A DNA stretch of 61,347 nt from a virus (IMGVR_UViG_3300025736_000026:1-61347), one strand, 5' to 3'; positions 1-61,347 are shown, numbered from the stretch's first letter. The notes: generated from the letters alone by a model not told the origin. Numbers and translations are program-made.

Positions 1-208
1 CACAGCATTTTTTGTATTTAAAGCCGCTTCCGCAACTGCAAGGGTCGTTACGACCCACTTTAATGCCATCAACCTTTTCTGGTCCTCGGCAGTTAACGAT
101 CTTACGCATATGCTCAGGTAGTTTAGAGGAGCGCTCGCAAAATCTAGCGATCAAGTCTCCGAGTTCGGGGTCAACATCTTCGAGTCTTTCGGGAGTCTCT
201 TCAACCAT
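1..208 (-). CDS. SEC-C motif protein (runs off left edge)
   Basis: Sixty-nine codons are visible from an ATG at 208 preceded by AGAGGA; the frame is open to base 2. The C-terminal end reads [19 protein letters not shown], the classic SEC-C zinc-binding motif (CxC...CC) first known from SecA and common on small phage and bacterial proteins. The N-terminal part is acidic with no recognised domain. The start overlaps the preceding gene (151-429) by 58 nt in another frame, which is usual for this tightly packed leftward operon. SEC-C modules bind zinc and usually mediate protein or ribosome contacts; the role here is unknown. If the window is circular the protein would end 11 residues after the last cysteine (see findings). 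Confidence 0.8.
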
Positions 209-429
209 GATTCATAATCCTCTTCGCATATATGATGCCATAGTTCGGGGTTTTCCTCGCCGAAACTTTTTAAAGTTTCAGCTAGTTGGGCCATAGTAGT
301 ACCACCCAGCTTGATTGCGTCATACATTACTTTAAATATTTTTCCGAGGTCATTTTCGAGCATTGCTCGTAGAGCTGGATTGTGTTCTAGCGGGTCGTAA
401 GGCTTTTTGTCTTTCGTATCTTCAGTCAT
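151..429 (-). CDS. hypothetical 92-aa protein
   Basis: Acidic, soluble, no recognised domain. Residues about 20-60 look helical, with a segment resembling small tail or regulatory subunits, but nothing diagnostic. ATG at 427-429 overlaps the TGA of the upstream gene (426-428), so the two are translationally coupled. Its 3' end overlaps the start of the SEC-C gene. Confidence 0.7.
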
Positions 430-635
430 TGTTTTGCCTCTTTTACGTTTTGCGCGGGTGGTAAGTAAGTTTTCGACCAGATTAATACTTCAATTGTTTT
501 GTAACGTTTACGTCGCTTAGGATCTTTGCGATAGCGTACGGTTACAAGTCTATCACCGAAACGTTCCGATACGCCTTTCGTACCAGGCTGACCTGCTTGA
601 AGAGTCTTAACAACATTTGAGTCTTGTATACTCAT
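426..635 (-). CDS. hypothetical basic 69-aa protein
   Basis: A small basic protein with a KDPKRRKRYKT patch and a predicted short beta-rich core (VTVRYRKD, YKTIEVLIW). The basic patch suggests nucleic-acid contact, but this is inference only. It sits between a 33-aa acidic protein and the 92-aa gene in the leftward operon; TAACCAATG spacing to the upstream stop is 3 nt. Confidence 0.7.
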   Translation of the reverse strand: MSIQDSNVVKTLQAGQPGTKGVSERFGDRLVTVRYRKDPKRRKRYKTIEVLIWSKTYLPPAQNVKEAKQ

Positions 636-638
636 TGG

Positions 639-740
639 TTAGGCCTCCAAATCTTCGTCGCCTTCAGAACCTTCAGCACGCGTCTCCGCGTGGCTGGGCC
701 CCTCATTTTCCGTGACGCTGTGTTCGTCCTTTTGTTCCAC
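639..740 (-). CDS. small acidic 33-aa protein, GTG start
   Basis: Found by reading the minus strand: AGGAGG, seven bases, then GTG at 738-740 and an open frame to TAA at 639-641. The product is strikingly acidic (many E and D, ending EGSEGDEDLEA). The strong ribosome site overlaps the last codons of the upstream gene (703-972), giving a 38-nt overlap. No family recognised; acidic mini-proteins in phages often act as nucleic-acid mimics or inhibitors of host proteins, but nothing here shows that. Confidence 0.6.
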   Translation of the reverse strand: MEQKDEHSVTENEGPSHAETRAEGSEGDEDLEA

Positions 741-972
741 GGTTTATCCTCCTAGAGGCCAGTGTCATTTTATGTTTGGACTTTTCAAGTTTACGAACTC
801 TATGCGCATGGGGTTTTTGTTGCGTATGTTTCTTCGAGGGTCTTTGCGCTAGTAGTTGGGTAAAGCTAAGCCAGTTACGTACCTTAGTTGGCGAGAGTTC
901 TTCTTTAGGCATTTCTTCTTTAAAAACTTCGGGCATTTCTTCTAGATCATAAGCTTTACGTGCGACTTTCAT
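703..972 (-). CDS. hypothetical basic 89-aa protein
   Basis: N-terminal third is acidic (MPEVFKEEMPKEEL), the rest is strongly basic with repeated KK, RR and QKPHAHR runs and probably disordered. ATG overlaps the TGA of the 59-aa gene upstream as ATGA, so coupled translation. The charge pattern fits a nucleic-acid binding or virion-associated protein; no family recognised. Confidence 0.65.
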   Translation of the reverse strand: MKVARKAYDLEEMPEVFKEEMPKEELSPTKVRNWLSFTQLLAQRPSKKHTQQKPHAHRVRKLEKSKHKMTLASRRINRGTKGRTQRHGK

Positions 973-1148
973 ATAGGTAGTCCTTTCTTAGCAGATATTA
1001 AAACTAGTTTCGGGGGGTTTGTCTTAGTGATGCGTGCTTTTAGTAAGGGGCCGATAAAGTGTATATGTTTCGAGTATTTTACTTGTAATATGATATCGAT
1101 ATCATCAGGCAAACCTTTGAGGCATGAATTTATATCTTTTTTAGTCAT
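969..1148 (-). CDS. hypothetical 59-aa protein
   Basis: Clear minus-strand gene: GAGGAGG then a short spacer and ATG at 1146-1148, TGA at 969-971. The sequence alternates hydrophobic and charged residues (DDIDIILQVKY, HIHFIGPLLKARI), consistent with a small alpha/beta fold. It lies directly downstream of the sigma-like gene and overlaps the next gene by ATGA. Function unknown. Confidence 0.7.
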   Translation of the reverse strand: MTKKDINSCLKGLPDDIDIILQVKYSKHIHFIGPLLKARITKTNPPKLVLISAKKGLPI

Positions 1149-1160
1149 TTAGGTGCCTCC

Positions 1161-1664
1161 TCATGCGGTAAGATTCTTTATTGCGTGACGAATTTTAAAT
1201 TCTGCTTGTTGGTATTTAAAGAATGATATATCTAATTCTGCGCATATGTCTTTGATTGTAGTTTTTTCACATGCAGATGCGATAAGTTTGTCGAGGAGTA
1301 TTTTAGAGGTAGGTTCTACAAGTTTCGTACGTAAAAAGTTCAGATGTTCTTCTGTAGAGGTTTGGAGGGCTTCAGTAGCGCGACTTTCGATTTCCGTGAT
1401 CTCCTCCCCCGCAGCTGTGAGATCGCGTATATAACGATTCTGTAGATTTAAAAAGTGGTTGCGTACTGCACCATAGAAGACTGTTGAGAAGGATGCTTGC
1501 GAGGTTCTATCGGGGTCGTAGCAAGTTTTGATCTCTTCAAATTTTATAAGTGCTTCGTTAATTAGGTCTTCTTGTTCTAAGCCGGGTTTGTTTTTAGCGA
1601 ATCTAAATGCCAGAGCTGTTACTAGGCTACGTGATTTCGTATCAAGCTCGTCCGGAAATTCCAT
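1161..1664 (-). CDS. sigma-70-family-like transcription factor
   Basis: The 167-aa product has the sigma region 2 pattern: QEDLINEALIKFEE (about residues 35-48, cf. region 2.1-2.2), YDPDR, then FSTVFYGAVRNHFLN (about 60-74, cf. region 2.3-2.4, where the -10 element is melted). The C-terminal 60 residues (IKDICAELDISFFKYQQAEFKI) look like a region 4 helix-turn-helix that reads the -35 box. Length fits small phage or ECF-like factors. It would redirect host RNA polymerase, probably to later phage promoters. Start chosen at ATG with GGGGAGAC upstream. Known from family: phage sigma-like factors control middle or late genes; which promoters it reads here is not shown. Confidence 0.75.
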   Translation of the reverse strand: MEFPDELDTKSRSLVTALAFRFAKNKPGLEQEDLINEALIKFEEIKTCYDPDRTSQASFSTVFYGAVRNHFLNLQNRYIRDLTAAGEEITEIESRATEALQTSTEEHLNFLRTKLVEPTSKILLDKLIASACEKTTIKDICAELDISFFKYQQAEFKIRHAIKNLTA

Positions 1665-1708
1665 AGAATTGTCTCCCCATTACAAAGGTCCCTATACGGT
1701 ATTTATTA

Positions 1709-1737
1709 AATTTAATACTTTTAAATTGAAAAATCAA
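1709..1737 (-). promoter_or_regulatory. candidate leftward promoter
   Basis: Minus strand TTGATT, 17 bp, TAAATT in the AT-rich 115-bp gap upstream of the sigma-like gene. The -10 matches consensus at 4 of 6 positions, so this is only a candidate. Confidence 0.35.
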
Positions 1738-1778
1738 CTGAAATTTGTTGGAAATCTTTAAAATTTTATAGATATTCC

Positions 1779-2030
1779 TTATCTGTGAATCCTAACCGCA
1801 GGAGGTGTAGTATTCGATATATGACATTTGGCTCTGTAAATCTGGAAACTTTCAGCTGGAAAGTTTTGTTTTAAAAACTCAACGAATATTGTAGGAACGT
1901 CCTGCCGGCCGTGGAATTTAGCTTTGATGTAGTCAGTATCGCTGTAGACAGCTCCGTGCATAGCACGGGCGGCTTTACGAGTTTCTTTTAGTAAAGCCTT
2001 ACTGGCGTTTGACTGGAGTAATTTTTTCAT
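1779..2030 (-). CDS. hypothetical basic 83-aa protein
   Basis: Basic protein with an N-terminal helix rich in A, K and R and a YSDTDYIKAKFHGRQD middle segment; FVEFLKQNFP follows. Preceded by AGGACC and separated by 12 nt from the upstream gene. No domain recognised. Confidence 0.65.
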   Translation of the reverse strand: MKKLLQSNASKALLKETRKAARAMHGAVYSDTDYIKAKFHGRQDVPTIFVEFLKQNFPAESFQIYRAKCHISNTTPPAVRIHR

Positions 2031-2042
2031 CGAGGGTCCTTT

Positions 2043-2294
2043 TTAAAGACTATCCAATTCCTCTAGAGCTGTGACCAGCGCAGGTATGATTCTCTGCGCG
2101 TCTTCGTAATTCATACGTCCTATAGCTGCATGGTATTCGGTACCTTTCGGAGTTGTACCATGACGTGTAACACCGATCTTAGGCTCACCAGCGTTGTAGG
2201 AATAAATTCCTACAATAGCCTCTTCGGTATCTTTTGTTCTGACACGTGCTATCTCTTTGAGACATTTATCTTTTGATGGGTCGAACGATGCCAT
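2043..2294 (-). CDS. hypothetical 83-aa protein
   Basis: Has two short beta-strand-like stretches (EEAIVGIYSYNA, KIGVTRHG) and a C-terminal helix (RIIPALVTALEEL), the look of a small alpha/beta protein related to transcription-cofactor-like phage proteins, though I cannot name a family. Good AAGGAG site upstream of the ATG. Confidence 0.65.
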   Translation of the reverse strand: MASFDPSKDKCLKEIARVRTKDTEEAIVGIYSYNAGEPKIGVTRHGTTPKGTEYHAAIGRMNYEDAQRIIPALVTALEELDSL

Positions 2295-2312
2295 AACTTT
2301 GACTCCTTATGA

Positions 2313-2657
2313 TTATACCGCAGGATGTTTTCTTGTAAAGGTTGTTACTTTAGAGCCTGTGATATCTTCGATGGCTACAAGTTCTTTGAGATCCTTAATA
2401 TCGATAATTTTTTCGTCGTATACAAAATCTACGTTATATATTTCGACGTTGTCGTTGTCATAAGAAACATCCCAGTCGCCATCTTCAGAGTTGTAAACGT
2501 TCATAAGAGCTTCTTGAAATCTCTCTTCGCGTAACTCTTCAGCAGCACGTTCTGTGATTTCTTCTGGGTGATGTTTCTTTTCATGGCTTCGGACCACTCG
2601 TGCACTCTCGTTACGAAACGTACACCAATCGCATAAATAGATTTTTGATTCATGCAT
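2313..2657 (-). CDS. C2H2 zinc-finger protein
   Basis: The N-terminus carries a C2H2-type finger: YLCDWCTFRNESARVVRSHEKKHH, i.e. C-x2-C, 12 residues, H-x4-H at about residues 8-28, one finger only. The remaining 80 residues are acidic (EDGDWDVSYDNDNVEI) and rich in beta-prone residues. Bacterial and phage C2H2 proteins such as Ros/MucR are DNA-binding regulators; a single finger plus acidic tail here suggests a regulator or protein-binding adaptor. It is the first gene after a 290-bp non-coding gap, with GGAG upstream of ATG. Confidence 0.65.
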   Translation of the reverse strand: MHESKIYLCDWCTFRNESARVVRSHEKKHHPEEITERAAEELREERFQEALMNVYNSEDGDWDVSYDNDNVEIYNVDFVYDEKIIDIKDLKELVAIEDITGSKVTTFTRKHPAV

Positions 2658-2950
2658 TTTAAATCTCCTATAATATTATACATTGTTTTATATAGTAAGT
2701 TTTATCCCGCATAGGTGTAATCCAAAAATGAGTTTGGAGATTTCAACCGTGCAGAGTAACAAACCAAAACTTACCTCCTCAACTTTTGCTATATGGAGAA
2801 TGATGTACATTCTCCGTGTAGTGTTTATATTTGTTAGTGCTTTCTCCTTAAACAGACCCACATGATAAGGTGCCTACATTAAGGTAAATGCCGGTAGTGA
2901 TGAATACTTAAGTGGAAAACCTTTTTAGAAGTTTCCGGCTTATGTGTTCA
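2658..2950. other. 293-bp non-coding stretch with SD-like and hairpin elements
   Basis: No convincing gene on either strand. It holds a perfect 8-bp inverted repeat with a 5-nt loop at 2795-2815 (GGAGAATG / CATTCTCC), a minus-strand GAGGAGGT at about 2774-2781 and, about 42 nt further along the minus strand, CATTTTTGGATT. The same layout recurs near 5090 and 5830 (see repeat entry). A second weak inverted repeat (GGAAA...TTTCC) lies near 2912-2935, just past the stop of the 2951 gene. Confidence 0.6.
2795..2815. other. perfect 8-bp inverted repeat
   Basis: GGAGAATG, five bases, CATTCTCC. No T-run follows on either strand, so it is not a standard terminator. It could be an operator or an RNA hairpin in the leader of the 2313 gene. 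Confidence 0.6.
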
Positions 2951-3145
2951 TCAATAGGGGTATTTTTGTAGTGTAAGTTCCCATTCGCTGAATTTACCCT
3001 CATTGAAAATGGGTGTAAGGGTTTTCACATAGGCGTTGTGTTCCGCACAAGCAAATTCCATAGCTGAGAGGAGCTCGTCAAGTGTACTGCTTTCTCGAAC
3101 TTGCTTGAAGCGTATTGTGATAAATTTTTCTTGTGATGTAGCCAC
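2951..3145 (-). CDS. hypothetical 64-aa protein, GTG start
   Basis: The start is set by AAGGAGAG followed by seven bases and GTG at 3143-3145; a longer ATG reading (3181) would overlap the upstream gene and has no ribosome site. The product has an ITIRFKQVRES strand, a helix (LDELLSAMEFACAEHNAYV) and a C-terminal FSEWELTLQKYPY. No family recognised. Confidence 0.65.
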   Translation of the reverse strand: MATSQEKFITIRFKQVRESSTLDELLSAMEFACAEHNAYVKTLTPIFNEGKFSEWELTLQKYPY

Positions 3146-3158
3146 GATTATACTCTCC

Positions 3159-3335
3159 TTATTTAAAGAAATCTTTGACAAACGGATCTACGGCAGCGCC
3201 TTCGAATCTCTGCTGCAGTAGGAAAGTTCTGCATTGCGCTTTCGTAGGGTTGTGATTTACAGTATTGCGGACCTTAATCCACGTTTCAAGTGTGCGTTCC
3301 ATGTTTAATATTGGTCTAGAAGTTTCAGTATACAT
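3159..3335 (-). CDS. hypothetical 58-aa protein
   Basis: GAGGAGGTAACA precedes ATG at 3333-3335, which fixes the start; a longer in-frame ORF upstream lacks a ribosome site. The ribosome site overlaps the TGA of the broken gene at 3346-3513, so the two were once coupled. Mostly helical and mildly basic; function unknown. Confidence 0.65.
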   Translation of the reverse strand: MYTETSRPILNMERTLETWIKVRNTVNHNPTKAQCRTFLLQQRFEGAAVDPFVKDFFK

Positions 3336-3345
3336 TGTTACCTCC

Positions 3346-3513
3346 TCACTTATTATGATTGATTTGAGGAATTGTATGCGAACTATTTGGATCACATTCG
3401 GAGAAGTCTTGCATTTCCGCATACGTCTTACTGTAGGGTTTAGCTTTTACAATACCCCTACGTAGCAGGTATTTATAAAAGCCGTGGGTGAAATCTTAAA
3501 GATTTCTTGACAT
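3346..3513 (-). pseudogene. small gene interrupted by an in-frame TAA at codon 6
   Basis: AAGGAGGTATCGA precedes ATG (3511-3513), which opens MSRNL and then meets TAA; the same frame continues without further stops for 49 codons (DFTHGFYKYLLRRGIVKAK...) to TGA at 3346-3348, whose last bases overlap the ribosome site of the next gene. Layout, spacing and composition match the intact neighbours, so this looks like a 55-codon gene broken by one nonsense change. The stop lies inside a 17-bp palindrome (3490-3506). A sequencing error or stop readthrough are alternatives; no good downstream restart was seen. Confidence 0.6.
3490..3506. other. 17-bp palindrome over the in-frame stop
   Basis: GAAATCTT, one base, AAGATTTC. 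It covers codons 3-8 of the broken small gene, including its premature TAA. Confidence 0.6.
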
Positions 3514-3524
3514 TCGATACCTCC

Positions 3525-3677
3525 TTATCTTTTCCATAACGCAAACTTACCCATCTTCTTCATGATAACTTTATTCACAAGGAAATGGCGTACTATCTTT
3601 TTGGGCTGCATTGATAGTAGGACTTCGTAATCTCGGGAAGCCCTTGCTAGCTTATACAACGTACCTGCTATCTTCAT
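3525..3677 (-). CDS. hypothetical basic 50-aa protein
   Basis: First gene of the leftward operon. AAAGGTGGTG precedes ATG at 3675-3677 and the frame runs to TAA at 3525-3527. Very basic product (KIAGTLYKLARASRDYE, QPKKIVRHFLVNKVI, ending KFALWKR). The pattern of a short helix, a PKKI turn and an NKVI helix resembles small basic phage proteins of unknown role found beside early promoters. The leader is about 40 nt from the divergent promoter at 3721-3749. Confidence 0.65.
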   Translation of the reverse strand: MKIAGTLYKLARASRDYEVLLSMQPKKIVRHFLVNKVIMKKMGKFALWKR

Positions 3678-3720
3678 AAAGTGTTTCACCACCTTTCAGG
3701 GTTTCTGATGTTTATGATTA

Positions 3721-3749
3721 AATATACAAATTATTTATATAACATACAA
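3721..3749 (-). promoter_or_regulatory. leftward sigma70-type promoter
   Basis: Minus strand TTGTAT (3744-3749), 17-bp spacer, TATATT (3721-3726). It would start the leftward operon of genes 3525 to 1. Its -35 box abuts the palindrome AAATGAATTCATTT at 3748-3761. Confidence 0.6.
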
Positions 3750-3761
3750 ATGAATTCATTT
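3748..3761. promoter_or_regulatory. operator-like palindrome, copy 1
   Basis: AAATGAATTCATTT, a 14-bp perfect palindrome overlapping the first bases of the -35 box of the leftward promoter. The same AATGAATTCATTTG string overlaps the -35 box of the promoter at 5282 in the same register. Such placement fits a repressor or activator site. Confidence 0.55.
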
Positions 3762-3786
3762 AGATGCCTAATTTTAGGCGTCTAAA
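3759..3786. promoter_or_regulatory. inverted repeat between divergent promoters
   Basis: Arms TTTAGATGCCTA and TAGGCGTCTAAA pair over 12 bp with one G-T mismatch and a 4-nt loop. It lies between the leftward and rightward -35 boxes, where a regulator could control both. Confidence 0.5.
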
Positions 3787-3795
3787 AGATTTCAC

Positions 3796-3824
3796 TTGAT
3801 TTTTAAAAAGTTTTCTATTATAAT
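3796..3824 (+). promoter_or_regulatory. rightward sigma70-type promoter
   Basis: TTGATT, 17 bp, TATAAT (3819-3824). The expected start point is near 3831, just upstream of gene 3871, whose ATG-led longer reading would leave almost no leader; this supports the GTG start there. Confidence 0.7.
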
Positions 3825-3870
3825 ATAGATGTAAATGTTTTCGCTGTATATAGACATAGAAAGGGGTATC

Positions 3871-4095
3871 GTGGTTAAAACGCTTACATATAAGAATACC
3901 GAGTCTCTGTTGAAGGTTGTTAGTGACTTACAGGATATGCGTGATGGCTTTCCAGAGATGGTTATTCAAACTGCTTGCATCCGACATATTACCGACGCAG
4001 GTATTGTTAGGATCGAGGTTTTGTTAACTCCAAATGACGTAAGCCACGGAGTGCAGAAAGTCGATGTGGGATGTGCTATTGAGCTAACAGCTTAG
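3871..4095 (+). CDS. hypothetical 74-aa protein, GTG start
   Basis: AGAAAGGGG followed by four bases and GTG decides the start; the ATG at 3835 lies only a few bases from the predicted transcription start. The product is a small alpha/beta protein (SLLKVVSDLQDMRDGFPEMV, GIVRIEVLLTP). It is the first rightward gene after the divergent control region, so probably an early-expressed product. No family recognised. Confidence 0.65.
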   Translation: MVKTLTYKNTESLLKVVSDLQDMRDGFPEMVIQTACIRHITDAGIVRIEVLLTPNDVSHGVQKVDVGCAIELTA

Positions 4096-4128
4096 GGAGC
4101 CTAAAGTTTGTTATATGTAAAAATTTAC

Positions 4129-4157
4129 TTGCTATTTTGAAAATTAGTTTGTATAAT
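4129..4157 (+). promoter_or_regulatory. sigma70-type promoter of the 4219 gene
   Basis: TTGCTA (4129-4134), 17 bp, TATAAT (4152-4157). Very similar to the promoter at 6118-6146: both begin TTTACTTGCT, then TTTTGA, and have TG just before the -10. Confidence 0.7.
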
Positions 4158-4218
4158 ATAATAGTAAGAATAAACAAGATAAAAACAAAAAGCCAGAATC
4201 GAGAGGAGGTGATTAGAC

Positions 4219-4497
4219 TTGAAGACAACTTGTCCACATTGCAGCAAGGAAATTGAGGTCAATGTCAAGGAGACCGATCAGTATGGTTTCGTTGTGAACT
4301 CCAAGGGTTCATTCATCGCCGATGCTATCGCAAAGGCGGGCGCGAAAGGTACCAAACTGGTCGACCTGATCATCGCTACCGATGTCAAATACCCAGGTAA
4401 GAACAACGTCGGGCGTATTCAATCGGTCGTCAACAAGATGAAGAAGGCTGGTATGATCAATGACGCTGAGGGTGTCATTCGTTTCCAGAAGGCTTGA
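4219..4497 (+). CDS. zinc-ribbon / winged-helix-like protein, copy 1
   Basis: TTG start after GAGAGGAGGTGATTAGAC. The 92-aa product begins with a CPHCSKEI half zinc ribbon (residues 5-12), then a helix-rich part (GSFIADAIAKAG, LVDLIIATDVKYPGKNN, VGRIQSVVNKMKKAG) that reads like a winged helix-turn-helix. A paralogue lies at 6515-6784 (shared CPHC, KEI, YG, SKG, FI, KYP, GRI positions). This copy uses GC-rich codons (GTC, AAG, ATC) unlike its neighbours, suggesting heavy expression. It has its own promoter and is followed by two hairpins. A transcription regulator or abundant nucleoid-type protein is the best guess. Confidence 0.7.
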   Translation: MKTTCPHCSKEIEVNVKETDQYGFVVNSKGSFIADAIAKAGAKGTKLVDLIIATDVKYPGKNNVGRIQSVVNKMKKAGMINDAEGVIRFQKA

Positions 4498-4517
4498 TCT
4501 TTCCTACGCACCGTACA

Positions 4518-4547
4518 GAGGGGCTATCCGTAACTGGATAGCTCCTC
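4518..4547. other. 12-bp stem-loop after the 4219 gene
   Basis: GAGGGGCTATCC, loop GTAACT, GGATAGCTCCTC; all 12 pairs form with one G-T. No T-run follows, so it may protect the mRNA end or be a separate signal rather than a terminator. Confidence 0.55.
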
Positions 4548-4591
4548 AGTGATAAAAATCTTTACGATGTTACACATAGATGCTCCTTATC

Positions 4592-4628
4592 AAAAGGGTC
4601 GGCTCCGGGCAAGAGTCGGCCTTTTATA
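4592..4628 (+). terminator. rho-independent terminator
   Basis: GGTCGGCTC (4597-4605), 7-nt loop, GAGTCGGCC (4613-4621), then TTTTAT; an A-run precedes the stem. Nine pairs with two G-T wobbles. It ends transcription of gene 4219. Confidence 0.75.
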
Positions 4629-4726
4629 TTATACATATGTAGATGTCATTTATGGCCCCTTGACAGAGTGAGTTCCTTGGTCAGCTTAGGCGATCCAACG
4701 CTTCGCATGTTTTTTCCTTCCCGCTT

Positions 4727-4750
4727 GCACCTGTTATCATCTACAGGTGC
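4727..4750. other. perfect 8-bp inverted repeat
   Basis: GCACCTGT, 8-nt spacer, ACAGGTGC, immediately left of the 33-bp direct repeats. Confidence 0.55.
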
Positions 4751-4772
4751 CCAGACATTCCACACATCTTAT

Positions 4773-4970
4773 ATTCTCTTCCTAGATATCTGCCTATCAA
4801 TCTACATTCTCTTCCTAGATATCTGCCTATCAATCTACATTCTCTTCCTGGATACCTGCCCATCAACCTATATTCTCTTCCTAGATATCTGCCTATCAAT
4901 CTATATTCTCTTCCTGGATACCTGCCTATCAACCCACATTCTCTTCCTAGATATCTGCCTATCAATCTAC
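4773..4970. repeat. six tandem 33-bp direct repeats
   Basis: Units start at 4773, 4806, 4839, 4872, 4905 and 4938; a degenerate seventh begins at 4971. Each unit reads ATTCTCTTCCTRGATAYCTG then CCYATCAAYCYAY. Most contain the palindrome AGATATCT; two units instead have GGATACCT. Units alternate between these two variants towards the right end (positions 3 and 5 carry the variant). Spacing close to three helical turns places sites on the same DNA face, as in origin iterons. Confidence 0.8.
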
Positions 4971-5210
4971 ATTCTTTTTCTGCCGATACGCCCCCCACAA
5001 CACTTGTTCTGGAACACCATATAAGCGCGGCACCGCAATCGAAAAGTGAGATCGAACCCAATAGTAAGCGCCTAGTAGATTAGAGTTGCTACCTCCTCGC
5101 CCGGATATATAGGCGCCTCCAAAGGATCCTGACGTTATGTGGTACACGCGTTGTAGGAGGCGCTTGACAGAGATTTGGAAGAACGCCTTACCATAGGAGG
5201 CGCCTAAGAA

Positions 5211-5300
5211 GTGGTTATTAAAAAGATGTTAAGGCGCCTGCTAGTGTATAGGCATTTTATTAGGCACCTGAATGAATTCATTTGCCATTTTCGTTTTTAG
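5211..5300 (+). CDS. possible 29-aa basic peptide
   Basis: GTG ten bases after AGGAGG opens a frame to TAG at 5298. The product is basic and amphipathic (VIKKMLRRLLVYRHF, FIRHLNEF). The AGGCGCCTG and AGGCACCTG words encode its RRL and RHL turns. The strong ribosome site supports it; size and repeat context make it uncertain. Confidence 0.35.
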   Translation: MVIKKMLRRLLVYRHFIRHLNEFICHFRF

Positions 5301-5310
5301 TATGTATATT
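5271..5310 (+). promoter_or_regulatory. promoter with operator-like palindrome, copy 2
   Basis: TTGCCA (5282-5287), 17 bp, TATATT (5305-5310) drives gene 5338. The palindrome AATGAATTCATTT (5271-5283) overlaps the -35 box exactly as at the leftward promoter (3744-3761). Confidence 0.6.
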
Positions 5311-5337
5311 ATTATAGAACAAAATAAGGAGCGTCTT

Positions 5338-5505
5338 ATGTTAAGTCCAGCAAGTTATCAAACCATGAAGTACGCAGTCGAGCAGCATGCAGACGATTTT
5401 TGGCAACCTCAACCTGAAGGCGAACACAATATCTTCTTGTTGGAGGATGTCGAGGCTGCATTGTTCAAGGAAGGTTACGAACTTGTGTTACGCAAGAAGG
5501 AGTAA
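5338..5505 (+). CDS. hypothetical 55-aa protein
   Basis: ATG at 5338 follows AATAAGGAGCG; the longer upstream reading begins inside the promoter. Acidic product with a helix (SYQTMKYAVEQHADDFW) and a C-terminal helix (DVEAALFKEGYELVL). First gene of a short operon with the 34-aa and 30-aa genes. Confidence 0.65.
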   Translation: MLSPASYQTMKYAVEQHADDFWQPQPEGEHNIFLLEDVEAALFKEGYELVLRKKE

Positions 5506-5507
5506 TC

Positions 5508-5612
5508 ATGAAGCTTAGCATTCTTAAAGTTCGTATTCAATATTATCGAATCAAAGCCTTTGTATGTGGCTGTATCGCGAATGTGTGTGACGCGTTAATA
5601 GGGGAGGCGTAA
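5508..5612 (+). CDS. hypothetical 34-aa protein
   Basis: AAGGAG of the previous gene's end precedes ATG at 5508; TAA at 5610-5612. Cysteine-containing hydrophobic middle (KAFVCGCIANVCDAL). Tight spacing with both neighbours supports translation. Confidence 0.5.
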   Translation: MKLSILKVRIQYYRIKAFVCGCIANVCDALIGEA

Positions 5613-5828
5613 TCAAATGGAATGTTTAATCGTCGCTATTATCATCTGGGGTGCCGTTCTAGCCAGCCGCCCCACAAAAAGAAATCCTTTCTCGAAACCT
5701 TCCATATAAACCACATTGAGAGGTGGGCGAAAGCCTACCTCCTCGTCTAGGCGTATAGTGGCGCCTCCAGACGGGAGGCAATCCAAAAATGGATTGGTAC
5801 TCTTAGGAGGCGCCTTAAAAAAATCCAA
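5613..5828 (-). CDS. possible antisense 71-aa ORF, low support
   Basis: Minus strand GAGGAGGT, six bases, TTG opens a 71-aa frame that covers the repeat hairpins and the 30-aa plus-strand gene. Its first part encodes KSTNPFLDC, matching KSPNSFLDY in a 21-codon TTG-led frame near 2720-2767, because the underlying DNA element is repeated. Either a small repeated gene family or a non-coding element that happens to be open; I favour the latter. Confidence 0.2.
   Translation of the reverse strand: MDFFKAPPKSTNPFLDCLPSGGATIRLDEEVGFRPPLNVVYMEGFEKGFLFVGRLARTAPQMIIATIKHSI
5617..5709 (+). CDS. 30-aa single-pass membrane peptide
   Basis: GGGGAGG precedes ATG at 5617. Residues 3-15 (CLIVAIIIWGAVLA) form a likely membrane helix, followed by a basic tail (RPTKRNPFSKPSI). 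Similar one-helix mini-proteins follow at 6172 and 6265. An antisense ORF with a good ribosome site (5613-5828) overlaps it. Confidence 0.5.
   Translation: MECLIVAIIIWGAVLASRPTKRNPFSKPSI
5721..5740. other. stem-loop with GAAA tetraloop
   Basis: AGGTGGGC, GAAA, GCCTACCT: eight pairs with one G-T and a stable GNRA loop. It lies just past the 30-aa gene and merges with a minus-strand GAGGAGGT motif. Confidence 0.5.
5763..5796. other. two adjacent small hairpins
   Basis: GCCTCC-AGACG-GGAGGC (5763-5779) followed directly by CAATCCA-AAAA-TGGATTG (5779-5796). The second is the hairpin part of the repeated GAGGAGGT element. Confidence 0.55.
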
Positions 5829-5902
5829 AAGTTGACCTCCTCAACCCGGCAGCAAGCCCGGCGCCTGCATGTATTGGCGTATCATGAATAGGTGACTACA
5901 TC

Positions 5903-5972
5903 TATAGGCATATGAATATGTACATATATAGGCATATGAATATATACATATATAGGCATGCATGTATATTTG
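5903..5972. repeat. AT-rich 24-bp tandem repeat, 2.6 copies
   Basis: TATAGGCATATGAATATGTA plus CATA at 5903-5926, a near copy at 5927-5950, and a diverged third from 5951. An AT-rich array beside GC palindromes and upstream 33-bp iterons resembles the unwinding element of an origin, which is inference. Confidence 0.65.
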
Positions 5973-6117
5973 TAAGCATTGTATAATTATATGTGCATCC
6001 ATTAGGAGGCGCCTAAATAGCATTATTGAAAGTTTATGTACGAAGCTTTCTATTATTATATATATAAAAGCCTTTTAAAATCGAGTTATGAAGAATTCGC
6101 CATATGCCAAGTTTTAC

Positions 6118-6146
6118 TTGCTTTTTTGATATGTTGTATGTATATT
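6118..6146 (+). promoter_or_regulatory. sigma70-type promoter
   Basis: TTGCTT (6118-6123), 17 bp, TATATT (6141-6146), about 25 bp upstream of the 6172 gene. Shares the TTTACTTGCT...TTTTGA...TG pattern with the promoter at 4129-4157. Confidence 0.7.
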
Positions 6147-6171
6147 TATATAACGATGAAAGGAGATAGTT

Positions 6172-6249
6172 ATGTTTTTAGAATCTTTAATCTTAATAGT
6201 TTTTGTATTCGTAATTCATCATAGTCTAAAAAGTTTAAAATCATTATAA
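6172..6249 (+). CDS. 25-aa single-pass membrane peptide
   Basis: AAAGGAGATAGTT precedes ATG at 6172; TAA at 6247. Residues 2-16 (FLESLILIVFVFVI) are a membrane helix, with a short polar tail (HHSLKSLKSL). First gene after the promoter at 6118-6146. Confidence 0.55.
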   Translation: MFLESLILIVFVFVIHHSLKSLKSL

Positions 6250-6264
6250 GAAAGGAATAATTCA

Positions 6265-6357
6265 ATGGTTAGTATAATAGTATTTATAGTTGTTTGTGGA
6301 ATAGTAATATGTGGAAAACCTTCTACACAAACATATAAGGTTAAGAAATCCTTATGA
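6265..6357 (+). CDS. 30-aa single-pass membrane peptide
   Basis: AGAAAGGAA precedes ATG at 6265. Hydrophobic N-terminus (VSIIVFIVVCGIVICG) then KPSTQTYKVKKSL. Its TGA overlaps the ATG of the next gene (ATGA). Tandem mini membrane proteins may be paralogous to the 5617 peptide. Confidence 0.55.
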   Translation: MVSIIVFIVVCGIVICGKPSTQTYKVKKSL

Positions 6358-6503
6358 AACAAGTAACTAATATTCCCTTTATTACATTACAACTTTATAA
6401 CGATCAATTTGGCTCTACATTAGTAAGGCATAATTTAAGTTATTATATTTGGATAATATTCGATAAAATATATCGAATATTAGAGAGCGCTAACATTCGA
6501 TAA
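6354..6503 (+). CDS. hypothetical 49-aa protein
   Basis: ATG overlaps the TGA of the upstream peptide; TAA at 6501. The C-terminal half (SYYIWIIFDKIYRILES) is amphipathic. Its last codons contain an 11-bp inverted repeat (6455-6481), and its end overlaps the ribosome site region of the 6515 gene, so the four genes 6172-6784 form one operon. Confidence 0.6.
   Translation: MKQVTNIPFITLQLYNDQFGSTLVRHNLSYYIWIIFDKIYRILESANIR
6455..6481. promoter_or_regulatory. perfect 11-bp inverted repeat
   Basis: AATATTCGATA, AAATA, TATCGAATATT. A further ATTCGATA half-site lies at 6494-6501, just before the 6515 gene. Placement fits binding by a regulator, possibly the downstream zinc-ribbon protein itself (inference). 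Confidence 0.55.
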
Positions 6504-6805
6504 GGAGAATCATCATGATTACGAATTGCCCACATTGTAAGAAAGAGATCCAAATTTCAACGAAAGAGTTGAATGAGTATGGATTGGTTAAAGGGAGTAA
6601 AGGAGACTTTATCTCAAAGTTATTTACTTCCAAGGGTATTACCTTAACAGGTATTATCGAAAAAGTGGATACGAAGTATCCAAACGCAAATTCCATTGGG
6701 AGAATATTACGTGTTATCAATGAACTGAAGAACAAAAAGGTAATATACCAGAAAGACAATATGTATTTGTTAAACGTTAAATAATATACAAACGTAAGCG
6801 CTCTC
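6483..6805. repeat. 12-bp inverted repeats flanking the 6515 gene
   Basis: GAGAGCGCTAAC at 6483-6494 and GTAAGCGCTCTC at 6794-6805 are inverted copies matching at 11 of 12 positions, one on each side of the gene. No target-site duplication was seen, so a mobile cassette is not shown. Confidence 0.55.
6515..6784 (+). CDS. zinc-ribbon / winged-helix-like protein, copy 2
   Basis: The 89-aa product begins ITNCPHCKKEI and matches the 4219 protein along its length: CPHC, KEI, EYGLV, SKGDFI, a TKYPNANSIGRI stretch and a closing helix. ATG follows ATAAGGAGAATCATC. Unlike the first copy it uses AT-rich codons, so the two paralogues differ in expression or origin. Last gene of the 6172 operon, closed by a terminator. 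Likely a small DNA-binding regulator. Confidence 0.7.
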   Translation: MITNCPHCKKEIQISTKELNEYGLVKGSKGDFISKLFTSKGITLTGIIEKVDTKYPNANSIGRILRVINELKNKKVIYQKDNMYLLNVK

Positions 6806-6807
6806 AC

Positions 6808-6839
6808 ATATAGGGATAGACTAATGTCTATCCCTATAT
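6808..6839 (+). terminator. terminator after the 6515 gene
   Basis: ATATAGGGATAGAC, TAAT, GTCTATCCCTATAT: a perfect 14-bp stem with a 4-nt loop, followed by TATTATTATAT. The T-run is weak but the stem is long; it may act in both directions. Confidence 0.65.
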
Positions 6840-7108
6840 TATTATATGTATACATTAGAGGGGGGTTATATAATAGAAAATGAATTGAGACCTCCTAGTG
6901 CAGGTCCGGCCATACACATATCGTACAATTTTTGAAAACGGGGTGCCTCTTGCCGAAATCCACCATCGCAGGAAATAACCCCCACATATAGGGGGGTGGT
7001 CCAATTTTCCTATTACTTGGACTCCTAAGTTTTTCAAAATATCTCTTGATTTTAAGTTATATTATATAGAAATTTTAAATAGTTAATTTAAAAGGATTAC
7101 TTTATAAA
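6840..7108. other. non-coding gap before the terminase genes
   Basis: No gene seen. Contains inverted repeats ACCCCC / GGGGGT (6978-6997) and GTCCAA / TTGGAC (6999-7022), a minus-strand AGGAGGT near 6885, and an AT-rich end (TTGATT at 7046, TATATTATATAG at 7058-7069) where a promoter for the packaging operon is expected, though no pair of boxes has good spacing. Confidence 0.5.
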
Positions 7109-8422
7109 ATGGCTACCGAAGAACAAATAGAGTGCTTAGACAAAGAGATTGAATACCAAACTAACTATAAGGTAATGGGGCGCGCTAAAGGTGTTTTCAC
7201 CGAGGCGCAGTTGATAGCTGTTAAGACATATTTAGAAATGGGTTTTACAGGTTCTAAGATAGCAAAGCTTACAGGTGTTCCTCAAGATTCTGTTTACAAA
7301 TTAAACGCTGGTAAATTTGGACGTTTGCACGAAGTAGCAACGGATCCCGAACTTAAAAAACATTGGAATACAAAACGTAAGCATTTTATTGATGTAGCTT
7401 ATGAAAAAATTGAATTGATGTTAGCAGCCGTTGATGCTGATAAAGCCAAATCTGCCAATCTTAAAGATACAGTCGCTTCTATAGCAACCCTCGTACAGCA
7501 AATTGTTAATATGGTGGGAAGTACTAAACAAACAGTTGAAACGACTGAAGAGGCTGGTATAGTTAAAAACATGGCAGATAGTACTTTAGATGCGTTTATA
7601 ACTTCTGCGACAAAAACTTTAGGAGACGGCGGTGGAGTCATGCTGCGTAGAACAATCAAAAAGACCGTTGAGGAAAGCGCGGGGTTCAATGACGCCTCCG
7701 GCGCCGCAGCCAGTTTCCCTGGAGAACCCAACGATAGAGACACTGGAGAACCCAACGATAGAGACACTGGAGAACCCAACGATAGAGACACTGGAGAAGC
7801 CAGCGATAGAGACACTGGAGAACCCAACGGAGAAGCCCAGGAAAAAGCAACCGCGCTCCTCAGCACCACCCCTTCCGCCGGAGAAGCCGCTGGATACGAA
7901 TTTAGTGCAGGCGATCGAGGACATCCTAACGGGCAAGACGGAACATCTGAGCAAGAGCTTACTCGAGGACCTAGTGAGTCAGAAGCTATCAGCGGAGGAG
8001 GCGGTAGCCCAGATAGATGCTCCCCCGCCCAAGACTCTGACGCACAAAGTGGAAGCGGAGATGGAGATCGAGGAACCCACGTACTTGAAGAGCATCTACG
8101 ACCTGACGATAGAGCAGAAAGAGGGTCTAACTCGAGAGAAACAGAAGAGTCTGATACATTCGCTAAATACAAAGATGTGGAGGGCGTACAAGAAAGAGCT
8201 GGACAAGAGAACTCGTGCGCAATCACGCCGCCGAGCGAATCTGAGCTTCGGGGAACAGATAGACAAAAGTTCCGAGCCGCTGTCAAAACTGTCTCCAGTG
8301 GAGCTGGGCACCCACTTGATAAAGAACCCATCGACCCCGACTCAGACGGAAGCGGGTGCACTCCGGTTCTTGAAAATGCAGGAGACTACGAATCAAAAGC
8401 GCCTGTTAGCGCAAGCGCTTGA
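7109..8422 (+). CDS. terS: terminase small subunit-like protein (reading ends in another frame's gene)
   Basis: The first 195 residues look like a real protein: a helix-turn-helix (FTEAQLIAVKTYLEMGFTGSKIAKLTG, about 30-57, then QDSVYKL) followed by helices (LVQQIVNMVGSTKQTV), as in small terminases that bind the packaging site and recruit the large subunit. It lies directly upstream of TerL. From about 7690 the frame continues to 8422 as low-complexity GEPNDRDT repeats and G/S/D/E-rich sequence while the +1 frame becomes the well-formed TerL N-terminus. So the true C-terminus is doubtful: a long overlap, a +1 frameshift making a TerS-TerL fusion, or a base error are all possible. ATG at 7109 follows AAAAGGATTAC. 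Confidence 0.6.
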   Translation: MATEEQIECLDKEIEYQTNYKVMGRAKGVFTEAQLIAVKTYLEMGFTGSKIAKLTGVPQDSVYKLNAGKFGRLHEVATDPELKKHWNTKRKHFIDVAYEKIELMLAAVDADKAKSANLKDTVASIATLVQQIVNMVGSTKQTVETTEEAGIVKNMADSTLDAFITSATKTLGDGGGVMLRRTIKKTVEESAGFNDASGAAASFPGEPNDRDTGEPNDRDTGEPNDRDTGEASDRDTGEPNGEAQEKATALLSTTPSAGEAAGYEFSAGDRGHPNGQDGTSEQELTRGPSESEAISGGGGSPDRCSPAQDSDAQSGSGDGDRGTHVLEEHLRPDDRAERGSNSRETEESDTFAKYKDVEGVQERAGQENSCAITPPSESELRGTDRQKFRAAVKTVSSGAGHPLDKEPIDPDSDGSGCTPVLENAGDYESKAPVSASA

Positions 8423-9785
8423 TGAAAGATTAAAAAGGCAGGCCCATAATGATATCGACGCATTCTGCTTATACGTATTCGGATGGGAAAACGACTGGTT
8501 CCATCGAGAGTGGCATAAGGCTGTCGATAAAACCCCCTATACCCTTATTATCTCACCACGCGATCATGGAAAATCTTCTCAAATGTCAGTGGCCCGCGTT
8601 CTCTACGAACTCGGTAAAAACCCAAACCTCAGAGTTAAAATCGTCTCCCAAAGTGATGATAGAGCCTCCAATCTCCTCTCCGAAATTGTTGAACATATCC
8701 GTACCAATAAAAGATTACATGTCATATTTCCAGATATGCGGCCTGCACAAGGTAAACCATGGACGCAACATAAAATATATATACAAAGGCAGCTTATCTC
8801 CAAGGATCCATCTATTGAATCCCTTGGAATTCTTAGTACTGCAACCGGTGCTAGGGCAGACCTCATCGTCTTCGATGATGTTGTTGATTTCCGAAATGCA
8901 ATCCAAAATCCAAAATTACGTGATGTTGTCAAAGAAGCTTTCTTCTCTGTCTGGGTCAACCTACTCGAAGCGAGTGGAAGACTCATTTACATCTGTACAC
9001 TCTGGCATAGAGATGACTTATCACACGCACTTATTACAATGGATGCATACAATACAGTATTTTATTCAATTCCCGCAGGCAGCTTCGATCCCATCTGGGA
9101 AGAGCATTGGCCTCGAGAAGCTTTGGAAAAAAGATGTGAGGAGATAGGATTACGTGAATTCGACCGATCGTTCAGAAACATTGCTCTATCTGCAGAAGAT
9201 ACGCTCTTCAATGAGGAGTTTATCAAATCTTGCTATGTCGCTACAGAATGCCCCTCGGGACTTAAATTGTTCGCGGGAGTCGATCTCGCTGCAGGATTTG
9301 GTAAAAAGGCAAAGTACAACGTCCTCTTCACCCTCGGAGTCGATAGAATAGGCAGGAAGTGGCGTAAAGAAATTTTGAGGGGGAAATTTACTTCTCCTCA
9401 ATTTGCGAAGTTAATTATTAGTGCTTATGATAGATTACATCATCAAGTGATAATGGTTGAAAATAATGCATATCAACAAGCAATGATTGATTGGTTCGGC
9501 GAGTTAGGAAGAAAAGATGTACCCATAAAGGGATTTACGACTGGTAAGAATAAGCTGGACCTTAATATAGGTTTACCCAGTATCGCAGTAGAGTTTCAAA
9601 ATAAAGCGTGGGCGATACCGAGAGCTCAGAAACATGCTCCAACCTGTTTATGTAACGATTGTATCTGGATCAACGAGTTAACATCGTATCCAATAGGTAA
9701 AACATCCGATATCATCATGGCGCAGTGGTTGGCGCGAGAAGGTGCTCGTAAGTTTATGAATTTTGGTGGTTATGCTACATGGTAA
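7689..9785 (+). CDS. terL: terminase large subunit with long N-terminal extension
   Basis: Packaging ATPase-nuclease. Walker A SPRDHGKS and Walker B ADLIVFDD are clear; the RNase H-like nuclease shows AGVDLAAGFGKK, VIMVENNAY and a C-terminal SDIIMAQW aspartate. The ATPase core starts only about 270 residues in: before it come ENPTIETL repeats, a proline-rich stretch and a helical segment (LVQAIEDILTGKTEHLSKSL). Ordinary TerL is 450-550 aa; this is 698 aa from ATG 7689 (or 717 from GTG 7632). Neither start has a strong ribosome site (GAGGAAA is 14 nt from the ATG), which leaves room for frameshift entry from the upstream gene. The extension has GC-richer codons than the core. Confidence 0.85.
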   Translation: MTPPAPQPVSLENPTIETLENPTIETLENPTIETLEKPAIETLENPTEKPRKKQPRSSAPPLPPEKPLDTNLVQAIEDILTGKTEHLSKSLLEDLVSQKLSAEEAVAQIDAPPPKTLTHKVEAEMEIEEPTYLKSIYDLTIEQKEGLTREKQKSLIHSLNTKMWRAYKKELDKRTRAQSRRRANLSFGEQIDKSSEPLSKLSPVELGTHLIKNPSTPTQTEAGALRFLKMQETTNQKRLLAQALDERLKRQAHNDIDAFCLYVFGWENDWFHREWHKAVDKTPYTLIISPRDHGKSSQMSVARVLYELGKNPNLRVKIVSQSDDRASNLLSEIVEHIRTNKRLHVIFPDMRPAQGKPWTQHKIYIQRQLISKDPSIESLGILSTATGARADLIVFDDVVDFRNAIQNPKLRDVVKEAFFSVWVNLLEASGRLIYICTLWHRDDLSHALITMDAYNTVFYSIPAGSFDPIWEEHWPREALEKRCEEIGLREFDRSFRNIALSAEDTLFNEEFIKSCYVATECPSGLKLFAGVDLAAGFGKKAKYNVLFTLGVDRIGRKWRKEILRGKFTSPQFAKLIISAYDRLHHQVIMVENNAYQQAMIDWFGELGRKDVPIKGFTTGKNKLDLNIGLPSIAVEFQNKAWAIPRAQKHAPTCLCNDCIWINELTSYPIGKTSDIIMAQWLAREGARKFMNFGGYATW
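7719..7829. repeat. 24-bp tandem repeats in the terminase overlap
   Basis: Units CTGGAGAACCCAACGATAGA plus GACA start at 7719, 7743, 7767 and 7791, with a partial fifth at 7815. Unit length is a multiple of three, so both overlapping frames stay open: ENPTIETL in the TerL frame, GEPNDRDT in the TerS frame. Confidence 0.85.
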
Positions 9786-9809
9786 TTGTCAGTTACTTGA
9801 GGAGTGGCA

Positions 9810-10076
9810 ATGAGCATTTATAGATGGATTCAATGTAACGTGCCCGATTGGATTTTGCATATTCTTTTGGGATTTGTCTTTTTCGTTATAGGCTTTCTCG
9901 TAGGAAGTTTTAAAGGCGAAGGGACGTTTGTGGGACTTTACAGCGCTTGTCTCGGTAACTTCATCGTGGAGTTCTCTCAATGGGATGTTTTACAAAAAAC
10001 ATATAATTTTAAAGATGGCTTCGCCGATTTTGCTTTTGGAACTTTAGGCGCGTTAATTGGTTATATAATCCTTTAA
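9810..10076 (+). CDS. small VanZ-like membrane protein
   Basis: Three hydrophobic segments (WILHILLGFVFFVIGFLVG, FVGLYSACLGNF, FGTLGALIGYIIL) with an EFSQ...D...GTLGA pattern seen in VanZ-like and related small phage membrane proteins. ATG at 9810 follows GAGGAG with 5 nt spacing; the GTG at 9804 overlaps the ribosome site. Role unknown; location after TerL suggests a late gene. Confidence 0.55.
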   Translation: MSIYRWIQCNVPDWILHILLGFVFFVIGFLVGSFKGEGTFVGLYSACLGNFIVEFSQWDVLQKTYNFKDGFADFAFGTLGALIGYIIL

Positions 10077-10087
10077 GGAGGTGTATC

Positions 10088-10261
10088 ATGGACGATTATG
10101 AGCGTACTATGGAAAAGGTTCGTGGTAAGGTAAAAGGCTTGTTATCTGAGCAGTACAAGAATGCGGTTAACAAAGAGCAGGTTTTTAACACCGTGACGGA
10201 TCTTATGTTGCAGGAGGCTGGAAGCTTTACACTCCTGCAAATAATCACTGGGTTGAAATAG
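10088..10261 (+). CDS. hypothetical 57-aa protein
   Basis: AAGGAGGTGTATC precedes ATG at 10088; TAG at 10259. Helical and charged (ERTMEKVRGKVKGLLSEQY), ending in a hydrophobic helix (SFTLLQIITGLK). Twelve bases separate it from the next gene. Confidence 0.65.
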   Translation: MDDYERTMEKVRGKVKGLLSEQYKNAVNKEQVFNTVTDLMLQEAGSFTLLQIITGLK

Positions 10262-10272
10262 GGAGGCATTCA

Positions 10273-10788
10273 ATGTCTACGATCTCACAAGCTCAAGAAG
10301 CTGTTTTTCAAGGTTTATACGCGCATTTACTGACTGATTCTACTCTCGGTCCTCAGGAGAAGGCTATCAAGATTGCTGAACATCTCTATGGCGAGGAAGG
10401 CTCCGAGGATCTACGGAAAGTTATCGGCCGCGGCACACTGGCTCGTTTTACCGGGATTTCCGAATCGATCGCAACACGTATATTGAAGAGCGTTCGCGAT
10501 GGTACGACGATGGCATACGAGTCGTGTCTCAAGGGTGCCATCGCTGTGGAGGACTTTATCGAAAAGAATGACGTTACCCTACAGGTTCGGAAAGGTCTTG
10601 AGGAGCTCACGGGATCGTTAATTCCAGACATGCAGTTTCGGGATGCCCTCGGCATTTCTCCTACAATTTGGGCGCAGATACGCGAACGCTCAGAGTTCAG
10701 TATGTTTCAGGTCACTGTACGTAAAACGCTGTATTGGGCGAATCCTAAAGTCATCGATAAAGTGAGAGGAAAACTCGATTACTTATAA
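10273..10788 (+). CDS. DNA-binding-like protein beside the phosphoesterase
   Basis: A 171-aa all-helical protein. Residues 50-75 (IGRGTLARFTGISESIATRILKSV) and 118-140 (FRDALGISPTIWAQIRE) each read like helix-turn-helix units, so a two-HTH DNA-binding protein is likely. GGGAGG precedes the ATG. Codons are GC-rich. Between TerL and the metallophosphoesterase, it may take part in packaging or act as the real packaging-site binding protein. Confidence 0.5.
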   Translation: MSTISQAQEAVFQGLYAHLLTDSTLGPQEKAIKIAEHLYGEEGSEDLRKVIGRGTLARFTGISESIATRILKSVRDGTTMAYESCLKGAIAVEDFIEKNDVTLQVRKGLEELTGSLIPDMQFRDALGISPTIWAQIRERSEFSMFQVTVRKTLYWANPKVIDKVRGKLDYL

Positions 10789-10799
10789 GGAGTTAAATT

Positions 10800-11903
10800 A
10801 TGGCTGGACTAAAAGGAGTAACACCGGAACAACTTAAGAAGCAAGTTGAACCTGATCCCAAATTGCGCGCTCTCAAAGCGGAAGTTGGGGAGCTTAGAAG
10901 TACAATCGACAGACTACGGCTCGACGAGGGGCAGATTCTAGCGATGACTGATGAAATTGTCAGCCATCTCAAACCTATTCAGCCGCCCCCTCTGGTTTAC
11001 GCGCCACCTGAAGCGAAGAAGGCTGTTGAGAGCCCCATATCTCTCGTAGTGCATAATACCGACTGGCATTACGGCGAGTACCAAGATCCTGACGAAGTTG
11101 AGGGCTTCGGGAGGTTTTCACGTGAAGTTTGTAAAAATCGCATCCTTAACAAATTCGTGCCTGGGCTGGTGGATTGGACGGAGCTTCATCGAAAGAGTTA
11201 TATCGTGGATGAATGTGTGTTGTTATACACAGGCGATATGATCTCCGGAGATATCCATCAGGAGTTAAAGGTTACGAATGAAGTACCCTCCACCGTGCAA
11301 GCTGTTGAGGCTGCGTATCTTATCTGTGATCAGATTCTCATGTTAACGCCGCATTTTAAAACCGTGCGCGTAGAATTTATCATCGTCGATAACCATTCGC
11401 GTTTGACTATCAAACCCCAGGCGAAGGAAGCAGGTCTTAATAGCTTCAATTATGTTACAGCGCGCATGGTTGAAGCTCTCTTGAAGAAGGCTTCGAATGT
11501 AACATTCAATTATTACCCGACGCTACAAAAAACCGTCGCCGTGCAGAATACACAATATCTCTGTATGCACGGACATCAAATCAAAGGTTGGGCTGGTTAT
11601 CCTTACTACGGTATGGATAGACAGGTCGGTAAAGAGGCTGTTCGACGTATGCAGAAGGCCTCGGCAGGAGATATGACATGGGGAGAGGTATTCGACCTGT
11701 GGAAGACACTCCGCTTTGATAAGATGTTGATGGGACATTTTCACGCGCCTCTTAACGGACCTTGGTGGTCCGTTGGCGGCTCAGTTTCAGGTACGAGTAC
11801 TTATGATCATCAGTTTGGGCGTTATACGCCCCCGACACAGACTGCATGGTTCGTGCATCCAAAGAGGGGCGAATTCGATTGGACTGTCTTTAATTTAACA
11901 TAA
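10800..11903 (+). CDS. calcineurin-like metallophosphoesterase
   Basis: The 367-aa protein has the metal-binding motifs in order: TDWH (D-x-H, about residue 83), YTGDMISGD (about 145), DNHSR (about 200), MHGHQ (about 258) and MGHFHAP (about 317), the standard dinuclear-metal site of metallophosphoesterases. The first 60 residues form a coiled coil (LRALKAEVGELRSTIDRLR). Family members cut DNA, RNA, cyclic nucleotides or dephosphorylate proteins; phage versions next to terminases are common and unassigned. A nuclease or repair role is the best guess. Confidence 0.85.
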   Translation: MAGLKGVTPEQLKKQVEPDPKLRALKAEVGELRSTIDRLRLDEGQILAMTDEIVSHLKPIQPPPLVYAPPEAKKAVESPISLVVHNTDWHYGEYQDPDEVEGFGRFSREVCKNRILNKFVPGLVDWTELHRKSYIVDECVLLYTGDMISGDIHQELKVTNEVPSTVQAVEAAYLICDQILMLTPHFKTVRVEFIIVDNHSRLTIKPQAKEAGLNSFNYVTARMVEALLKKASNVTFNYYPTLQKTVAVQNTQYLCMHGHQIKGWAGYPYYGMDRQVGKEAVRRMQKASAGDMTWGEVFDLWKTLRFDKMLMGHFHAPLNGPWWSVGGSVSGTSTYDHQFGRYTPPTQTAWFVHPKRGEFDWTVFNLT

Positions 11904-11927
11904 TTTTCCCTCATGCGGTGCGGGCAA

Positions 11928-11987
11928 GGATGCGGCTAGAATGTTTGGTGGTAGCGACCTAATACCTACAAGCTTATAGCCGCATCC
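11928..11987. other. 11-bp inverted repeat with 38-nt loop
   Basis: GGATGCGGCTA (11928-11938) and TAGCCGCATCC (11977-11987) pair perfectly; a minor inner pairing (GGTAG / CTACC-like) is possible. It fills the gap between genes 10800 and 12009. No T-run follows, so it may be a structured leader or processing site. Confidence 0.6.
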
Positions 11988-12008
11988 ACTCTAAAAAGGA
12001 GTTTTACG

Positions 12009-12269
12009 ATGGGTAAGGTTATACGCTATGTACACCACGACATTAAAGTAGCCGTGGATGAAACCCTTAAGGGTACGCATAGAGAACAATGTCTTTGCTA
12101 TCGCTGTAGACGTTTTAAGCCCTCTAAAGGAATTTCGCGTTGGTGGCGAAATTGCTTTAGGGCTAACCTTCTTTACAAGTTCTGTGTATTATTCAGTATG
12201 ACTACTCCGGTCTTCGAATGCCCAGCAGATAAATTCGAACCGAAAATAGAGCTACAACAGATATCTTAA
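12009..12269 (+). CDS. cysteine-rich small protein
   Basis: 86 aa with CLCYRC (residues 28-33), RNC, KFC and ECPAD cysteines. The layout HREQCLCYRC...NC...C...TPVFECP matches a small uncharacterised protein common in phage and environmental genomes, probably binding zinc or an iron-sulfur cluster. AAAAAGGAG precedes the ATG. Function unknown. Confidence 0.65.
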   Translation: MGKVIRYVHHDIKVAVDETLKGTHREQCLCYRCRRFKPSKGISRWWRNCFRANLLYKFCVLFSMTTPVFECPADKFEPKIELQQIS

Positions 12270-12320
12270 AAAATCTGTGGATTTTAAATAGAAAATTTTG
12301 TATTTTATTAAGAGGAAATC

Positions 12321-12956
12321 ATGATCATTTGGCTTACAGGTCCTAGATATGAAGATATGACTAAAATTGCGGAGGAGCTCCGGATAGGAATGCCGGCTGC
12401 CATTCTATACTTCTTTGAGATTTTAGATCTTAAGACTATGTCCTATGTAGCCAGATCCTTGGAAGCTCAGATGATGACGGTTATCGCTTGCGGAGGTGCT
12501 AATACTATAGCCAAGCGTCATGAGGTATCTCAAATATGTAATCCTACATGGATACATGTACATCGAAAAGATCACAGTAATGTTGAGTATGAAGAGCCTG
12601 ATCCTGTTAAAGACACTCATCGTCTCGCGCAGGATGAGATGACGCATTATGAGTCGGTTAGACGTATCAGATACATAACGGGCTATACTGCTGAGAAACC
12701 CTATTTGATGTTTATAGGCAATTTTAACCATCTTACAGACGAAATATGCGCAAAAATCCGCTCTTTTGAGGTCGAAAGTACCATTATAATCGCCTTGAAT
12801 GATATACGTAGAGCGCCCGAAAATCCTACTATTACACCCATAATAGCGCGTTTACAAACACTTAGAAGAGAGTTTGGCTCGTCAGTAAAAGTGATAACTA
12901 TTCCCTATGCTGCGAATATTATAATTGAGAAAGACGGAAAGCTTTTGGGGGTATGA
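12321..12956 (+). CDS. degenerate APS-kinase / nucleotidyltransferase-like protein
   Basis: 211 aa. It opens IIWLTGPRYEDMTKIAEELR, which aligns in outline with the WLTG P-loop of adenylylsulfate kinases but lacks the GK(S/T) residues. The middle WIHVHRKDH...YEEPDPVKDTHRLAQDE resembles the APS-kinase end segment (YE.P..P...DT..L). Residues 130-211 start MFIGNFNHLTDE, in the place of the GxFxxxHxGH motif of cytidylyltransferase-like domains, again degenerate. So probably a decayed or repurposed nucleotide-binding protein. It opens the glycan-type cluster. Confidence 0.4.
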   Translation: MIIWLTGPRYEDMTKIAEELRIGMPAAILYFFEILDLKTMSYVARSLEAQMMTVIACGGANTIAKRHEVSQICNPTWIHVHRKDHSNVEYEEPDPVKDTHRLAQDEMTHYESVRRIRYITGYTAEKPYLMFIGNFNHLTDEICAKIRSFEVESTIIIALNDIRRAPENPTITPIIARLQTLRREFGSSVKVITIPYAANIIIEKDGKLLGV

Positions 12957-12957
12957 T

Positions 12958-13668
12958 ATGAGTAGAAGCGTGTGCGTAGGTACCGGCTGGTACTCGGATA
13001 ACGAACGTAGAAATAAAACGAATCCCGCATGCGCCGCAGAATTCTTCGCTCCCGATTATCTTTGGCGTGTATGGTTACCGCATGTAACAAATTCTATAGA
13101 ACCTGGAGCTATTTTTGTTTATGAATCTATATGTGAACTTCCACTTACAAATCCTCCTGAGAATATAGAAGTTATTAGAGGAAAACGTTCGAATGCATCA
13201 AGACCATATTTACGTGATGAGCCGCATGACTGGGGAGCTTCAATAATGATGGGGGCGCAATACGCATATTGTAATGAAATGGACTTCGTATATTTTGAGC
13301 AAGATTGTTTGTGTTATAGATTGGATAAAGCTCTTGAGTGGGCTAGAGGAAAAAATCTTATCTACGGTTTTGGACCTTCAGCGTCATGGCAACCCGGATG
13401 GGCTGAACTAAGTTTTATATATGTTGCTTATAATTTTATACCTCTCTTTATGAAGCGTTTATATAATTTTAAATTGCATATATGGAATAACGATTTTGAT
13501 CGTGTTAAACATCCTGAAATCTGTATACATAAATTATTTCGTGACGACGCGGAATATTGGCCTTTTGGATATGGCCGGGTACTTCCTATCGATTGGAATC
13601 AAGAAGTTTTTTACGCTCAGCAGATGCAAGCAGGTGATCTGAGGAGATTTAAAGGGAAAGTATTGTAG
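12958..13668 (+). CDS. GWYAD/EQDC-domain protein, copy 1 (glycosyltransferase-like)
   Basis: 236 aa; ATG at 12958 one base after the previous TGA. Motifs shared with the C-terminal half of 17489 and with 20360: VGTGWYSD near the start, EVIRGKRS, DWGASIMMGAQYAYCNEMDF, YFEQDC, and EYWPFGYGRVLPIDW near the end. The EQDC motif follows a hydrophobic strand (MDFVYFEQDC), as the DxD of GT-A glycosyltransferases does, so a sugar-transfer or sugar-binding role is inferred, not shown. I cannot name a family. Located immediately before the portal gene. Confidence 0.5.
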   Translation: MSRSVCVGTGWYSDNERRNKTNPACAAEFFAPDYLWRVWLPHVTNSIEPGAIFVYESICELPLTNPPENIEVIRGKRSNASRPYLRDEPHDWGASIMMGAQYAYCNEMDFVYFEQDCLCYRLDKALEWARGKNLIYGFGPSASWQPGWAELSFIYVAYNFIPLFMKRLYNFKLHIWNNDFDRVKHPEICIHKLFRDDAEYWPFGYGRVLPIDWNQEVFYAQQMQAGDLRRFKGKVL

Positions 13669-13678
13669 GAGCTTTGTT

Positions 13679-15055
13679 ATGCCAGAACTTGAAAATGCTG
13701 TAGCAACTGCTCGTAAGCGGGTGCCTCGTACAACCAAAGGGGGTAAAGCTAAGGTTAGCGGGGTTGAAACTTGGAGTAAAGAGGCTTTATTACGACGCAC
13801 GGGAGATTACGTACAAACTCCGGATATATTACGTAAGTGTTATAAACGTTGCGCCTCGTGTCGGTGGTGTGCTGATACTATTGCACGTGAAACTGCTGCG
13901 TTACCTTGGGCCTTTGTACCGAATTATCAAGGTAAGGTAAAACCTCGTACGATACGTAACATAGTGGAACTCACGCAGCTATTTAACGATCCCAATGTTA
14001 ATGAAGAGAGCTTCGCGGATTTACTTCAACAAGCTCTCTTAGACGTTATGGTTTTAGACCGCGGCGTTATTGAAAAAGTTTTTAATGTCGGAGGCCATTT
14101 ATCTGAGCTGTGGGCGCGTAACGGGGCTACTTTCTTTCCCGTTCAAGATGATCATGGTGTTCTACACGGTTACATACAGAAATTTGATGCTGCTAGCCGT
14201 AATATTGAATTCGCGCGTGAAGAAGTTGTATTCATACGTTTATATCCCACTACATATTCAAAATTTGGCCTACCTATTATTGAATCCGTCATTAACGAGA
14301 TTGGCGCATTATTATTCTCAATCGATTGGGTTGCTGAATCCTTTACCGAAGATGATATACCTCCCGGAATCCTTACGCTGGGCGAGATAGGCGAGGAAGC
14401 TTATAAAAGAGCCCGCGCAGATTTTCATGAGGGTAAGGGTCAATCTGGTAAGGGAAAAATACGCGTAATCGATAACGTAAAGGATGCTAAGTGGATACCT
14501 CTTACGCGCTCAAATTCTGAAATGCAGCTTATGGAGCTTTCCGAAAGGCTCGATCGTATTGTTTATCGTAATTTCGATATTGAATATGACGTGGCGGGAA
14601 GTGATACTACAGGCCTTACGCTTACTGAGAAACTTCAAAAGATAAAACTTATTAAGCCTCTCGCACGTAGAGTTGCTTGGAAGATAAACAACGAGATCGT
14701 GCAGCCTATGGGCTACGATGATGTAAGGTTTCAATTTATAATACGCGATACCGTTCCCGAGCAGCAAAGAGCTGCCGCGTCTAAAACTTACGTAATCACA
14801 GGGCAACGTTCAATTAATGAGGAACGCTCAAAAGATGGCTTTCCGCCTATACCGGGTGGAGATAGACGTTTTATATTGATAGGTAAACGTATGGTCTTCG
14901 TTGATAATTTAAATGCGTTACCTTCTGAGACTTTGAATGAAAAGAAGACTGCTACGCGAGAAGGTACTACCGAGCAAGCTACCGAGCAAGAACAAAAAGA
15001 AACTGATGTCGGGAGTAGTCGTGAAGAACAGCCTGTTGAAAGGACAAGGGAGTAA
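13679..15055 (+). CDS. portal protein
   Basis: 458 aa, HK97/SPP1-like portal: a conserved helical wing, the FGLPIIESVI...WVAESFTEDDIPPGIL stretch (about residues 196-238) typical of portals, and a C-terminal SINEERSKDGFPPIPGGDR clip/crown motif (about 380-398). The last 50 residues are charged and disordered. Twelve copies form the DNA gate at one capsid vertex and bind TerL during packaging. Unusually it is separated from protease and capsid by six glycan-type genes. Confidence 0.85.
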   Translation: MPELENAVATARKRVPRTTKGGKAKVSGVETWSKEALLRRTGDYVQTPDILRKCYKRCASCRWCADTIARETAALPWAFVPNYQGKVKPRTIRNIVELTQLFNDPNVNEESFADLLQQALLDVMVLDRGVIEKVFNVGGHLSELWARNGATFFPVQDDHGVLHGYIQKFDAASRNIEFAREEVVFIRLYPTTYSKFGLPIIESVINEIGALLFSIDWVAESFTEDDIPPGILTLGEIGEEAYKRARADFHEGKGQSGKGKIRVIDNVKDAKWIPLTRSNSEMQLMELSERLDRIVYRNFDIEYDVAGSDTTGLTLTEKLQKIKLIKPLARRVAWKINNEIVQPMGYDDVRFQFIIRDTVPEQQRAAASKTYVITGQRSINEERSKDGFPPIPGGDRRFILIGKRMVFVDNLNALPSETLNEKKTATREGTTEQATEQEQKETDVGSSREEQPVERTRE

Positions 15056-15058
15056 ATT

Positions 15059-15676
15059 ATGCCTGTGAAACCTAAATTGCCTCCGGGTATAAATCCTCAG
15101 ATCGCACAAGCGTTTGAGGGGGCACACGTATTTAAACTGGATGGTAAGGAGGATCCTGCTAAGATGGAAGATCAGGATCTTTACTTTGCACATTCAATAT
15201 GCCACGCTTTTTATCGAAATATGTCCAGAGCAATTAAAATTGCAGGCTGGACACAAGAAACTCTTGTCGTTTATTATAAAAAGCTTGTCAAGGAGATGGT
15301 AGCCCGGGCAATGATAGTTGTGCCTACTGATGATATACTCGGCGAGTCTATCGTTGATATAGTACAGGTTCAAGTTACTGAGAAAGAGCTTGGTACGGAA
15401 GATGCCGGGGATGTTCTCACACAGCCAAAGATTCAGGGAGCTAAAAAGAAAAAACCTTCTGAGATGCGTAAAGTTCTCGATTCTACAGATCCCGCAGAAG
15501 TGATGTCGAAAGCTCTAGTATTCTTTCAAAAGTATGATGCGCGTTCCATTTTGTCCGTACTACAAATTGCTGAAGAAGCTGAAATGCTAAAAATGATGGA
15601 GGAAGCACCTGATGCTCAAGCAGCCGAGGAAGAAACCTCAGATGCTCTTAATTCTGGGGGGCCTACGAATCGGTGA
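15059..15676 (+). CDS. head-associated hypothetical protein
   Basis: 205 aa, acidic C-terminus. Residues 112-127 (GTEDAGDVLTQPKIQG) match the N-terminal GTDDAGTVLIQPEIDK of the major capsid protein at 10 of 16 positions, suggesting a shared interaction motif. It follows the portal by 3 nt, so probably a head protein (internal or scaffold-like). No family recognised. Confidence 0.5.
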   Translation: MPVKPKLPPGINPQIAQAFEGAHVFKLDGKEDPAKMEDQDLYFAHSICHAFYRNMSRAIKIAGWTQETLVVYYKKLVKEMVARAMIVVPTDDILGESIVDIVQVQVTEKELGTEDAGDVLTQPKIQGAKKKKPSEMRKVLDSTDPAEVMSKALVFFQKYDARSILSVLQIAEEAEMLKMMEEAPDAQAAEEETSDALNSGGPTNR

Positions 15677-16472
15677 TACTTTTCATATTATACCGTTTCT
15701 TAAGCGTGCCTGTCAAAAATATCATGTTCATTGGATTCACGGTAAGTATGCCGCCCCCGCGGTAGAATTTATTCGTGATTGTATTGTAGGGATGGATATC
15801 TCTAGTGAAGCGCGTTCCGAGATGAAAAGTCTTCCTGGAGGCTATCCCGACGTAAAAGAATTCGCGCTATTAAACATTCAAGATGTTGATATAACTAGTT
15901 ATGATGTAGTAGTACCCCCCGTGGAGAAAATTGATGTCTGGTTTCCCGAGCTTGTATGCCCTAACATGGTTCATACAAGCTTTAACATAGCAGGTGTTGA
16001 ATTCGATAGACGCACGGATGCACTTGTTGCCTTGCGAGATCCCGCACCTCTTCAAGATCATATCGTTGTACAACCTACTACAGTATCTACATGGAAGTGC
16101 AGTGATGCTTTATACTCTATACATTCCAATGCTTTTAGAGGTCGTACTGTCTATAGTGTGGGTAGAGAGAACGAACGCGGTATTCCCGGGCCACAAGTAG
16201 TTTTTAAAGGTTCACGCTCTTTTTCCGAAGTCGCGCAGTTACTCATTTCTGCGCGTTTTGTGGTTACGTTACATAGTGCGATAGCTTGTCTAGCTTATCA
16301 TTTGGGAGTACCTTTAATTTGTGTATCTTTTGGACCGAATCTTTTCCCTTTTCATATAAATCGTCCTAATAATATGGAGCTCATAAAACCTACGGTACCT
16401 CCGTTATTAGAGGCTATTCGTTCTTATATAGATACGCCCCGTAAGCATATTAAAGAGGGAGAACTCACATGA
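15642..16472 (+). CDS. GT9-like (heptosyltransferase-type) glycosyltransferase
   Basis: From ATG 15642 the protein starts LLILGGLRIGDTFHIIPFLKRA, the G-D-T loop typical of GT9 enzymes such as ADP-heptose transferases. The C-terminal domain has VVQPTTVSTWK, SFSEVAQLLISARFVVTLHSAIACLAYHLGVP and ISFGPN-like CVSFGPN, the nucleotide-sugar binding half of the GT-B fold. An ATG at 15612 also has a ribosome site and would add ten basic residues. It overlaps the previous gene. Donor and acceptor unknown. Confidence 0.75.
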   Translation: MLLILGGLRIGDTFHIIPFLKRACQKYHVHWIHGKYAAPAVEFIRDCIVGMDISSEARSEMKSLPGGYPDVKEFALLNIQDVDITSYDVVVPPVEKIDVWFPELVCPNMVHTSFNIAGVEFDRRTDALVALRDPAPLQDHIVVQPTTVSTWKCSDALYSIHSNAFRGRTVYSVGRENERGIPGPQVVFKGSRSFSEVAQLLISARFVVTLHSAIACLAYHLGVPLICVSFGPNLFPFHINRPNNMELIKPTVPPLLEAIRSYIDTPRKHIKEGELT

Positions 16473-17476
16473 GTTTTATAGCCGTCGTAGTGCCCACTAT
16501 ACGTAAAGATTGTATAGAGCGTTTTCTAAAGGAATGGTCTCAAGAATTTACAGAGCAGAATGTGCGCGTATATATTATAGAGGACAATCCTGATATTACT
16601 TTTGATGTTGGAGAACGTTCTTTTAGATACGCACATTATAGTTGGAGGGAGATCGATAAAGATTTAGGCGGTTATTCATGGATAATACCTCGTAAAACTG
16701 ATTGTGTACGTTCATATGGATATTGGAAAGCTTATCAGGATGGAGCTTCTCATATTATTACTCTGGATGATGATTGTTATCCCCCAACGCAGCTTCAATA
16801 TGAGGGGCGAGAAGAGCATCAACCTTATGGAGTGATTGCAAAACATATCGAGCAACTTACAACTCCTGCGAAAGAGAATATTTGGCGTTCTACTATCGAG
16901 GGTTTACGTCCTCGAGGTATTCCGTATAAAAATATTACTAAAGCGCGTCAAGTTATGATTAGCCATGGTTTATGGTTAAACGTACCCGATTTAGACGCTT
17001 TAACACAACTTACGCGTTCGGACAGTTCGTATGTGTACGATTTTATACAGCAGATTGTTCCTTTAGGTTATTACTATCCCATGTGTGGTATGAATGTAGC
17101 TTTTACAAGAGAAGTAGTTCCAGCTATGTATTTTTTACTTATGGGTAAAGGTTACGTTTACGACAGATTTGGTGATATTTGGGCGGGTATTTTTACGAAG
17201 AAAATAGTCGATCATTTAGGCCACGCAGTAGTATCAGGGCTTCCCGTAATATGGCATGAAAGGGCTTCAGATCCTTGGAAGAATTTAGACAAAGAAAAGC
17301 CTGGCTATCACGTTAACGAAAGTTTGTGGGAAATCGTCGATAAAGCCTATTTAAGAGGTACTACTTATTCTGCATGTTATAAAGAGTTAGCTATGCATCT
17401 CGATAAATCTTTGTCGGGTAAATATTGGAATCTTACGACCGCCGCAATGGTGTCTTGGCTAGAACTTTTTGAATAG
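16469..17476 (+). CDS. RGP-family protein (UDP-arabinopyranose mutase-like)
   Basis: 335 aa. It carries hallmarks of reversibly glycosylated polypeptides: VPTIRKDCIERFLKEW at the start, TLDDDCYPP (DDD motif, about residue 99), SHGLWLNVPDLDALTQL (about 165-181), PMCGMNVAFTREVVPAMYF (about 203-221), WAGIFTKKIVDHLGH and GLPVIWHERASDPWKNL. In plants and some bacteria this family interconverts UDP-arabinopyranose and UDP-arabinofuranose and is self-glycosylated on arginine. In a phage it would supply arabinofuranose for a transferase nearby. ATG overlaps the previous stop (ATGA), so co-expressed with the GT9-like gene. Confidence 0.8.
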   Translation: MSFIAVVVPTIRKDCIERFLKEWSQEFTEQNVRVYIIEDNPDITFDVGERSFRYAHYSWREIDKDLGGYSWIIPRKTDCVRSYGYWKAYQDGASHIITLDDDCYPPTQLQYEGREEHQPYGVIAKHIEQLTTPAKENIWRSTIEGLRPRGIPYKNITKARQVMISHGLWLNVPDLDALTQLTRSDSSYVYDFIQQIVPLGYYYPMCGMNVAFTREVVPAMYFLLMGKGYVYDRFGDIWAGIFTKKIVDHLGHAVVSGLPVIWHERASDPWKNLDKEKPGYHVNESLWEIVDKAYLRGTTYSACYKELAMHLDKSLSGKYWNLTTAAMVSWLELFE

Positions 17477-17488
17477 GAGAGTTTAGTA

Positions 17489-19078
17489 ATGAAGACAATG
17501 GTTATTTCCTGCTTAGAGCCACATCATTTGAAGAATTGTTTAGATGCTCTTAAGATGTGGTTACCCGAGGAAGAAATTTACGTTCTTAATAATGGTAATA
17601 CGGACTCACGTACGCATAAGATCGCAACTATAGCTCAAGAGGCTCATGTTAATACGATAAGACCTGCGTACGTCGAAGGGCAGAAAAATACTAAGCCTTT
17701 TATACAGCGTATAACTAATGATTTCGCTAAACGCTTCCCCGATGAAGTTATCCTTAAGGTAGACGAAGATAATATACTTATCTCAGAGCGTGATAAATTT
17801 CTCTTTGAGAGGGGAGCATTTTTCTTTCCGGTATCCACTATTAATAATTATACTACGCGTATATTTTTAAAAAAGTTCTGGCCGGATCTTTTGGAGAAGC
17901 TTGAAGAATGTACGTGGATGTGGCACGAGCCTGATCCTATAGAGTTTAAAAATGTTTTATTCGATGCGATCTATGGAGCACACCCGAAAGATCTTATTAA
18001 ATTTACGGAAACTCAGAATACCCGCGAATATATTACGAGTTCGAATTACGAACAATACGCATTAATGAGTGATCGGGGTATTTCAACGCACGCGGTAGCG
18101 TTCCACGCGCAAGATCATATTGATCACTACGGAGAAGATTCTGAGAATCAAGAAATGTATTTTTTCCGTTTGGTACGTGAAGGTAAAATGCATTATGTTG
18201 TAGATCATAGTACTTTTTGTCATCATGTTAATTATCATACTGTGCGTGAACTTGTACAGAAGAAGCCTGAGTTAGTTGAACTTTTTCATAAGCGTATTTT
18301 TGAGTACTACGCGAAGAAGCCCTCCGTAGCTCGTACAGCATCCGTACGTCCGAAAGTCTGCGTAGCGATCGGTTGGTACGCTGACAAAAGAGGCGGTACG
18401 CGTGGTAGTATAGAATTGGCTCCACAGCTGTTTAAACCTCAGTATTTAGCGGAGACTTTGGTCCCGAGGATTAAAACTCAGCTTAATCCTGAAGCTATTC
18501 TATTGTATATATCTGAGTGTGAGGTACCCCCGGATCCTATACCTGAAGGTGTTGAAGTATTACATGGCAAGCGTCATGCTAAGCGTGATACGAGCCCTGG
18601 AAGAACTTCACCCTATATTATGGGAGCCGCTCATGATTGGGGGGCTACTATGATGGCCGGAGCTATGTATGCGTATTGTAACGATTTAGATTATGTCTTT
18701 TATGAACAGGATTGTCTTATACATAATTTTAGGGCTGCATTGGAATGGGCAAGGAATAAACCCATTGTTTACGGTTACGGCAGTCAAGCTTCATTTAAGT
18801 CGGGATGGGCCGAACCTAGTTTTACATTTGTATCTCGAGAATTCTTACCCGAAATGATGCGCCGCTTAAATCAAGGATTGTGGCATCAGTGGAATAAGGG
18901 GCTCGAACGTTTTATAAATCCCGAGATACAGTTTCATAATACCTTCGCAGACATTGCGGAGTACTGGCCTTTTGGACATGGTATGCTACGGCCAATTAAT
19001 TACGATCAAGAGATTTATTTCGCGCAACGTTTCTCGGAAAAAGACTTTTTGGAATTCTTAAAAAAATCCCCTGTGTAA
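17489..19078 (+). CDS. two-domain glycosyltransferase-like protein (GT-A-like + GWYAD/EQDC copy 2)
   Basis: 529 aa. Residues 1-290 look like a GT-A domain: MVISCLEPHHLKNCLDAL, IYVLNNGNTDS, and ILKVDEDN (VDED, about 95) at the metal-binding position. Residues 292-529 are the GWYAD/EQDC domain: VAIGWYADK, VLHGKRH, HDWGATMMAGAMYAYCNDLD, FYEQDC, EYWPFGHGMLRPINYDQE. The domain is closest to copy 1 (12958). A natural fusion suggests the two activities act on the same substrate. GGAGAG precedes the ATG. Confidence 0.6.
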   Translation: MKTMVISCLEPHHLKNCLDALKMWLPEEEIYVLNNGNTDSRTHKIATIAQEAHVNTIRPAYVEGQKNTKPFIQRITNDFAKRFPDEVILKVDEDNILISERDKFLFERGAFFFPVSTINNYTTRIFLKKFWPDLLEKLEECTWMWHEPDPIEFKNVLFDAIYGAHPKDLIKFTETQNTREYITSSNYEQYALMSDRGISTHAVAFHAQDHIDHYGEDSENQEMYFFRLVREGKMHYVVDHSTFCHHVNYHTVRELVQKKPELVELFHKRIFEYYAKKPSVARTASVRPKVCVAIGWYADKRGGTRGSIELAPQLFKPQYLAETLVPRIKTQLNPEAILLYISECEVPPDPIPEGVEVLHGKRHAKRDTSPGRTSPYIMGAAHDWGATMMAGAMYAYCNDLDYVFYEQDCLIHNFRAALEWARNKPIVYGYGSQASFKSGWAEPSFTFVSREFLPEMMRRLNQGLWHQWNKGLERFINPEIQFHNTFADIAEYWPFGHGMLRPINYDQEIYFAQRFSEKDFLEFLKKSPV

Positions 19079-19091
19079 AAGAGTGTGTAAT

Positions 19092-20363
19092 ATGCATATA
19101 AATTTGATTAATCCACCCTCACCGCATTTAAAACAGCCTGGAGCTCAAGTGCCTCTGGGTATTTTATACATCGCGGCACAATTAAAAATTTTTAATTATT
19201 CTGTTGAGGTTTTGAATTTAAGTTTTTATATTAAAGAGATCGCAATTGATTTAGTAGAGAAAGCTGATGTTTATGGTATCACGTGCACATCTATGCAACT
19301 ACTGGAGGCTGGGAGATTTGCGAAGCTTATTAAAGAGAAGTTTCCTTTAGCCAAGGTTATTTTAGGTGGTCCTGGTACTATAACACCTGAATATGTTGAT
19401 TGGAGATATGTCGATGCTATAGTAGAAAAAGAGGGTGAATATGCTTTTTTGAAGGTCTTAGATGACATTCAAAAGGGCAGGCTTAAAGAGTATTATGTAG
19501 GAAAGTCCATTCAGAATTTAAGCGTTTTGCCTATCCCTTCTCGAGATTTAATTCGGCATCAAGGTGGTGATATATTTGCGTATGGAAAGAAGTATGACGA
19601 AGGTCAAAGTACGCAGATTCTTACAAGTAGGGGTTGTCCGTTTTCATGCGCTTTCTGTGCAGCTAAAAAATTAAATAAAGGTGTGCGTTTTCGCGATTTA
19701 CGTTCTATAGAAGATGAACTTATTGATATTACACAGAATTACGGAATACATCAGTTAAGAGTTGCTGATGAAAACTTTTTTACAGATCGTAAACGTTGCT
19801 TTTCACTGATTGAATTATTTGCTAAGTATAACATTAAATTTCGTATTTCTACACGTGTAAAACCTTTAGACGAGGAATTATGGCGTACGGCCAAAGAAGG
19901 GGGTTTAAAAGAGTTTTCTTTTGGCGTAGAAAGTTTCGACGATGCGGTCTTAAAAGGTTTAAATAAGAAAGCTACTGCGCTGGATAGCATTAAAGCTTTA
20001 GAACTCGCGCATAGGTTGGGAATTTCTTCGAGAGTTTTATTAATGATTCGTACGCCTTTTCAAACACGCGAAACTGTACGTTTGAATATAGAAGCTTTAA
20101 AAAAAGTACCTTTTAACATTATAGCATGCACACATTTTTTACCTTTACCTGGATGCGATATATGGTACAAACCTGATAAATATCGAATACAGATCGTTGA
20201 TAGAAATCTTGATCATTATAATTTTTACGGTTATGGACCTGAAGGACGCAGACATATTTTAAAGATATTCGAGTATATAGATCGTGATACTACTGAGGTA
20301 AACAGGGAATCAGAAGACTTTTTAACTTACTTGGAAGAATCGGGGAAGGTTAATAAAGGATGA
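19092..20363 (+). CDS. B12-binding-domain radical SAM protein
   Basis: 423 aa from ATG 19092 (GTG at 19083 is an alternative). N-terminal half matches cobalamin-binding domains (INLINPPSPHLKQPGAQVPLGILYIAAQL, ITCTSMQ, VILGGPGTI), and the radical SAM core has TSRGCPFSCAFCAAKKLNK (CxxxCxxC near residue 185), then RVADENFF, EFSFGVES and MIRTPFQTRET. Such enzymes do methylations, ring contractions or C-C bonds on sugars, lipids, peptides or bases. In this cluster a sugar or virion-protein modification is likely; substrate unknown. Stop overlaps the next ATG. Confidence 0.8.
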   Translation: MHINLINPPSPHLKQPGAQVPLGILYIAAQLKIFNYSVEVLNLSFYIKEIAIDLVEKADVYGITCTSMQLLEAGRFAKLIKEKFPLAKVILGGPGTITPEYVDWRYVDAIVEKEGEYAFLKVLDDIQKGRLKEYYVGKSIQNLSVLPIPSRDLIRHQGGDIFAYGKKYDEGQSTQILTSRGCPFSCAFCAAKKLNKGVRFRDLRSIEDELIDITQNYGIHQLRVADENFFTDRKRCFSLIELFAKYNIKFRISTRVKPLDEELWRTAKEGGLKEFSFGVESFDDAVLKGLNKKATALDSIKALELAHRLGISSRVLLMIRTPFQTRETVRLNIEALKKVPFNIIACTHFLPLPGCDIWYKPDKYRIQIVDRNLDHYNFYGYGPEGRRHILKIFEYIDRDTTEVNRESEDFLTYLEESGKVNKG

Positions 20364-21058
20364 GAAAAGTAGCTGTTACAGTAGGTTGGTACGCCGACTC
20401 TAAAGGTCACAATAATACAAAAGTGACCTCCCAAGTGCAGACGGCATCTTTTTTAAAGGATACCTGGATGCCGCATATAAGAAAGCAATTGGCTGAGCAT
20501 TTAGGCGCGCTTGTTATATACCAATCTGACTGCGAAATAACAGCTTGGATTCCTCCCGAAAATGATGTCGTGGTTATACGAGGACAACGTTCTCCCACGC
20601 AACACCACCATAACGATTCTGGTGCTACGCAAATGACCGGCGCTATGTATGCTTACTGTAACGAAATGGATTTTATGTTTATTGAACAAGATTGTTTTGT
20701 TGTGGGATTATTAGGCGCCTACAATTGGGCGCGCCAGAACAATGTTAATATAGCATTCAGTACGACGCCGCACTTACAAGATCTTTCGCGGGGCGAACAT
20801 TGTTTTACGTTTGTTTCGTATAAATATTTACCGACTTACATTGATAAATTACTCGCAACACAATGGCATAGTTGGGATACTGGTAGAGGCTTTCCTGAAT
20901 TGAAAATAGAAGAACTCTTTATATGTGATGGAAAACGTTGGCCTTTTGGATACGGACGTATAAGACCTATTAATTGGAATGCTCCTATATTTTATTTCCA
21001 GCAACCCACGCTGGAGGAACTTCAACAAGTAATTTCCCATATGGACAAACACTTTTAA
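20360..21058 (+). CDS. GWYAD/EQDC-domain protein, copy 3
   Basis: 232 aa, stand-alone copy of the domain: VTVGWYADSKG, IRGQRS, GATQMTGAMYAYCNEMDF, FIEQDC, RWPFGYGRIRPINW. It lacks the DWG histidine-aspartate turn found in copies 1 and 2 (here NDSGAT). Last gene of the portal-glycan block; the first 100-nt dispersed element begins on its final codons (21058). Confidence 0.5.
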   Translation: MRKVAVTVGWYADSKGHNNTKVTSQVQTASFLKDTWMPHIRKQLAEHLGALVIYQSDCEITAWIPPENDVVVIRGQRSPTQHHHNDSGATQMTGAMYAYCNEMDFMFIEQDCFVVGLLGAYNWARQNNVNIAFSTTPHLQDLSRGEHCFTFVSYKYLPTYIDKLLATQWHSWDTGRGFPELKIEELFICDGKRWPFGYGRIRPINWNAPIFYFQQPTLEELQQVISHMDKHF

Positions 21059-21157
21059 CTTTGTAATTTACTTTGTACGTAATTTTATTAATAGAAATAC
21101 TTACTAAACTAAAAATGGCTAATTAAAGTTTCTATAAAGAGATTTAACCAAGTAAAT
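21058..21157 (+). repeat. 100-nt dispersed element, copy A
   Basis: Left end ACTTTGTAATTTACTTTGT (21058-21076), right end GAGATTTAACCAAGTAAAT (21139-21157), 81 nt from left start to right start as in copies B (41482) and C (56941). Inner 62 nt share scattered matches (TATTAAT, CTAAAA, ATTAAA, ATAAA). It fills the gap before the protease-scaffold gene. Confidence 0.7.
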
Positions 21158-21189
21158 TTCGATTTCGCCCATAAACAGGAGTTGTAATC

Positions 21190-22692
21190 ATGCCGCATAG
21201 CAGCGTATCTACAGCGCCTTCGAGTTTGAAAAAGCCTGATGGAGATCATGTATGTAGTGTACCTTTCGATGCACCATTCTCCATTACAAAATATTGGTCA
21301 GAACCTTCGACGAATGCGGAGAAGGGGACCGAGGAAAAGTGGTATATCGAAGGCCGCGCAGTTATTGATAAGATGGATTATCAAAACGATGTAGTGTCTC
21401 CTATTGCGATGCAAACAGCCCTGCCAGATCTTGATATTAATTCCACTGTATTATATAATCATCATAACGACGAAGAAGTGGGTAAGATAGCCGCTTATAA
21501 ATTCTTAGGTGATGCTATTTATATTAAGGTGCTTATTTCGAAAACTCGCGCGGATGTCTGGCAAAAGATTCAAGAAGGCGTTCTTCGAAAGTTTTCCATG
21601 CGCGGGAAAGTTCTTGCGTTTGATATTCGTTATGTACCTCAAATTAATACACTTATTCGTTATATTAAAGCGATGACTATTAATGAAATTTCTATTGTGT
21701 CGGTATCGGCACAGGCTGAAGTAGACTTCAAATGGTATGTTGAGAAGCAAGATCAGCCTATGGCGTACCACATAGAGAAAGCCTTCAAATCATCCCAGGA
21801 AGGAGGTGACACATTTATGAAGAAGGCACGCGAAAAAAAGGCTTCCCCGATTCAAATCGTAAAGGCCGAAGACGGGACGCAGACGATTACACTTCAGGTA
21901 CCTGAAGGGTTTGAGAAAGCCGATGGTGCAGCCGCTGCAGATGCTGTAAATCTGGGTGATATTGAGAAAGCTATCCAGGCTGCCAACACCAACATCGACG
22001 CTATCATTCAAGCCGCAGGCCAGGTACCCGAGGATGCTACGGATGCGATCAAAGCTCTGTTCGGCAAAATCGGCGAAGCCGCCGAAGCGCTTAAAAAGAG
22101 TGGCGTAAGCGCAGAAGAAGATCCCGCCGCTCAAAAAGCCTCGGAGGAAGAAAAACCCTCCGGAAATACGCTCCAGATTGTACTGCCCGGCAATGCAGCT
22201 GTAACGCAAAAAGCCGACGAAGCCGCCGCGGAGGAAAAGCCTCCGAAGACGGATCTCACCGCGGACATCCTGGCCGATGCGAATTTCCAGAAGGCTTTAC
22301 TGGGCTACGTTGAAAAGGGCCTAAGCATGGACGAAGCCATTTCCAAGGCCTCAGAAGACCTGCAGAAGGCCAGCGAAGCCGCAGCCGGCGATCAAACCGG
22401 GATTGTCAAATCCCTGGTAGATGCGCTCGCGAAAAAAGACCAGCATTCCGAAACCGTCAACACGGCGGTGACACAGCTGGCAGAAATCGTAAGCGGACAG
22501 TCCGCTTTGATCGATACCCTGCAAAAATCCGTTAATGCTATCCCGATCCGGAAGGGTCTACAGCTTACCGATGAGCAGGTTGAGACAGAGCGCGACGGAA
22601 TCGCTAAATCCTTGGAGGGCAAAGAACCTCGGGATCAGTTAATGACGATCCTGTCTTACGCCCTCAAAGACCAAATGCAGCCAACGACTTGA
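21190..22692 (+). CDS. prohead protease fused to scaffold
   Basis: 500 aa. Residues 40-190 are an S78/HK97-type prohead protease: YIEGRAVIDKMDYQNDVVSP, VLYNHHNDEEVGK (catalytic His region) and EGVLRKFSMRGKV (Ser region). Residues 210-500 are a charged, alanine-rich helical scaffold (EAAEALKKSGVSAEE, ALLGYVEKGLSMDEAI). Protease plus scaffold in one gene is well known; the protein templates capsid assembly and then digests itself and the capsid N-terminus. An internal start at 21817 would make scaffold alone. AACAGGAGTTG precedes the ATG. Confidence 0.8.
   Translation: MPHSSVSTAPSSLKKPDGDHVCSVPFDAPFSITKYWSEPSTNAEKGTEEKWYIEGRAVIDKMDYQNDVVSPIAMQTALPDLDINSTVLYNHHNDEEVGKIAAYKFLGDAIYIKVLISKTRADVWQKIQEGVLRKFSMRGKVLAFDIRYVPQINTLIRYIKAMTINEISIVSVSAQAEVDFKWYVEKQDQPMAYHIEKAFKSSQEGGDTFMKKAREKKASPIQIVKAEDGTQTITLQVPEGFEKADGAAAADAVNLGDIEKAIQAANTNIDAIIQAAGQVPEDATDAIKALFGKIGEAAEALKKSGVSAEEDPAAQKASEEEKPSGNTLQIVLPGNAAVTQKADEAAAEEKPPKTDLTADILADANFQKALLGYVEKGLSMDEAISKASEDLQKASEAAAGDQTGIVKSLVDALAKKDQHSETVNTAVTQLAEIVSGQSALIDTLQKSVNAIPIRKGLQLTDEQVETERDGIAKSLEGKEPRDQLMTILSYALKDQMQPTT
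21817..22692 (+). CDS. scaffold protein from internal start (nested)
   Basis: AAGGAGGTGA (21800-21809) lies seven bases before an in-frame ATG at codon 210 of the protease gene; this is a much stronger site than that of the full-length start. Codon use changes here from AT-rich to GC-rich, the same bias as the capsid gene, as expected if this segment is made in large amounts. The 291-aa product would be the scaffold without protease, like lambda Nu3 nested in gene C. Confidence 0.7.
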   Translation: MKKAREKKASPIQIVKAEDGTQTITLQVPEGFEKADGAAAADAVNLGDIEKAIQAANTNIDAIIQAAGQVPEDATDAIKALFGKIGEAAEALKKSGVSAEEDPAAQKASEEEKPSGNTLQIVLPGNAAVTQKADEAAAEEKPPKTDLTADILADANFQKALLGYVEKGLSMDEAISKASEDLQKASEAAAGDQTGIVKSLVDALAKKDQHSETVNTAVTQLAEIVSGQSALIDTLQKSVNAIPIRKGLQLTDEQVETERDGIAKSLEGKEPRDQLMTILSYALKDQMQPTT

Positions 22693-22709
22693 GAGGAGGT
22701 GAGTTAGCA

Positions 22710-23639
22710 ATGGTCGACATCCGCAAATCTTTGGGCACTGATGACGCCGGAACGGTTCTTATCCAGCCGGAAATCGATAAGGTATTGCAACACCTCGTCG
22801 AGTTCAAGAATCCGCTGCGTCAGAATTTACCCCGAAAAAGTGGATCAGGTCCTTCCTGGTATTTGAATCGTCGAACGCCTGGCACCACAGGTGCACAGTT
22901 CGTCGCCGATAAGGATACGATCGACGAGGATCAGGGTAGTTACGCCCGTGTTGAGTTTCCTTACAAGACTATTGCCGCAAAGGGCAAAGTCACACGTAAG
23001 ATGCAAGCTATCGGGCGGAGTTACATCGATGTCCTCGCTGAGGAAATCGAGGCTCGCGTAGTCGAATTCAAGGACTACGATGATTGGGCCCTATTCCGTG
23101 GAAGTATCACCAGCAGCGCCAATCAGTACGACGGATTGGACATCCTGGTCACTCAGACGGTATCATGTGCCACTACGACAAGTGCCGGTCCGATGACGCT
23201 GGCAAAACTGGATCAAGCTATCGATACTTGTTCCGGGGATCCTAATATGATCATCGCGTCGAAGCGATCGCGCCGGGTACTCAATCAACTCCTGCAGTCC
23301 CAGCAGCGCTTCGTAAATATCGTTGAAGTCCGCGGCGGTTTTAAAGTCATGACTTACAACGGTATCCCGATCTTTACGTCCACGAACATCCTCGATACGA
23401 TGTTAATGGCTTCGGGAGGCGCCTCGGTAGCGGCATACACAGGTGGGGATGCTTCGTCACTATACATCCTGGACACCGAGTTTGCCTGGGTCGGGGAATT
23501 AACGCCCCTCACGATCGAACCCCTGGCGAAAACCAGCTCGCAGTTTGACGAGTTCGATCTGTATTGTGATGAAGCGCTCGTTATTGCCAACGCAGAGAAG
23601 CATGTGCGTTTGATCGGAATCAGCGGCAGCACTTCATAA
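22710..23639 (+). CDS. major capsid protein
   Basis: 309 aa, HK97-fold type. GAGAGGAGGTGAGTTAGCA precedes ATG 22710. N-arm region DDAGTVLIQPEIDKVLQHL, a P-domain/E-loop segment (WYLNRRTPGTTGAQFV), long spine helix region (IDVLAEEIEARVVEFKDYDDWALFRG) and a C-terminal A-domain-like part with NMIIASKRSRRVL and ITFxV-type strands. GC-rich codons mark it as highly expressed. It follows the scaffold by 17 nt. Confidence 0.8.
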   Translation: MVDIRKSLGTDDAGTVLIQPEIDKVLQHLVEFKNPLRQNLPRKSGSGPSWYLNRRTPGTTGAQFVADKDTIDEDQGSYARVEFPYKTIAAKGKVTRKMQAIGRSYIDVLAEEIEARVVEFKDYDDWALFRGSITSSANQYDGLDILVTQTVSCATTTSAGPMTLAKLDQAIDTCSGDPNMIIASKRSRRVLNQLLQSQQRFVNIVEVRGGFKVMTYNGIPIFTSTNILDTMLMASGGASVAAYTGGDASSLYILDTEFAWVGELTPLTIEPLAKTSSQFDEFDLYCDEALVIANAEKHVRLIGISGSTS

Positions 23640-23682
23640 TTCGGTAACTGGATGACGTGCATGACGCGATAGTATCCGAATT
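23638..23682. other. inverted repeat after the capsid gene
   Basis: AATTCGG (over the capsid stop codon) and CCGAATT (23676-23682) pair across a 31-nt loop. No T-run; may be a processing or pause signal controlling downstream expression. Confidence 0.45.
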
Positions 23683-23699
23683 GATAGGAGAAGGTAAAT

Positions 23700-23954
23700 A
23701 TGATTTATATGAAGCATACACCCAGTAATGGAATTGAAGTCAAAGTTCCTTTTAAGGAAACTTTTTACGACGGCGCAATCGATATTGTAAACTCGGTATG
23801 CGAAATTCCCGACGACAAATTTCTCTGGGCTCGACGCCTTGAAGGCTTAGGTTTTAAGTACACCGATGAAAAACAATTTCGACAGGCCCGTGGTTTGCTG
23901 TCTGAGGAAACAGTGCAAACTGAACCCTCTAAAATGCCGAGACAGCCGAGGTAG
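23700..23954 (+). CDS. hypothetical 84-aa head protein
   Basis: GAGAAGGTAAAT precedes the ATG. Reads as a small beta/alpha protein (IEVKVPFKETFYDGAID, EKQFRQARGLL). Short proteins in this position after the capsid gene are often head-completion or decoration factors; no family recognised. Confidence 0.6.
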   Translation: MIYMKHTPSNGIEVKVPFKETFYDGAIDIVNSVCEIPDDKFLWARRLEGLGFKYTDEKQFRQARGLLSEETVQTEPSKMPRQPR

Positions 23955-23965
23955 CCTGTTAAGAA

Positions 23966-24019
23966 CTCCGGAGCTACTGCAAGTAACTCGGTGGTATACT
24001 TGCAGAGTAAACTCTGGAG
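23966..24019. promoter_or_regulatory. two-tier stem-loop in the capsid-tail gap
   Basis: Inner stem CTGCAAGTA / TACTTGCAG (9 bp perfect, 11-nt loop), outer stem CTCCGGAG / CTCTGGAG (8 bp with one G-T), internal loop between. Located 20 nt before the ribosome site of gene 24044, so it could be an attenuator or mRNA stabiliser. Confidence 0.55.
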
Positions 24020-24043
24020 GGTCTCTTAATAAGGAGTTTACCG

Positions 24044-24427
24044 ATGGCGAATGAAATTGCTGCAAGGGATTCGAACCATGTACCCGCTTTACTGGCGTAT
24101 ACAGGTTCTGGTATTAAGATGCTTCGTTGTGATACTAACGGGCGTCTTCTCGTAAGTACAGCTGCATGTTCTAATACACCTGAGCATCACAATGGCTCAG
24201 TTGGCCTTACAGCCGCTACTATTACCCTCGGCGGTACTTCCGTAAACCTTAATATCCATAATACACATGCTAGTAATAATCTACTCGTATCCTTCGATGC
24301 TGGGACTACCTTTTATACGCTCGAGACAGGCTCGTATTGGAACGTTGAGCTTAGCGTAGCCTCTTTTAAAATGAAGGGTAGTGGTGCGGGTACAACTTAT
24401 GAAATCGTAGCCGTAGTGGCTTCTTAA
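24044..24427 (+). CDS. probable head decoration/fibre-type protein
   Basis: 127 aa, beta-rich: GSVGLTAATITLGGTSVNLNI, HASNNLLVSFDAGTTFYTLETGSYWNVELSV. The pattern of short strands with GTT and FDAGTTF turns resembles small virion surface or neck proteins found beside capsid genes. ATAAGGAG precedes the ATG. Confidence 0.5.
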   Translation: MANEIAARDSNHVPALLAYTGSGIKMLRCDTNGRLLVSTAACSNTPEHHNGSVGLTAATITLGGTSVNLNIHNTHASNNLLVSFDAGTTFYTLETGSYWNVELSVASFKMKGSGAGTTYEIVAVVAS

Positions 24428-24450
24428 TAGATTTTTGACGGAGGTAAATC

Positions 24451-27400
24451 ATGAAACGCGTAATTATAGGGTTATGTATTTTAGCCCTTTGCGGTGTAAG
24501 CTCCGGGCAGTCCCGAGATCCGAAGAAAGTGATCGAAAAAGCCACGTCACTGTCCTTGCGAGGTAATTTCGGTTTTGCCGGTGAGAACGCGCGCTTCGGC
24601 GTGCCGGGTTTTGCTTCAGCTCCAGGAACTACATTGAGCAATGGGATGTTTTATTACAATTCCGTTGCGCATAAGTTCTACGGCTACATAGGTGGAGTTT
24701 GGACAGAGATGTCAAGTGGTGGTACCGTTTCATACCCTATAGCTTTAGGCTTGGGAGGTACTGGTGTTGCTCTTGCAAATGGTACAGCTGGTCAGATTAT
24801 GCGTTCATCTGGAGCAGGAGCAGTCACTTGGAGCACAGCAACATACCCTACATCAGTAGGCGCATATGAAATATTATATGGTACTTCAGCCAATATAGTT
24901 GGAAGTTTGGGTATTGGAACTGCAAACTATCTTTTGGCAGTAAATGCGACAACCAATGGTTATGTATGGAAGAACCCGGCAGACTTTGAGCCTGTTGTAA
25001 GTTTAACTGCGAGTAGAGCTTTGGTGTCAACTGCTGGAGGGGCGTTGGGTGTATCAGCTACAACCGCAACGGAAATAGGGTATGTATCTGGTTTAAGTGG
25101 TGCTGTTCAAGGTCAAATTGATGGGAAGGAGCCGGCATTAAGTAAAAGTAATTTAACAGGAACGACTCCTGTCAATGTTTCTAACTCCCCACAGATTATG
25201 GGAGTGTCTGCTTCTGCAATTACAATAGATGATGCAGATGCTAATGGAGCAACCAAAGGTGCTGCAGCATTCGCAACAAATGATTTTGATGCAGCAGCAG
25301 GAGTAATTTCTATTGATTATACAAATGGGCAAGCAGCAGCCACTGGGGTAAAGGGGTTTTTAACAGGCGGAGACTGGGATACATTTAATAGTAAAAGTGA
25401 TTTTGACCCATCAAGTACTTTTACTGTAGGTGCAACGGGTTGTGATTATACTACAATTCAAGCGGCAATTACAGCAGGTTCTGGTGGAGAGACAATTCTT
25501 GTTTTTCCTGGGACGTATACAGAAACAATAACATTTGATATTGATAGTGTGAGCATTATTGGGATGGGGCATGGTCAAAATATTATTTTGACTCAAGCGG
25601 ATGCCAACATCGTTGATTTTGCCACTTTTACACACAATTCCATTTCTAATATGGCTATTCAATTAACAGCGCCGACGGACGGTACTAAAGATGCGATTAC
25701 AATTAGTACTGGTTCGGCCAGTGTACGCGAATGTGCATTATATCTTGCAACAGCGTCAGCAATTGCCGGTGTGGATCAGCCACATATTGCAAATGTAACA
25801 GGGGCCGGGACGTTAAATATCCATAGAGGGAAAGCGATATATAGACATACAGGCGCAACTACTAATGGGATGAAGACGCCGTTTTATTGTGGTGCAGGAG
25901 CGACTCTTAACTTATACAAGATATCTAACATTGATATTGATAATAGTGGAACGGCAACTGCATCGGGAATCTTTGCTCACACCACAACAGGTACAATAGA
26001 TATGAATTTCTGTACTGCGGATGTAGACGATAATGATGCAACGTTTACAGTTGGTTTTGGGTATATTGCAGGTACAGCAACAACACTTGAATATTCTTAT
26101 AATGATATACATGTTCATGCACATGACAATAATGCGTATGGTATTTATGTTTTGAGTGCAGAGATTAGATTAATGTTTAACCATATCCACGTGGAGGAAG
26201 ATGGTACCGGTGCTGCATATGGATTAGTGGAAGCGGGTTCTGGAACCATAGACAGTCAATTGGATGATATTGTGGCATTAGGAGGATCATCTGGAAATAT
26301 TGTTTATGTACATTCAACGGCGGATGGAGATTTTGGGGTTTCCGGCACCCTTAGTGCTACGCGTACAATGGGTGTCACTCCCAATGATGCACTTGGTTTA
26401 AGGTTACAGAATACCACAAATGCAGCGGCTGGAGCACAGCAATGGAGTCCAGGTTTAACAATGCAGGCTAATGGATGGAAAACAGATGCAACAGCAGCAA
26501 GCCAGCCAGTTGAGTTTATGTTGGATGCTCGATCAGTACAAGACGCTGCGGCGCCAACTGGGTACTGGGGTGTTTACCCCTCAATAAATAATGCGGCGTA
26601 CAGTGCAACACCGGCTCTTTCGGTTTTATCTAGCGGTAACGTCGGCATTGGGACAATAAGTGCTCTCGGGCATTTAAATATAGAAACTTCTGTTACTAAT
26701 GCCGCATCAGGAAATTCGTATGGCTTTAGAAATATCGTAACTAAAACGACGTCAACAGGTGATAGAACCATATCAGCATTTAGCAATGTTGTCTCGGCGG
26801 GAACTGATGGTAGTTGTGTAGGCCTTTGGGGAGTGGATATCCAAATCAACAATGAAAGTACTGGGACAGTTCCAAACCTTTATAGTACATATAATGGTAT
26901 TTTAATAGGTTCTGCTTCTGCAAGTACTGCTGCGTACGGTACTAAAACTTATATTAACAACGAAGGACTTACTACAAATGCTTATGGCAATAATATATAC
27001 GTACGCAATAACTCCAATAATGCTGTTTTGACAAATGCTTATGGAGATTACATTTATGTGCAAAACAGTCGTGGAGTTCTTAGCAACGCTTTTGGTGTAT
27101 ATATAGAAGATGTTCAGGGAGATACACTTTCATACGGTATATATCAGGCTGGTGGAGATGATAATTATTTCAGTGGAAATACAGGTTTCGGGACAGCGTT
27201 TCCAGAAGCAGCTTTACATATATTGAATTCAACAGCTCCGCAACAAATATGGACACATACTAATGGAGCGGATAGTTTAACACTTGGAGTTGATGGTGAT
27301 GGTGATGCCACATTAACACCTAGCGGTGGTGATTTGAGTGTAGCAGGTAATTTTGCAGCTACTACGTACGAAACGGATGTATCTGCGGCGGAGTTGGGAT

Positions 27401-27876
27401 ATATAAGTACGGTATCATCCAACGTTCAAGATCAGTTGGATGCAAAGTCCGCAGTTCAATGGAACGCTGGCTTGACTGTAAATGAAACTTATTCAGGCCA
27501 GACAACTTCTATTACGGTTGGAGAAACTGTAGTATTCGGCCAGGCATTAGTTAAGAAGGATGATGGTGAATACTATTTAACAGATGCCGATGCTATAACC
27601 ACAATGCCAGCAATGTGTGTTGCACTAGAAGGAAAGGCCGATGGAGAAGCTTGTATTGCTTTAGTGCTAGGATGGGTTTGTGACACTGATTGGAGTTGGA
27701 CTGTTGGTGATGGAATGGCAAATCTTCTATATCCAGATGATACAACATCAGGTTCATTGGTACAGCAGGCTGGTAAACCGTCGGACACGGGAGATCAATT
27801 AGCACCGTGCGGACATGTAGAATCAACTACATGTATTTATTTCAATCCGTCTTACGTGGTAGTAGAGGTAAATTAA
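24451..27876 (+). CDS. exported tail-fibre-like protein with beta-helix
   Basis: 1141 aa. Residues 1-20 (KRVIIGLCILALCGVSSGQ) are a clear Sec signal peptide, odd for a phage fibre. Then GLGGTGVALANGTAGQIMRS and IGYVSGLSGAVQGQI fibre repeats, a right-handed beta-helix starting at about 330 (TTIQAAITAG...ILVFPGTYTETI, pectate-lyase type), further GVYPSINN / NVGIGT segments, and a compact C-terminal domain (VKKDDGEYYLTDAD...). Codon use changes after the first 90 codons: GC-rich at the start, then AT-rich with GGA and AGA. Either a fibre with an N-terminal export tag or a protein displayed on or secreted by the infected cell. Confidence 0.65.
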   Translation: MKRVIIGLCILALCGVSSGQSRDPKKVIEKATSLSLRGNFGFAGENARFGVPGFASAPGTTLSNGMFYYNSVAHKFYGYIGGVWTEMSSGGTVSYPIALGLGGTGVALANGTAGQIMRSSGAGAVTWSTATYPTSVGAYEILYGTSANIVGSLGIGTANYLLAVNATTNGYVWKNPADFEPVVSLTASRALVSTAGGALGVSATTATEIGYVSGLSGAVQGQIDGKEPALSKSNLTGTTPVNVSNSPQIMGVSASAITIDDADANGATKGAAAFATNDFDAAAGVISIDYTNGQAAATGVKGFLTGGDWDTFNSKSDFDPSSTFTVGATGCDYTTIQAAITAGSGGETILVFPGTYTETITFDIDSVSIIGMGHGQNIILTQADANIVDFATFTHNSISNMAIQLTAPTDGTKDAITISTGSASVRECALYLATASAIAGVDQPHIANVTGAGTLNIHRGKAIYRHTGATTNGMKTPFYCGAGATLNLYKISNIDIDNSGTATASGIFAHTTTGTIDMNFCTADVDDNDATFTVGFGYIAGTATTLEYSYNDIHVHAHDNNAYGIYVLSAEIRLMFNHIHVEEDGTGAAYGLVEAGSGTIDSQLDDIVALGGSSGNIVYVHSTADGDFGVSGTLSATRTMGVTPNDALGLRLQNTTNAAAGAQQWSPGLTMQANGWKTDATAASQPVEFMLDARSVQDAAAPTGYWGVYPSINNAAYSATPALSVLSSGNVGIGTISALGHLNIETSVTNAASGNSYGFRNIVTKTTSTGDRTISAFSNVVSAGTDGSCVGLWGVDIQINNESTGTVPNLYSTYNGILIGSASASTAAYGTKTYINNEGLTTNAYGNNIYVRNNSNNAVLTNAYGDYIYVQNSRGVLSNAFGVYIEDVQGDTLSYGIYQAGGDDNYFSGNTGFGTAFPEAALHILNSTAPQQIWTHTNGADSLTLGVDGDGDATLTPSGGDLSVAGNFAATTYETDVSAAELGYISTVSSNVQDQLDAKSAVQWNAGLTVNETYSGQTTSITVGETVVFGQALVKKDDGEYYLTDADAITTMPAMCVALEGKADGEACIALVLGWVCDTDWSWTVGDGMANLLYPDDTTSGSLVQQAGKPSDTGDQLAPCGHVESTTCIYFNPSYVVVEVN

Positions 27877-27877
27877 C

Positions 27878-30289
27878 ATGAAAAAGCTTATACTATTGAT
27901 AGCATTTTTATTGTTTGTCCCGCAGGTCTCTGCGCAATTTGGGCAAATTGTTTTAGTTGATAGTTTGGAGTTTGAGTCTGGGCAATGTAGAAGTGGCATA
28001 TCCGTACAGATAGCAACGGACACTTTTGCTATTGCATATCGTGATGAACCTGGATATTTAAAGTTTGTTATAGTAGATATGGGTGAGGACGCTGTTATAG
28101 GTGGAGTCATAGATACGCAACAATTTGGAGGTTGGTTAATCCGCGAAGGGCATGATATGTTTTTCGAGCAGGTTGGGTCTACAGATTACTTTGCCATGGG
28201 TATATTAGAAGATACTGGCGACGATCTGTGGGTGTGTACCATGGATTTTTCTGATGCAACCAACATTTCAACAGTGTTTAATGATTCTTTAGAAATAGAA
28301 ACAGATGATGCAAGGCATTCATATGCCAATTATGTTTCGGGAACAGAACATTGGGTTATTGGTTCAAGTCCGGAAGCTACCGCGCAACCTCACTATTATG
28401 GAGTTACTATAGCAGAGTCCGATGGTTCTATCACATTGAATAATGAAGTTGATTCAGGCGTTAATGGAACATTGAGGGGATTAGAGTGGTGCGGTGGTAT
28501 TGCTTTTGCATCAACATATATGAATGCTGCATCAGATCCAACTTGTAATTCAATGACTTTAAATACCACAACAGGTCAAGTGTCAAGTGTTGTTGAGACT
28601 ATAGTACTTAAGGAAACAACAGGTAGATACCCAAGACCTGTTAGGATACCCGGTACAAATAATTTTTTAGTGATATCAGATATTGCGAATAGAACAGAAT
28701 TGGATTATTATACAATGTCTATAAATCCAACCACGGCTGATTTATCAGATACCCCTCTTGATAGTTGGCTGAATTTGGCTTCTTCTTGGATTACTCCAAT
28801 AACAGGACCTATATTTGATAATGTTGTTGATTCACTATGTTATTCAGGATATATCAATAATACAACAGATAAGCAGTTGTACTTGCATACATTTGTTTTA
28901 AGTAAGGAATCAGGAGAATTTCCCGTAGGACTTAGAAGTTCTAAGTTCATAACAACTTCGGATGGGTATTTTGATATACGTAAAGGGGCAGGGCAGGCAA
29001 ATTTATTGGTGGTGTCTAAAGCTGATGTTGATGGTTGGGTATATTCTTTTACGACAGAGAACGTTGGCGAGATATTATATTTTGCATCCGCGGTTGTACA
29101 ACCTTCTAAAGCATCTCTTTCTACTTTTTCTTTAGCAACAGCATCGGGGGCAATATCAGATGCACCTATTGATACATATACACTTGCAACTAATGCCGTT
29201 AATTTAGAAGAGCAAATTGATATGATCAAGATTACTGGTACAGACCAATATGTTGTAGTGTGGTCTGCTTCAGATAATGTAGGCAAAATGGCAACGATTC
29301 AGATATCCGCTGAAGGAGTGATTGCGGCTTCGGCTACAGATTCGATTGACTTTGCAGTTTATGGTAACTCGCCGAGAATACATCAAGTACCGTCTTCTAA
29401 TTATTTCACGATGTCCTATTTTGACGGAGCAGATACAAAAGCAGCCACTTTTTCTATTACAGATGCGGGAGATATTAATCCAACGAAAGTGGATTCATTG
29501 GACATAACAAATGTAACTTACGTCCCCGAGTTATGTTATCTGGGAAGCAACCACTATATTGTAACAGGTTGGGGAGCAGGTTCGGATGGTTTCTTATCTA
29601 CTTTTGGAGTAAATGCGTCTACTGGTGTTATAACTGCTGTTATAGATGCGTTTGAGTTTCATCCATTGAATTTCTATTCTTCAGATAAAATGTATCAGAT
29701 TTCAACATCACAATATTATATCCTTGCTTCTCGTGCAACGGGGGCGAATCATTATACTTTTGATATCACAGCTGCAACTGGAGATGTAGTGGGAGATGCA
29801 GTTGTAGAGAGCGGAACTAATGTAGTTGCATATAAACCGCGTTCGATGGCACCCACTACGGTAGACACACTTATTGTGCAATCTTATGTTGATTCCGATT
29901 CTGATGCTTGGTTACGTACATTTAGGGCAAACAAGACTGATGGGTCTATTACAGATTCATATAGAGTAGCGGTTGATAGCATCGAATTTGAAGTTTCACA
30001 AGGAGACCCGTTTTATATAATGGCAACAAGTGTTCCAGATTGGTTTATTGTTGGAGGTCAGGGAACTACAGATGCGGATGGTTACGTGTATTCATTTGAT
30101 GTAAATGTAGAGGGTGGAATAACAGGTCCCGCAGATAAGCTCGAAGTAGAAACTGTTTATTGCCAAGGAATAGTGGTAGTTGAGTTGTCGGAGGCGGCAG
30201 GGTGGGGGCATAAAATAATGGGGATTGAACCTGGAAAAGTTATGGGCTTGCTTAAAGCAGAAATTGCCAAAGTGATGGGAGTTGAATGA
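27878..30289 (+). CDS. exported beta-propeller-like protein
   Basis: 803 aa. Signal peptide at residues 1-20 (KKLILLIAFLLFVPQVSAQ). The rest is a run of 30-60-residue beta repeats (e.g. VDSLEFESGQCRSGISVQI, MYQISTSQYYILASR) with repeated WV, YV and GD turns as in beta-propellers; no catalytic motif seen. Two bases follow the 24451 stop, so the two are co-translated. The C-terminal 30 residues (KIMGIEPGKVMGLLKAEIAKVMGVE) contain a KVMG repeat. AT-rich codons set it apart from most of the window. Confidence 0.6.
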   Translation: MKKLILLIAFLLFVPQVSAQFGQIVLVDSLEFESGQCRSGISVQIATDTFAIAYRDEPGYLKFVIVDMGEDAVIGGVIDTQQFGGWLIREGHDMFFEQVGSTDYFAMGILEDTGDDLWVCTMDFSDATNISTVFNDSLEIETDDARHSYANYVSGTEHWVIGSSPEATAQPHYYGVTIAESDGSITLNNEVDSGVNGTLRGLEWCGGIAFASTYMNAASDPTCNSMTLNTTTGQVSSVVETIVLKETTGRYPRPVRIPGTNNFLVISDIANRTELDYYTMSINPTTADLSDTPLDSWLNLASSWITPITGPIFDNVVDSLCYSGYINNTTDKQLYLHTFVLSKESGEFPVGLRSSKFITTSDGYFDIRKGAGQANLLVVSKADVDGWVYSFTTENVGEILYFASAVVQPSKASLSTFSLATASGAISDAPIDTYTLATNAVNLEEQIDMIKITGTDQYVVVWSASDNVGKMATIQISAEGVIAASATDSIDFAVYGNSPRIHQVPSSNYFTMSYFDGADTKAATFSITDAGDINPTKVDSLDITNVTYVPELCYLGSNHYIVTGWGAGSDGFLSTFGVNASTGVITAVIDAFEFHPLNFYSSDKMYQISTSQYYILASRATGANHYTFDITAATGDVVGDAVVESGTNVVAYKPRSMAPTTVDTLIVQSYVDSDSDAWLRTFRANKTDGSITDSYRVAVDSIEFEVSQGDPFYIMATSVPDWFIVGGQGTTDADGYVYSFDVNVEGGITGPADKLEVETVYCQGIVVVELSEAAGWGHKIMGIEPGKVMGLLKAEIAKVMGVE

Positions 30290-30654
30290 TGAAATTTCGA
30301 GATACTGGACGCGGAAGTTCTGTCGATTTTGCTCACTGGTCGAGTAGGAAAGTAAAAATGCTAGTAAGCTTTACAGTGATAATCGTATTCCTGGTAAACT
30401 GCAGTACTGTTTTATGGAGTTTGGGTTATAAGTCAAGAGAATACATGGAATTGAGAGAAGCAGTGTCAAGTAATACAAAAGGTATCGGTGGTTTAACATC
30501 CGCGGCAGTGGATCATAGAACTGCCTTAAGAGTCATATTGAAGCAGACACAAGCAATAGCCAGAAAAGTGAATGCGGAGGTAGCTGAAATAGTTGCCGAT
30601 GATTTATTTTCTGCTGGTATAGAGTCTCTTGTCGGAGATCGTAGTGATAAGTAA
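30286..30654 (+). CDS. single-pass membrane protein
   Basis: 122 aa with one membrane helix (VKMLVSFTVIIVFLVNCSTVLW, about residues 24-45) after a short cytoplasmic segment and a helical, coiled-coil-like tail (TALRVILKQTQAIARKVNAEVAEIV). ATG overlaps the previous stop. Grouped with the two exported proteins: the three may form an envelope complex. Confidence 0.6.
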   Translation: MMKFRDTGRGSSVDFAHWSSRKVKMLVSFTVIIVFLVNCSTVLWSLGYKSREYMELREAVSSNTKGIGGLTSAAVDHRTALRVILKQTQAIARKVNAEVAEIVADDLFSAGIESLVGDRSDK

Positions 30655-30672
30655 TCAAAGAGGGAGATTGTA

Positions 30673-31239
30673 ATGAGCCTTTTAACAAGTGCTCAATTTC
30701 AACAATTTTTATCCGTTGCGGGCGAGACAATGTCTGTTGCTGATATTGCTGTAGTTACTGATGTATCTGAATCCCGCGTAGATAGTTTATGCGGACGTGA
30801 ATTTTTATTACACTGGGAGAATGAGACTATTGAAGTTGCGCCTTGGGATACGCGGCGTTACCAGATAAAGACGAATAATTATCCTATCATAGCTAGTTCG
30901 GTTATGCTGACTAATACTAGTGCGCTTATTACAAATGATAATTTAATTATTGAAGCTTCTACTGGTATAATTAAGCGGCGTTCAGATAATTATTATTTTG
31001 ATGTGGGCCGCGATGCTATTCTATTAATGTATCAAAATGGTTATGCATCCGGAGAAGCTCCGAAAGATTTACAGTATTTGATATACAAAGTAGGTTACGC
31101 TATTAAGGCTATGCCAGGTGTAGTTTATCAAGCGGAAACTTCTGGCGATTATTCCTATAAAATGGCTAACGAAATGATTTTAAAGGGTCTCGATAGTATT
31201 GCATTAGCTATTGTAACAAAGTATAAAAAGGTAATTTGA
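30673..31239 (+). CDS. head-tail connector (gp6/adaptor-like)
   Basis: 188 aa. Begins with a helical adaptor segment (LTSAQFQQFLSVAGETMSVADI), followed by a strand region (LHWENETIEVAPWDTRRYQI) and an FDVGRDAILLMYQNGYA segment, then long helices; the profile matches the DNA-gate adaptor proteins that sit under the portal. AGGGAG precedes the ATG. Returns to the CGT-rich codon use of the structural genes. Confidence 0.6.
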   Translation: MSLLTSAQFQQFLSVAGETMSVADIAVVTDVSESRVDSLCGREFLLHWENETIEVAPWDTRRYQIKTNNYPIIASSVMLTNTSALITNDNLIIEASTGIIKRRSDNYYFDVGRDAILLMYQNGYASGEAPKDLQYLIYKVGYAIKAMPGVVYQAETSGDYSYKMANEMILKGLDSIALAIVTKYKKVI

Positions 31240-31829
31240 TGAGCTTTGATTCGTTAATGCGCGAAGTAACACATTCTAGGGATAGCTCTGATTTAGTATC
31301 TTCAACAGCTATTTCAACATCTATTCCTATAACATACCAACCCTCAGAATCCTGTATCTTACGCGTAAGCGTATTGGATTGTAGTATTTATGGTGAATGT
31401 TTAATTTCGGGGACCGATCTAAGTGATGTTTGCATAGCGGAACGCGTAGTTTTTACCAAGGCAGATAAACGTATAAGTCAAAATCTTTTTAAAACTCTAG
31501 TAGGCATAACAACGGCCAATTTCGTCGTGGGTACTATGCGTGTTCAGGGTGCATTACGCTCCGGCGAAAATTTAAATGTGCGTAGAAGTTTGGGTACTAT
31601 TTATGGTCGTATATACGAGCCGCAACCCCGCGAAGGTGTCCGTGTAGTAGGAGCTGTACAAGATCAACCTTTAAAATTTATGTGCCGCAAGGAGGACTCT
31701 TCTATTATAAAGGGCGATTATTTAATCGATGGGGGTATTACATACTGTTTAGAATCTAATTTACAACCTATGTATGGTTCAAGTAGTATTCATCATTACG
31801 AATCTATTGTTTCGCGTTTAGAATCCTAA
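31239..31829 (+). CDS. head-tail joining protein (putative)
   Basis: 196 aa, beta-rich (ESCILRVSVLDCSIYGECLISGTDL; YLIDGGITYCLESNLQP). ATG overlaps the previous stop (TGATG). By position it should be a stopper or connector protein; no motif confirms it. Confidence 0.5.
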   Translation: MSFDSLMREVTHSRDSSDLVSSTAISTSIPITYQPSESCILRVSVLDCSIYGECLISGTDLSDVCIAERVVFTKADKRISQNLFKTLVGITTANFVVGTMRVQGALRSGENLNVRRSLGTIYGRIYEPQPREGVRVVGAVQDQPLKFMCRKEDSSIIKGDYLIDGGITYCLESNLQPMYGSSSIHHYESIVSRLES

Positions 31830-31843
31830 GGAGGATCAAAAAC

Positions 31844-34171
31844 ATGAAGTACAGCGTAGTTATTCCCACAATTGACGGAGTACGTTTACTCTCCGAATCC
31901 CTTCCGCGTATCTTTATCCATACGCAAGATTTTGAAGTTATCGTCGTCGATAACGGTAGCACGGATGGTACCGAAGGTTATATCAACGATCTATCCAAGC
32001 AACATTCTAACCTTAAATATATACGCTTCGATACGAATAAAGGTTTCGCGGGCGCCTGTAACGCGGGTATGCAAATGGCTCAGGGAGCCTTTATTATACT
32101 CTTGAATAACGACGCCTTAGTTACACCTAATTGGACGTCCCAGATGTTTACATCTATGAGGCGTTTCGAAAAGAAAACGGGCCTCCGTATAGGCTTAGTA
32201 GGCCCTGCAACAAATTTTGCGGGAGGGCGTCAAGCTGTTCCGAATGTAAAATACGACATCGCAGCTCTGGATGAGTTCTCGATAGAATTTCATAAACGTA
32301 ACATCAGCCAGGTCGATGAAGCCGGTTTTTTATCAGGCTTTTGTTTAATGTTCAAACGTGCAGTTATGGAAGACGTAGGTCTTCTAGACGAACGTTTTTT
32401 TCCGGGAGGTTATGAAGATAATGATTTTTTACTGCGCGCGAATGAATCCGGCTGGTACGGTTTAATTGATGGCTCCACGTTCGTTCATCATCACGGTTCG
32501 CAAACTCTCCGTAGAGATGAATTTAAGGATTCTGAGGGTGGGTTGGCTCCTCGAAATATCTTCTTGGATAAGTGGACGAAAAAGAATGCGGGACCTAAAA
32601 AGCTTGTAGGTATTTATCGGGTTAAGGGTCCCGATCCATACTTTACAACTAGTTTGCAGAAAGCTTCCGAATTCTGCGATGAAATTGCCGTATTGGTCGA
32701 CAATCCCCTCGCAGGCGATAGATCGGTAGAAATTACGAAAAAGTTTCCCAAAGTTACGCGTACAGAAATTACCGATAGGGAATTTGACGAACGGCGCGAT
32801 CGTAATCAACTCGTACAAATGGCTTACGATATGGAGGCCGACTGGGTTATATCTATCGATGATGATGAAGTCTTCGAGGATAAATTCGATCGTGCGTACG
32901 TAGATCGTTTGATGCACCCACCTAATCCGCATGTAAAAATGTACGGATTTCATTGGAGAACTTTCTTTGATGGTACGGAGCGTTTTCGTGTAGATGGGAC
33001 TTTCGGAAAAATGGCTGGATTCCGCATGTATAAAGCAGAGCCTGGTAGAAAAATCTTCTCCGGAACCGATAAAGGATTTCACTGCGGTAATATTGCCCTT
33101 TCTGCCCGCGATTGTGCTCGCTGGACAAATATTCGTATAAAGCATTACGGATATTGTACTCCTGAAAAGTGTATGCGTAAGTATAAATTTTACGAGCACG
33201 CCGATACTGAAAAGACCGCGGGTCTCATCGGTGCAGAAGATTATTCACACCTCATACAACGTAAAATGATTACATATCCCTGGGTAGAAAATGATTCTCT
33301 TTCTTTGGTAATATGTGTGCGTAATGGGGGCCATAAGCTTTGGGAGTTATTCGATCAAGTCGGTTATTTTGCCGATGAGATTATTTTTGGCGATAATCAA
33401 TCTACTGATGACTCTGTTAAAACAGCGAAACTTTTTAAATCAAAAATAATACCCGTGAAATTTGAAGATGATTTCAGTAAATTAAAGAATCAAGTAATTG
33501 AGAAAGCTTCTAAGGATTGGATTTTACTTATGGATTGGGATGAAACTTTCGTACACGCCGAAATTCCTTCCATACGTAAGATGATGGATAACGATTGTGA
33601 TGGGTATATGTTTCCCGTATACAACCACCAACCTGGGGGAGCTGTATCACTTTCCGAAGCTGTAAGGCTTTTTCGTAATATACCCACAATGCGTTATACC
33701 GGGCGTGTACACGAAAATTTTGATGCCGCAATGCATGCAAATCTTGTTAGCATATTGCGCACGGATATGATTTTACATCATCACGGATTTCTTTCAGACG
33801 CAAAACGTCTCGATGGCAAGTTGAATCTTTATGAGCGTTTGAATAAACTGCAGTTACAAGAAACCCCCGCAGATCCGCGAGCGGCATTTAATCTGGCTTT
33901 ACATTATATAAACGAGGGAAATCGTATTGAAGCGGAACGCCTTTTAAAATATGCTATTTCGTTAAATGAGAATTTTTATCAAGCACATAAAGAGCTGGGC
34001 CTATCTTATATAAGAAAAGGTCAAGCTTATGTAACGAATGCGAAGGCTTTAATTCCTGAAGAGCATCCTATGAAACAGATGCTAGAAAGATTAGTGCAGA
34101 GTATTACAGGTATAATCGGCGAACAGGATATCATTATAGGATCACGCGGACAAGATGGCCCAAAAGCTTAA
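31844..34171 (+). CDS. triple-domain glycosyltransferase with TPR end
   Basis: 775 aa. Domain 1 (1-245) is GT2: YSVVIPTIDGVRLL, VVDNGSTDGTEG, NKGFAGACNAGM, LLNNDALV (DxD position), and GYEDNDFLLRANESGW. Domain 2 (250-470) has EIAVLVDNPL and SIDDDEVFED. Domain 3 (480-690) has LVICVRNGGHKLWEL, IIFGDNQSTDDSV and LLMDWDETFVHAE. Residues 690-750 (FNLALHYINEGNRIEAERLLKYAI) are a TPR. It lies between connector and tail genes; one chain carrying three active-site-like domains could build a short glycan on a virion protein. Confidence 0.8.
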   Translation: MKYSVVIPTIDGVRLLSESLPRIFIHTQDFEVIVVDNGSTDGTEGYINDLSKQHSNLKYIRFDTNKGFAGACNAGMQMAQGAFIILLNNDALVTPNWTSQMFTSMRRFEKKTGLRIGLVGPATNFAGGRQAVPNVKYDIAALDEFSIEFHKRNISQVDEAGFLSGFCLMFKRAVMEDVGLLDERFFPGGYEDNDFLLRANESGWYGLIDGSTFVHHHGSQTLRRDEFKDSEGGLAPRNIFLDKWTKKNAGPKKLVGIYRVKGPDPYFTTSLQKASEFCDEIAVLVDNPLAGDRSVEITKKFPKVTRTEITDREFDERRDRNQLVQMAYDMEADWVISIDDDEVFEDKFDRAYVDRLMHPPNPHVKMYGFHWRTFFDGTERFRVDGTFGKMAGFRMYKAEPGRKIFSGTDKGFHCGNIALSARDCARWTNIRIKHYGYCTPEKCMRKYKFYEHADTEKTAGLIGAEDYSHLIQRKMITYPWVENDSLSLVICVRNGGHKLWELFDQVGYFADEIIFGDNQSTDDSVKTAKLFKSKIIPVKFEDDFSKLKNQVIEKASKDWILLMDWDETFVHAEIPSIRKMMDNDCDGYMFPVYNHQPGGAVSLSEAVRLFRNIPTMRYTGRVHENFDAAMHANLVSILRTDMILHHHGFLSDAKRLDGKLNLYERLNKLQLQETPADPRAAFNLALHYINEGNRIEAERLLKYAISLNENFYQAHKELGLSYIRKGQAYVTNAKALIPEEHPMKQMLERLVQSITGIIGEQDIIIGSRGQDGPKA

Positions 34172-34637
34172 ATACATCGAAGGTTTAGTTCCTTTGCTAC
34201 TCAATTTTGCGATCCTAGAAGGATCCATTGATGATGAATTCGAAAAGGCCGAGTTACTTGCCCAAGAGTATACTTTTGAAAAAATGCGCGCGAATATAAG
34301 TCTTACATGTCACTCACTTAAAGATTTGAGGGCTTTAGATCATCCATACGCGAAGCGAGACCCTCAACCTATTCATAGACCTCAGTGGCTTGTTCACCTG
34401 CAAGACGGAACTCTTGTAAATGCTTTAGAAAAAACTGGTGAGGATTTATCTGATGGTACTAAAATACGTAGTGTAGGTATTGATGAAAGTAAAGCGCCTC
34501 ACGCAACTGATATTATTTATGGTACAAGTAAGATGGTGGGTCGCGATTTTATAACTGAGACCTTCGCGCAAGTTGAGTCCACATTAATGGGCTTTTACGA
34601 AGCAGCACAACAGAATGCTTTAAAGCACTTTGAATAG
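34155..34637 (+). CDS. HK97 gp10-like tail completion protein
   Basis: 160 aa. Helical first half, then VHLQDGTLVNALEKTGEDLSDGTKIRSVGIDE and APHATDIIYGTSKMVGRDFI, typical for gp10-like minor tail proteins that join head and tail. The ATG lies inside the end of the glycosyltransferase gene (17-nt overlap). Confidence 0.6.
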   Translation: MAQKLKYIEGLVPLLLNFAILEGSIDDEFEKAELLAQEYTFEKMRANISLTCHSLKDLRALDHPYAKRDPQPIHRPQWLVHLQDGTLVNALEKTGEDLSDGTKIRSVGIDESKAPHATDIIYGTSKMVGRDFITETFAQVESTLMGFYEAAQQNALKHFE

Positions 34638-34647
34638 GAGATGTATT

Positions 34648-34932
34648 ATGTCTAAACCTAAAGCAAACGACACTCTACAGCTTGGAGCAAAAGATGTTCC
34701 GTGGAAATGCGAATGCGGTTTTTTGTTGGGTGTTTTATCTCCTGATAAAAATACTTTGCGTATTAAGTACAAAGATTTATACCTTTCCATCGAGGGTAGC
34801 GACGTGAAAGTTACCGAGCTTTGTAGAAGGTGTGCAACGCCTAATAAAATCGAAAGTAATTCTGGGGTACCTCAGGTACCTCAAGAACATGAAGAGGCTT
34901 TTAAGCAAACAGCTTCAAAGCCTAAGCAGTAA
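34648..34932 (+). CDS. small zinc-ribbon protein
   Basis: 94 aa. CECG (residues 23-26) and CRRC (residues 61-64) make a four-cysteine zinc ribbon with a short beta insert (LRIKYKDLYLSIEG), similar in plan to the Com-type translational regulator of Mu-like phages. ATG 34648 follows TAGGAGATGTATT. The tail tube gene follows; regulation of its translation is possible but not shown. Confidence 0.55.
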   Translation: MSKPKANDTLQLGAKDVPWKCECGFLLGVLSPDKNTLRIKYKDLYLSIEGSDVKVTELCRRCATPNKIESNSGVPQVPQEHEEAFKQTASKPKQ

Positions 34933-34964
34933 AATTCTAACACGCTGGAAGGAGGTGAGTTACT

Positions 34965-36158
34965 ATGGCGTTTAACGTACCCTCGTATAACACGGATCGA
35001 TTTTCATTCGGTCCGGGTATTTTGTATGTCGGGGCTGTCGGATCTACGCCTCAAATTGGGGGCCTATAATCAGTGATGATTATAGCAAATCCTGCTCGGT
35101 CAGGGAAACCTAAAGGTGAGAGCCTAAGGCAATCCTGAGGAGTTAGAGTTGAGAAACTCGAAGCTTTGCAGAGACTTTCTTAAAGGAGACTGGCGTGTTT
35201 CAAAGTGTTCATATCGACAGTAAATTTGGTAAGTTTACATTACTACTAGATGCGGAAGACCTTGATATTACTAAAGTAGGTTTACGTGTACATAAAAATC
35301 GGGTCGCCTCAGGTTTAATTCTTTATATACCTACCGCGTCTAAGAACGGTTTTAACCGTTGTAATCAAGATTGTCGATTTGTACATCTACTCGTTGTAGA
35401 AAAGTGCTTGGGACGTTCGCTTAAAAAAGGTGAGGTTGTACATCATTTAAATGCTAATAACTTTGATTGTAGACGTTCAAATTTATTAGTATGCCGACAA
35501 AACGAACACGCAAGCTTGCATATACGAATGGGTATTATGTATGCCGAAGCAACTTTTCAGAGTCCTTTAAGCGGCGATCAATTTCAGCTTTTGCGCAAGC
35601 TGCTTGGTCGTAATACGCAGGACATCTCGGGAGTAAATTTAGTCATCTGAGATGGTGGTATAGTCCAACCCCCGGTGAAAGTCGGGATGTCAGTTGTCAA
35701 TTGACATTGGCGCTGTAACAGTCGGAGCTAAGCTCGCGGTCACGCGAGAAATCCTTGAGTACAGACAGGGATCTCCCGCAACGGTTGTGAAGAAGTTCGC
35801 GGTTCAAGAAGCTGTTACATTGGATGTCACGGGTCTGGAATGGAACGTGCGTAACCTGGCCCTCGCGCTTGGCGCGGGAGTTACATCGTCTGATGTGTCC
35901 TTGGAAACGTTCGAATTCGGTGGGTCCATGGATGTGGATCAATACGCACTGAAATTCGTCCACGTTACCCCGGCAGGACAAACGGTTTCCATTTACCTGT
36001 GGAAAGCCGAAGCCGGTGGAGGCTTCGAGGTCGCTTTTGCGGAAGGACCTCATGAGTTCCCCATGACATTCGATGCGGTAGAATCTACTACTGATTGGAC
36101 CGGCGCAGCTGTCGCAAGTAACAAGCGGCTTATTAAATTGGTGTACGAAAAGGCTTAA
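34965..36158 (+). CDS. major tail tube protein (split by a group I intron; join 34965..35051, 35697..36158)
   Basis: Exon 1 encodes MAFNVPSYNTDRFSFGPGIL... up to GSTP; exon 2 continues SIDIGAVTVGAKLAVTREIL and ends LVYEKA; spliced length 182 aa. The join restores the N-terminal strand and the DIGAVxxGAxLxVTRE motif usual in tail tube proteins. The intron (35052-35696) was placed by P1 and P10 pairings (see intron entry). GGAAGGAGGTGAGTTACT is a very strong ribosome site; GC-rich codons in exon 2 fit high expression. Confidence 0.8.
35052..35696 (+). ncRNA. group I self-splicing intron
   Basis: 645 nt. Exon 1 ends ACGCCT; GCCT can pair with GGGC in the intron start (P1 with U-G at the splice site). 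The exon 2 start TCAATT pairs with AATTGG of the same guide (P10), fixing the 3' site after the G at 35696. Core-like strings are present: TCAGGGAAACCTA and AATCCTGAGG near the 5' part, GGTATAGTCC and a P9-like CCCCCGGTGAAAGTCGGG hairpin region near the 3' part. The loop carries an HNH endonuclease gene. Splicing joins codons CCT and TCA in frame. Confidence 0.8.
35195..35650 (+). CDS. HNH homing endonuclease in the intron
   Basis: 151 aa, GTG start after AAAGGAGACTGGC. HNH motif: GEVVHHLNANNFDCRRSNLLVCRQNEHASLHIR (HH about residue 87, N about 96, H about 112), the HNH_3-type found in phage introns. It would cut intron-less tail tube alleles so that the intron spreads by repair. Confidence 0.85.
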   Translation: MFQSVHIDSKFGKFTLLLDAEDLDITKVGLRVHKNRVASGLILYIPTASKNGFNRCNQDCRFVHLLVVEKCLGRSLKKGEVVHHLNANNFDCRRSNLLVCRQNEHASLHIRMGIMYAEATFQSPLSGDQFQLLRKLLGRNTQDISGVNLVI

Positions 36159-36187
36159 TACAAGTCTATAAGAGGAGAGTGACTTCT

Positions 36188-36742
36188 ATGAACACCGAGA
36201 AAAGCAAAGAAGATTTGTTTGATCCTATCGAAGGACTTGGCGAGCTTCTCTCAATGCCCACCGAGATTAAAACTAACACAGATGAAACTGTGGAAATACC
36301 TGTAGCAAGTTGGCGTATGGAGCTACAGGTAGTTAAATCCGTTGGTAAACTCCTGGGAGATGTACGTCAGCAACTAGGCCTTACTTGGGATACTATTATA
36401 AAGCTTCAGAAGCCGGCTACTGGTACTTCTGCTGAAGATACCGAGGTTTTCAAAGAAGCCGAGTTAATGCGTAAGGAAAAACTTTTAGACCTGATTTTGA
36501 AAATTGCGGAACTGGCTCCCGATGAGATAACACGTATAACTGCTACTATCGTCGGGAAAGACATACAGTTTGTCGAGGAGAAGCTTGAACTAGGCGTTAT
36601 TATTCAAGTATTACTCCCTTTTTTGCTAACGAGGATGACCAGGCTACTCAAATTGATGGAGAGTATGGACGTCGACTTCGAAAGTGCTACGCGAAAAATA
36701 CGGGCAAATCTACAGAGTCGGACGAACAAAAGCCCCCGTTAA
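36188..36742 (+). CDS. tail assembly chaperone, short form (G)
   Basis: 184 aa. Acidic N-terminus (NTEKSKEDLFDPIEGLGELL), helical body (MELQVVKSVGKLLGDVRQQLGLTW, LLDLILKIAELAPDEITRI). ATG 36188 follows AAGAGGAGAG. Located between tail tube and tape measure, where lambda G-like chaperones sit; a slippery heptamer at 36619 lets some ribosomes enter the overlapping T frame. Confidence 0.75.
   Translation: MNTEKSKEDLFDPIEGLGELLSMPTEIKTNTDETVEIPVASWRMELQVVKSVGKLLGDVRQQLGLTWDTIIKLQKPATGTSAEDTEVFKEAELMRKEKLLDLILKIAELAPDEITRITATIVGKDIQFVEEKLELGVIIQVLLPFLLTRMTRLLKLMESMDVDFESATRKIRANLQSRTNKSPR
36619..36625 (+). other. programmed -1 frameshift site
   Basis: T TTT TTG in the G frame (codons CCT TTT TTG), a canonical X XXY YYZ slippery heptamer. 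After slipping, the -1 frame reads FANEDDQATQIDGEYG and stays open to 37032. Confidence 0.75.
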
Positions 36743-37032
36743 CCGTAGCAGATGAAGTTTCTCTCATCCTCGCATACTTCGCGGCAAACTGTCATTATAC
36801 TCCCGAGCAAGTTCTTAGTATGCCTCGGGGTGTTATAAGGCGCTTAATACCCGCTATTTCTTCTATGAGAGAAGCTGCCGCGGACATGCAGAAAGAGGAG
36901 TATGAAAAATCTTCAACTCAAAAATCTAAATTTCCACATGCTAGTAATGACGGTAAGGTTGTAGATCATGACGGTGCGAATGCATTAAAGCACAATTTAA
37001 GCGGTTTGTCCGATTTGGTTGAGGCAAAATAA
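36625..37032 (+). CDS. tail assembly chaperone, frameshift extension (T)
   Basis: Translated only as a fusion to the first 146 codons of the G gene (total about 281 aa). The extension contains LTVADEVSLILAYFAANCHYTPEQVLSMPRGVIRRL, the T-domain pattern of siphovirus chaperones, then a charged tail. No independent ribosome site was seen. The long form binds the tape measure and tube subunits in lambda-type assembly. Confidence 0.75.
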   Translation, partial: ANEDDQATQIDGEYGRRLRKCYAKNTGKSTESDEQKPPLTVADEVSLILAYFAANCHYTPEQVLSMPRGVIRRLIPAISSMREAAADMQKEEYEKSSTQKSKFPHASNDGKVVDHDGANALKHNLSGLSDLVEAK

Positions 37033-40000
37033 ATGGCTTTAGGTATTTTAAAAATTAAGCTCGTCGCAGAGATTTGGGAGTTTATTAAGCGTTTTCGCAT
37101 AGCGAAAGTAACTATCCTATCTTTCTCTAAGATAGCTTCCGCCGCTATAGAAATCGTAAATACTAAATTGGGTAAGATGGGACTTATTGCGGCTGGAGTA
37201 TTCGCCGCAATGGCTGCGGGGGCTTTACTATTACGTAGTCAATTAAAACCTGCGATCGAGTTGCAGAAGGACATGGCTAATGTCGCAACTCTTTTACGTG
37301 ATGAGGCTGGGCAAGCTTTTTCTTTTGTTAATAAATGGGTAAAAACGTTCACGCAGAATGTTATAAATCTCTCGGCGGAGTTTGGAGAAACTGCCGCTGC
37401 GACTGCAAAAGGTCTTTATGATATTTTGTCCGCGACTATTCCGGCTTCTGATGCTTTGAATGTTTTGATTGTTTCTATGCGTGCTGCTAGAGCAGGTCTT
37501 ACTTCAACTGCTACAGCTACCAAAGCGATTATTTCCGTATTGATGGCCTATAATATGTCGTTCGACCAGGCCGCAAAGGTTTCTGATGTTTTCTTCGCAA
37601 CTATTCGAAGAGGTGTTACAACTTTTAAAGAACTCGCTCCTGTTATAGGTCGCGCTACCGCTACTGCTGCTGCTGCGGGTGTAAGTTTTGAAGAGCTAAT
37701 GGCCGCAGTTACTACAATGACTCGAGCAGGTTTAGATACGGGCGTGGCTATTACATCTATTAATCAAACGCTGTTACAGTTCTTTAGACCTACTGAAGAT
37801 GCTGTCAAGGCAGCCGCACGCCTGGGACTTAATTTAGATTTGACCACATTGCAGACTGAAGGCCTTGTTTCTGTAATGGAAAAATTGAGTGATCTTCTTC
37901 CCCAGCAGGTCGGACAGATGTTTAGACAGATGCGTGCATTGCGTGGTGTTAACGCTTTGATTCAGCAGGTATCGGGCTTCGCGGAAGATTATAATGTAAT
38001 GCTCCATGCCGCGGGGGAAACACAAGCTGCGTTTGAAAAGCAAGCAAAAGCTATGGCATTTTCGTTAGATCGACTAAAACAAAATTTCAATGCTCTCCGT
38101 ACGCAAGCTGCCTTACCCTGGTTAGGCACAGTAAAACGTTTAGTGGAGGGTCTTAATTCGCTTATGGGGGTTCTAAGGAAAATTACTCCAGCAGTCGCGC
38201 AATTTTCCGGCGATTTGTTATTCGCCGGCGCCGCCGCCGCAGGACTCACAGCGGCAGTGACACTTACTATAGCAATACTGAAAACACTCGGTATAGCATT
38301 TGCGCCTTTCTTATTATTGGTAGCTAAATTTGCTTTAATTGCTGCGGCTATATTTGTAGTTGTTAAAGCGTTAATTTCTTTAGAGAAGGAGCTTCAGTTA
38401 CTCTCGGGAGCTTTAGACGTATTTTATAGGACAATCACACTTGGTATAGCTGGTTTAGAAGATGTTACCGCTGCTGTTAAACTCTTAGGTAATTCTTTTA
38501 AATGGCTTTTACGTCAGATAGGTCTTGTACGTGAAGAGTGGTCCGAACTTGCGGCATCTAGAGAGTTAGCAAGCGCTTTAAAGGCCTTAACAGAAGAAGT
38601 TGATAATTCTGTAAAACCCACAGATGAGCTTCGCGATCGCTGGCAGTCGGTTATTGAATCTCTACAACGTGGCGCACCAATGACTTTAGAAGTTAAAAAG
38701 GCTTTGGATGATTTAGGCGCAACGTTAAAGAATACACCTGTATACACGGATGCGACAAAAGAAGGTTTACTTGAGCTAATAGATGCTGTGGGTGAGGTAG
38801 GTAGGGTTACGCCAGGTACAAAGGCTCGTATAGCTGAGATTTCCGCGGAATTGGCTGCAGGTAAAAAGAGTGGTTCTGACTATGTTCAAATGTGGGTAAG
38901 GCTTCTTGATGGTATATCAGAAGGTGATATGCTCACAGATAATTTCCGTAAATCTTTAGTTTCTATGTATACGGAACTCTCAAATTCTAAAGACGTTTCT
39001 GCAGGTCTTAAACAACAAATTTCTGAGCTTGTTTCGGAGTTATTAAATACGGCAAATGTATCCGACGTAGTACGAGCGAAGATGCGTGAAATGCAAAGGG
39101 CGTTCAATGAAGGTAGGGCTACTACCGCGCGTTTAAAAGCGTCTTTTGAGATACTCGGTATGGATATGCCCCAGCACTTAGCTGCTATTGCCAAAGAAGC
39201 TGATTGGGCTTTTAATACTATATGGCGCGACGGAGGTTACTCAGCTGAGAAATTATCCAAAATTTGGGTAGAAGGTTTTGTACCTAAGTTAATGAATGCT
39301 TTTGGAAAGATTCCCGAAAAGTATCGAGCTCTTACGCTACGTATGACCGGATATACATTAGAAATGATACAGGCTCTGTCTACGCTTGATGTTGACATGC
39401 CCTCAAAATTACAAAAAGAAGCTCGCGCAGCTGCCGCCGCGTTACTTATACTTATACAAGAAAATAGACGTCTTCCGGAAGATGCTCGTTTATCAGCCAA
39501 GGTTATCGGGGATGCTTGGGAAGAGGTTGTTGAAAAAATTGAAAGAGCCTTTGGGAGAGTACCTCCCGAATTTAATGCGTTGGCACAAGAGATTGCGAGT
39601 ATTTCAGCTGCTACTTTAAATAACTTTAGGGCCCTAGGAGAAGAGCCTCTTGATATATTACGTACGAAGGCCGATTCGATGCTTAAAGCTTTTGAGGCTC
39701 TTTATAATCTACGCGCGTCGGGCGAGCTTAATATAGATGAGTCACAAATTCGTGATCTTTGGGAGGGCGTACGTAAAGCTATTGAAGAGGCTTATGGAGC
39801 TTTTCCGGAGGAGTTATTAGATCGTATAAGAGAACTTCAGGAATTGTCTTCTAAGGTAATGGGTAGTCCGAAGCTCGTAGCCGATATGCGACAGCAGTTT
39901 GCCGAGTTAGCTGTTCAACTTGAAGTTGAAATGGATAAGTTACCTCCTGCCGCGCAAGAGATGTGGCGTAAAATGGTTCTTATACCTGAGATCGAGCAGC

Positions 40001-41070
40001 AGGCAGCTCTTAATACATGGAAAGATTTTATAGATCGTATTGAAGAGGGTATGACTGTAAAAGAGTGGGAAACCTATAAGCGTTTAAAGCCTATGATTAA
40101 AGGTTGGGAACGTGCGTTTAAAGATATACGTAACTTAGAAGATGTCTCAGCTGAAGATCGTTCTAAAGCCTTTACAAAATTACTCTCTCAAATCGAAGTT
40201 GCTGGCGGGAAGTATACAGATGTATGGCGAAGAGTTTACAGCGCTTTGCAATTAGTTAATGAATCTCAGGTACGTAGTTTTGAGGAAATCGTTAAAGATG
40301 TTTCTGTAGAAATACGCCGTGAATTGTCAAATGCTTTTGTAGATTTATATGAAGAATTATTCGAGCAAAGTCGAAAGTCATTAACTCTTGTACAGATGGA
40401 AGCTGATGAACGTAAGCGCTCTTTACGGGATCAACTCGTTGAGGGTAAAGTTACAACAGCGCGTTACTATCAGGAATTGGCTGAGTTAGACAGACAATAT
40501 ACAGAAGAGAAGAAAAAGTATATGAACAGTTTCCAGAAGTTCTATGTAACTATCTGGGACGGTATGAAAAAATATTGGATTAAACTTTTAAGTGAAATGC
40601 TCGCTGAGTGGATTACACAACAGCTTAAAATGATGGCAATGTCTCTTAAGCGTGCTATTGTTGAAATAGCTGCTGACTCGGCTGCGGCCAAAACGGGTGC
40701 TGTAAAAAGCGCTGCAGGGATTCCGTTTCCATTAAACCTAGTGGCTATTGGAGCTGCGGTTGCTGCGGTAACAGCTATTCTAGCTTCGGTTACGAAGTTC
40801 GCTGCAGGTGGTATTGTAACTAAGCCTATGTTAGGTATTATAGGCGAAGCAGGCCCCGAAGCTATTATACCTTTAGGACATCCATCCGCGAGGGGTTTAG
40901 GAGGCGCAAGATCTATAACTGTACATTATAACGATCAATTTGTATTCGAAGGTCCTTCTATGGTAGATGATCAGGAAGGCTGGGATCGTATTTATCGTGA
41001 TAAGGTATTACCTGCGAAGAGACGTAATTTAGAAGAGTTAAGAGATATTGCTGGAGAGAGTGTTGAGTGA
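37033..41070 (+). CDS. tape measure protein
   Basis: 1345 aa, starting right after the chaperone stop. Long helical protein with hydrophobic segments (GLIAAGVFAAMAAGALLL, near residues 55-72; GDLLFAGAAAAGLTAAVTLTIAIL and LLLVAKFALIAAAIFVVVKAL, about 390-450), an ANVATLL...AAATAKGLYDILSATI and FKELAPVIGRATATAAAAG phage-TMP signature at about 85-220, and a glycine-rich C-terminal AGEAGPEAIIPL motif. Length predicts a tail near 200 nm by the usual 1.5 A per residue. Confidence 0.9.
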   Translation: MALGILKIKLVAEIWEFIKRFRIAKVTILSFSKIASAAIEIVNTKLGKMGLIAAGVFAAMAAGALLLRSQLKPAIELQKDMANVATLLRDEAGQAFSFVNKWVKTFTQNVINLSAEFGETAAATAKGLYDILSATIPASDALNVLIVSMRAARAGLTSTATATKAIISVLMAYNMSFDQAAKVSDVFFATIRRGVTTFKELAPVIGRATATAAAAGVSFEELMAAVTTMTRAGLDTGVAITSINQTLLQFFRPTEDAVKAAARLGLNLDLTTLQTEGLVSVMEKLSDLLPQQVGQMFRQMRALRGVNALIQQVSGFAEDYNVMLHAAGETQAAFEKQAKAMAFSLDRLKQNFNALRTQAALPWLGTVKRLVEGLNSLMGVLRKITPAVAQFSGDLLFAGAAAAGLTAAVTLTIAILKTLGIAFAPFLLLVAKFALIAAAIFVVVKALISLEKELQLLSGALDVFYRTITLGIAGLEDVTAAVKLLGNSFKWLLRQIGLVREEWSELAASRELASALKALTEEVDNSVKPTDELRDRWQSVIESLQRGAPMTLEVKKALDDLGATLKNTPVYTDATKEGLLELIDAVGEVGRVTPGTKARIAEISAELAAGKKSGSDYVQMWVRLLDGISEGDMLTDNFRKSLVSMYTELSNSKDVSAGLKQQISELVSELLNTANVSDVVRAKMREMQRAFNEGRATTARLKASFEILGMDMPQHLAAIAKEADWAFNTIWRDGGYSAEKLSKIWVEGFVPKLMNAFGKIPEKYRALTLRMTGYTLEMIQALSTLDVDMPSKLQKEARAAAAALLILIQENRRLPEDARLSAKVIGDAWEEVVEKIERAFGRVPPEFNALAQEIASISAATLNNFRALGEEPLDILRTKADSMLKAFEALYNLRASGELNIDESQIRDLWEGVRKAIEEAYGAFPEELLDRIRELQELSSKVMGSPKLVADMRQQFAELAVQLEVEMDKLPPAAQEMWRKMVLIPEIEQQAALNTWKDFIDRIEEGMTVKEWETYKRLKPMIKGWERAFKDIRNLEDVSAEDRSKAFTKLLSQIEVAGGKYTDVWRRVYSALQLVNESQVRSFEEIVKDVSVEIRRELSNAFVDLYEELFEQSRKSLTLVQMEADERKRSLRDQLVEGKVTTARYYQELAELDRQYTEEKKKYMNSFQKFYVTIWDGMKKYWIKLLSEMLAEWITQQLKMMAMSLKRAIVEIAADSAAAKTGAVKSAAGIPFPLNLVAIGAAVAAVTAILASVTKFAAGGIVTKPMLGIIGEAGPEAIIPLGHPSARGLGGARSITVHYNDQFVFEGPSMVDDQEGWDRIYRDKVLPAKRRNLEELRDIAGESVE

Positions 41071-41438
41071 AGAGTGTAAGTGACACTTTTATACAGAAAC
41101 TAAAGGCTGAGTCAGTATCCCAGCCTATTATGCGTATAAAGGCCTACGCAAAGTATCCGGGGCCTATACGTTCTATTGTAGGAGCTTGTTATACGCTCGG
41201 GGGCGTAGTAGCACGTACTATTAGTGTATATGGCAATGCGGCACGTTTCTTTCAACAAGATGATAGTATTCTTATTAAAACGACTCCTCTCGTTAATATA
41301 GGAACTATTTTAAATACTCCCGCGTTTGACGGTACTGATACTTATTTTAGTATAAGTACGATATACTTGGATCAGACTAATGTAGGGGGGCATGTTCTGA
41401 GGGATTTAGATTTTAAATTTACCGTGGGTACGACTTGA
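41067..41438 (+). CDS. minor tail protein (putative)
   Basis: 123 aa; GTG start overlapping the tape measure stop. Beta-rich with VARTISVYGNAARFFQQD and STIYLDQTNVGGHVL. Position after the tape measure suggests a tail-tip component; no family recognised. Confidence 0.5.
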   Translation: MKSVSDTFIQKLKAESVSQPIMRIKAYAKYPGPIRSIVGACYTLGGVVARTISVYGNAARFFQQDDSILIKTTPLVNIGTILNTPAFDGTDTYFSISTIYLDQTNVGGHVLRDLDFKFTVGTT

Positions 41439-41481
41439 TTATCCAAATCTTTGAGAATTTCATATAAGGTTCCAATTACAT

Positions 41482-41581
41482 ACAAAGTAATTTACTTTGT
41501 TAAGGTTTTAAATCGATATAATATATGAGGTTATAAGATATGCTAAGGATTTTTAATATAAAGAGATTTAACTTTGTAAAC
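41482..41581 (+). repeat. 100-nt dispersed element, copy B
   Basis: Left end ACAAAGTAATTTACTTTGT (a 9-1-9 perfect palindrome), right end GAGATTTAACTTTGTAAAC (41563-41581). Upstream five bases (TACAT) are also shared with copy C. It occupies the 170-bp gap before gene 41607 and contains TATAAT at 41517-41522 without a good -35. Confidence 0.75.
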
Positions 41582-41606
41582 TCAATTTTTGGCGGAGGTA
41601 ATTAGC

Positions 41607-42179
41607 ATGCCACTCAACGAATGGGAATGGAGAGGCGGTAATTTAAGTACTGTTGTAGGTTCTAGTGAGGCTATTTTATTTACGGGTCCCGGCGGCGGTT
41701 TTACTACGCCTCTTATTACTGGAGATACACTCGGCCAAGAGGGTACTTATGTTCGTCATATGGTTTTGACGACTTCTGGGGGGGCATTGCCTAACTGCCA
41801 GTTTATAAGTAATGCCCAGGCGGGTGTTGGAGGAAGTACTGTTGCTATAAGTAACGTCTCTGCTGCAGAGAGTACATTACGTATACGACTTACGACGCAT
41901 GCGATGGGTGCTGTAGGTACTACGAATAGTTTCTTCGACGCTTACGGTGCAGATTCTTCGCACGTACCCGCTGATGGAGATGTAAGCCTTTACGGATTTG
42001 AAGTAGGCAATTCTGCGTGGTCCACTCTTAATTATATGAATAATGATCGTTTGAGGCTTACTATAACATCGGTAGCAACTATGACGCATGATTGGCATGT
42101 AGCGGTATCCGCCCGTGCGAAAACCTCTGGGACTTTTGAGGATATTACGTTTAGGGTGGTTACCGAATATGTATCTTAA
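41607..42179 (+). CDS. beta-rich tail protein
   Basis: 190 aa from ATG 41607 (GCGGAGG upstream). Entirely beta-type (PLITGDTLGQEGTYVRHMVLTTS, SLYGFEVGNSAWSTLNYMNND). Likely a small virion protein first in the tail-tip block after element B. Function unknown. Confidence 0.6.
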   Translation: MPLNEWEWRGGNLSTVVGSSEAILFTGPGGGFTTPLITGDTLGQEGTYVRHMVLTTSGGALPNCQFISNAQAGVGGSTVAISNVSAAESTLRIRLTTHAMGAVGTTNSFFDAYGADSSHVPADGDVSLYGFEVGNSAWSTLNYMNNDRLRLTITSVATMTHDWHVAVSARAKTSGTFEDITFRVVTEYVS

Positions 42180-42189
42180 GAGGTAATTT

Positions 42190-42552
42190 ATGTTTATAGG
42201 ACGTTTTATTGCGAAATTGTCGGATGGTCAAAAGGTTATTGAGAAGTATCCGAATGAAGAAGTTATGGGTGGGGATAGATGTTTACGAATGGGTTGGAGG
42301 CGCCTTAATAAGTTTTGCGAAGAGCAAGATTTAAAAATCGTTGCCTTAGGTATACATTTTAGTAACGGTTTTTTTCATAAGGCCCCTGATATGGCTGAAG
42401 AGTATTTTACGCATATGCAGCAACAAGCTTTTTTAAAAGATGTACCTGCCGTATCTTACCGAGGTTTAGGATTTAGAAAAGACGATAAATGGTTTATTAC
42501 TTGGTTTAATTCTAAAGGTGTTATGAAAGCTATGGAAGTTAGGGATGTATAA
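42190..42552 (+). CDS. hypothetical 120-aa protein
   Basis: Begins FIGRFIAKLSDGQKVIEKYP; aromatic residues and GWRRLNKFCEEQDLKIVALGIHF in the middle. Mixed alpha/beta. AGAGG precedes the ATG and the stop overlaps the next ATG (taATGACA), so coupled to the tail-tip gene. Confidence 0.6.
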   Translation: MFIGRFIAKLSDGQKVIEKYPNEEVMGGDRCLRMGWRRLNKFCEEQDLKIVALGIHFSNGFFHKAPDMAEEYFTHMQQQAFLKDVPAVSYRGLGFRKDDKWFITWFNSKGVMKAMEVRDV

Positions 42553-45500
42553 TGACAACTTATTCTTACTATATAGATTATATTAACGGTGACGATGGAA
42601 ATAGCGGTGACGAGGGTTCTCCTTGGAAAACCTTGGTAAAAGCGAAAACTGTTTTAGAAACGTATTATGCCGTAAATGTGTATGTAAATTTGTATTTAGA
42701 GCCTGGTGTACATTATGTAGAGGCTCCTTTTATAATTCTTAATATGGCGGGAACCCTTAATATTATTGGACGTGTAGATTCTAATGGCGTGTTTCCTACG
42801 GTACTTATTAGAGGATCATATTCTGATCTGGGATATAGAGGACAATTTGATATTAGAATGTACGAATTATTTACTGCGGCGTTGAGTGTAAAACGTATAA
42901 TTTTTAAGTTTTATGGTTATGTAGAGTCTACACCTACTCCTACTGGAGATACCTTTGCCGCGAATTGGCGCGCTCGGTATACAGAAGTCTCACAGTGCGC
43001 TTTTCTTGGAAGGCCTTCTCCTATAACTAATTCTGTACATCAATCAGGACTTAAATTGTTCGCGAATGCCGGAGGGTCTCACTACCCCAGGTACTTTTAT
43101 AACTGTGTATTTGATCATTTTTATAGGGGTGTGATGCTTAGAGCTTACTACGATCCTACCCATCCTTATGCTTCCAATATTTTACCGTATTACTTTAAGA
43201 ATTGTTCTCTTTCTAATATAAGGGGAATAGTTTTACAAACCCCCGATTATGTCGGAGTACTTGAAGTGTGGCCTTTTTTCGATGAAGCGTGCGCGTTAAA
43301 AGCTTTTAATTGTAATTTTTATAACTGCGGTGATTACTTATCTACGCGAACCTACAAAGGCAAGCTAATACATGAGTATACAGATATTTCAACCCTTGAT
43401 CCTTCATTTTTAAACCAGGCGGCTCGAGGTACTATTGCTAACTATATTGAAGATAGAATTGAAGTTCCCGTTCCTGGAGCTTTTGACGCCTATTGTTATC
43501 CTGTACAGCGTCATAAATGGGCACAATCCGGTAGCGTTGATAGTTATACAGGTAGCGCTTTTCCCGTTTTTGATTACGTATTAGGTGATTGCGGCGATAC
43601 AGTTTATATAGAATCTCCTGATGCTATTGCTATCGACGCCGACACACGGCAGTACTTGGTGATTGAAGGTGTTGTACAGATGCAAAGCGGTGATGATAAT
43701 AATAATCCTTTTATACAATACAAAATAGGGTCTACGTGGTATACAAAAATATTAGGTCAAAACGATCTATATGTATTTGATAGTGCTTTGGATATCGAAA
43801 ACGAGCAACCTCAGACTGTTACGGTTGATATGTCGGGCGAGGGAGATTGGTCGGGTACTGTAACACAGCTACGTTTCGGCGCGTGGAAAACTGCTGTGGC
43901 GGGGCAAGATCCGCGAAGTGCCTGTTTACATAGTATAATCCCTTTAACAACTTCTACTTACGATGCATTAGGTTTTGAACGTATATATCCAGATTCTGAT
44001 TTTGTAGACGTAGGAATTCCTGCATTATTTGATGATTATATAGATAGTTTGTTTGCCTATATAGGCCGAGGCGTCGCTTTTTCGGATATAGGCGTTTACG
44101 GCGGTGTAGCAGATGAATCTCACGATGGAGAAGCTTCGGCTCGCTTAGGACGTGCTGTAGGTGAGCCTGAGAGTAGTACTCCCCGTACAGGTTATGTAAC
44201 TACTGAGGGTCTCTTACTCGATACACGTGGAGGTCGTTGCGTAGGCGCAGAACCGTCGATCACGACGGTAGGTTTTACTTCGATGTCAGAACGCCTTATT
44301 GAATTAGGCGATATGCGTAAGAGTATAACCGGGCAGACTTTGCAGCGCACTGCTTGCGATTCGACTACGGCTGAATTCGATAACGAAGATAGCGCTTTGT
44401 ACGATGAAGATAATGAAGAGGGTATTTTATATCCGACAACTTTTGATGGTACGTTAACGGCTGTGGCAAACGATATATTACGCGATACGGCGCAAGATTT
44501 TACAGGATTTACTTTAACAGGTTTTTGTGAAATTCTATCTGGCAAAGCTATCGGTAAACGTTATTATATTATTTTTAGCGATACGAATTCCTGGGCAGTA
44601 TTACCAGATTTCGAAGATAGCTTTTCGACTAATCCCGAAGCCGATGGTGTACAAGCAGGAGATTTTTATCGTATTGATGCCTCTTACGAGATCTGGTTTC
44701 AAATACATACTGGTTATAGAAATCTACCCAGTGACAGACTTTTATGGATGGGCGGTATAGCTAATCAAAAACAAATTGATCATGCGTTAGCTTCAAAATC
44801 TGTAATAGCGCGTATTTTAGGCTTTGAAAAAGTACTTGAAACTTATGATGCTTTTGATGTTTGTCGCGAAGAAGGTCTTTTCTATTTTATATCGGGTATA
44901 AAAGCTCTTAGATATGTACCTTCAGCGTATACACCGCTACAGTATGGTCCACGTATAGTTGAATTTAAATGGAAAAGTGCGCGTATCGAAGGTGCTGAAA
45001 TTTATGAAGTGCAGGTGGGTAACAAGCCGGGTTTGAAAACTTTAGAATATCGACCTCCGTATTACTTTAGATATGATGGCGGCCCCTGGTACGAACGTCA
45101 GGGCGAGCAAACCGAGTATTTATACGATGCAGAGGGTAATACTATTTCTGTAAAGCATTCGGGTCGTTACCCAGACGAATGCGGTTCTATATTTTTTATA
45201 GTACAAGATGAGTATAAACCTTACGTACATAAAGAAGGTTTACCCACTCTAAGACTCGGAGAAGGCCTTCCTATAGAACTGTCAAGATCTTTCGTCGCAG
45301 TATTACTACATGAAAATGGTTCTTGGACAGATATAACTGATCGTGTAACTTATGGTAAGCATGTTAATGTAGACGAAAATTCGCTTGTTTCATGCCTCGC
45401 AGGTTATGATTCTGAAATATATTTACTGTGTAGTAAACCTTTTACAGGCTTTGATTTAACACTGGATAAGAGTTCTACTTTTTCAGGTTGGCTTTCATAT

Positions 45501-47732
45501 ATGTATTGGCGCGGGGGAGATTATACCGCTTTCGACGCAGACGAGTTAACGGATGAAACTAGTAATTTCTTTAATAACGGTAAAGTAACTTGGAATATTC
45601 CACATGACTGGGTTCGTACAGATGTTTATGCTGGAGCCTTGGATACATATAGAGCTGTCTATGCTATAAAAGTGCGCAAGGATTCTATGGTATCTGGTAC
45701 GGCCGTTATCTCACAAATTCAAAGAGCTTTTCGTGTAATGGATTCCGACGGTATGGGCGTCGATGTGGCCGTATCGCATGATCAGATACCTTTGGAAGAT
45801 GTTGAAGACGCTGTTGTTATAAAAAAGAATGGCATAATTGGATCTTGGTATCATATGATCGATTATCATACATTAGCCCAAAGAGCCGCAACAGCATTTG
45901 GTTTCCCCGAGAGCTGTCGTACAATCGATGCTATGAAGTATACATGGGATTCTGATAAAATAGGTGTGTGGGGTAAGTTACCTCGAATAACGGGTTCTAA
46001 TAAAATACCTACAGCGCTTGCGTGGGATGATCAAACCTCTACATTATATGTGGGCTTAGAAGATGAGCTATGGCAAGTTCCTGAAAACGGCGACGCGGAA
46101 CGTATTGCGATCGTACCACGTTATGAAGAGTTTATACTGCATATTTTTCGTTTAACTATCACGCAGGATTCCGGTTGTACCTATGTAAGAGGAGTTGCGT
46201 GGAAACCCTATGACGATAAATACTATAACATAGACGAAAATACCCCGCAGTCTGATGATAACAACGCATGGATGAACGCCCCCGCATGCGCATTTAGCTG
46301 CGATACGGAACAATACACATTCGTACATTCGTTCTTAGAAGCTACTGCGGGATGGGATGGTGAGGATTACGCATCTCTATATCCAGGTGTGATGACTACA
46401 AGGTCGGGTAGCCAAAAGCCTGTTGTATGGAGTCCCAGTTCTACTTACAAGGATTGTATGGTCGGGCAAGCTCAAGTGGACGGAGGTCCTATGGAAGCTG
46501 CATGGCCTAATGGAGCCGGCGAAAATATAATTGTACCGTTTACGCATAATAATTATTTACGTCTTGGCCCCTACGGTGTAAAGCCTGGTATGTATCAAGG
46601 TCACGCGCTTGCACGAAAACGCACGGATATTTTTGGATCGGGGCGTATAGGTAATGCATATGGAGATTGGGGCTTTCAATGGAGTTTGACGGGTGGCGGC
46701 TGGTCTATGATCGATACTAAGGGACCTTTTTGGTTACCCTCAGCAGGATTTTATTCACTCCAAGATAACGTGCAAGATTCTACCGTGGGCTATTTTCAGC
46801 CTATGTGGAAGTTAGGGCAGCCGGGTTATGTTGTATGGGATCCTACAAATAAAAAATGGATTGGACGTTTATGGGATGGTAATCCTAGTACGACAGTTTT
46901 AGGCGATGCGTGGTACGATAAATACTTTGATCATTTAGGGAATACTACAACACGTAGTACTCAAGGTAATACACCCCATGCGCAAGTATTACATGCGGCA
47001 TGGGATAGTACAAATCAAACTTTATACGCAAGTATGATCTGGTGGAGAGATCATTTTCAAAATGAGTTAATCAATTCGCGGGCTTGGATTGTAAAATTAA
47101 CTGAGGGGGGCTTCGAGGATAAATGGCTATTTTATAGCGGGGATGCTTTTGAAGAAGGTTCTGCGATGAGTATTAATGTATATACAATGGCTTTAGAACT
47201 TTGCTATAGCGTACAAGAGAACGTTTTTCATGGGTGTATTTTAGATAGAACTACTCTTAAATATTATTACATGGTATATGATCATATAAATAATAAAATG
47301 TACGCTATTGATATAGGAAGCAATCCATACTACCAGCTTAAATCTTTCGCATATAATGCTAATGATAAAAAGATGTATTTCGCCGTATGCGATGTACGCT
47401 TTGGCCAGGTAGGCGCTGTAATAATGCGGGCTGATTTTGACGCAAGTCGTACAGCAGGGCAGTGGCTTGAAATTGAAGAAGTAGGTACTCCAGATGAAAA
47501 TGAATTTGATATACCTACTATGATAGCCGCATCAGATCGCGTGTTGGGTTTTACAGGGCCTCATAAGGGTAATATTTTTCAGATAAGCAGTACATTTTAT
47601 CCGCGTATTCAGTATGCAGATCTGTCTGATATGAATGGGCGCGAGATGTTCGAACATTTATGTGCGCCCCTCGGAATGCATATGCGTGTGCACGAAGATA
47701 ACACTATAAAAATAAAGGATCTACATTTATAA
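42552..47732 (+). CDS. giant tail-tip protein with beta-helix and propeller-like parts
   Basis: 1726 aa. Residues 1-330: pectate-lyase-like beta-helix (YYIDYINGDDGNSGDEGSPWKTL, a DUF1565-type opening; GTLNIIGRVDSNGVFPTVLI). Residues 540-1000: a tail-hub-like part (DMRKSITGQTLQRTACDSTTAEFDNEDS, EVQVGNKPGLKTLEYRPPYYF). Residues 1150-1700: WD-like repeats (ALAWDDQTSTLYVGLEDELWQV, HAAWDSTNQTLYASM, AYNANDKKMYFAVC), a probable propeller. Combines a sugar-binding or cutting module with structural tip parts, so likely host recognition. Confidence 0.65.
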   Translation: MTTYSYYIDYINGDDGNSGDEGSPWKTLVKAKTVLETYYAVNVYVNLYLEPGVHYVEAPFIILNMAGTLNIIGRVDSNGVFPTVLIRGSYSDLGYRGQFDIRMYELFTAALSVKRIIFKFYGYVESTPTPTGDTFAANWRARYTEVSQCAFLGRPSPITNSVHQSGLKLFANAGGSHYPRYFYNCVFDHFYRGVMLRAYYDPTHPYASNILPYYFKNCSLSNIRGIVLQTPDYVGVLEVWPFFDEACALKAFNCNFYNCGDYLSTRTYKGKLIHEYTDISTLDPSFLNQAARGTIANYIEDRIEVPVPGAFDAYCYPVQRHKWAQSGSVDSYTGSAFPVFDYVLGDCGDTVYIESPDAIAIDADTRQYLVIEGVVQMQSGDDNNNPFIQYKIGSTWYTKILGQNDLYVFDSALDIENEQPQTVTVDMSGEGDWSGTVTQLRFGAWKTAVAGQDPRSACLHSIIPLTTSTYDALGFERIYPDSDFVDVGIPALFDDYIDSLFAYIGRGVAFSDIGVYGGVADESHDGEASARLGRAVGEPESSTPRTGYVTTEGLLLDTRGGRCVGAEPSITTVGFTSMSERLIELGDMRKSITGQTLQRTACDSTTAEFDNEDSALYDEDNEEGILYPTTFDGTLTAVANDILRDTAQDFTGFTLTGFCEILSGKAIGKRYYIIFSDTNSWAVLPDFEDSFSTNPEADGVQAGDFYRIDASYEIWFQIHTGYRNLPSDRLLWMGGIANQKQIDHALASKSVIARILGFEKVLETYDAFDVCREEGLFYFISGIKALRYVPSAYTPLQYGPRIVEFKWKSARIEGAEIYEVQVGNKPGLKTLEYRPPYYFRYDGGPWYERQGEQTEYLYDAEGNTISVKHSGRYPDECGSIFFIVQDEYKPYVHKEGLPTLRLGEGLPIELSRSFVAVLLHENGSWTDITDRVTYGKHVNVDENSLVSCLAGYDSEIYLLCSKPFTGFDLTLDKSSTFSGWLSYMYWRGGDYTAFDADELTDETSNFFNNGKVTWNIPHDWVRTDVYAGALDTYRAVYAIKVRKDSMVSGTAVISQIQRAFRVMDSDGMGVDVAVSHDQIPLEDVEDAVVIKKNGIIGSWYHMIDYHTLAQRAATAFGFPESCRTIDAMKYTWDSDKIGVWGKLPRITGSNKIPTALAWDDQTSTLYVGLEDELWQVPENGDAERIAIVPRYEEFILHIFRLTITQDSGCTYVRGVAWKPYDDKYYNIDENTPQSDDNNAWMNAPACAFSCDTEQYTFVHSFLEATAGWDGEDYASLYPGVMTTRSGSQKPVVWSPSSTYKDCMVGQAQVDGGPMEAAWPNGAGENIIVPFTHNNYLRLGPYGVKPGMYQGHALARKRTDIFGSGRIGNAYGDWGFQWSLTGGGWSMIDTKGPFWLPSAGFYSLQDNVQDSTVGYFQPMWKLGQPGYVVWDPTNKKWIGRLWDGNPSTTVLGDAWYDKYFDHLGNTTTRSTQGNTPHAQVLHAAWDSTNQTLYASMIWWRDHFQNELINSRAWIVKLTEGGFEDKWLFYSGDAFEEGSAMSINVYTMALELCYSVQENVFHGCILDRTTLKYYYMVYDHINNKMYAIDIGSNPYYQLKSFAYNANDKKMYFAVCDVRFGQVGAVIMRADFDASRTAGQWLEIEEVGTPDENEFDIPTMIAASDRVLGFTGPHKGNIFQISSTFYPRIQYADLSDMNGREMFEHLCAPLGMHMRVHEDNTIKIKDLHL

Positions 47733-49963
47733 TGGCTACGCATTACGTATATCCTTATACCGGTGACGATTTAGGCGCCGTTATAATATCCGCGAACGAT
47801 GGTGATACAATTATCGTAATGCCGGGTACTCATATAATATCAGTACCTGATACTACTACGGGGATTCCATGTAATAAAAGTTTGCTTATTGAAGGTCGTG
47901 TCGATGCACAAGGCTCGTTGCCTGTTGTAGAAATAGGTCATGTATATAGGGCGCATCAAATTATCGAAGTAGATAACGCGAGTGCTCTTTTACATATAAA
48001 ACGTATCGTATTTAGATATTGGGGTGTAAATGCTCAGCCCGTAGGTAAAACTTATAGACCCCTTATTTATTATAAAAATGCTTTAGGCGTACAATTAGAA
48101 CAAGTTGCTATTATAGGACCCGGACGTAACGATTATAGCGGTAACTGGCCTATAGGAATAAATTGTGATGTGGTAGGCTCACAAGGTATTTTAATACGTA
48201 ATTGTACCTTCGCACAGCTTAATATTGTGATAAGAATACAATCCAACTCCGGGCAACACATCGTAAATGATTGTGCATTTCAAACTATTAATGAATACAT
48301 ATCCTATTTACTAACAAATCAAAAACTTACGTTTAGTTATTGCAATTTCGAGGATTGTCCTACACCGCGCCATTATGAAGATTCAGGAGCCTCGGCTACT
48401 GAATCTAATACTACTACACATGAAACACGCATGTGGGCTAGTGAAGGTATAACGCAACGTTTGTATGGAATTAGTACTGAAGGATGGTCAGTAGGTTCTG
48501 GAGTCGTATATGCGGCGTACGGGATGAATCGCTTAGCTTTTGGATATTATACGTGGAGTAGCGGTGAAGGAGGTTCTCATCAAGGCCCTTATGTATTTAT
48601 GCTTAAAGATGTTGACGTAGCAATCAATCCCTTTAAGTATAAACACGTTTATGTTGGAGCCGTCACGGTAATTCCTAATTCGATGCTAGGCGTGAATAGA
48701 CCTTTTTTGAAGTGGAAGCAAGGAGGTAACTGGTATTCATCTACGTGGGATTATGATGATGGTTATACACGTAGAGACGATTTTCTTGATGGGCGTGATG
48801 TTCCTTTGTATAAAACGCCTTTACATATACTGCATAAAGATTTATCTAAAGATTCTAACTGGATTAATACGATTACGCAATTATCCTACGGACCTTTTCA
48901 TGAATTTAACGCTACTTTTCCATATATAGCATGGACCGCATTAGGTTTTATATTGGTGACTACGCACGAACTTGCATGGGATGATTTGTATGAAAAGCTT
49001 ATTCAAATGGGTTTCGGCTATTTAGAGTCTGGGGATTCTAAGCTGATTAACATAGGTAGTCCGGATAGATACGATGATCGGTTAAGTCCCTACTCTGAGT
49101 TTTATATGGGTAAACTCGGTCCTATGCATGATATAGGTGCCTATGGAGGTTTAACAACTAAACCTTACATACAAGGCAGACCTTATTTTGAGGATCTCTT
49201 ACCCACTACGGATCAAACGTTAAGTAATTTAACATCTGTATCTATACATTTAAAATACAATCCGATAACATATATTGACGTCGATTGGGCCTCTATACAA
49301 GTAGAAGCTTTTGGATTTGTTTATACACAAGCTAATCCTACGGATGTAAACGCTACCTTAACTTTAACGGGTACAATACGAGATGTTCTTATAACTCTTA
49401 CATTAGTAGATTCTATACCTTCAGATCCATTCATTGTAGTTTTTAGAGGAACGGATGCCTCTGGTACAGAAGCCGACCCTGTAATAGCTACTTATTATGT
49501 ATGGGAGGGTCGAGGTACTATTGACAAACCTTTTACAATAGATCCTACGATGGGTATTGCTGCCTATGCTGAGCCGGGTCCAGTACCTAAGCGTTGGGAG
49601 CATTGTTACGATAAAGTTACCGTAAGTTGGGCATTTGAAAATGAGAGCGGTGAAACAATACGAGGTGTTGCGAGGGGTGAACAAAGGACCCTTGCATTAG
49701 ATAGTAATCCTTTTATACAGATACAGAATTTATCGGGGCATGCTGCTGATATGCTTTTATGTAAATTTGGACGCGAACGAAAAGCTTTAACTCAGGTATT
49801 ACCTTTTGCACCCTTTTTAGATCCATTTGATATAGTACAATTGTTATACCCGACACGTTTTTATCCTTTAAATAGAGACCGTAAATGGGTACTTGCAGAA
49901 TTAAGATTATCATCTAAAACAGGCAAACTCAGTATAAAAGGATTGGAAAGTCATGAGTCTTAA
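47732..49963 (+). CDS. tail-tip protein with paralogous beta-helix
   Basis: 743 aa. N-terminal beta-helix similar to that of the 42552 protein: both have a GRVDxxGxxPxVxI turn (here SLLIEGRVDAQGSLPVVEI). The C-terminal third (WEHCYDKVTVSWAFENESGETIRG...LALDSNPFIQIQNLSGHAADM) looks like a tail-hub/Ig-like domain. The start overlaps the previous stop by 1 nt, so the pair arose by duplication and probably sits together at the tail tip. Confidence 0.6.
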   Translation: MATHYVYPYTGDDLGAVIISANDGDTIIVMPGTHIISVPDTTTGIPCNKSLLIEGRVDAQGSLPVVEIGHVYRAHQIIEVDNASALLHIKRIVFRYWGVNAQPVGKTYRPLIYYKNALGVQLEQVAIIGPGRNDYSGNWPIGINCDVVGSQGILIRNCTFAQLNIVIRIQSNSGQHIVNDCAFQTINEYISYLLTNQKLTFSYCNFEDCPTPRHYEDSGASATESNTTTHETRMWASEGITQRLYGISTEGWSVGSGVVYAAYGMNRLAFGYYTWSSGEGGSHQGPYVFMLKDVDVAINPFKYKHVYVGAVTVIPNSMLGVNRPFLKWKQGGNWYSSTWDYDDGYTRRDDFLDGRDVPLYKTPLHILHKDLSKDSNWINTITQLSYGPFHEFNATFPYIAWTALGFILVTTHELAWDDLYEKLIQMGFGYLESGDSKLINIGSPDRYDDRLSPYSEFYMGKLGPMHDIGAYGGLTTKPYIQGRPYFEDLLPTTDQTLSNLTSVSIHLKYNPITYIDVDWASIQVEAFGFVYTQANPTDVNATLTLTGTIRDVLITLTLVDSIPSDPFIVVFRGTDASGTEADPVIATYYVWEGRGTIDKPFTIDPTMGIAAYAEPGPVPKRWEHCYDKVTVSWAFENESGETIRGVARGEQRTLALDSNPFIQIQNLSGHAADMLLCKFGRERKALTQVLPFAPFLDPFDIVQLLYPTRFYPLNRDRKWVLAELRLSSKTGKLSIKGLESHES

Positions 49964-50822
49964 CTGGTCGACAGTTCTCGGAGGGTCAGGCCGCCCACGA
50001 TTTCTTATTTGCGGCTCTGAACTTATTGCCAATCAAAGTTTTGAGGCTAATACTAATGGATGGGCTGGTTCGCCTAGCGCAAGTAAAATTTCGCGTGTAT
50101 TAGACTCTGATACTTTCTGGGGAGATTATTCATGTAAAATCGTAGACGCTGGAGCGCAAGTATCGCGTTCTAGAGCTCGATATGCAATACAGGAATCTTC
50201 GGCGTTGGCTGGAAGATCTTATGCGTTATCTTTCTATGTTAAGGGTGCTGCTGCTGCAACTTGTAGTGTATTAATATCCGCTGTAGATGAATCCCTTGCA
50301 GCGCAGACGAAAGTTATTACGGCAGACTATAAACATTTTTTCGGAGTCTTTGCTTTTACGACGTCTACTTTACAAGCATTTAATGTCGATATTTTTGCGG
50401 TGGCTGGAGGCAGTTACGCGAATGATACTTATATAGATAAAGTTTCCTGTAGAAGTATTACGACAGATTTATATTCGGAATTTCCATATAATCCGAATAA
50501 AAATGAGCCTATCTACGATGAAGATATTATGTCTTCAGCGCGTCTTGTAGATGGTACTTTAAAAGAATACGTTAAAGGTTGGGCACCTAATTTCGTATTG
50601 GAATATGATTATCTCGATGCTCAGACTGAGTATTATAGATTACTTTTATCCGAAGCGGCTTTTGTATGGTTGCAACCACATTACGATTATGAATACTGGG
50701 TGGCGGTTAAATGGGATAGAAGATTTGAGCAAAAATATTTCGGAGACGTTTATGCAGGTCATGTGGGTAAGATGATATTCAAACCTATATTCTTGTTAGA
50801 AAGTAAACCTTTAAGCGTGTAG
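49953..50822 (+). CDS. carbohydrate-binding-module tail protein
   Basis: 289 aa. Residues 22-170 resemble a CBM4/9-type jelly roll: ELIANQSFEANTNGWAG opening, SYALSFYVKGAA, DTYIDKVSC closing. The rest (DEDIMSSARLVDGTLKEYVKGW, DYEYWVAVKWDRRF) resembles tail baseplate-type segments. Suggests sugar binding at the tail tip. Starts inside the previous gene (11-nt overlap). Confidence 0.6.
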   Translation: MSLNWSTVLGGSGRPRFLICGSELIANQSFEANTNGWAGSPSASKISRVLDSDTFWGDYSCKIVDAGAQVSRSRARYAIQESSALAGRSYALSFYVKGAAAATCSVLISAVDESLAAQTKVITADYKHFFGVFAFTTSTLQAFNVDIFAVAGGSYANDTYIDKVSCRSITTDLYSEFPYNPNKNEPIYDEDIMSSARLVDGTLKEYVKGWAPNFVLEYDYLDAQTEYYRLLLSEAAFVWLQPHYDYEYWVAVKWDRRFEQKYFGDVYAGHVGKMIFKPIFLLESKPLSV

Positions 50823-50835
50823 GAGGTAAAATAAA

Positions 50836-51402
50836 ATGAAATGGTCTACTATAATTTATACGGTACTTTTAATTGTATTATCATTTTTCACGGTTTTATA
50901 CTTTGTCAAACCTCGAAAGATTGAGGTTATCGTTGAAAAGCCCGTTTGGGATCATATCCCCGATGAAGTTCTTGTACGATTCGCTCCCGTACCTCCTGAT
51001 ACAACGTGGAAAGTAGAAATGGCCGAGTTAATCGAACGTATTGGGGAGTTGGAAAGCGATGTTGAAGAACTTCCAGCGAAGATTGGTCCTGATACTACGT
51101 TTGTACCATCTGAGGTATCTCCCACGGAACTTATAGTATCGCAAAAAACATTTCGTGAGGTATTACTAGGCACTGAGGGTAGATCTTTGGTGGATGTAGA
51201 ATCCGTTGTAAAAGCCTACGGATTTATGCCCGCAAAGTATTTTGAGAATAATTTAAGTATAACGCCCCATAAAGAAAATCTTATTAAAGAATATTTTGAG
51301 AAGATTCCCAAGCCTAAGTCCAAATTCTGGACGGGTGTTGGGATCGGGGCTGGCACACTTGGAGGACTCATCCTCGTAGGTTTTCTTACAGGAGCTTTCT
51401 AA
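50836..51402 (+). CDS. bitopic membrane protein (spanin-like?)
   Basis: 188 aa. N-terminal membrane helix (STIIYTVLLIVLSFFTVLYFV, residues 4-24), coiled coil (MAELIERIGELESDVEELPA), and a C-terminal glycine-rich hydrophobic segment (GVGIGAGTLGGLILVGFLTG). The plan recalls inner spanin or tail-anchoring proteins, but no lipobox partner was found. GGAGGT precedes the ATG. Confidence 0.45.
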   Translation: MKWSTIIYTVLLIVLSFFTVLYFVKPRKIEVIVEKPVWDHIPDEVLVRFAPVPPDTTWKVEMAELIERIGELESDVEELPAKIGPDTTFVPSEVSPTELIVSQKTFREVLLGTEGRSLVDVESVVKAYGFMPAKYFENNLSITPHKENLIKEYFEKIPKPKSKFWTGVGIGAGTLGGLILVGFLTGAF

Positions 51403-51803
51403 TGGACGTTCGCAAATTGTATAATGCAGTACGCTACTACGGACTCGACGCGCAAGCAGTACGCGATTTAATTGAGGATCGTTTTTATCCGTCTGAGCTC
51501 GCGAAGGTATCCAATCCTGTATACCCCTGCGCGAACTTGGAAGTTTTACAGGGGCATGCCGTAGGTCGTACGAAAGAAACTTTCGATGGAACTTTACAAA
51601 TATGGGGTTGGTCGACCGATGGTTATGATGAAGCCAGCAAAATCTTAAATACTTTGGAAACTCAATTGGCTAACGCTCGTATCGAAGCGATTGAGATGTT
51701 CGCTGTGCTAACTATTAGATTAACCGCGCAGCAATTATACGATGAAACAGCCAAGGCTTACGGATATGTCATGCGCTATGATGTATTTGCTATTGAAAGA
51801 TAA
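51402..51803 (+). CDS. tail terminator-like protein
   Basis: 133 aa; starts on the last base of the previous stop. MDVRKLYNAVRYYGL, VYPCANLEVLQGHAVGRTKE and LQIWGWSTDGYDEASKILNTLETQL fit the DUF3168/tail-completion pattern of proteins that cap the tail tube. Its location after the tail tip is unusual. Confidence 0.45.
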   Translation: MDVRKLYNAVRYYGLDAQAVRDLIEDRFYPSELAKVSNPVYPCANLEVLQGHAVGRTKETFDGTLQIWGWSTDGYDEASKILNTLETQLANARIEAIEMFAVLTIRLTAQQLYDETAKAYGYVMRYDVFAIER

Positions 51804-51831
51804 TTTATGCGTATTTGGAAGGAGCATTACG

Positions 51832-52374
51832 ATGTCAAAAGAAGCCCGCGTAAAACCTATTAAGCTTACGGATAATTTCTATTTAGACGAGTTCGCGGCG
51901 TCAGAACAATATCCAGAGCTAGCCTCGCAGATTACTTTCGATGCCCTTGAAAAGTATAAGAGTTTTTTCATCGCCAAGCTACTCCTACAACCTGTACGTG
52001 ATAAATTTCAATGTCCTATGGCTATTACGTCCGGAAAACGTTCTCAAGAGTTAAATACTAAAATCGGAGGTAGTAAAACTTCACAGCATGTTTTATGCGA
52101 GGCTGCTGATTGGGGTTTTTTAGATCCCACGTATAATAATAACTTGCTAATACAAGCATTCGATTTTATCGAAGTGCATCTTCAACATAACTGGCATCAA
52201 GTTATATTATATATAACAGATGATTATCGTACAAGATTTATACATGTATCTATACCCAGCTATTTGAACTCTAAGAAGCCCAAGGCGATGTTAAATTTTA
52301 AAGGTAGATTCTATATCTGGAACGCTACCACTATAAAAGAGTTTTACAATAAAATAATGAATACGATATCATAA
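51832..52374 (+). CDS. endolysin, M15 peptidase type
   Basis: 180 aa from ATG 51832 (GGAAGGAG upstream). Zinc D,D-/L,D-peptidase signature: SGKRSQELNTKIGG, SQHVLCEAADW (SxHxxxxAxD: His and Asp ligands) and FIHVSIP (second His ligand). Opening LTDNFYLDEFAASEQYPE is typical of Peptidase_M15_3 phage lysins. Cuts peptidoglycan cross-links to release phage; no separate cell-wall binding domain. Confidence 0.85.
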   Translation: MSKEARVKPIKLTDNFYLDEFAASEQYPELASQITFDALEKYKSFFIAKLLLQPVRDKFQCPMAITSGKRSQELNTKIGGSKTSQHVLCEAADWGFLDPTYNNNLLIQAFDFIEVHLQHNWHQVILYITDDYRTRFIHVSIPSYLNSKKPKAMLNFKGRFYIWNATTIKEFYNKIMNTIS

Positions 52375-52398
52375 TGTAAAAATAGGGAGATAACTACG

Positions 52399-52515
52399 GT
52401 GGCGACAAAAAGTGTTCCGAAACGGGACGGTTCGGGTAAAGGTACACGAGCCAATCAAGGACGCGGTGGATGTCCTACTACGCGTAAAACGGGTCAAGGT
52501 AGTGGCCGAAAGTAA
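52399..52515 (+). CDS. small basic 38-aa protein
   Basis: GTG start nine bases after GGGAG. The product PKRDGSGKGTRANQGRGGC is glycine/arginine-rich with one cysteine; this motif is common in tiny phage proteins of unknown role. It lies between endolysin and the holin-like gene and overlaps the latter's upstream reading. Confidence 0.6.
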   Translation: MATKSVPKRDGSGKGTRANQGRGGCPTTRKTGQGSGRK

Positions 52516-52756
52516 AACGCTACAGCGTATAAAGGCGTTCGACAAAACAGTTCGAACGCCTTTACCTCGCTATGCTAAAATATCGGTCTTGCGAAGATTC
52601 TTGCGTGCATTTATCCCGCAAATACCCGCGGCAGTGTTAGCGGGTATTAAAGCGGATAGTTTTTGGGTAGGCTTCGGCCTCACAGTACTCGGAGCATCTG
52701 GGACTGCCTTGGATAAATGTTTGCGCGAAAAGAAAAGAGTGCGGGATGCGTTATAA
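52502..52756 (+). CDS. holin-like membrane protein, start uncertain
   Basis: From GTG 52502 the product is 84 aa; longer in-frame reading is possible (to 52412) but overlaps the 38-aa gene. Contains RRFLRAFIPQIPAAVLAGI and WVGFGLTVLGASGTALDKCLREKKR: a PQ...-type helix, a membrane segment and a DK-LRE tail found in small phage proteins near lysins. Sits right after the endolysin, so holin is plausible. Ribosome site weak. Confidence 0.45.
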   Translation: MAESKTLQRIKAFDKTVRTPLPRYAKISVLRRFLRAFIPQIPAAVLAGIKADSFWVGFGLTVLGASGTALDKCLREKKRVRDAL

Positions 52757-53519
52757 CGTAGATCTACGTAAAGAGCCTATAAATATCGCTTTTATTGTAT
52801 TGGACTCTCTTCGTTACGATATCGCATATAAAGCGTTAACGCCTAATATAGATAAATTAGGTAAATTTACGCAAGCATGGTCTTGTGGATGGTTTACGCT
52901 ACCTGTACATCTTGCATTATTTCATAACGCATGGCTTCCGCAAAGTACGAAGCCCGGAATCTATAATTATAAAACCGAGCGTTGGTTTCAAGTATTTAAC
53001 GTGCGTACACACCATCCAGGTTTGGGCATACGACATCATTATCGTATACATGATGATGTTAATTTTGTGAAAGCTTTAGAAAGCTTAGGCTACGAAACCG
53101 TCGGTATAGGCGGGGTTAGTTGGTTTGATACTCGTGCGTGTTTATCGCGAGAAATTTGGCGACAATTTTTTAAAGATGGAATTCATTGGCAAACGGATTT
53201 CTCCGAAAAAGTTTCCGGAGCATTTGAGAACCAATTAGCGTACATGGAAGGTTTATTGTTACCTAAGAAAGAAAAATTATTCTTCTTTATAAATATTTCG
53301 GATACACATATGCCCTATTCATTCAGAGGTCAGATGCCCGCAATACACTATGTAGATAGCCATTTTCCAAAATTATTGTCACTGTTACCGAAACCTATAC
53401 ATATTTTTGTATTCGCCGACCATGGAGATTGTCGCGGTGAAGATGGACTGTACGGGCACAAAATATATCATCCAAAACTTTTAGAAGTACCTATTCTTAA
53501 TAGAATTATAGAGGCGTAG
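52746..53519 (+). CDS. sulfatase/alkaline-phosphatase superfamily protein
   Basis: 257 aa. Has AFIVLDSLRYD (first metal-site Asp), GWFTLPVHLAL (Thr or Cys nucleophile position), NISDTHMPYSF, and FADHGDCRGEDGLYGHKIYH (DHG metal motif). This is the fold of sulfatases and phosphoglycerol/phosphoethanolamine transferases; it lacks a membrane anchor. Might remove or transfer a charged group on a surface glycan. ATG overlaps the previous stop. Confidence 0.75.
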   Translation: MRYNVDLRKEPINIAFIVLDSLRYDIAYKALTPNIDKLGKFTQAWSCGWFTLPVHLALFHNAWLPQSTKPGIYNYKTERWFQVFNVRTHHPGLGIRHHYRIHDDVNFVKALESLGYETVGIGGVSWFDTRACLSREIWRQFFKDGIHWQTDFSEKVSGAFENQLAYMEGLLLPKKEKLFFFINISDTHMPYSFRGQMPAIHYVDSHFPKLLSLLPKPIHIFVFADHGDCRGEDGLYGHKIYHPKLLEVPILNRIIEA

Positions 53520-53567
53520 TAGCCTCTTAATGCCATAAGGCAAGAATTCAAAAAAAGGAGTAACATC

Positions 53568-53882
53568 ATGAATGAGAAATTCAAAATCCTGGCAGCGAAG
53601 TTCACCGCAGTCGCCTCATCCGGTCTGAATCCGGTTTTTTTGATGGTTATGGGCTACATCTCCAACGTTCTCCTGATGCTGTACAATACCGGTGCAGAGA
53701 ATGCAACCGTCGTCCGGATCGTGCGGATCATGTCCTTTGCGGTGAACGAATTCGAAGCTGAACTCCGTGACGCCGTCGCAAAATCGCCGACACCTTATGA
53801 CGATAAGCTCATTGATGAGCTGTTCGAAGTCGTCGATGAAGTTCTGGGAGATGTCGATGCAGTTCTGGAAGATGGGGCCTAA
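53568..53882 (+). CDS. hypothetical, highly expressed 104-aa protein
   Basis: AAAAAAAGGAGTAACATC precedes the ATG. One amphipathic/hydrophobic segment (GLNPVFLMVMGYISNVLLMLYN, residues 20-41) and an acidic helical tail (DDKLIDELFEVVDEVLGDVD). GC-rich codons like the capsid gene. Last rightward gene; its stop overlaps the stop of the convergent primase gene (4 nt). Confidence 0.65.
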   Translation: MNEKFKILAAKFTAVASSGLNPVFLMVMGYISNVLLMLYNTGAENATVVRIVRIMSFAVNEFEAELRDAVAKSPTPYDDKLIDELFEVVDEVLGDVDAVLEDGA

Positions 53883-54742
53883 AAGAGTTGTGCTAACGTA
53901 ACCTTTTGAGCTTCAGCGATTAGTTTTAGAAGGACCTCGCGATTCATATCAGCGGGGTCCTTTTCTTTTGGGAGAGTAACGTTGCAAACGTCTATGGTAG
54001 GAAATATTTTACGTGAGGCTTGATACATACCGCGTTTGCCTGCGCGATCTGGATCGAATACAAGCGTAATACGTTTTGGATGTAAGCGATTGATAAGGTC
54101 TACTCTATATGTCGATAAAGCAGTACCCATTGTCGCGATTGCATTGAAACCGACGCGCATCGCGTCGAAAAGCCCTTCTACAATTACGATATGATCATAA
54201 TGTTTAGCCCGGTCCCAATTATAAAAAATTTGAGCATAAACACCTGAACCCGCGCGGTTCTTGTATTTGGGTTTTGCATTATTTAAAGTACGTGCCTGTA
54301 ACGCTACTAAACGTCCGTTAAAATGTACAAGTATAACAAGACGGTCTTCGAAAGCCCCATGCGTACAATAGCCTAATTCCCAACCTTGCAAGTCTTCCCA
54401 ACGAAAATTTTTATCCCGCAAGAGATTTCTAATAAGAGGCTTTTCACGTATTAAAGAATGAAATATATTTTTTGGCTGGGGCATCAGCTCTATATATCCG
54501 GGAGGGACTCGAATTAACTGTAGCGTGGCTGGAGGCACCAGACGTATGTTATTGCTAAGGTCTTTTCGAGGCCCTCCCCCGGAATTACATACTTGACAGA
54601 AATATTTTAATGTTGAACGGTTTACATAAAATTTACCATCCGCCTCACAAAAAGGGCATGTGAAACACATTTCATTTGCGTTGGAGCGTCTTTCGATAGA
54701 CTCACTAGTTTCTACGAATTTTTCGATGTTAAAATAGGACAT
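53879..54742 (-). CDS. DnaG-type primase (zinc finger + TOPRIM)
   Basis: 287 aa. Zinc-binding domain CFTCPFCEADGKFYVNRSTLKYFCQVC (residues 25-51; CxxC...CxxC). TOPRIM domain: VIVEGLFDAMR (Glu motif) and TLVFDPDRAGKRG (DxD motif) at about 185-235. Short for DnaG, so RNA polymerase domain is minimal and no helicase-interaction domain; the separate DnaB-like helicase lies upstream in the same operon. Confidence 0.8.
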   Translation of the reverse strand: MSYFNIEKFVETSESIERRSNANEMCFTCPFCEADGKFYVNRSTLKYFCQVCNSGGGPRKDLSNNIRLVPPATLQLIRVPPGYIELMPQPKNIFHSLIREKPLIRNLLRDKNFRWEDLQGWELGYCTHGAFEDRLVILVHFNGRLVALQARTLNNAKPKYKNRAGSGVYAQIFYNWDRAKHYDHIVIVEGLFDAMRVGFNAIATMGTALSTYRVDLINRLHPKRITLVFDPDRAGKRGMYQASRKIFPTIDVCNVTLPKEKDPADMNREVLLKLIAEAQKVTLAQLF

Positions 54743-54743
54743 C

Positions 54744-55043
54744 TCAATCTCTTATGTCTAACGTAATACGTCCCTCGTTATCGATAGTAAGAAGCGTTTG
54801 CATAATTACATGCTCACCTATATAAAATATTTCTTCGCGTCTATACGTGCTCATATCAGTTTTTATAGATACTTCTTTTGTGAGACCTATAGGTATATTA
54901 GCTAATGTACAACTCTCCGCACTAGGTATTTCGATTATATTAAGTTTTGACCGTAGATAAGCCTCAACTTTTGTATCAGCCGTATAAGTATTTATGCGTA
55001 TATCATTAGTTATATCAAAAATGCTTTCCGGTAAACTTATCAT
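54744..55043 (-). CDS. hypothetical 99-aa replication-module protein
   Basis: Beta-rich protein (SILNIIEIPSAESCTLANIPIGL-like stretch, then EEIFYIGEHVIMQTLLTID). Lies between primase and helicase with 1-2 nt gaps, so probably a replication accessory factor. No family recognised. Confidence 0.5.
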   Translation of the reverse strand: MISLPESIFDITNDIRINTYTADTKVEAYLRSKLNIIEIPSAESCTLANIPIGLTKEVSIKTDMSTYRREEIFYIGEHVIMQTLLTIDNEGRITLDIRD

Positions 55044-55045
55044 GT

Positions 55046-56317
55046 TTAACCTCCAGCATTTAATGCGCTACTGCGTATGTCTAAATTCATAGTAGCAAAA
55101 TCGTATTCACTTTCTATTTCTTGACCCTTCCTATTATTACGATTCTTCGCAACAAATAAACGCCATGTATTATTTTTATGCTCATCCTCTGTTTGGCATA
55201 TAGTTATAATGACATCTGTAATCATTACTTTTTCGAAGGATTCTGAAACATTTTCCATCCCATAAATAATTTTATCCACCGCAGTTCTATTCGTTTGTGT
55301 GGCACTCCATACCGGAATTTTTCTTTCTGCGGCGATCATACGAAGGCCTTCCGTATTTGCACCTAAGCCATCGCGTTTGTCCATACTTCGATCCCACATA
55401 ATAAGATCTAGATAATCGACAATGACTAAATCGGGTACAAAATCTTGGTCGGCTAGCATATCAAGATGCGTTTGTATTTTAGCAATGGGGCAAGTTTTAG
55501 TTGGATATTCGACTATGTAAATACTATTATCAAATTTGTTGTCAGAATTGAGTTTATGTATACGTTTACACTTTTCTTCAAAACGTATACGCAATTCATT
55601 TATAGGAATTTCGGATAGACTCGCTTCGTACCTCATGCGAGTTCGCTCCGCAGAGAGTTCGAATGTAAAGTGTGCTACCTTATAGTTATGTAAAACTGCT
55701 TGCTTCCCTAAATAGCATAACATCATACTTTTACCTACGCCTGGAGGAGCCATTATAAGACCTAGCTCACCGAGGCCTAAACCACCGCCTAAAGCTTCAT
55801 CAAGAGGTTCGATAGAAGTAGCTACCTTACGTACATCTTCAGTGTAAGGCTCTCCAATAGAAGCGAATAAATTTAAACCTGAATTTGAACTGGAACGTGA
55901 TAATTTTGAGGTAGCTTGGATTATCGAAGTGGCCTTATCGAAATCTCCCTTTTCAAGGGCCGAGGCAGCTTTAACGAGGTTATTTTTAAAATTTTGTTGC
56001 TGTATAAATTCGTATACTTGTTGGGTATACCAATCAGGGTTTTCTACTTCTACATTAAGGGCTGCTTGAATTGCCTTTTGTACTTGAACGTGGCCTCTTT
56101 TCTCAAGTTCAAATAGTAGTTGCTCTTGCGTAGGTAAATTATCATATTCCTTATAAAAAGCAAATATTATATCTACACACGCCTTCGAAAGATCATCCTC
56201 AAATACATGAGATAAATCTTTCAAATGTCTTAATTTAGTAACTACATTTTTATCCTTAAGAATAAGGGCCAGAAGAGTTAATTTAAATTCGTTACCGAAT
56301 ATTAAACTCTCCGGCAT
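55046..56317 (-). CDS. DnaB-type replicative helicase
   Basis: 423 aa. N-terminal helical domain, then Walker A (LIMAPPGVGKSMMLCYLG, about residue 185), Walker B (LVIVDYLDLIMWDR, about 290), and a conserved C-terminal part (GLRMIAAERKIPVWSATQTNR, the H4-like Q/R motif). Ring helicase that unwinds the fork ahead of the polymerase. It overlaps the RuvC-like gene's end by 26 nt. Confidence 0.85.
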   Translation of the reverse strand: MPESLIFGNEFKLTLLALILKDKNVVTKLRHLKDLSHVFEDDLSKACVDIIFAFYKEYDNLPTQEQLLFELEKRGHVQVQKAIQAALNVEVENPDWYTQQVYEFIQQQNFKNNLVKAASALEKGDFDKATSIIQATSKLSRSSSNSGLNLFASIGEPYTEDVRKVATSIEPLDEALGGGLGLGELGLIMAPPGVGKSMMLCYLGKQAVLHNYKVAHFTFELSAERTRMRYEASLSEIPINELRIRFEEKCKRIHKLNSDNKFDNSIYIVEYPTKTCPIAKIQTHLDMLADQDFVPDLVIVDYLDLIMWDRSMDKRDGLGANTEGLRMIAAERKIPVWSATQTNRTAVDKIIYGMENVSESFEKVMITDVIITICQTEDEHKNNTWRLFVAKNRNNRKGQEIESEYDFATMNLDIRSSALNAGG

Positions 56318-56891
56318 TGTGCGCCTCCAACCAACTTATTTGTGCCGCTTCTAGAGTCGAGGTACTACCACATGCATAGTAGCGTGTCATAAGTGAGATT
56401 GCATAAGCATCTGCTATATGAGAAATAGGATTAATATCTTTTTTTAATTTGGGTGTTGGTATCCAATCGATCATGTCTAAAGCTTTATCAATCATATCTT
56501 CTTTGGGGGCATTTCCGCTACTAGTAAAAAATTTCTTGATTTGTCCTATACCAAATATAAATAAAGGCATGCGTGTTCTGTATAAATGCATTTTATATAC
56601 ACCAGTGATTTCACCTATGGTAAAAACTGAACGTGAATTTTTCCCCCCTTTGCCATAAGCGTAATCTTCTAGGCCATAATAAGCATTTGGATATTGCGAA
56701 ATAAGTTCTAAGAAGCGTTCGTAGTAAAAATTTACGCGTTTAATACCTTTAAGAGGACAGTCCCATATCTCGGATATGACCTTATCGCCTTCAGCATTAA
56801 TACCCACGATACCAGCATTGCGCACCATAATGTCCAACCCAAAGAATACGGAAGGATTCACAATTTTTGTTCTGGGTATTTTCACAAGCAC
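56292..56891 (-). CDS. RuvC-like Holliday junction resolvase
   Basis: RNase H-fold resolvase: FFGLDIMVRNAG (first Asp), YYGLEDYAYGKGGKNS (Glu), KKFFTSSGNAPKEDM and SHIADAYAISLM (C-terminal Asp). 199 aa from GTG 56891, or 197 aa from a second GTG at 56885, which is better spaced from AAAAAAGG. Resolves branched DNA for packaging and recombination. It is the first gene after element C and the terminator. Confidence 0.75.
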   Translation of the reverse strand: MLVKIPRTKIVNPSVFFGLDIMVRNAGIVGINAEGDKVISEIWDCPLKGIKRVNFYYERFLELISQYPNAYYGLEDYAYGKGGKNSRSVFTIGEITGVYKMHLYRTRMPLFIFGIGQIKKFFTSSGNAPKEDMIDKALDMIDWIPTPKLKKDINPISHIADAYAISLMTRYYACGSTSTLEAAQISWLEAHNAGEFNIR

Positions 56892-56940
56892 AACCTTTTT
56901 TCAAATCTACTTAAAAATTGTATTATTTTACCAAGTACAT

Positions 56941-57040
56941 ACAAAGTAATTTACTTTGTCCCTATTACTATTAATGTTATTACGTAAGATTCTAAAATAT
57001 ACCCATTAAACTTTAAATATCGAGATTTAACTTTGTAAAC
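56941..57040 (+). repeat. 100-nt dispersed element, copy C
   Basis: Left end ACAAAGTAATTTACTTTGT (56941-56959), right end GAGATTTAACTTTGTAAAC (57022-57040); same 81-nt spacing as copies A and B. Element orientation is rightward although both flanking genes read leftward. It starts the 56891-53879 transcription block. Confidence 0.75.
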
Positions 57041-57095
57041 CATCTTTTAAAGTCTTTTAGGCTAAGAACTTCAGGAGTAGATGAAACTTTTAGAG

Positions 57096-57147
57096 TTAAA
57101 AAGTACGCCGCCTATGAGAGCGTATAAATACATATAAGCGGCGTACT
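57096..57147 (-). terminator. rho-independent terminator for the leftward early block
   Basis: On the minus strand AGTACGCCGC (57147-57138), 26-nt loop, GCGGCGTACT (57111-57102), then TTTTTAAC. The 10-bp stem is perfect. It closes the leftward operon ending at 57167. Confidence 0.65.
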
Positions 57148-57166
57148 GACACCAGGAGGTTGCTGA

Positions 57167-57547
57167 TTATTTTTCGACGCGCTGTAAGATTCCCCGTACC
57201 TTCTCGAAAAATTCCGCGAGCGTCATATCCAGATTGAAAATGCGTACAGCGATAACATTCGTAGCGTGCTCCTTGCCCGGAGGTTGCTTACCTCCAGTAT
57301 GTCCGAACCATTCAAGGTTCAAAGCTGCTGACATAATTGCCGCGCAGTGCTCAGGAATACGGCTGATAGATACAGGATCTTCCTGCGCTGTGGGCAAAAG
57401 TTGTTTAAGCATTTCTTGAATGATACGCACATCTTCAGAGGCAGTGCGTGCGGGAGGCTCGGGCTGCGTTTCTGTTTCCACCACATCCGTATCACGTGCG
57501 TCCTCTGCTACCTTTGCTACCTCTTCCTCTCTCTTCCTGCCGATCAT
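57167..57547 (-). CDS. hypothetical 126-aa protein
   Basis: Acidic, proline-rich linker (DARDTDVVETETQPEPPARTASEDV), then a helical domain (IIQEMLKQLLPTAQED, EHCAAIMSAALNLEWFG, DMTLAEFFEKVRGILQRV). AAGGAGGTAATTTC precedes the ATG. GC-rich codons. No family recognised. Confidence 0.65.
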   Translation of the reverse strand: MIGRKREEEVAKVAEDARDTDVVETETQPEPPARTASEDVRIIQEMLKQLLPTAQEDPVSISRIPEHCAAIMSAALNLEWFGHTGGKQPPGKEHATNVIAVRIFNLDMTLAEFFEKVRGILQRVEK

Positions 57548-57559
57548 GAAATTACCTCC

Positions 57560-57763
57560 TTATATCAAATGTAAAAGTATAAGTCCGATACAAGCAATTA
57601 AAGTTGTTCGCACGAAAGCCATTGTCCAATTCGCTATCTCCCAGATGCTACGTTTACAGCGATCCGCTGGGGGAGGAAGTATCCCGAATAGATTAGTAAA
57701 AGCGTAATAAACCGCGTATAGAAGCAATATACTTCCGGCTAGCTTACTGATGGTACTCACCAT
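57560..57763 (-). CDS. 67-aa two-helix membrane protein
   Basis: From ATG 57763, one base after the stop of the ssDNA-binding gene. Hydrophobic segments about 5-25 (ISKLAGSILLLYAVYYAFTNLFG) and 46-67 (MAFVRTTLIACIGLILLHLI). The long in-frame reading upstream to 57979 is a shadow of the neighbour. Role unknown. Confidence 0.55.
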   Translation of the reverse strand: MVSTISKLAGSILLLYAVYYAFTNLFGILPPPADRCKRSIWEIANWTMAFVRTTLIACIGLILLHLI

Positions 57764-57764
57764 A

Positions 57765-58574
57765 TTAAGAGGCCGGTGTATCGATTTCGCAATCGAAATT
57801 GTACTCACAGGCTTTACATTTTTCGTCATCAGGATTGTACTTCTTGTAACACTCCGGCTTTCCCTTTTTCGCCGGCGGCGATTTCTCGTTGCTTTCTGTA
57901 TCGGATGAAGCCTCAATGGGTGGAGCCTCTGCAGGGGCCGACGAGGTAGCTTCACCCGCGACAACAGCGTGCATTTCATCGTAGGTATAGTAATCGATGA
58001 TATCTTCGAGATTGAGGAGGGCCTCGATAGAAATTTCTGATGGTGAAGGATCTTTCCGAGCCCGAATGGATGGATACGTGGTATCGAGACCTTCTCCGAC
58101 GCGCTCGATAACGATGTCGTAACCCGTCTTTATGTCCAGCAAACCTGGACCCCAATCCTCGTCATCGAGGAGAGCGACAATACCCTTGAATACCGTCGCA
58201 CCGGTATTGAAAATTTGCACTCCGTTTTCGGGAGCCTTACGATCAACAAGCTGCAGGTAGTAACGCGCGGATGCGTTAAGTCCGCTAGCCTTTTTACGAT
58301 CGCCAGCTTCGCGGAGCCTATCTACCTCCTCGCAAAGGGCGCATTTCTCGCCCTTCATTTTACTGAGGCATGGAAAAGAAGTGCTTTTCGAACGCACCCA
58401 ATGTCCCCACACCTTGTGATAGAAAGGTTTCCCCTCCGCTGAGGCGGGTAGAACACGTACAACGTTCTTACCTACTTGAGGCGTCCAATAAGGACCCCGC
58501 GCAGATCGTCTCTCGATATCTTTCATCTCTTGTCTGAGATCGTCGATATCGACACCATACTTATTCACGGCCAT
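57765..58574 (-). CDS. single-stranded DNA-binding protein, T4 gp32-like
   Basis: 269 aa from ATG 58574 (AAGGAGGTTTTGAAA upstream; the longer reading is not supported). gp32-type features: FPCLSKMKGEKCALCEEVDRLREAGDRKKA (zinc site in the core), beta strands (YLQLVDRKAPENGVQIFNTG), and an acidic disordered tail (APPIEASSDTESNEK) followed by CKACEYNFDCE. Coats ssDNA during replication and recombination. GC-rich codons fit abundance. Confidence 0.75.
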   Translation of the reverse strand: MAVNKYGVDIDDLRQEMKDIERRSARGPYWTPQVGKNVVRVLPASAEGKPFYHKVWGHWVRSKSTSFPCLSKMKGEKCALCEEVDRLREAGDRKKASGLNASARYYLQLVDRKAPENGVQIFNTGATVFKGIVALLDDEDWGPGLLDIKTGYDIVIERVGEGLDTTYPSIRARKDPSPSEISIEALLNLEDIIDYYTYDEMHAVVAGEATSSAPAEAPPIEASSDTESNEKSPPAKKGKPECYKKYNPDDEKCKACEYNFDCEIDTPAS

Positions 58575-58616
58575 TTTCAAAACCTCCTTCGTTACAGTAA
58601 GATTATTCTCTATATA

Positions 58617-58645
58617 ATTATACAAAATTTAAAATTAAAATTTAA
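58617..58645 (-). promoter_or_regulatory. candidate promoter of the ssDNA-binding gene
   Basis: Minus strand TTAAAT, 17 bp, TATAAT (58617-58622), with TTTTG directly before the -10. Good -10, weak -35. Confidence 0.45.
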
Positions 58646-58680
58646 TCGAGAGCCTTTATTATGTATTTTCCGAAAGGTTT

Positions 58681-59079
58681 TTACCTATGATTTAAAACGC
58701 TTAAAGACTTTTTATAAGCTTCACGACGTTTAAGTATTTTTTTGTCTCTAGGACTTCTGCTTCCTCTACCAAGTTTATACAACCTTTTATACCTGTAAAA
58801 ACTCAATACTAATAATGCTCGGCGCTTTTTATCGTGTAAATAGGGTAATATCTCATATAAAAAGTTTGCAGCTGCGCTACCGCTTAAATTCAAACGTAAA
58901 ACCCTTCTTTTTGAAGTGGGAGCTCGAAATTCATAAAGATTCCCGCCCCAGATTGAATGTAGCCACTTTATTGTAGATAGGCACGTATTCCCTATCGAAA
59001 TACGTAATGTATAATCTACTGTAATCTGAATGGAGCCCTCGCCATCGAAATAGCCCGCTGTGTAAGCCTTGAAACTCAT
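58681..59079 (-). CDS. LAGLIDADG homing endonuclease
   Basis: 132 aa. FKAYTAGYFDGEGSIQI is the LAGLIDADG-type motif (AGYFDGEGS), followed by TIKWLHSIWGGNL and FLYEILPYLHDKKRRALLVLSFYR. Single motif, so it would act as a dimer. ATG overlaps the stop of the HD gene (ATGA), so it is free-standing in the operon, not inside an intron. Confidence 0.85.
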   Translation of the reverse strand: MSFKAYTAGYFDGEGSIQITVDYTLRISIGNTCLSTIKWLHSIWGGNLYEFRAPTSKRRVLRLNLSGSAAANFLYEILPYLHDKKRRALLVLSFYRYKRLYKLGRGSRSPRDKKILKRREAYKKSLSVLNHR

Positions 59080-59666
59080 CCATTCGAAGCCCCTTCCTCA
59101 GGTACTATTCTCGATTCCCAATCAGCCGAAGCTAAAGCTACTATACCGGGACATTTTTCTAAGGCATCATTAAAAGCAAATTTATGTGGGTAGAAATGTG
59201 TAGCAGCATCAAACGAAGACATATGCCAACGGATCAATAAAATTTCTACCTCAGTAAGCGCAATATATTTCTGTAGTACAATAACGGATTTTTCTCCGTG
59301 GCCTACTGGGAATTGATCTTCTACTTGCCATACGTCTTGTTGAGCCCACTTCCAATTCGTGGATTCGTCCTTGTACCACTTTTTACCCATTTTGTAATAA
59401 TTTATTTTACATGCGTCGTGTAATAATCCTGCTATACGGATAGTATCCCCAGGTAGGTCGAGTTTATAAATACCATTTTTATGCTTGAACAATCTGAAAA
59501 CAGTCCAGCTATGGTATGTCAAACCTCCAGGTTCCGAATCGTGATATCGTGTTGAGGCTGGTGCGGTGAAGAAGTCACTTTCTTCAAGGTACTTAATTAA
59601 TTCAGGTATATCTGGACGCTTTACCTGCACCAGTTCTTCAAGAATTTGATCTTTATAGTATGACAT
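59076..59666 (-). CDS. HD-domain hydrolase
   Basis: 196 aa. His of TYHSWTVFRLF (about residue 52) and IAGLLHDACKINYYK (HD at about 83) form the HD metal site; IRWHMSSFDA may supply further His. HD proteins in phages include nucleotide phosphohydrolases and nucleases. Next to a nucleotide-like kinase and transglycosylase, a nucleotide role is possible. Confidence 0.7.
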   Translation of the reverse strand: MSYYKDQILEELVQVKRPDIPELIKYLEESDFFTAPASTRYHDSEPGGLTYHSWTVFRLFKHKNGIYKLDLPGDTIRIAGLLHDACKINYYKMGKKWYKDESTNWKWAQQDVWQVEDQFPVGHGEKSVIVLQKYIALTEVEILLIRWHMSSFDAATHFYPHKFAFNDALEKCPGIVALASADWESRIVPEEGASNG

Positions 59667-60499
59667 TAGAAATCCTTCATTGTATTAATGACTGCTACAT
59701 TATGTAATATATTAGTCAGTTGTTTACCGCTAATTTTTTGAATGGCGAAATCCATTTTGTGCTCCCAGTCTTTCTTGACGAGACCTTCCTTACCGTAACG
59801 TATACCTTGATAACCGTGTATGAACGCTGAAGAACTATCGCATGACCTTATTAAAGTCATATGTTGATTCGTAGCAAAAGCAAGTTCTCGTCCTAATGTA
59901 AGTCCTAGGAGATGTATAGCTTTAAAGCTACCCTCTTTAAGTTTATTATGTTCTGTGAGTGAGGCGTTTATATTTAACATAACTGTAGAACGAAAGCGGC
60001 ATACACGATCGGTTTTTTCCAGCTTACTTAAATCTGGATGTTCCCAATCCATAAACATATTGATGCCGATTACGCTAAGTTCGTTGTAGCGTTTCATAAG
60101 TTGAAAACACAGCATATACTCCGCAAAGGTACTTCCTTGAGGTACACCCATAAATTTAGCTTTGATACGTCCATGATACTTTTTAATAAAAGCTTCTGTG
60201 AGATCAAGGGTTTTCTCGCGTTGATAGGGATGGTCTAACACTACGATGCAGTCAGGCGAGAAAAATTCATAGGCACGCATAAAATCTTTTTCGGGCATGG
60301 GCTTACCCAGTAAGTACGCAGAGTTATCCATAATGATATACATATTGGGATGCAACGTACGTAGCCGCAGTATATAATCAAAATATTTTTTATTCTCCAA
60401 AGCCATAGCCGCTTCGATGAATAAAAAGTCTTGATGGTCTTCTAACTGCGGCATGAGGGCAACGGGTGCTGTATGAAACATTTTAACACTACTTATCAT
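59666..60499 (-). CDS. TGT/DpdA-like DNA or RNA transglycosylase
   Basis: 277 aa from ATG 60499, after GGAGG. The order of motifs matches the tRNA-guanine transglycosylase fold: MDNSAYLLG (general acid/base Asp loop), SPDCIVVLDHP, FMGVPQGSTFAEY (VQGG-like), AIHLLGLTLG, and SCDSSSAF (nucleophile Asp region, as DTS in DpdA). Phage DpdA enzymes swap guanine in DNA for a 7-deazaguanine, protecting against host restriction. No preQ0 synthesis genes are in the window, so the base would come from the host. A tRNA target cannot be excluded. Confidence 0.65.
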   Translation of the reverse strand: MISSVKMFHTAPVALMPQLEDHQDFLFIEAAMALENKKYFDYILRLRTLHPNMYIIMDNSAYLLGKPMPEKDFMRAYEFFSPDCIVVLDHPYQREKTLDLTEAFIKKYHGRIKAKFMGVPQGSTFAEYMLCFQLMKRYNELSVIGINMFMDWEHPDLSKLEKTDRVCRFRSTVMLNINASLTEHNKLKEGSFKAIHLLGLTLGRELAFATNQHMTLIRSCDSSSAFIHGYQGIRYGKEGLVKKDWEHKMDFAIQKISGKQLTNILHNVAVINTMKDF

Positions 60500-61043
60500 T
60501 AGATCCTCCAAAGATTTGGATGCGTTTGGCTAATATATGCTTTACAAATTCTAAGCGTTCTACTAAATCGACGCGGGTTATTTCATATATTACTAATTGT
60601 TCTTGATGTAAAACATGTTTGATAGCCTTGGCTACGCTTAGCTGATATTTAACATCCTTCGGACGGTGGCCTTCGCCTTTTAAAGGTATTGCAATAGGAA
60701 TATAGAATAGTATATGTGCGTCTTTACGTGTTGCTTCTAAAGCTATTTTATACGTACCAGGATGAAAGCATTCTTTTTTAACAAATTGATAACCTAATGG
60801 ATCTATAAGGGATCTATCCGAAATAAAATTTTCATGCTGCATAAAAAGTTCTTTGCGCCGTTGAATAAGTATACTTTCATAAAATGGGTCGTACTTGGGG
60901 ATATCCTTAACCGCTTTATCGGTACTCTCACAAAACAATTTACAAGGTATACGCTTTTCACGCTCGAGCCATTTATGTACTTCAAAGGCTAGAGTAGTTT
61001 TACCAGTTCCATGTGCACCCACAAAACAGATTTTTATAGACAT
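60489..61043 (-). CDS. P-loop kinase (AAA_28/NadR-like)
   Basis: 184 aa. CFVGAHGTGKTTLAFEVHKWL is a Walker A; FISDRSLIDPLGYQ is the DRSxxD motif typical of deoxynucleoside/NadR-type kinases; HILFYIPIAIPLKGEGHRPKD follows. Probably phosphorylates a nucleoside or nucleotide. Its end overlaps the DpdA-like start by 11 nt, suggesting a linked role in making or using a modified base. Confidence 0.7.
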   Translation of the reverse strand: MSIKICFVGAHGTGKTTLAFEVHKWLEREKRIPCKLFCESTDKAVKDIPKYDPFYESILIQRRKELFMQHENFISDRSLIDPLGYQFVKKECFHPGTYKIALEATRKDAHILFYIPIAIPLKGEGHRPKDVKYQLSVAKAIKHVLHQEQLVIYEITRVDLVERLEFVKHILAKRIQIFGGSNDK

Positions 61044-61047
61044 TTTG

Positions 61048-61332
61048 TTATCCTAAAAAAAGTGCTCCGTTTAAAAAAACGTCGATTGCTTCCCGCGTAC
61101 GATTTTCACCGATAGGCTCGAATACTTTCGCGCTCGCGAAACCGCAATTACAAAATACGTGTAGAGCGTGTCCTTTTAACGCATTAGATCCGTCTTCTCC
61201 ACGAACTTGCCATGCTGCAATATTTAAAACATGGCGTACATCTCCTACGTGTTTATAAGGACAGATGTATTGACTTAGAAAGTTTTCTATATCCGGCTGG
61301 TCTTCAAAATCGACATCATCAAGCTTTTTCAT
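61048..61332 (-). CDS. hypothetical 94-aa protein at right edge
   Basis: Starts at ATG 61332 after GGGGTGCG (a TTG at 61344 is an alternative). Contains YICPYKHVGDVRHVLNIAAWQVRG and HVFCNCGFASAKVF: cysteines C-x-C suggest a zinc site. No family recognised. The window ends 15 bases upstream of the start; if circular, the SEC-C gene of the left edge runs into it. Confidence 0.6.
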   Translation of the reverse strand: MKKLDDVDFEDQPDIENFLSQYICPYKHVGDVRHVLNIAAWQVRGEDGSNALKGHALHVFCNCGFASAKVFEPIGENRTREAIDVFLNGALFLG

Positions 61333-61347
61333 TTCGCACCCCAATTG

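Follow-up and report, generated by a model that had tools for sequence, protein, structure and literature searches.

Why would a phage carry a series of sugar-active enzymes between its portal gene and its head maturation protease? The question is raised by an IMG/VR virus record of 61 kb (IMGVR_UViG_3300025736_000026, positions 1-61347), which may be a fragment and is referred to in its full length of 61,347 nucleotides as the window. The original prediction placed at 12958-21058 a possible virion-glycosylation system embedded in the head module. Here we present the gene layout, the conservation and the predicted functions of this cluster, which we regard with modest confidence as a virion-glycosylation cassette expressed together with the head genes.

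The cluster is real, and ORF layout and family matches agree with the predicted coordinates and gene order; all genes described here lie on the + strand. It is preceded by g7 (12321..12956), which had been read as a degenerate kinase; this label is unconfirmed, since Pfam and NCBIfam gave no match and PHROGs a match at chance level only. The following g8 (12958..13668) is a stand-alone GWYAD/EQDC domain, a predicted GT-A glycosyltransferase. Next are the portal protein g9 (13679..15055; PF04860, E 3.2e-21; phrog_12, 1.3e-37) and g10 (15059..15676), which has no family match and is linked to the portal gene in all relatives; the interleaved portal gene of the original prediction is thereby established, and the interleaved head protein bears its name by position and conserved linkage only. 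Five genes follow: a putative GT-B glycosyltransferase resembling GT9 (g11, 15612..16472), a candidate RGP/GT75 NDP-sugar pyranose-furanose mutase (g12, 16469..17476), a GT-A-like N-terminal domain fused to a GWYAD/EQDC domain (g13, 17489..19078, with the latter domain at about 18344-19078), a predicted B12-binding radical SAM enzyme (g14, 19083..20363) and another stand-alone GWYAD/EQDC domain of predicted GT-A type (g15, 20360..21058). As expected, the head maturation protease g16 (21190..22692; phrog_9427, 8e-8) lies downstream, followed by the major capsid protein g17 (22689..23639; phrog_212, 2e-18), a candidate acceptor. The enzyme genes number six, not seven as first counted; the portal gene and g10 bring the count to eight. 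A small ORF at 8449 has the appearance of an out-of-frame shadow of the terminase region and was not taken as a gene.

The ORFs of g7 to g15 are open, collinear and almost abutting, with intergenic spacing of -65 to +12 bases and 4-base overlaps at g11/g12 and g14/g15. From 12321 to 23639 the region is nearly gapless, the widest gap (131 bases) lying upstream of g16. Several start codons overlap the stop codon of the preceding gene, a pattern as in translationally coupled operons. Given these abutting and overlapping ORFs, cassette and head genes are probably expressed jointly; the late-operon position indicates timing, not target.

Scans of viral contigs delivered the same virus (L004, with 100% identity for each window protein that falls within it) and, as more divergent relatives, L006 and L007; a further contig, L075, from the metagenome that contains L004, is 99.6% identical to L007. 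In both relatives the order is portal, g10, g11, g12, g13, g14, g15 and protease, as in the window, so that all three divergent phages hold the cassette g11-g15 at one place, after portal/g10 and before the protease. A lack of such co-occurrence in relatives had been named beforehand as a refutation; the genes do co-occur. Amino-acid identity to L006 and L007 is 49-75% for g11-g15; the portal protein shares 60-71% with the relatives, and the capsid protein g17 83% with L006. The synonymous sites of g11-g15 approach saturation (pS 0.61-0.80), whereas pN is 0.17-0.36, which argues that selection maintains all five enzymes and, together with the collinearity in two other phages, that the cassette is not a product of chance. 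Glycosyltransferase genes are conserved inside the virion-structure module of this phage group. At the corresponding place in L006 and L007, g7 and g8 are missing, and a third GWYAD copy was not found elsewhere in these fragmentary records; g8 is confined to the lineage of the window. Among INPHARED phage records neither the window DNA nor the g15 protein had a match. A degenerate-pattern scan of genome contigs, which reaches pattern-holding sequences only, gave no relatives of the GWYAD domain or of the g13 N-terminal domain, and for this reason no prophage context or host was found. Pattern scans for g14, the g13 N-terminal domain and g11, likewise limited to pattern-bearing sequences, returned this clade only.

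The three predicted GWYAD/EQDC domains are paralogues, the two others being 38-40% identical to g15 in a whole-window search. No convincing sequence match was found in Pfam, PHROGs, NCBIfam or PDB sequences, and by sequence the domain is not a member of any named glycosyltransferase family. An AlphaFold model built on an alignment of 24 diverse members (pLDDT 90.4, pTM 0.90) predicts a GT-A glycosyltransferase fold. Foldseek searches of this model against the PDB gave E values of about 1e-5 to alpha-1,3-galactosyltransferases and chondroitin synthase subunits, and VIA Z was 12-13 for LARGE1, GlyE, mannosylglycerate synthase, glycogenin and COLGALT1. The PDB matches are mostly GT-A enzymes, with a few nucleotidyltransferases of similar Rossmann-like fold; because all structural matches are tied, each at about 6-11% identity, the predicted fold is clear but the family is not. 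Invariant in the 24 sequences are G10, E114, Q115, D116, C117, E187 and Q221. The E-Q-D-C motif connects strands 109-113 and 117-120 of the model, in the loop that carries DXD in GT-A enzymes, and its E-Q-D residues may bind metal. As modelled, GWYAD represents a phage glycosyltransferase family that is widespread yet undescribed, and it is the newest part of the system.

Degenerate-pattern scans of viral contigs delivered 30 GWYAD loci, about 20 of them distinct and beyond this clade, with duplicates recognised by equal match scores. Genes adjacent to GWYAD on these roughly 20 further contigs encode GT9, GT2, methyltransferase, epimerase and radical SAM proteins. In 16 loci, the 102 same-strand ORFs within 3.5 kb of GWYAD include 9 matches to Methyltransf_24, 8 to Methyltransf_11 (the methyltransferase models overlap), 6 each to GT9 and GT2, and 3 each to FkbM, epimerase, radical SAM and Mu F models. 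The control set of 103 more distant ORFs in the same loci gave 4 GT2, 2 GT9 and 1 epimerase matches, while models of the Methyltransf_24, Methyltransf_11 and FkbM type were absent among the 25 families listed.

Portal, Mu F-type, protease or capsid genes lie near GWYAD in at least five of the roughly 20 further contigs. The following head genes near GWYAD or RGP genes were confirmed individually. The GWYAD locus follows portal and Mu F (minor head) genes in L012, lies between a Mu F-type (head morphogenesis) gene and the protease in L016 and L035, follows Mu F (head morphogenesis) in L027, where a GT9 domain is fused to GWYAD, and follows the capsid gene in L026; in L039 an RGP gene is located between a minor head gene and the capsid gene. 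None of these contigs is a close relative of the window, and the association with head genes has therefore arisen or been kept repeatedly. The GWYAD genes of L009, L021 and L014 belong to extensive sugar clusters in whose vicinity no head gene was seen.

The RGP-like gene of the original prediction is g12, in which the PF03214 match (E 3.6e-45) spans residues 4-334 of 335. A profile search gave the GT75 structures MtdL (8.5e-32) and UDP-arabinopyranose mutase (UAM; 8e-27); structure 7yua is taken to be MtdL, since the residue numbering agrees and the DDD motif of the published description lies at 109-111. In MtdL, R159 is the likely nucleophile, acting with D195 and D260, R257 serves in binding, and Mn is held by D109-D111 (the DDD motif) and H287 (Du et al. 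2023, PMC9937993). Conserved residues of g12 are D78, R81, D100-D102, R149, D174, R233, D236, H263 and R265, and in the alignment R149 corresponds to R159, D174 to D195, D236 to D260, R233 to R257, D100-D102 to D109-D111 and H263 to H287. These equivalents of the MtdL catalytic residues are invariant in the three phages. No other protein of the cassette has a function assigned as firmly as g12, predicted from sequence to be a GT75-type NDP-pyranose/furanose mutase. No literature on RGP in phages was found.

The predicted B12 radical SAM enzyme was recovered as g14, with matches to PF04055 (E 2.4e-20) and PF02310 (B12-binding; E 1.9e-12). Its CxxxCxxC motif is located at residues 185-192, and C185, C189 and C192 are invariant in the three phages. 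The closest solved sequence is the aminoglycoside-tailoring enzyme AprD4 (E 3e-10); many members of the class match, below every curated cut-off of the named subfamilies. Four phage records match at about 25-27% identity over half the length of g14. These features point to a B12-dependent radical SAM enzyme, which, as a reasonable guess, may C-methylate or deoxygenate a sugar. A literature search found no phage B12 radical SAM enzymes with glycosyltransferases.

For g11 the predicted gene is present, with a weak GT9-like label: the GT9 Pfam match has E 0.12 (12.2 bits against a cut-off of 22), the NCBIfam heptosyltransferase match E 0.004 (16 bits against a cut-off of 467), and an hhalign comparison with the GT9-like genes found beside other GWYAD genes gave E 0.0016 at 16% probability over 236 columns. 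By curated family score g11 would not be classed as a GT9 heptosyltransferase. In g13 the GWYAD/EQDC part of the predicted fusion was found as described, and the assignment of the N-terminal part, which carries a DEDN motif, as GT-A-like is weak (AlphaFold pLDDT only 46).

Two genes outside the cassette may be partners. The triple glycosyltransferase g25 (31844..34171, +) indeed has three GT2 stretches (PF00535, E 7.5e-40), and the TPR reported with it is weak (E 0.0076); it is 73% identical over 770 residues in a relative. The second gene, g42 (52746..53519, +), encodes a sulfatase/alkaline-phosphatase-superfamily protein by its match to PF00884 (4.7e-5) and is a possible source of extra glycan tailoring. 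A short stretch similar to g42 occurs in a GWYAD-adjacent gene of L021.

The notion that these genes together make and attach an unusual glycan gains support from the predicted GT-A fold of GWYAD, the GT75 active site, the B12-type radical SAM enzyme and the recurrence of such clusters in unrelated phages. Our best reading is a late cytosolic pathway that would place a furanose-type, radical-SAM-tailored sugar onto virion proteins, both acceptor and sugar being deduced. No gene for NDP-sugar synthesis was recognised in the 61 kb record, and the donor NDP-pyranose would therefore presumably be supplied by the host, so that the self-contained pathway of the original prediction stays hypothetical. 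The donor may be converted to NDP-furanose by g12 via an arginine-sugar adduct, and g14 could use B12-dependent radical chemistry to C-methylate or deoxygenate the sugar. The products of g11, g13, g8 and g15 would transfer it onto cytosolic virion proteins during head assembly, and g25 might perform the same transfer or extend the chain. We infer that g12 and g14 act on one sugar, that a virion protein is the acceptor, and the order of the steps. A head protein is the most likely acceptor, since the genes lie among head genes and this neighbourhood recurs in other phages. By hydropathy the cassette proteins show no membrane helix, which fits a soluble cytosolic acceptor; the one stretch above 1.6 in g11 falls in its predicted GT-B core. 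Only tentatively do we extend this to a wider view, in which GWYAD/EQDC would be a new, phage-centred family of GT-A protein-glycosyltransferases active in head assembly of many unrelated tailed phages, attaching here a furanose methylated or deoxygenated by the B12 radical SAM enzyme. To our knowledge there is no other example of B12-dependent sugar chemistry on a virus particle.

The main rival to virion glycosylation, though an unlikely one, is glycosylation of the phage's own DNA, a hypermodification against host nucleases in which the glycosyltransferases act on a modified base and the position among head genes reflects timing. Some viral glycosyltransferases are known to attach various glycans to DNA (Pyle 2024, as cited in PMC12619734), and Shewanella phage Thanatos has a pentose on cytosine (PMC12838424). 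Phage glycosyltransferases and sugar-supply enzymes are common to such systems and the cassette; here, however, no base-modifying enzyme of the thymidylate synthase/dCMP hydroxymethylase type (PF00303) was found in the 61 kb record, a weak argument since the record may be a fragment, and the cassette lies with portal and protease, away from the replication genes at 53.9-61 kb. Thanatos shows that direct attachment of the sugar to the base occurs as well.

Alteration of the host surface polysaccharide, for receptor masking or superinfection exclusion, is somewhat less probable again. The match of g25 to a GtrB-like PHROG (phrog_841, 1e-16) and the pyruvyl transferase and sulfatase genes in some GWYAD loci are in line with it, but no flippase, polymerase or membrane-bound lipid-carrier transferase was recognised, the cassette proteins look soluble, and late head-module genes would act when a receptor change is least useful; with nothing membrane-bound seen, this explanation loses ground. 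Least probable is that the cluster consists of one moron or several, each with a minor task of its own (g12 and g14, for example, in takeover of host metabolism), that became neighbours by chance, for although g7 and g8 were gained or lost as a pair and many phages carry RGP without GWYAD or GWYAD without RGP, the exact five-gene order is kept in divergent phages under purifying selection and GWYAD lies repeatedly beside GT9 and sugar-tailoring genes when compared with the distant-ORF control.

Glycosylation of the phage particle, the reading preferred here, has so far been shown in few phages. The cassette offers a conserved, recognisable gene set with an undescribed glycosyltransferase family, present in many uncultured phages and often beside head genes. 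Which phages sugar-coat themselves, which sugars they use and what the coat is directed against (host surface, antibodies, heat or rival phages) are questions that can now be put. The phage GT75 and B12 radical SAM enzymes are possible sources of rare furanose and tailored sugars.

Compared with known systems, GWYAD shares with GT-A enzymes (GT6, GT8, LARGE, mannosylglycerate synthase) its predicted fold and the acidic character of the motif in the DXD loop, but differs in the absence of sequence similarity, in E-Q-D-C replacing DXD and in belonging to no Pfam, NCBIfam or PHROGs family. Its neighbour g12 resembles the GT75 proteins MtdL, Hyg20 and plant UAM/RGP in its full-length match and catalytic residue set, and differs in being phage-borne and placed in a head module. 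The domain order and CxxxCxxC motif of g14 are those of AprD4, CysS and TokK, whereas its scores are far under all curated cut-offs of the named subfamilies. Mycobacteriophage capsid and tail-tube subunits are reported to carry glycans (Freeman 2023, as cited in PMC12619734 and PMC11256854), and Che8, Rita and relatives have phage-encoded glycosyltransferases in common with the window. For mycobacteriophage Maravista putative glycosyltransferases are reported near the 3' genome end; here five conserved genes lie in the head module, and their predicted products include a furanose mutase, an enzyme of the B12 radical SAM type and members of a GT-A family that is unclassified. Phage virion glycosylation is thus already known in mycobacteriophages, and it is the gene set, the glycosyltransferase family and the position that differ here.

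The genes g7 and g8, the latter a stand-alone GWYAD/EQDC domain gene, occupy 12321-13668 in the window virus and are both missing from the corresponding site in the two divergent relative phages L006 and L007. Because the pair is jointly missing at the same site in both relatives, this presence and absence suggests a two-gene insertion or loss.

Two large proteins of 1141 and 803 aa, both without family, are encoded 3' of the capsid gene (24451-30289) and are candidate glycan acceptors or surface proteins. The first of them is poorly conserved in comparison with L006 (29-41% in pieces), with the capsid being 83% identical. Downstream of the tail region lies a gene of the sulfatase/alkaline-phosphatase superfamily (52746-53519), which shares 49% identity over a short stretch of 43 residues with a GWYAD-adjoining gene of the viral contig L021; its product may put a charged group on the glycan or take one off.

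In the viral contig L063 two separate stretches within one ORF (8321-10375) match the RGP profile, perhaps representing a split or doubled mutase. L033 is a second locus combining GWYAD and B12-type radical SAM enzymes, with two genes of the latter type and several glycosyltransferase-like genes alongside the GWYAD gene (3272-12081). In L027 a GT9-GWYAD domain fusion (6485-8191) directly follows a Mu F-type head gene and represents a compact test case supplied by nature.
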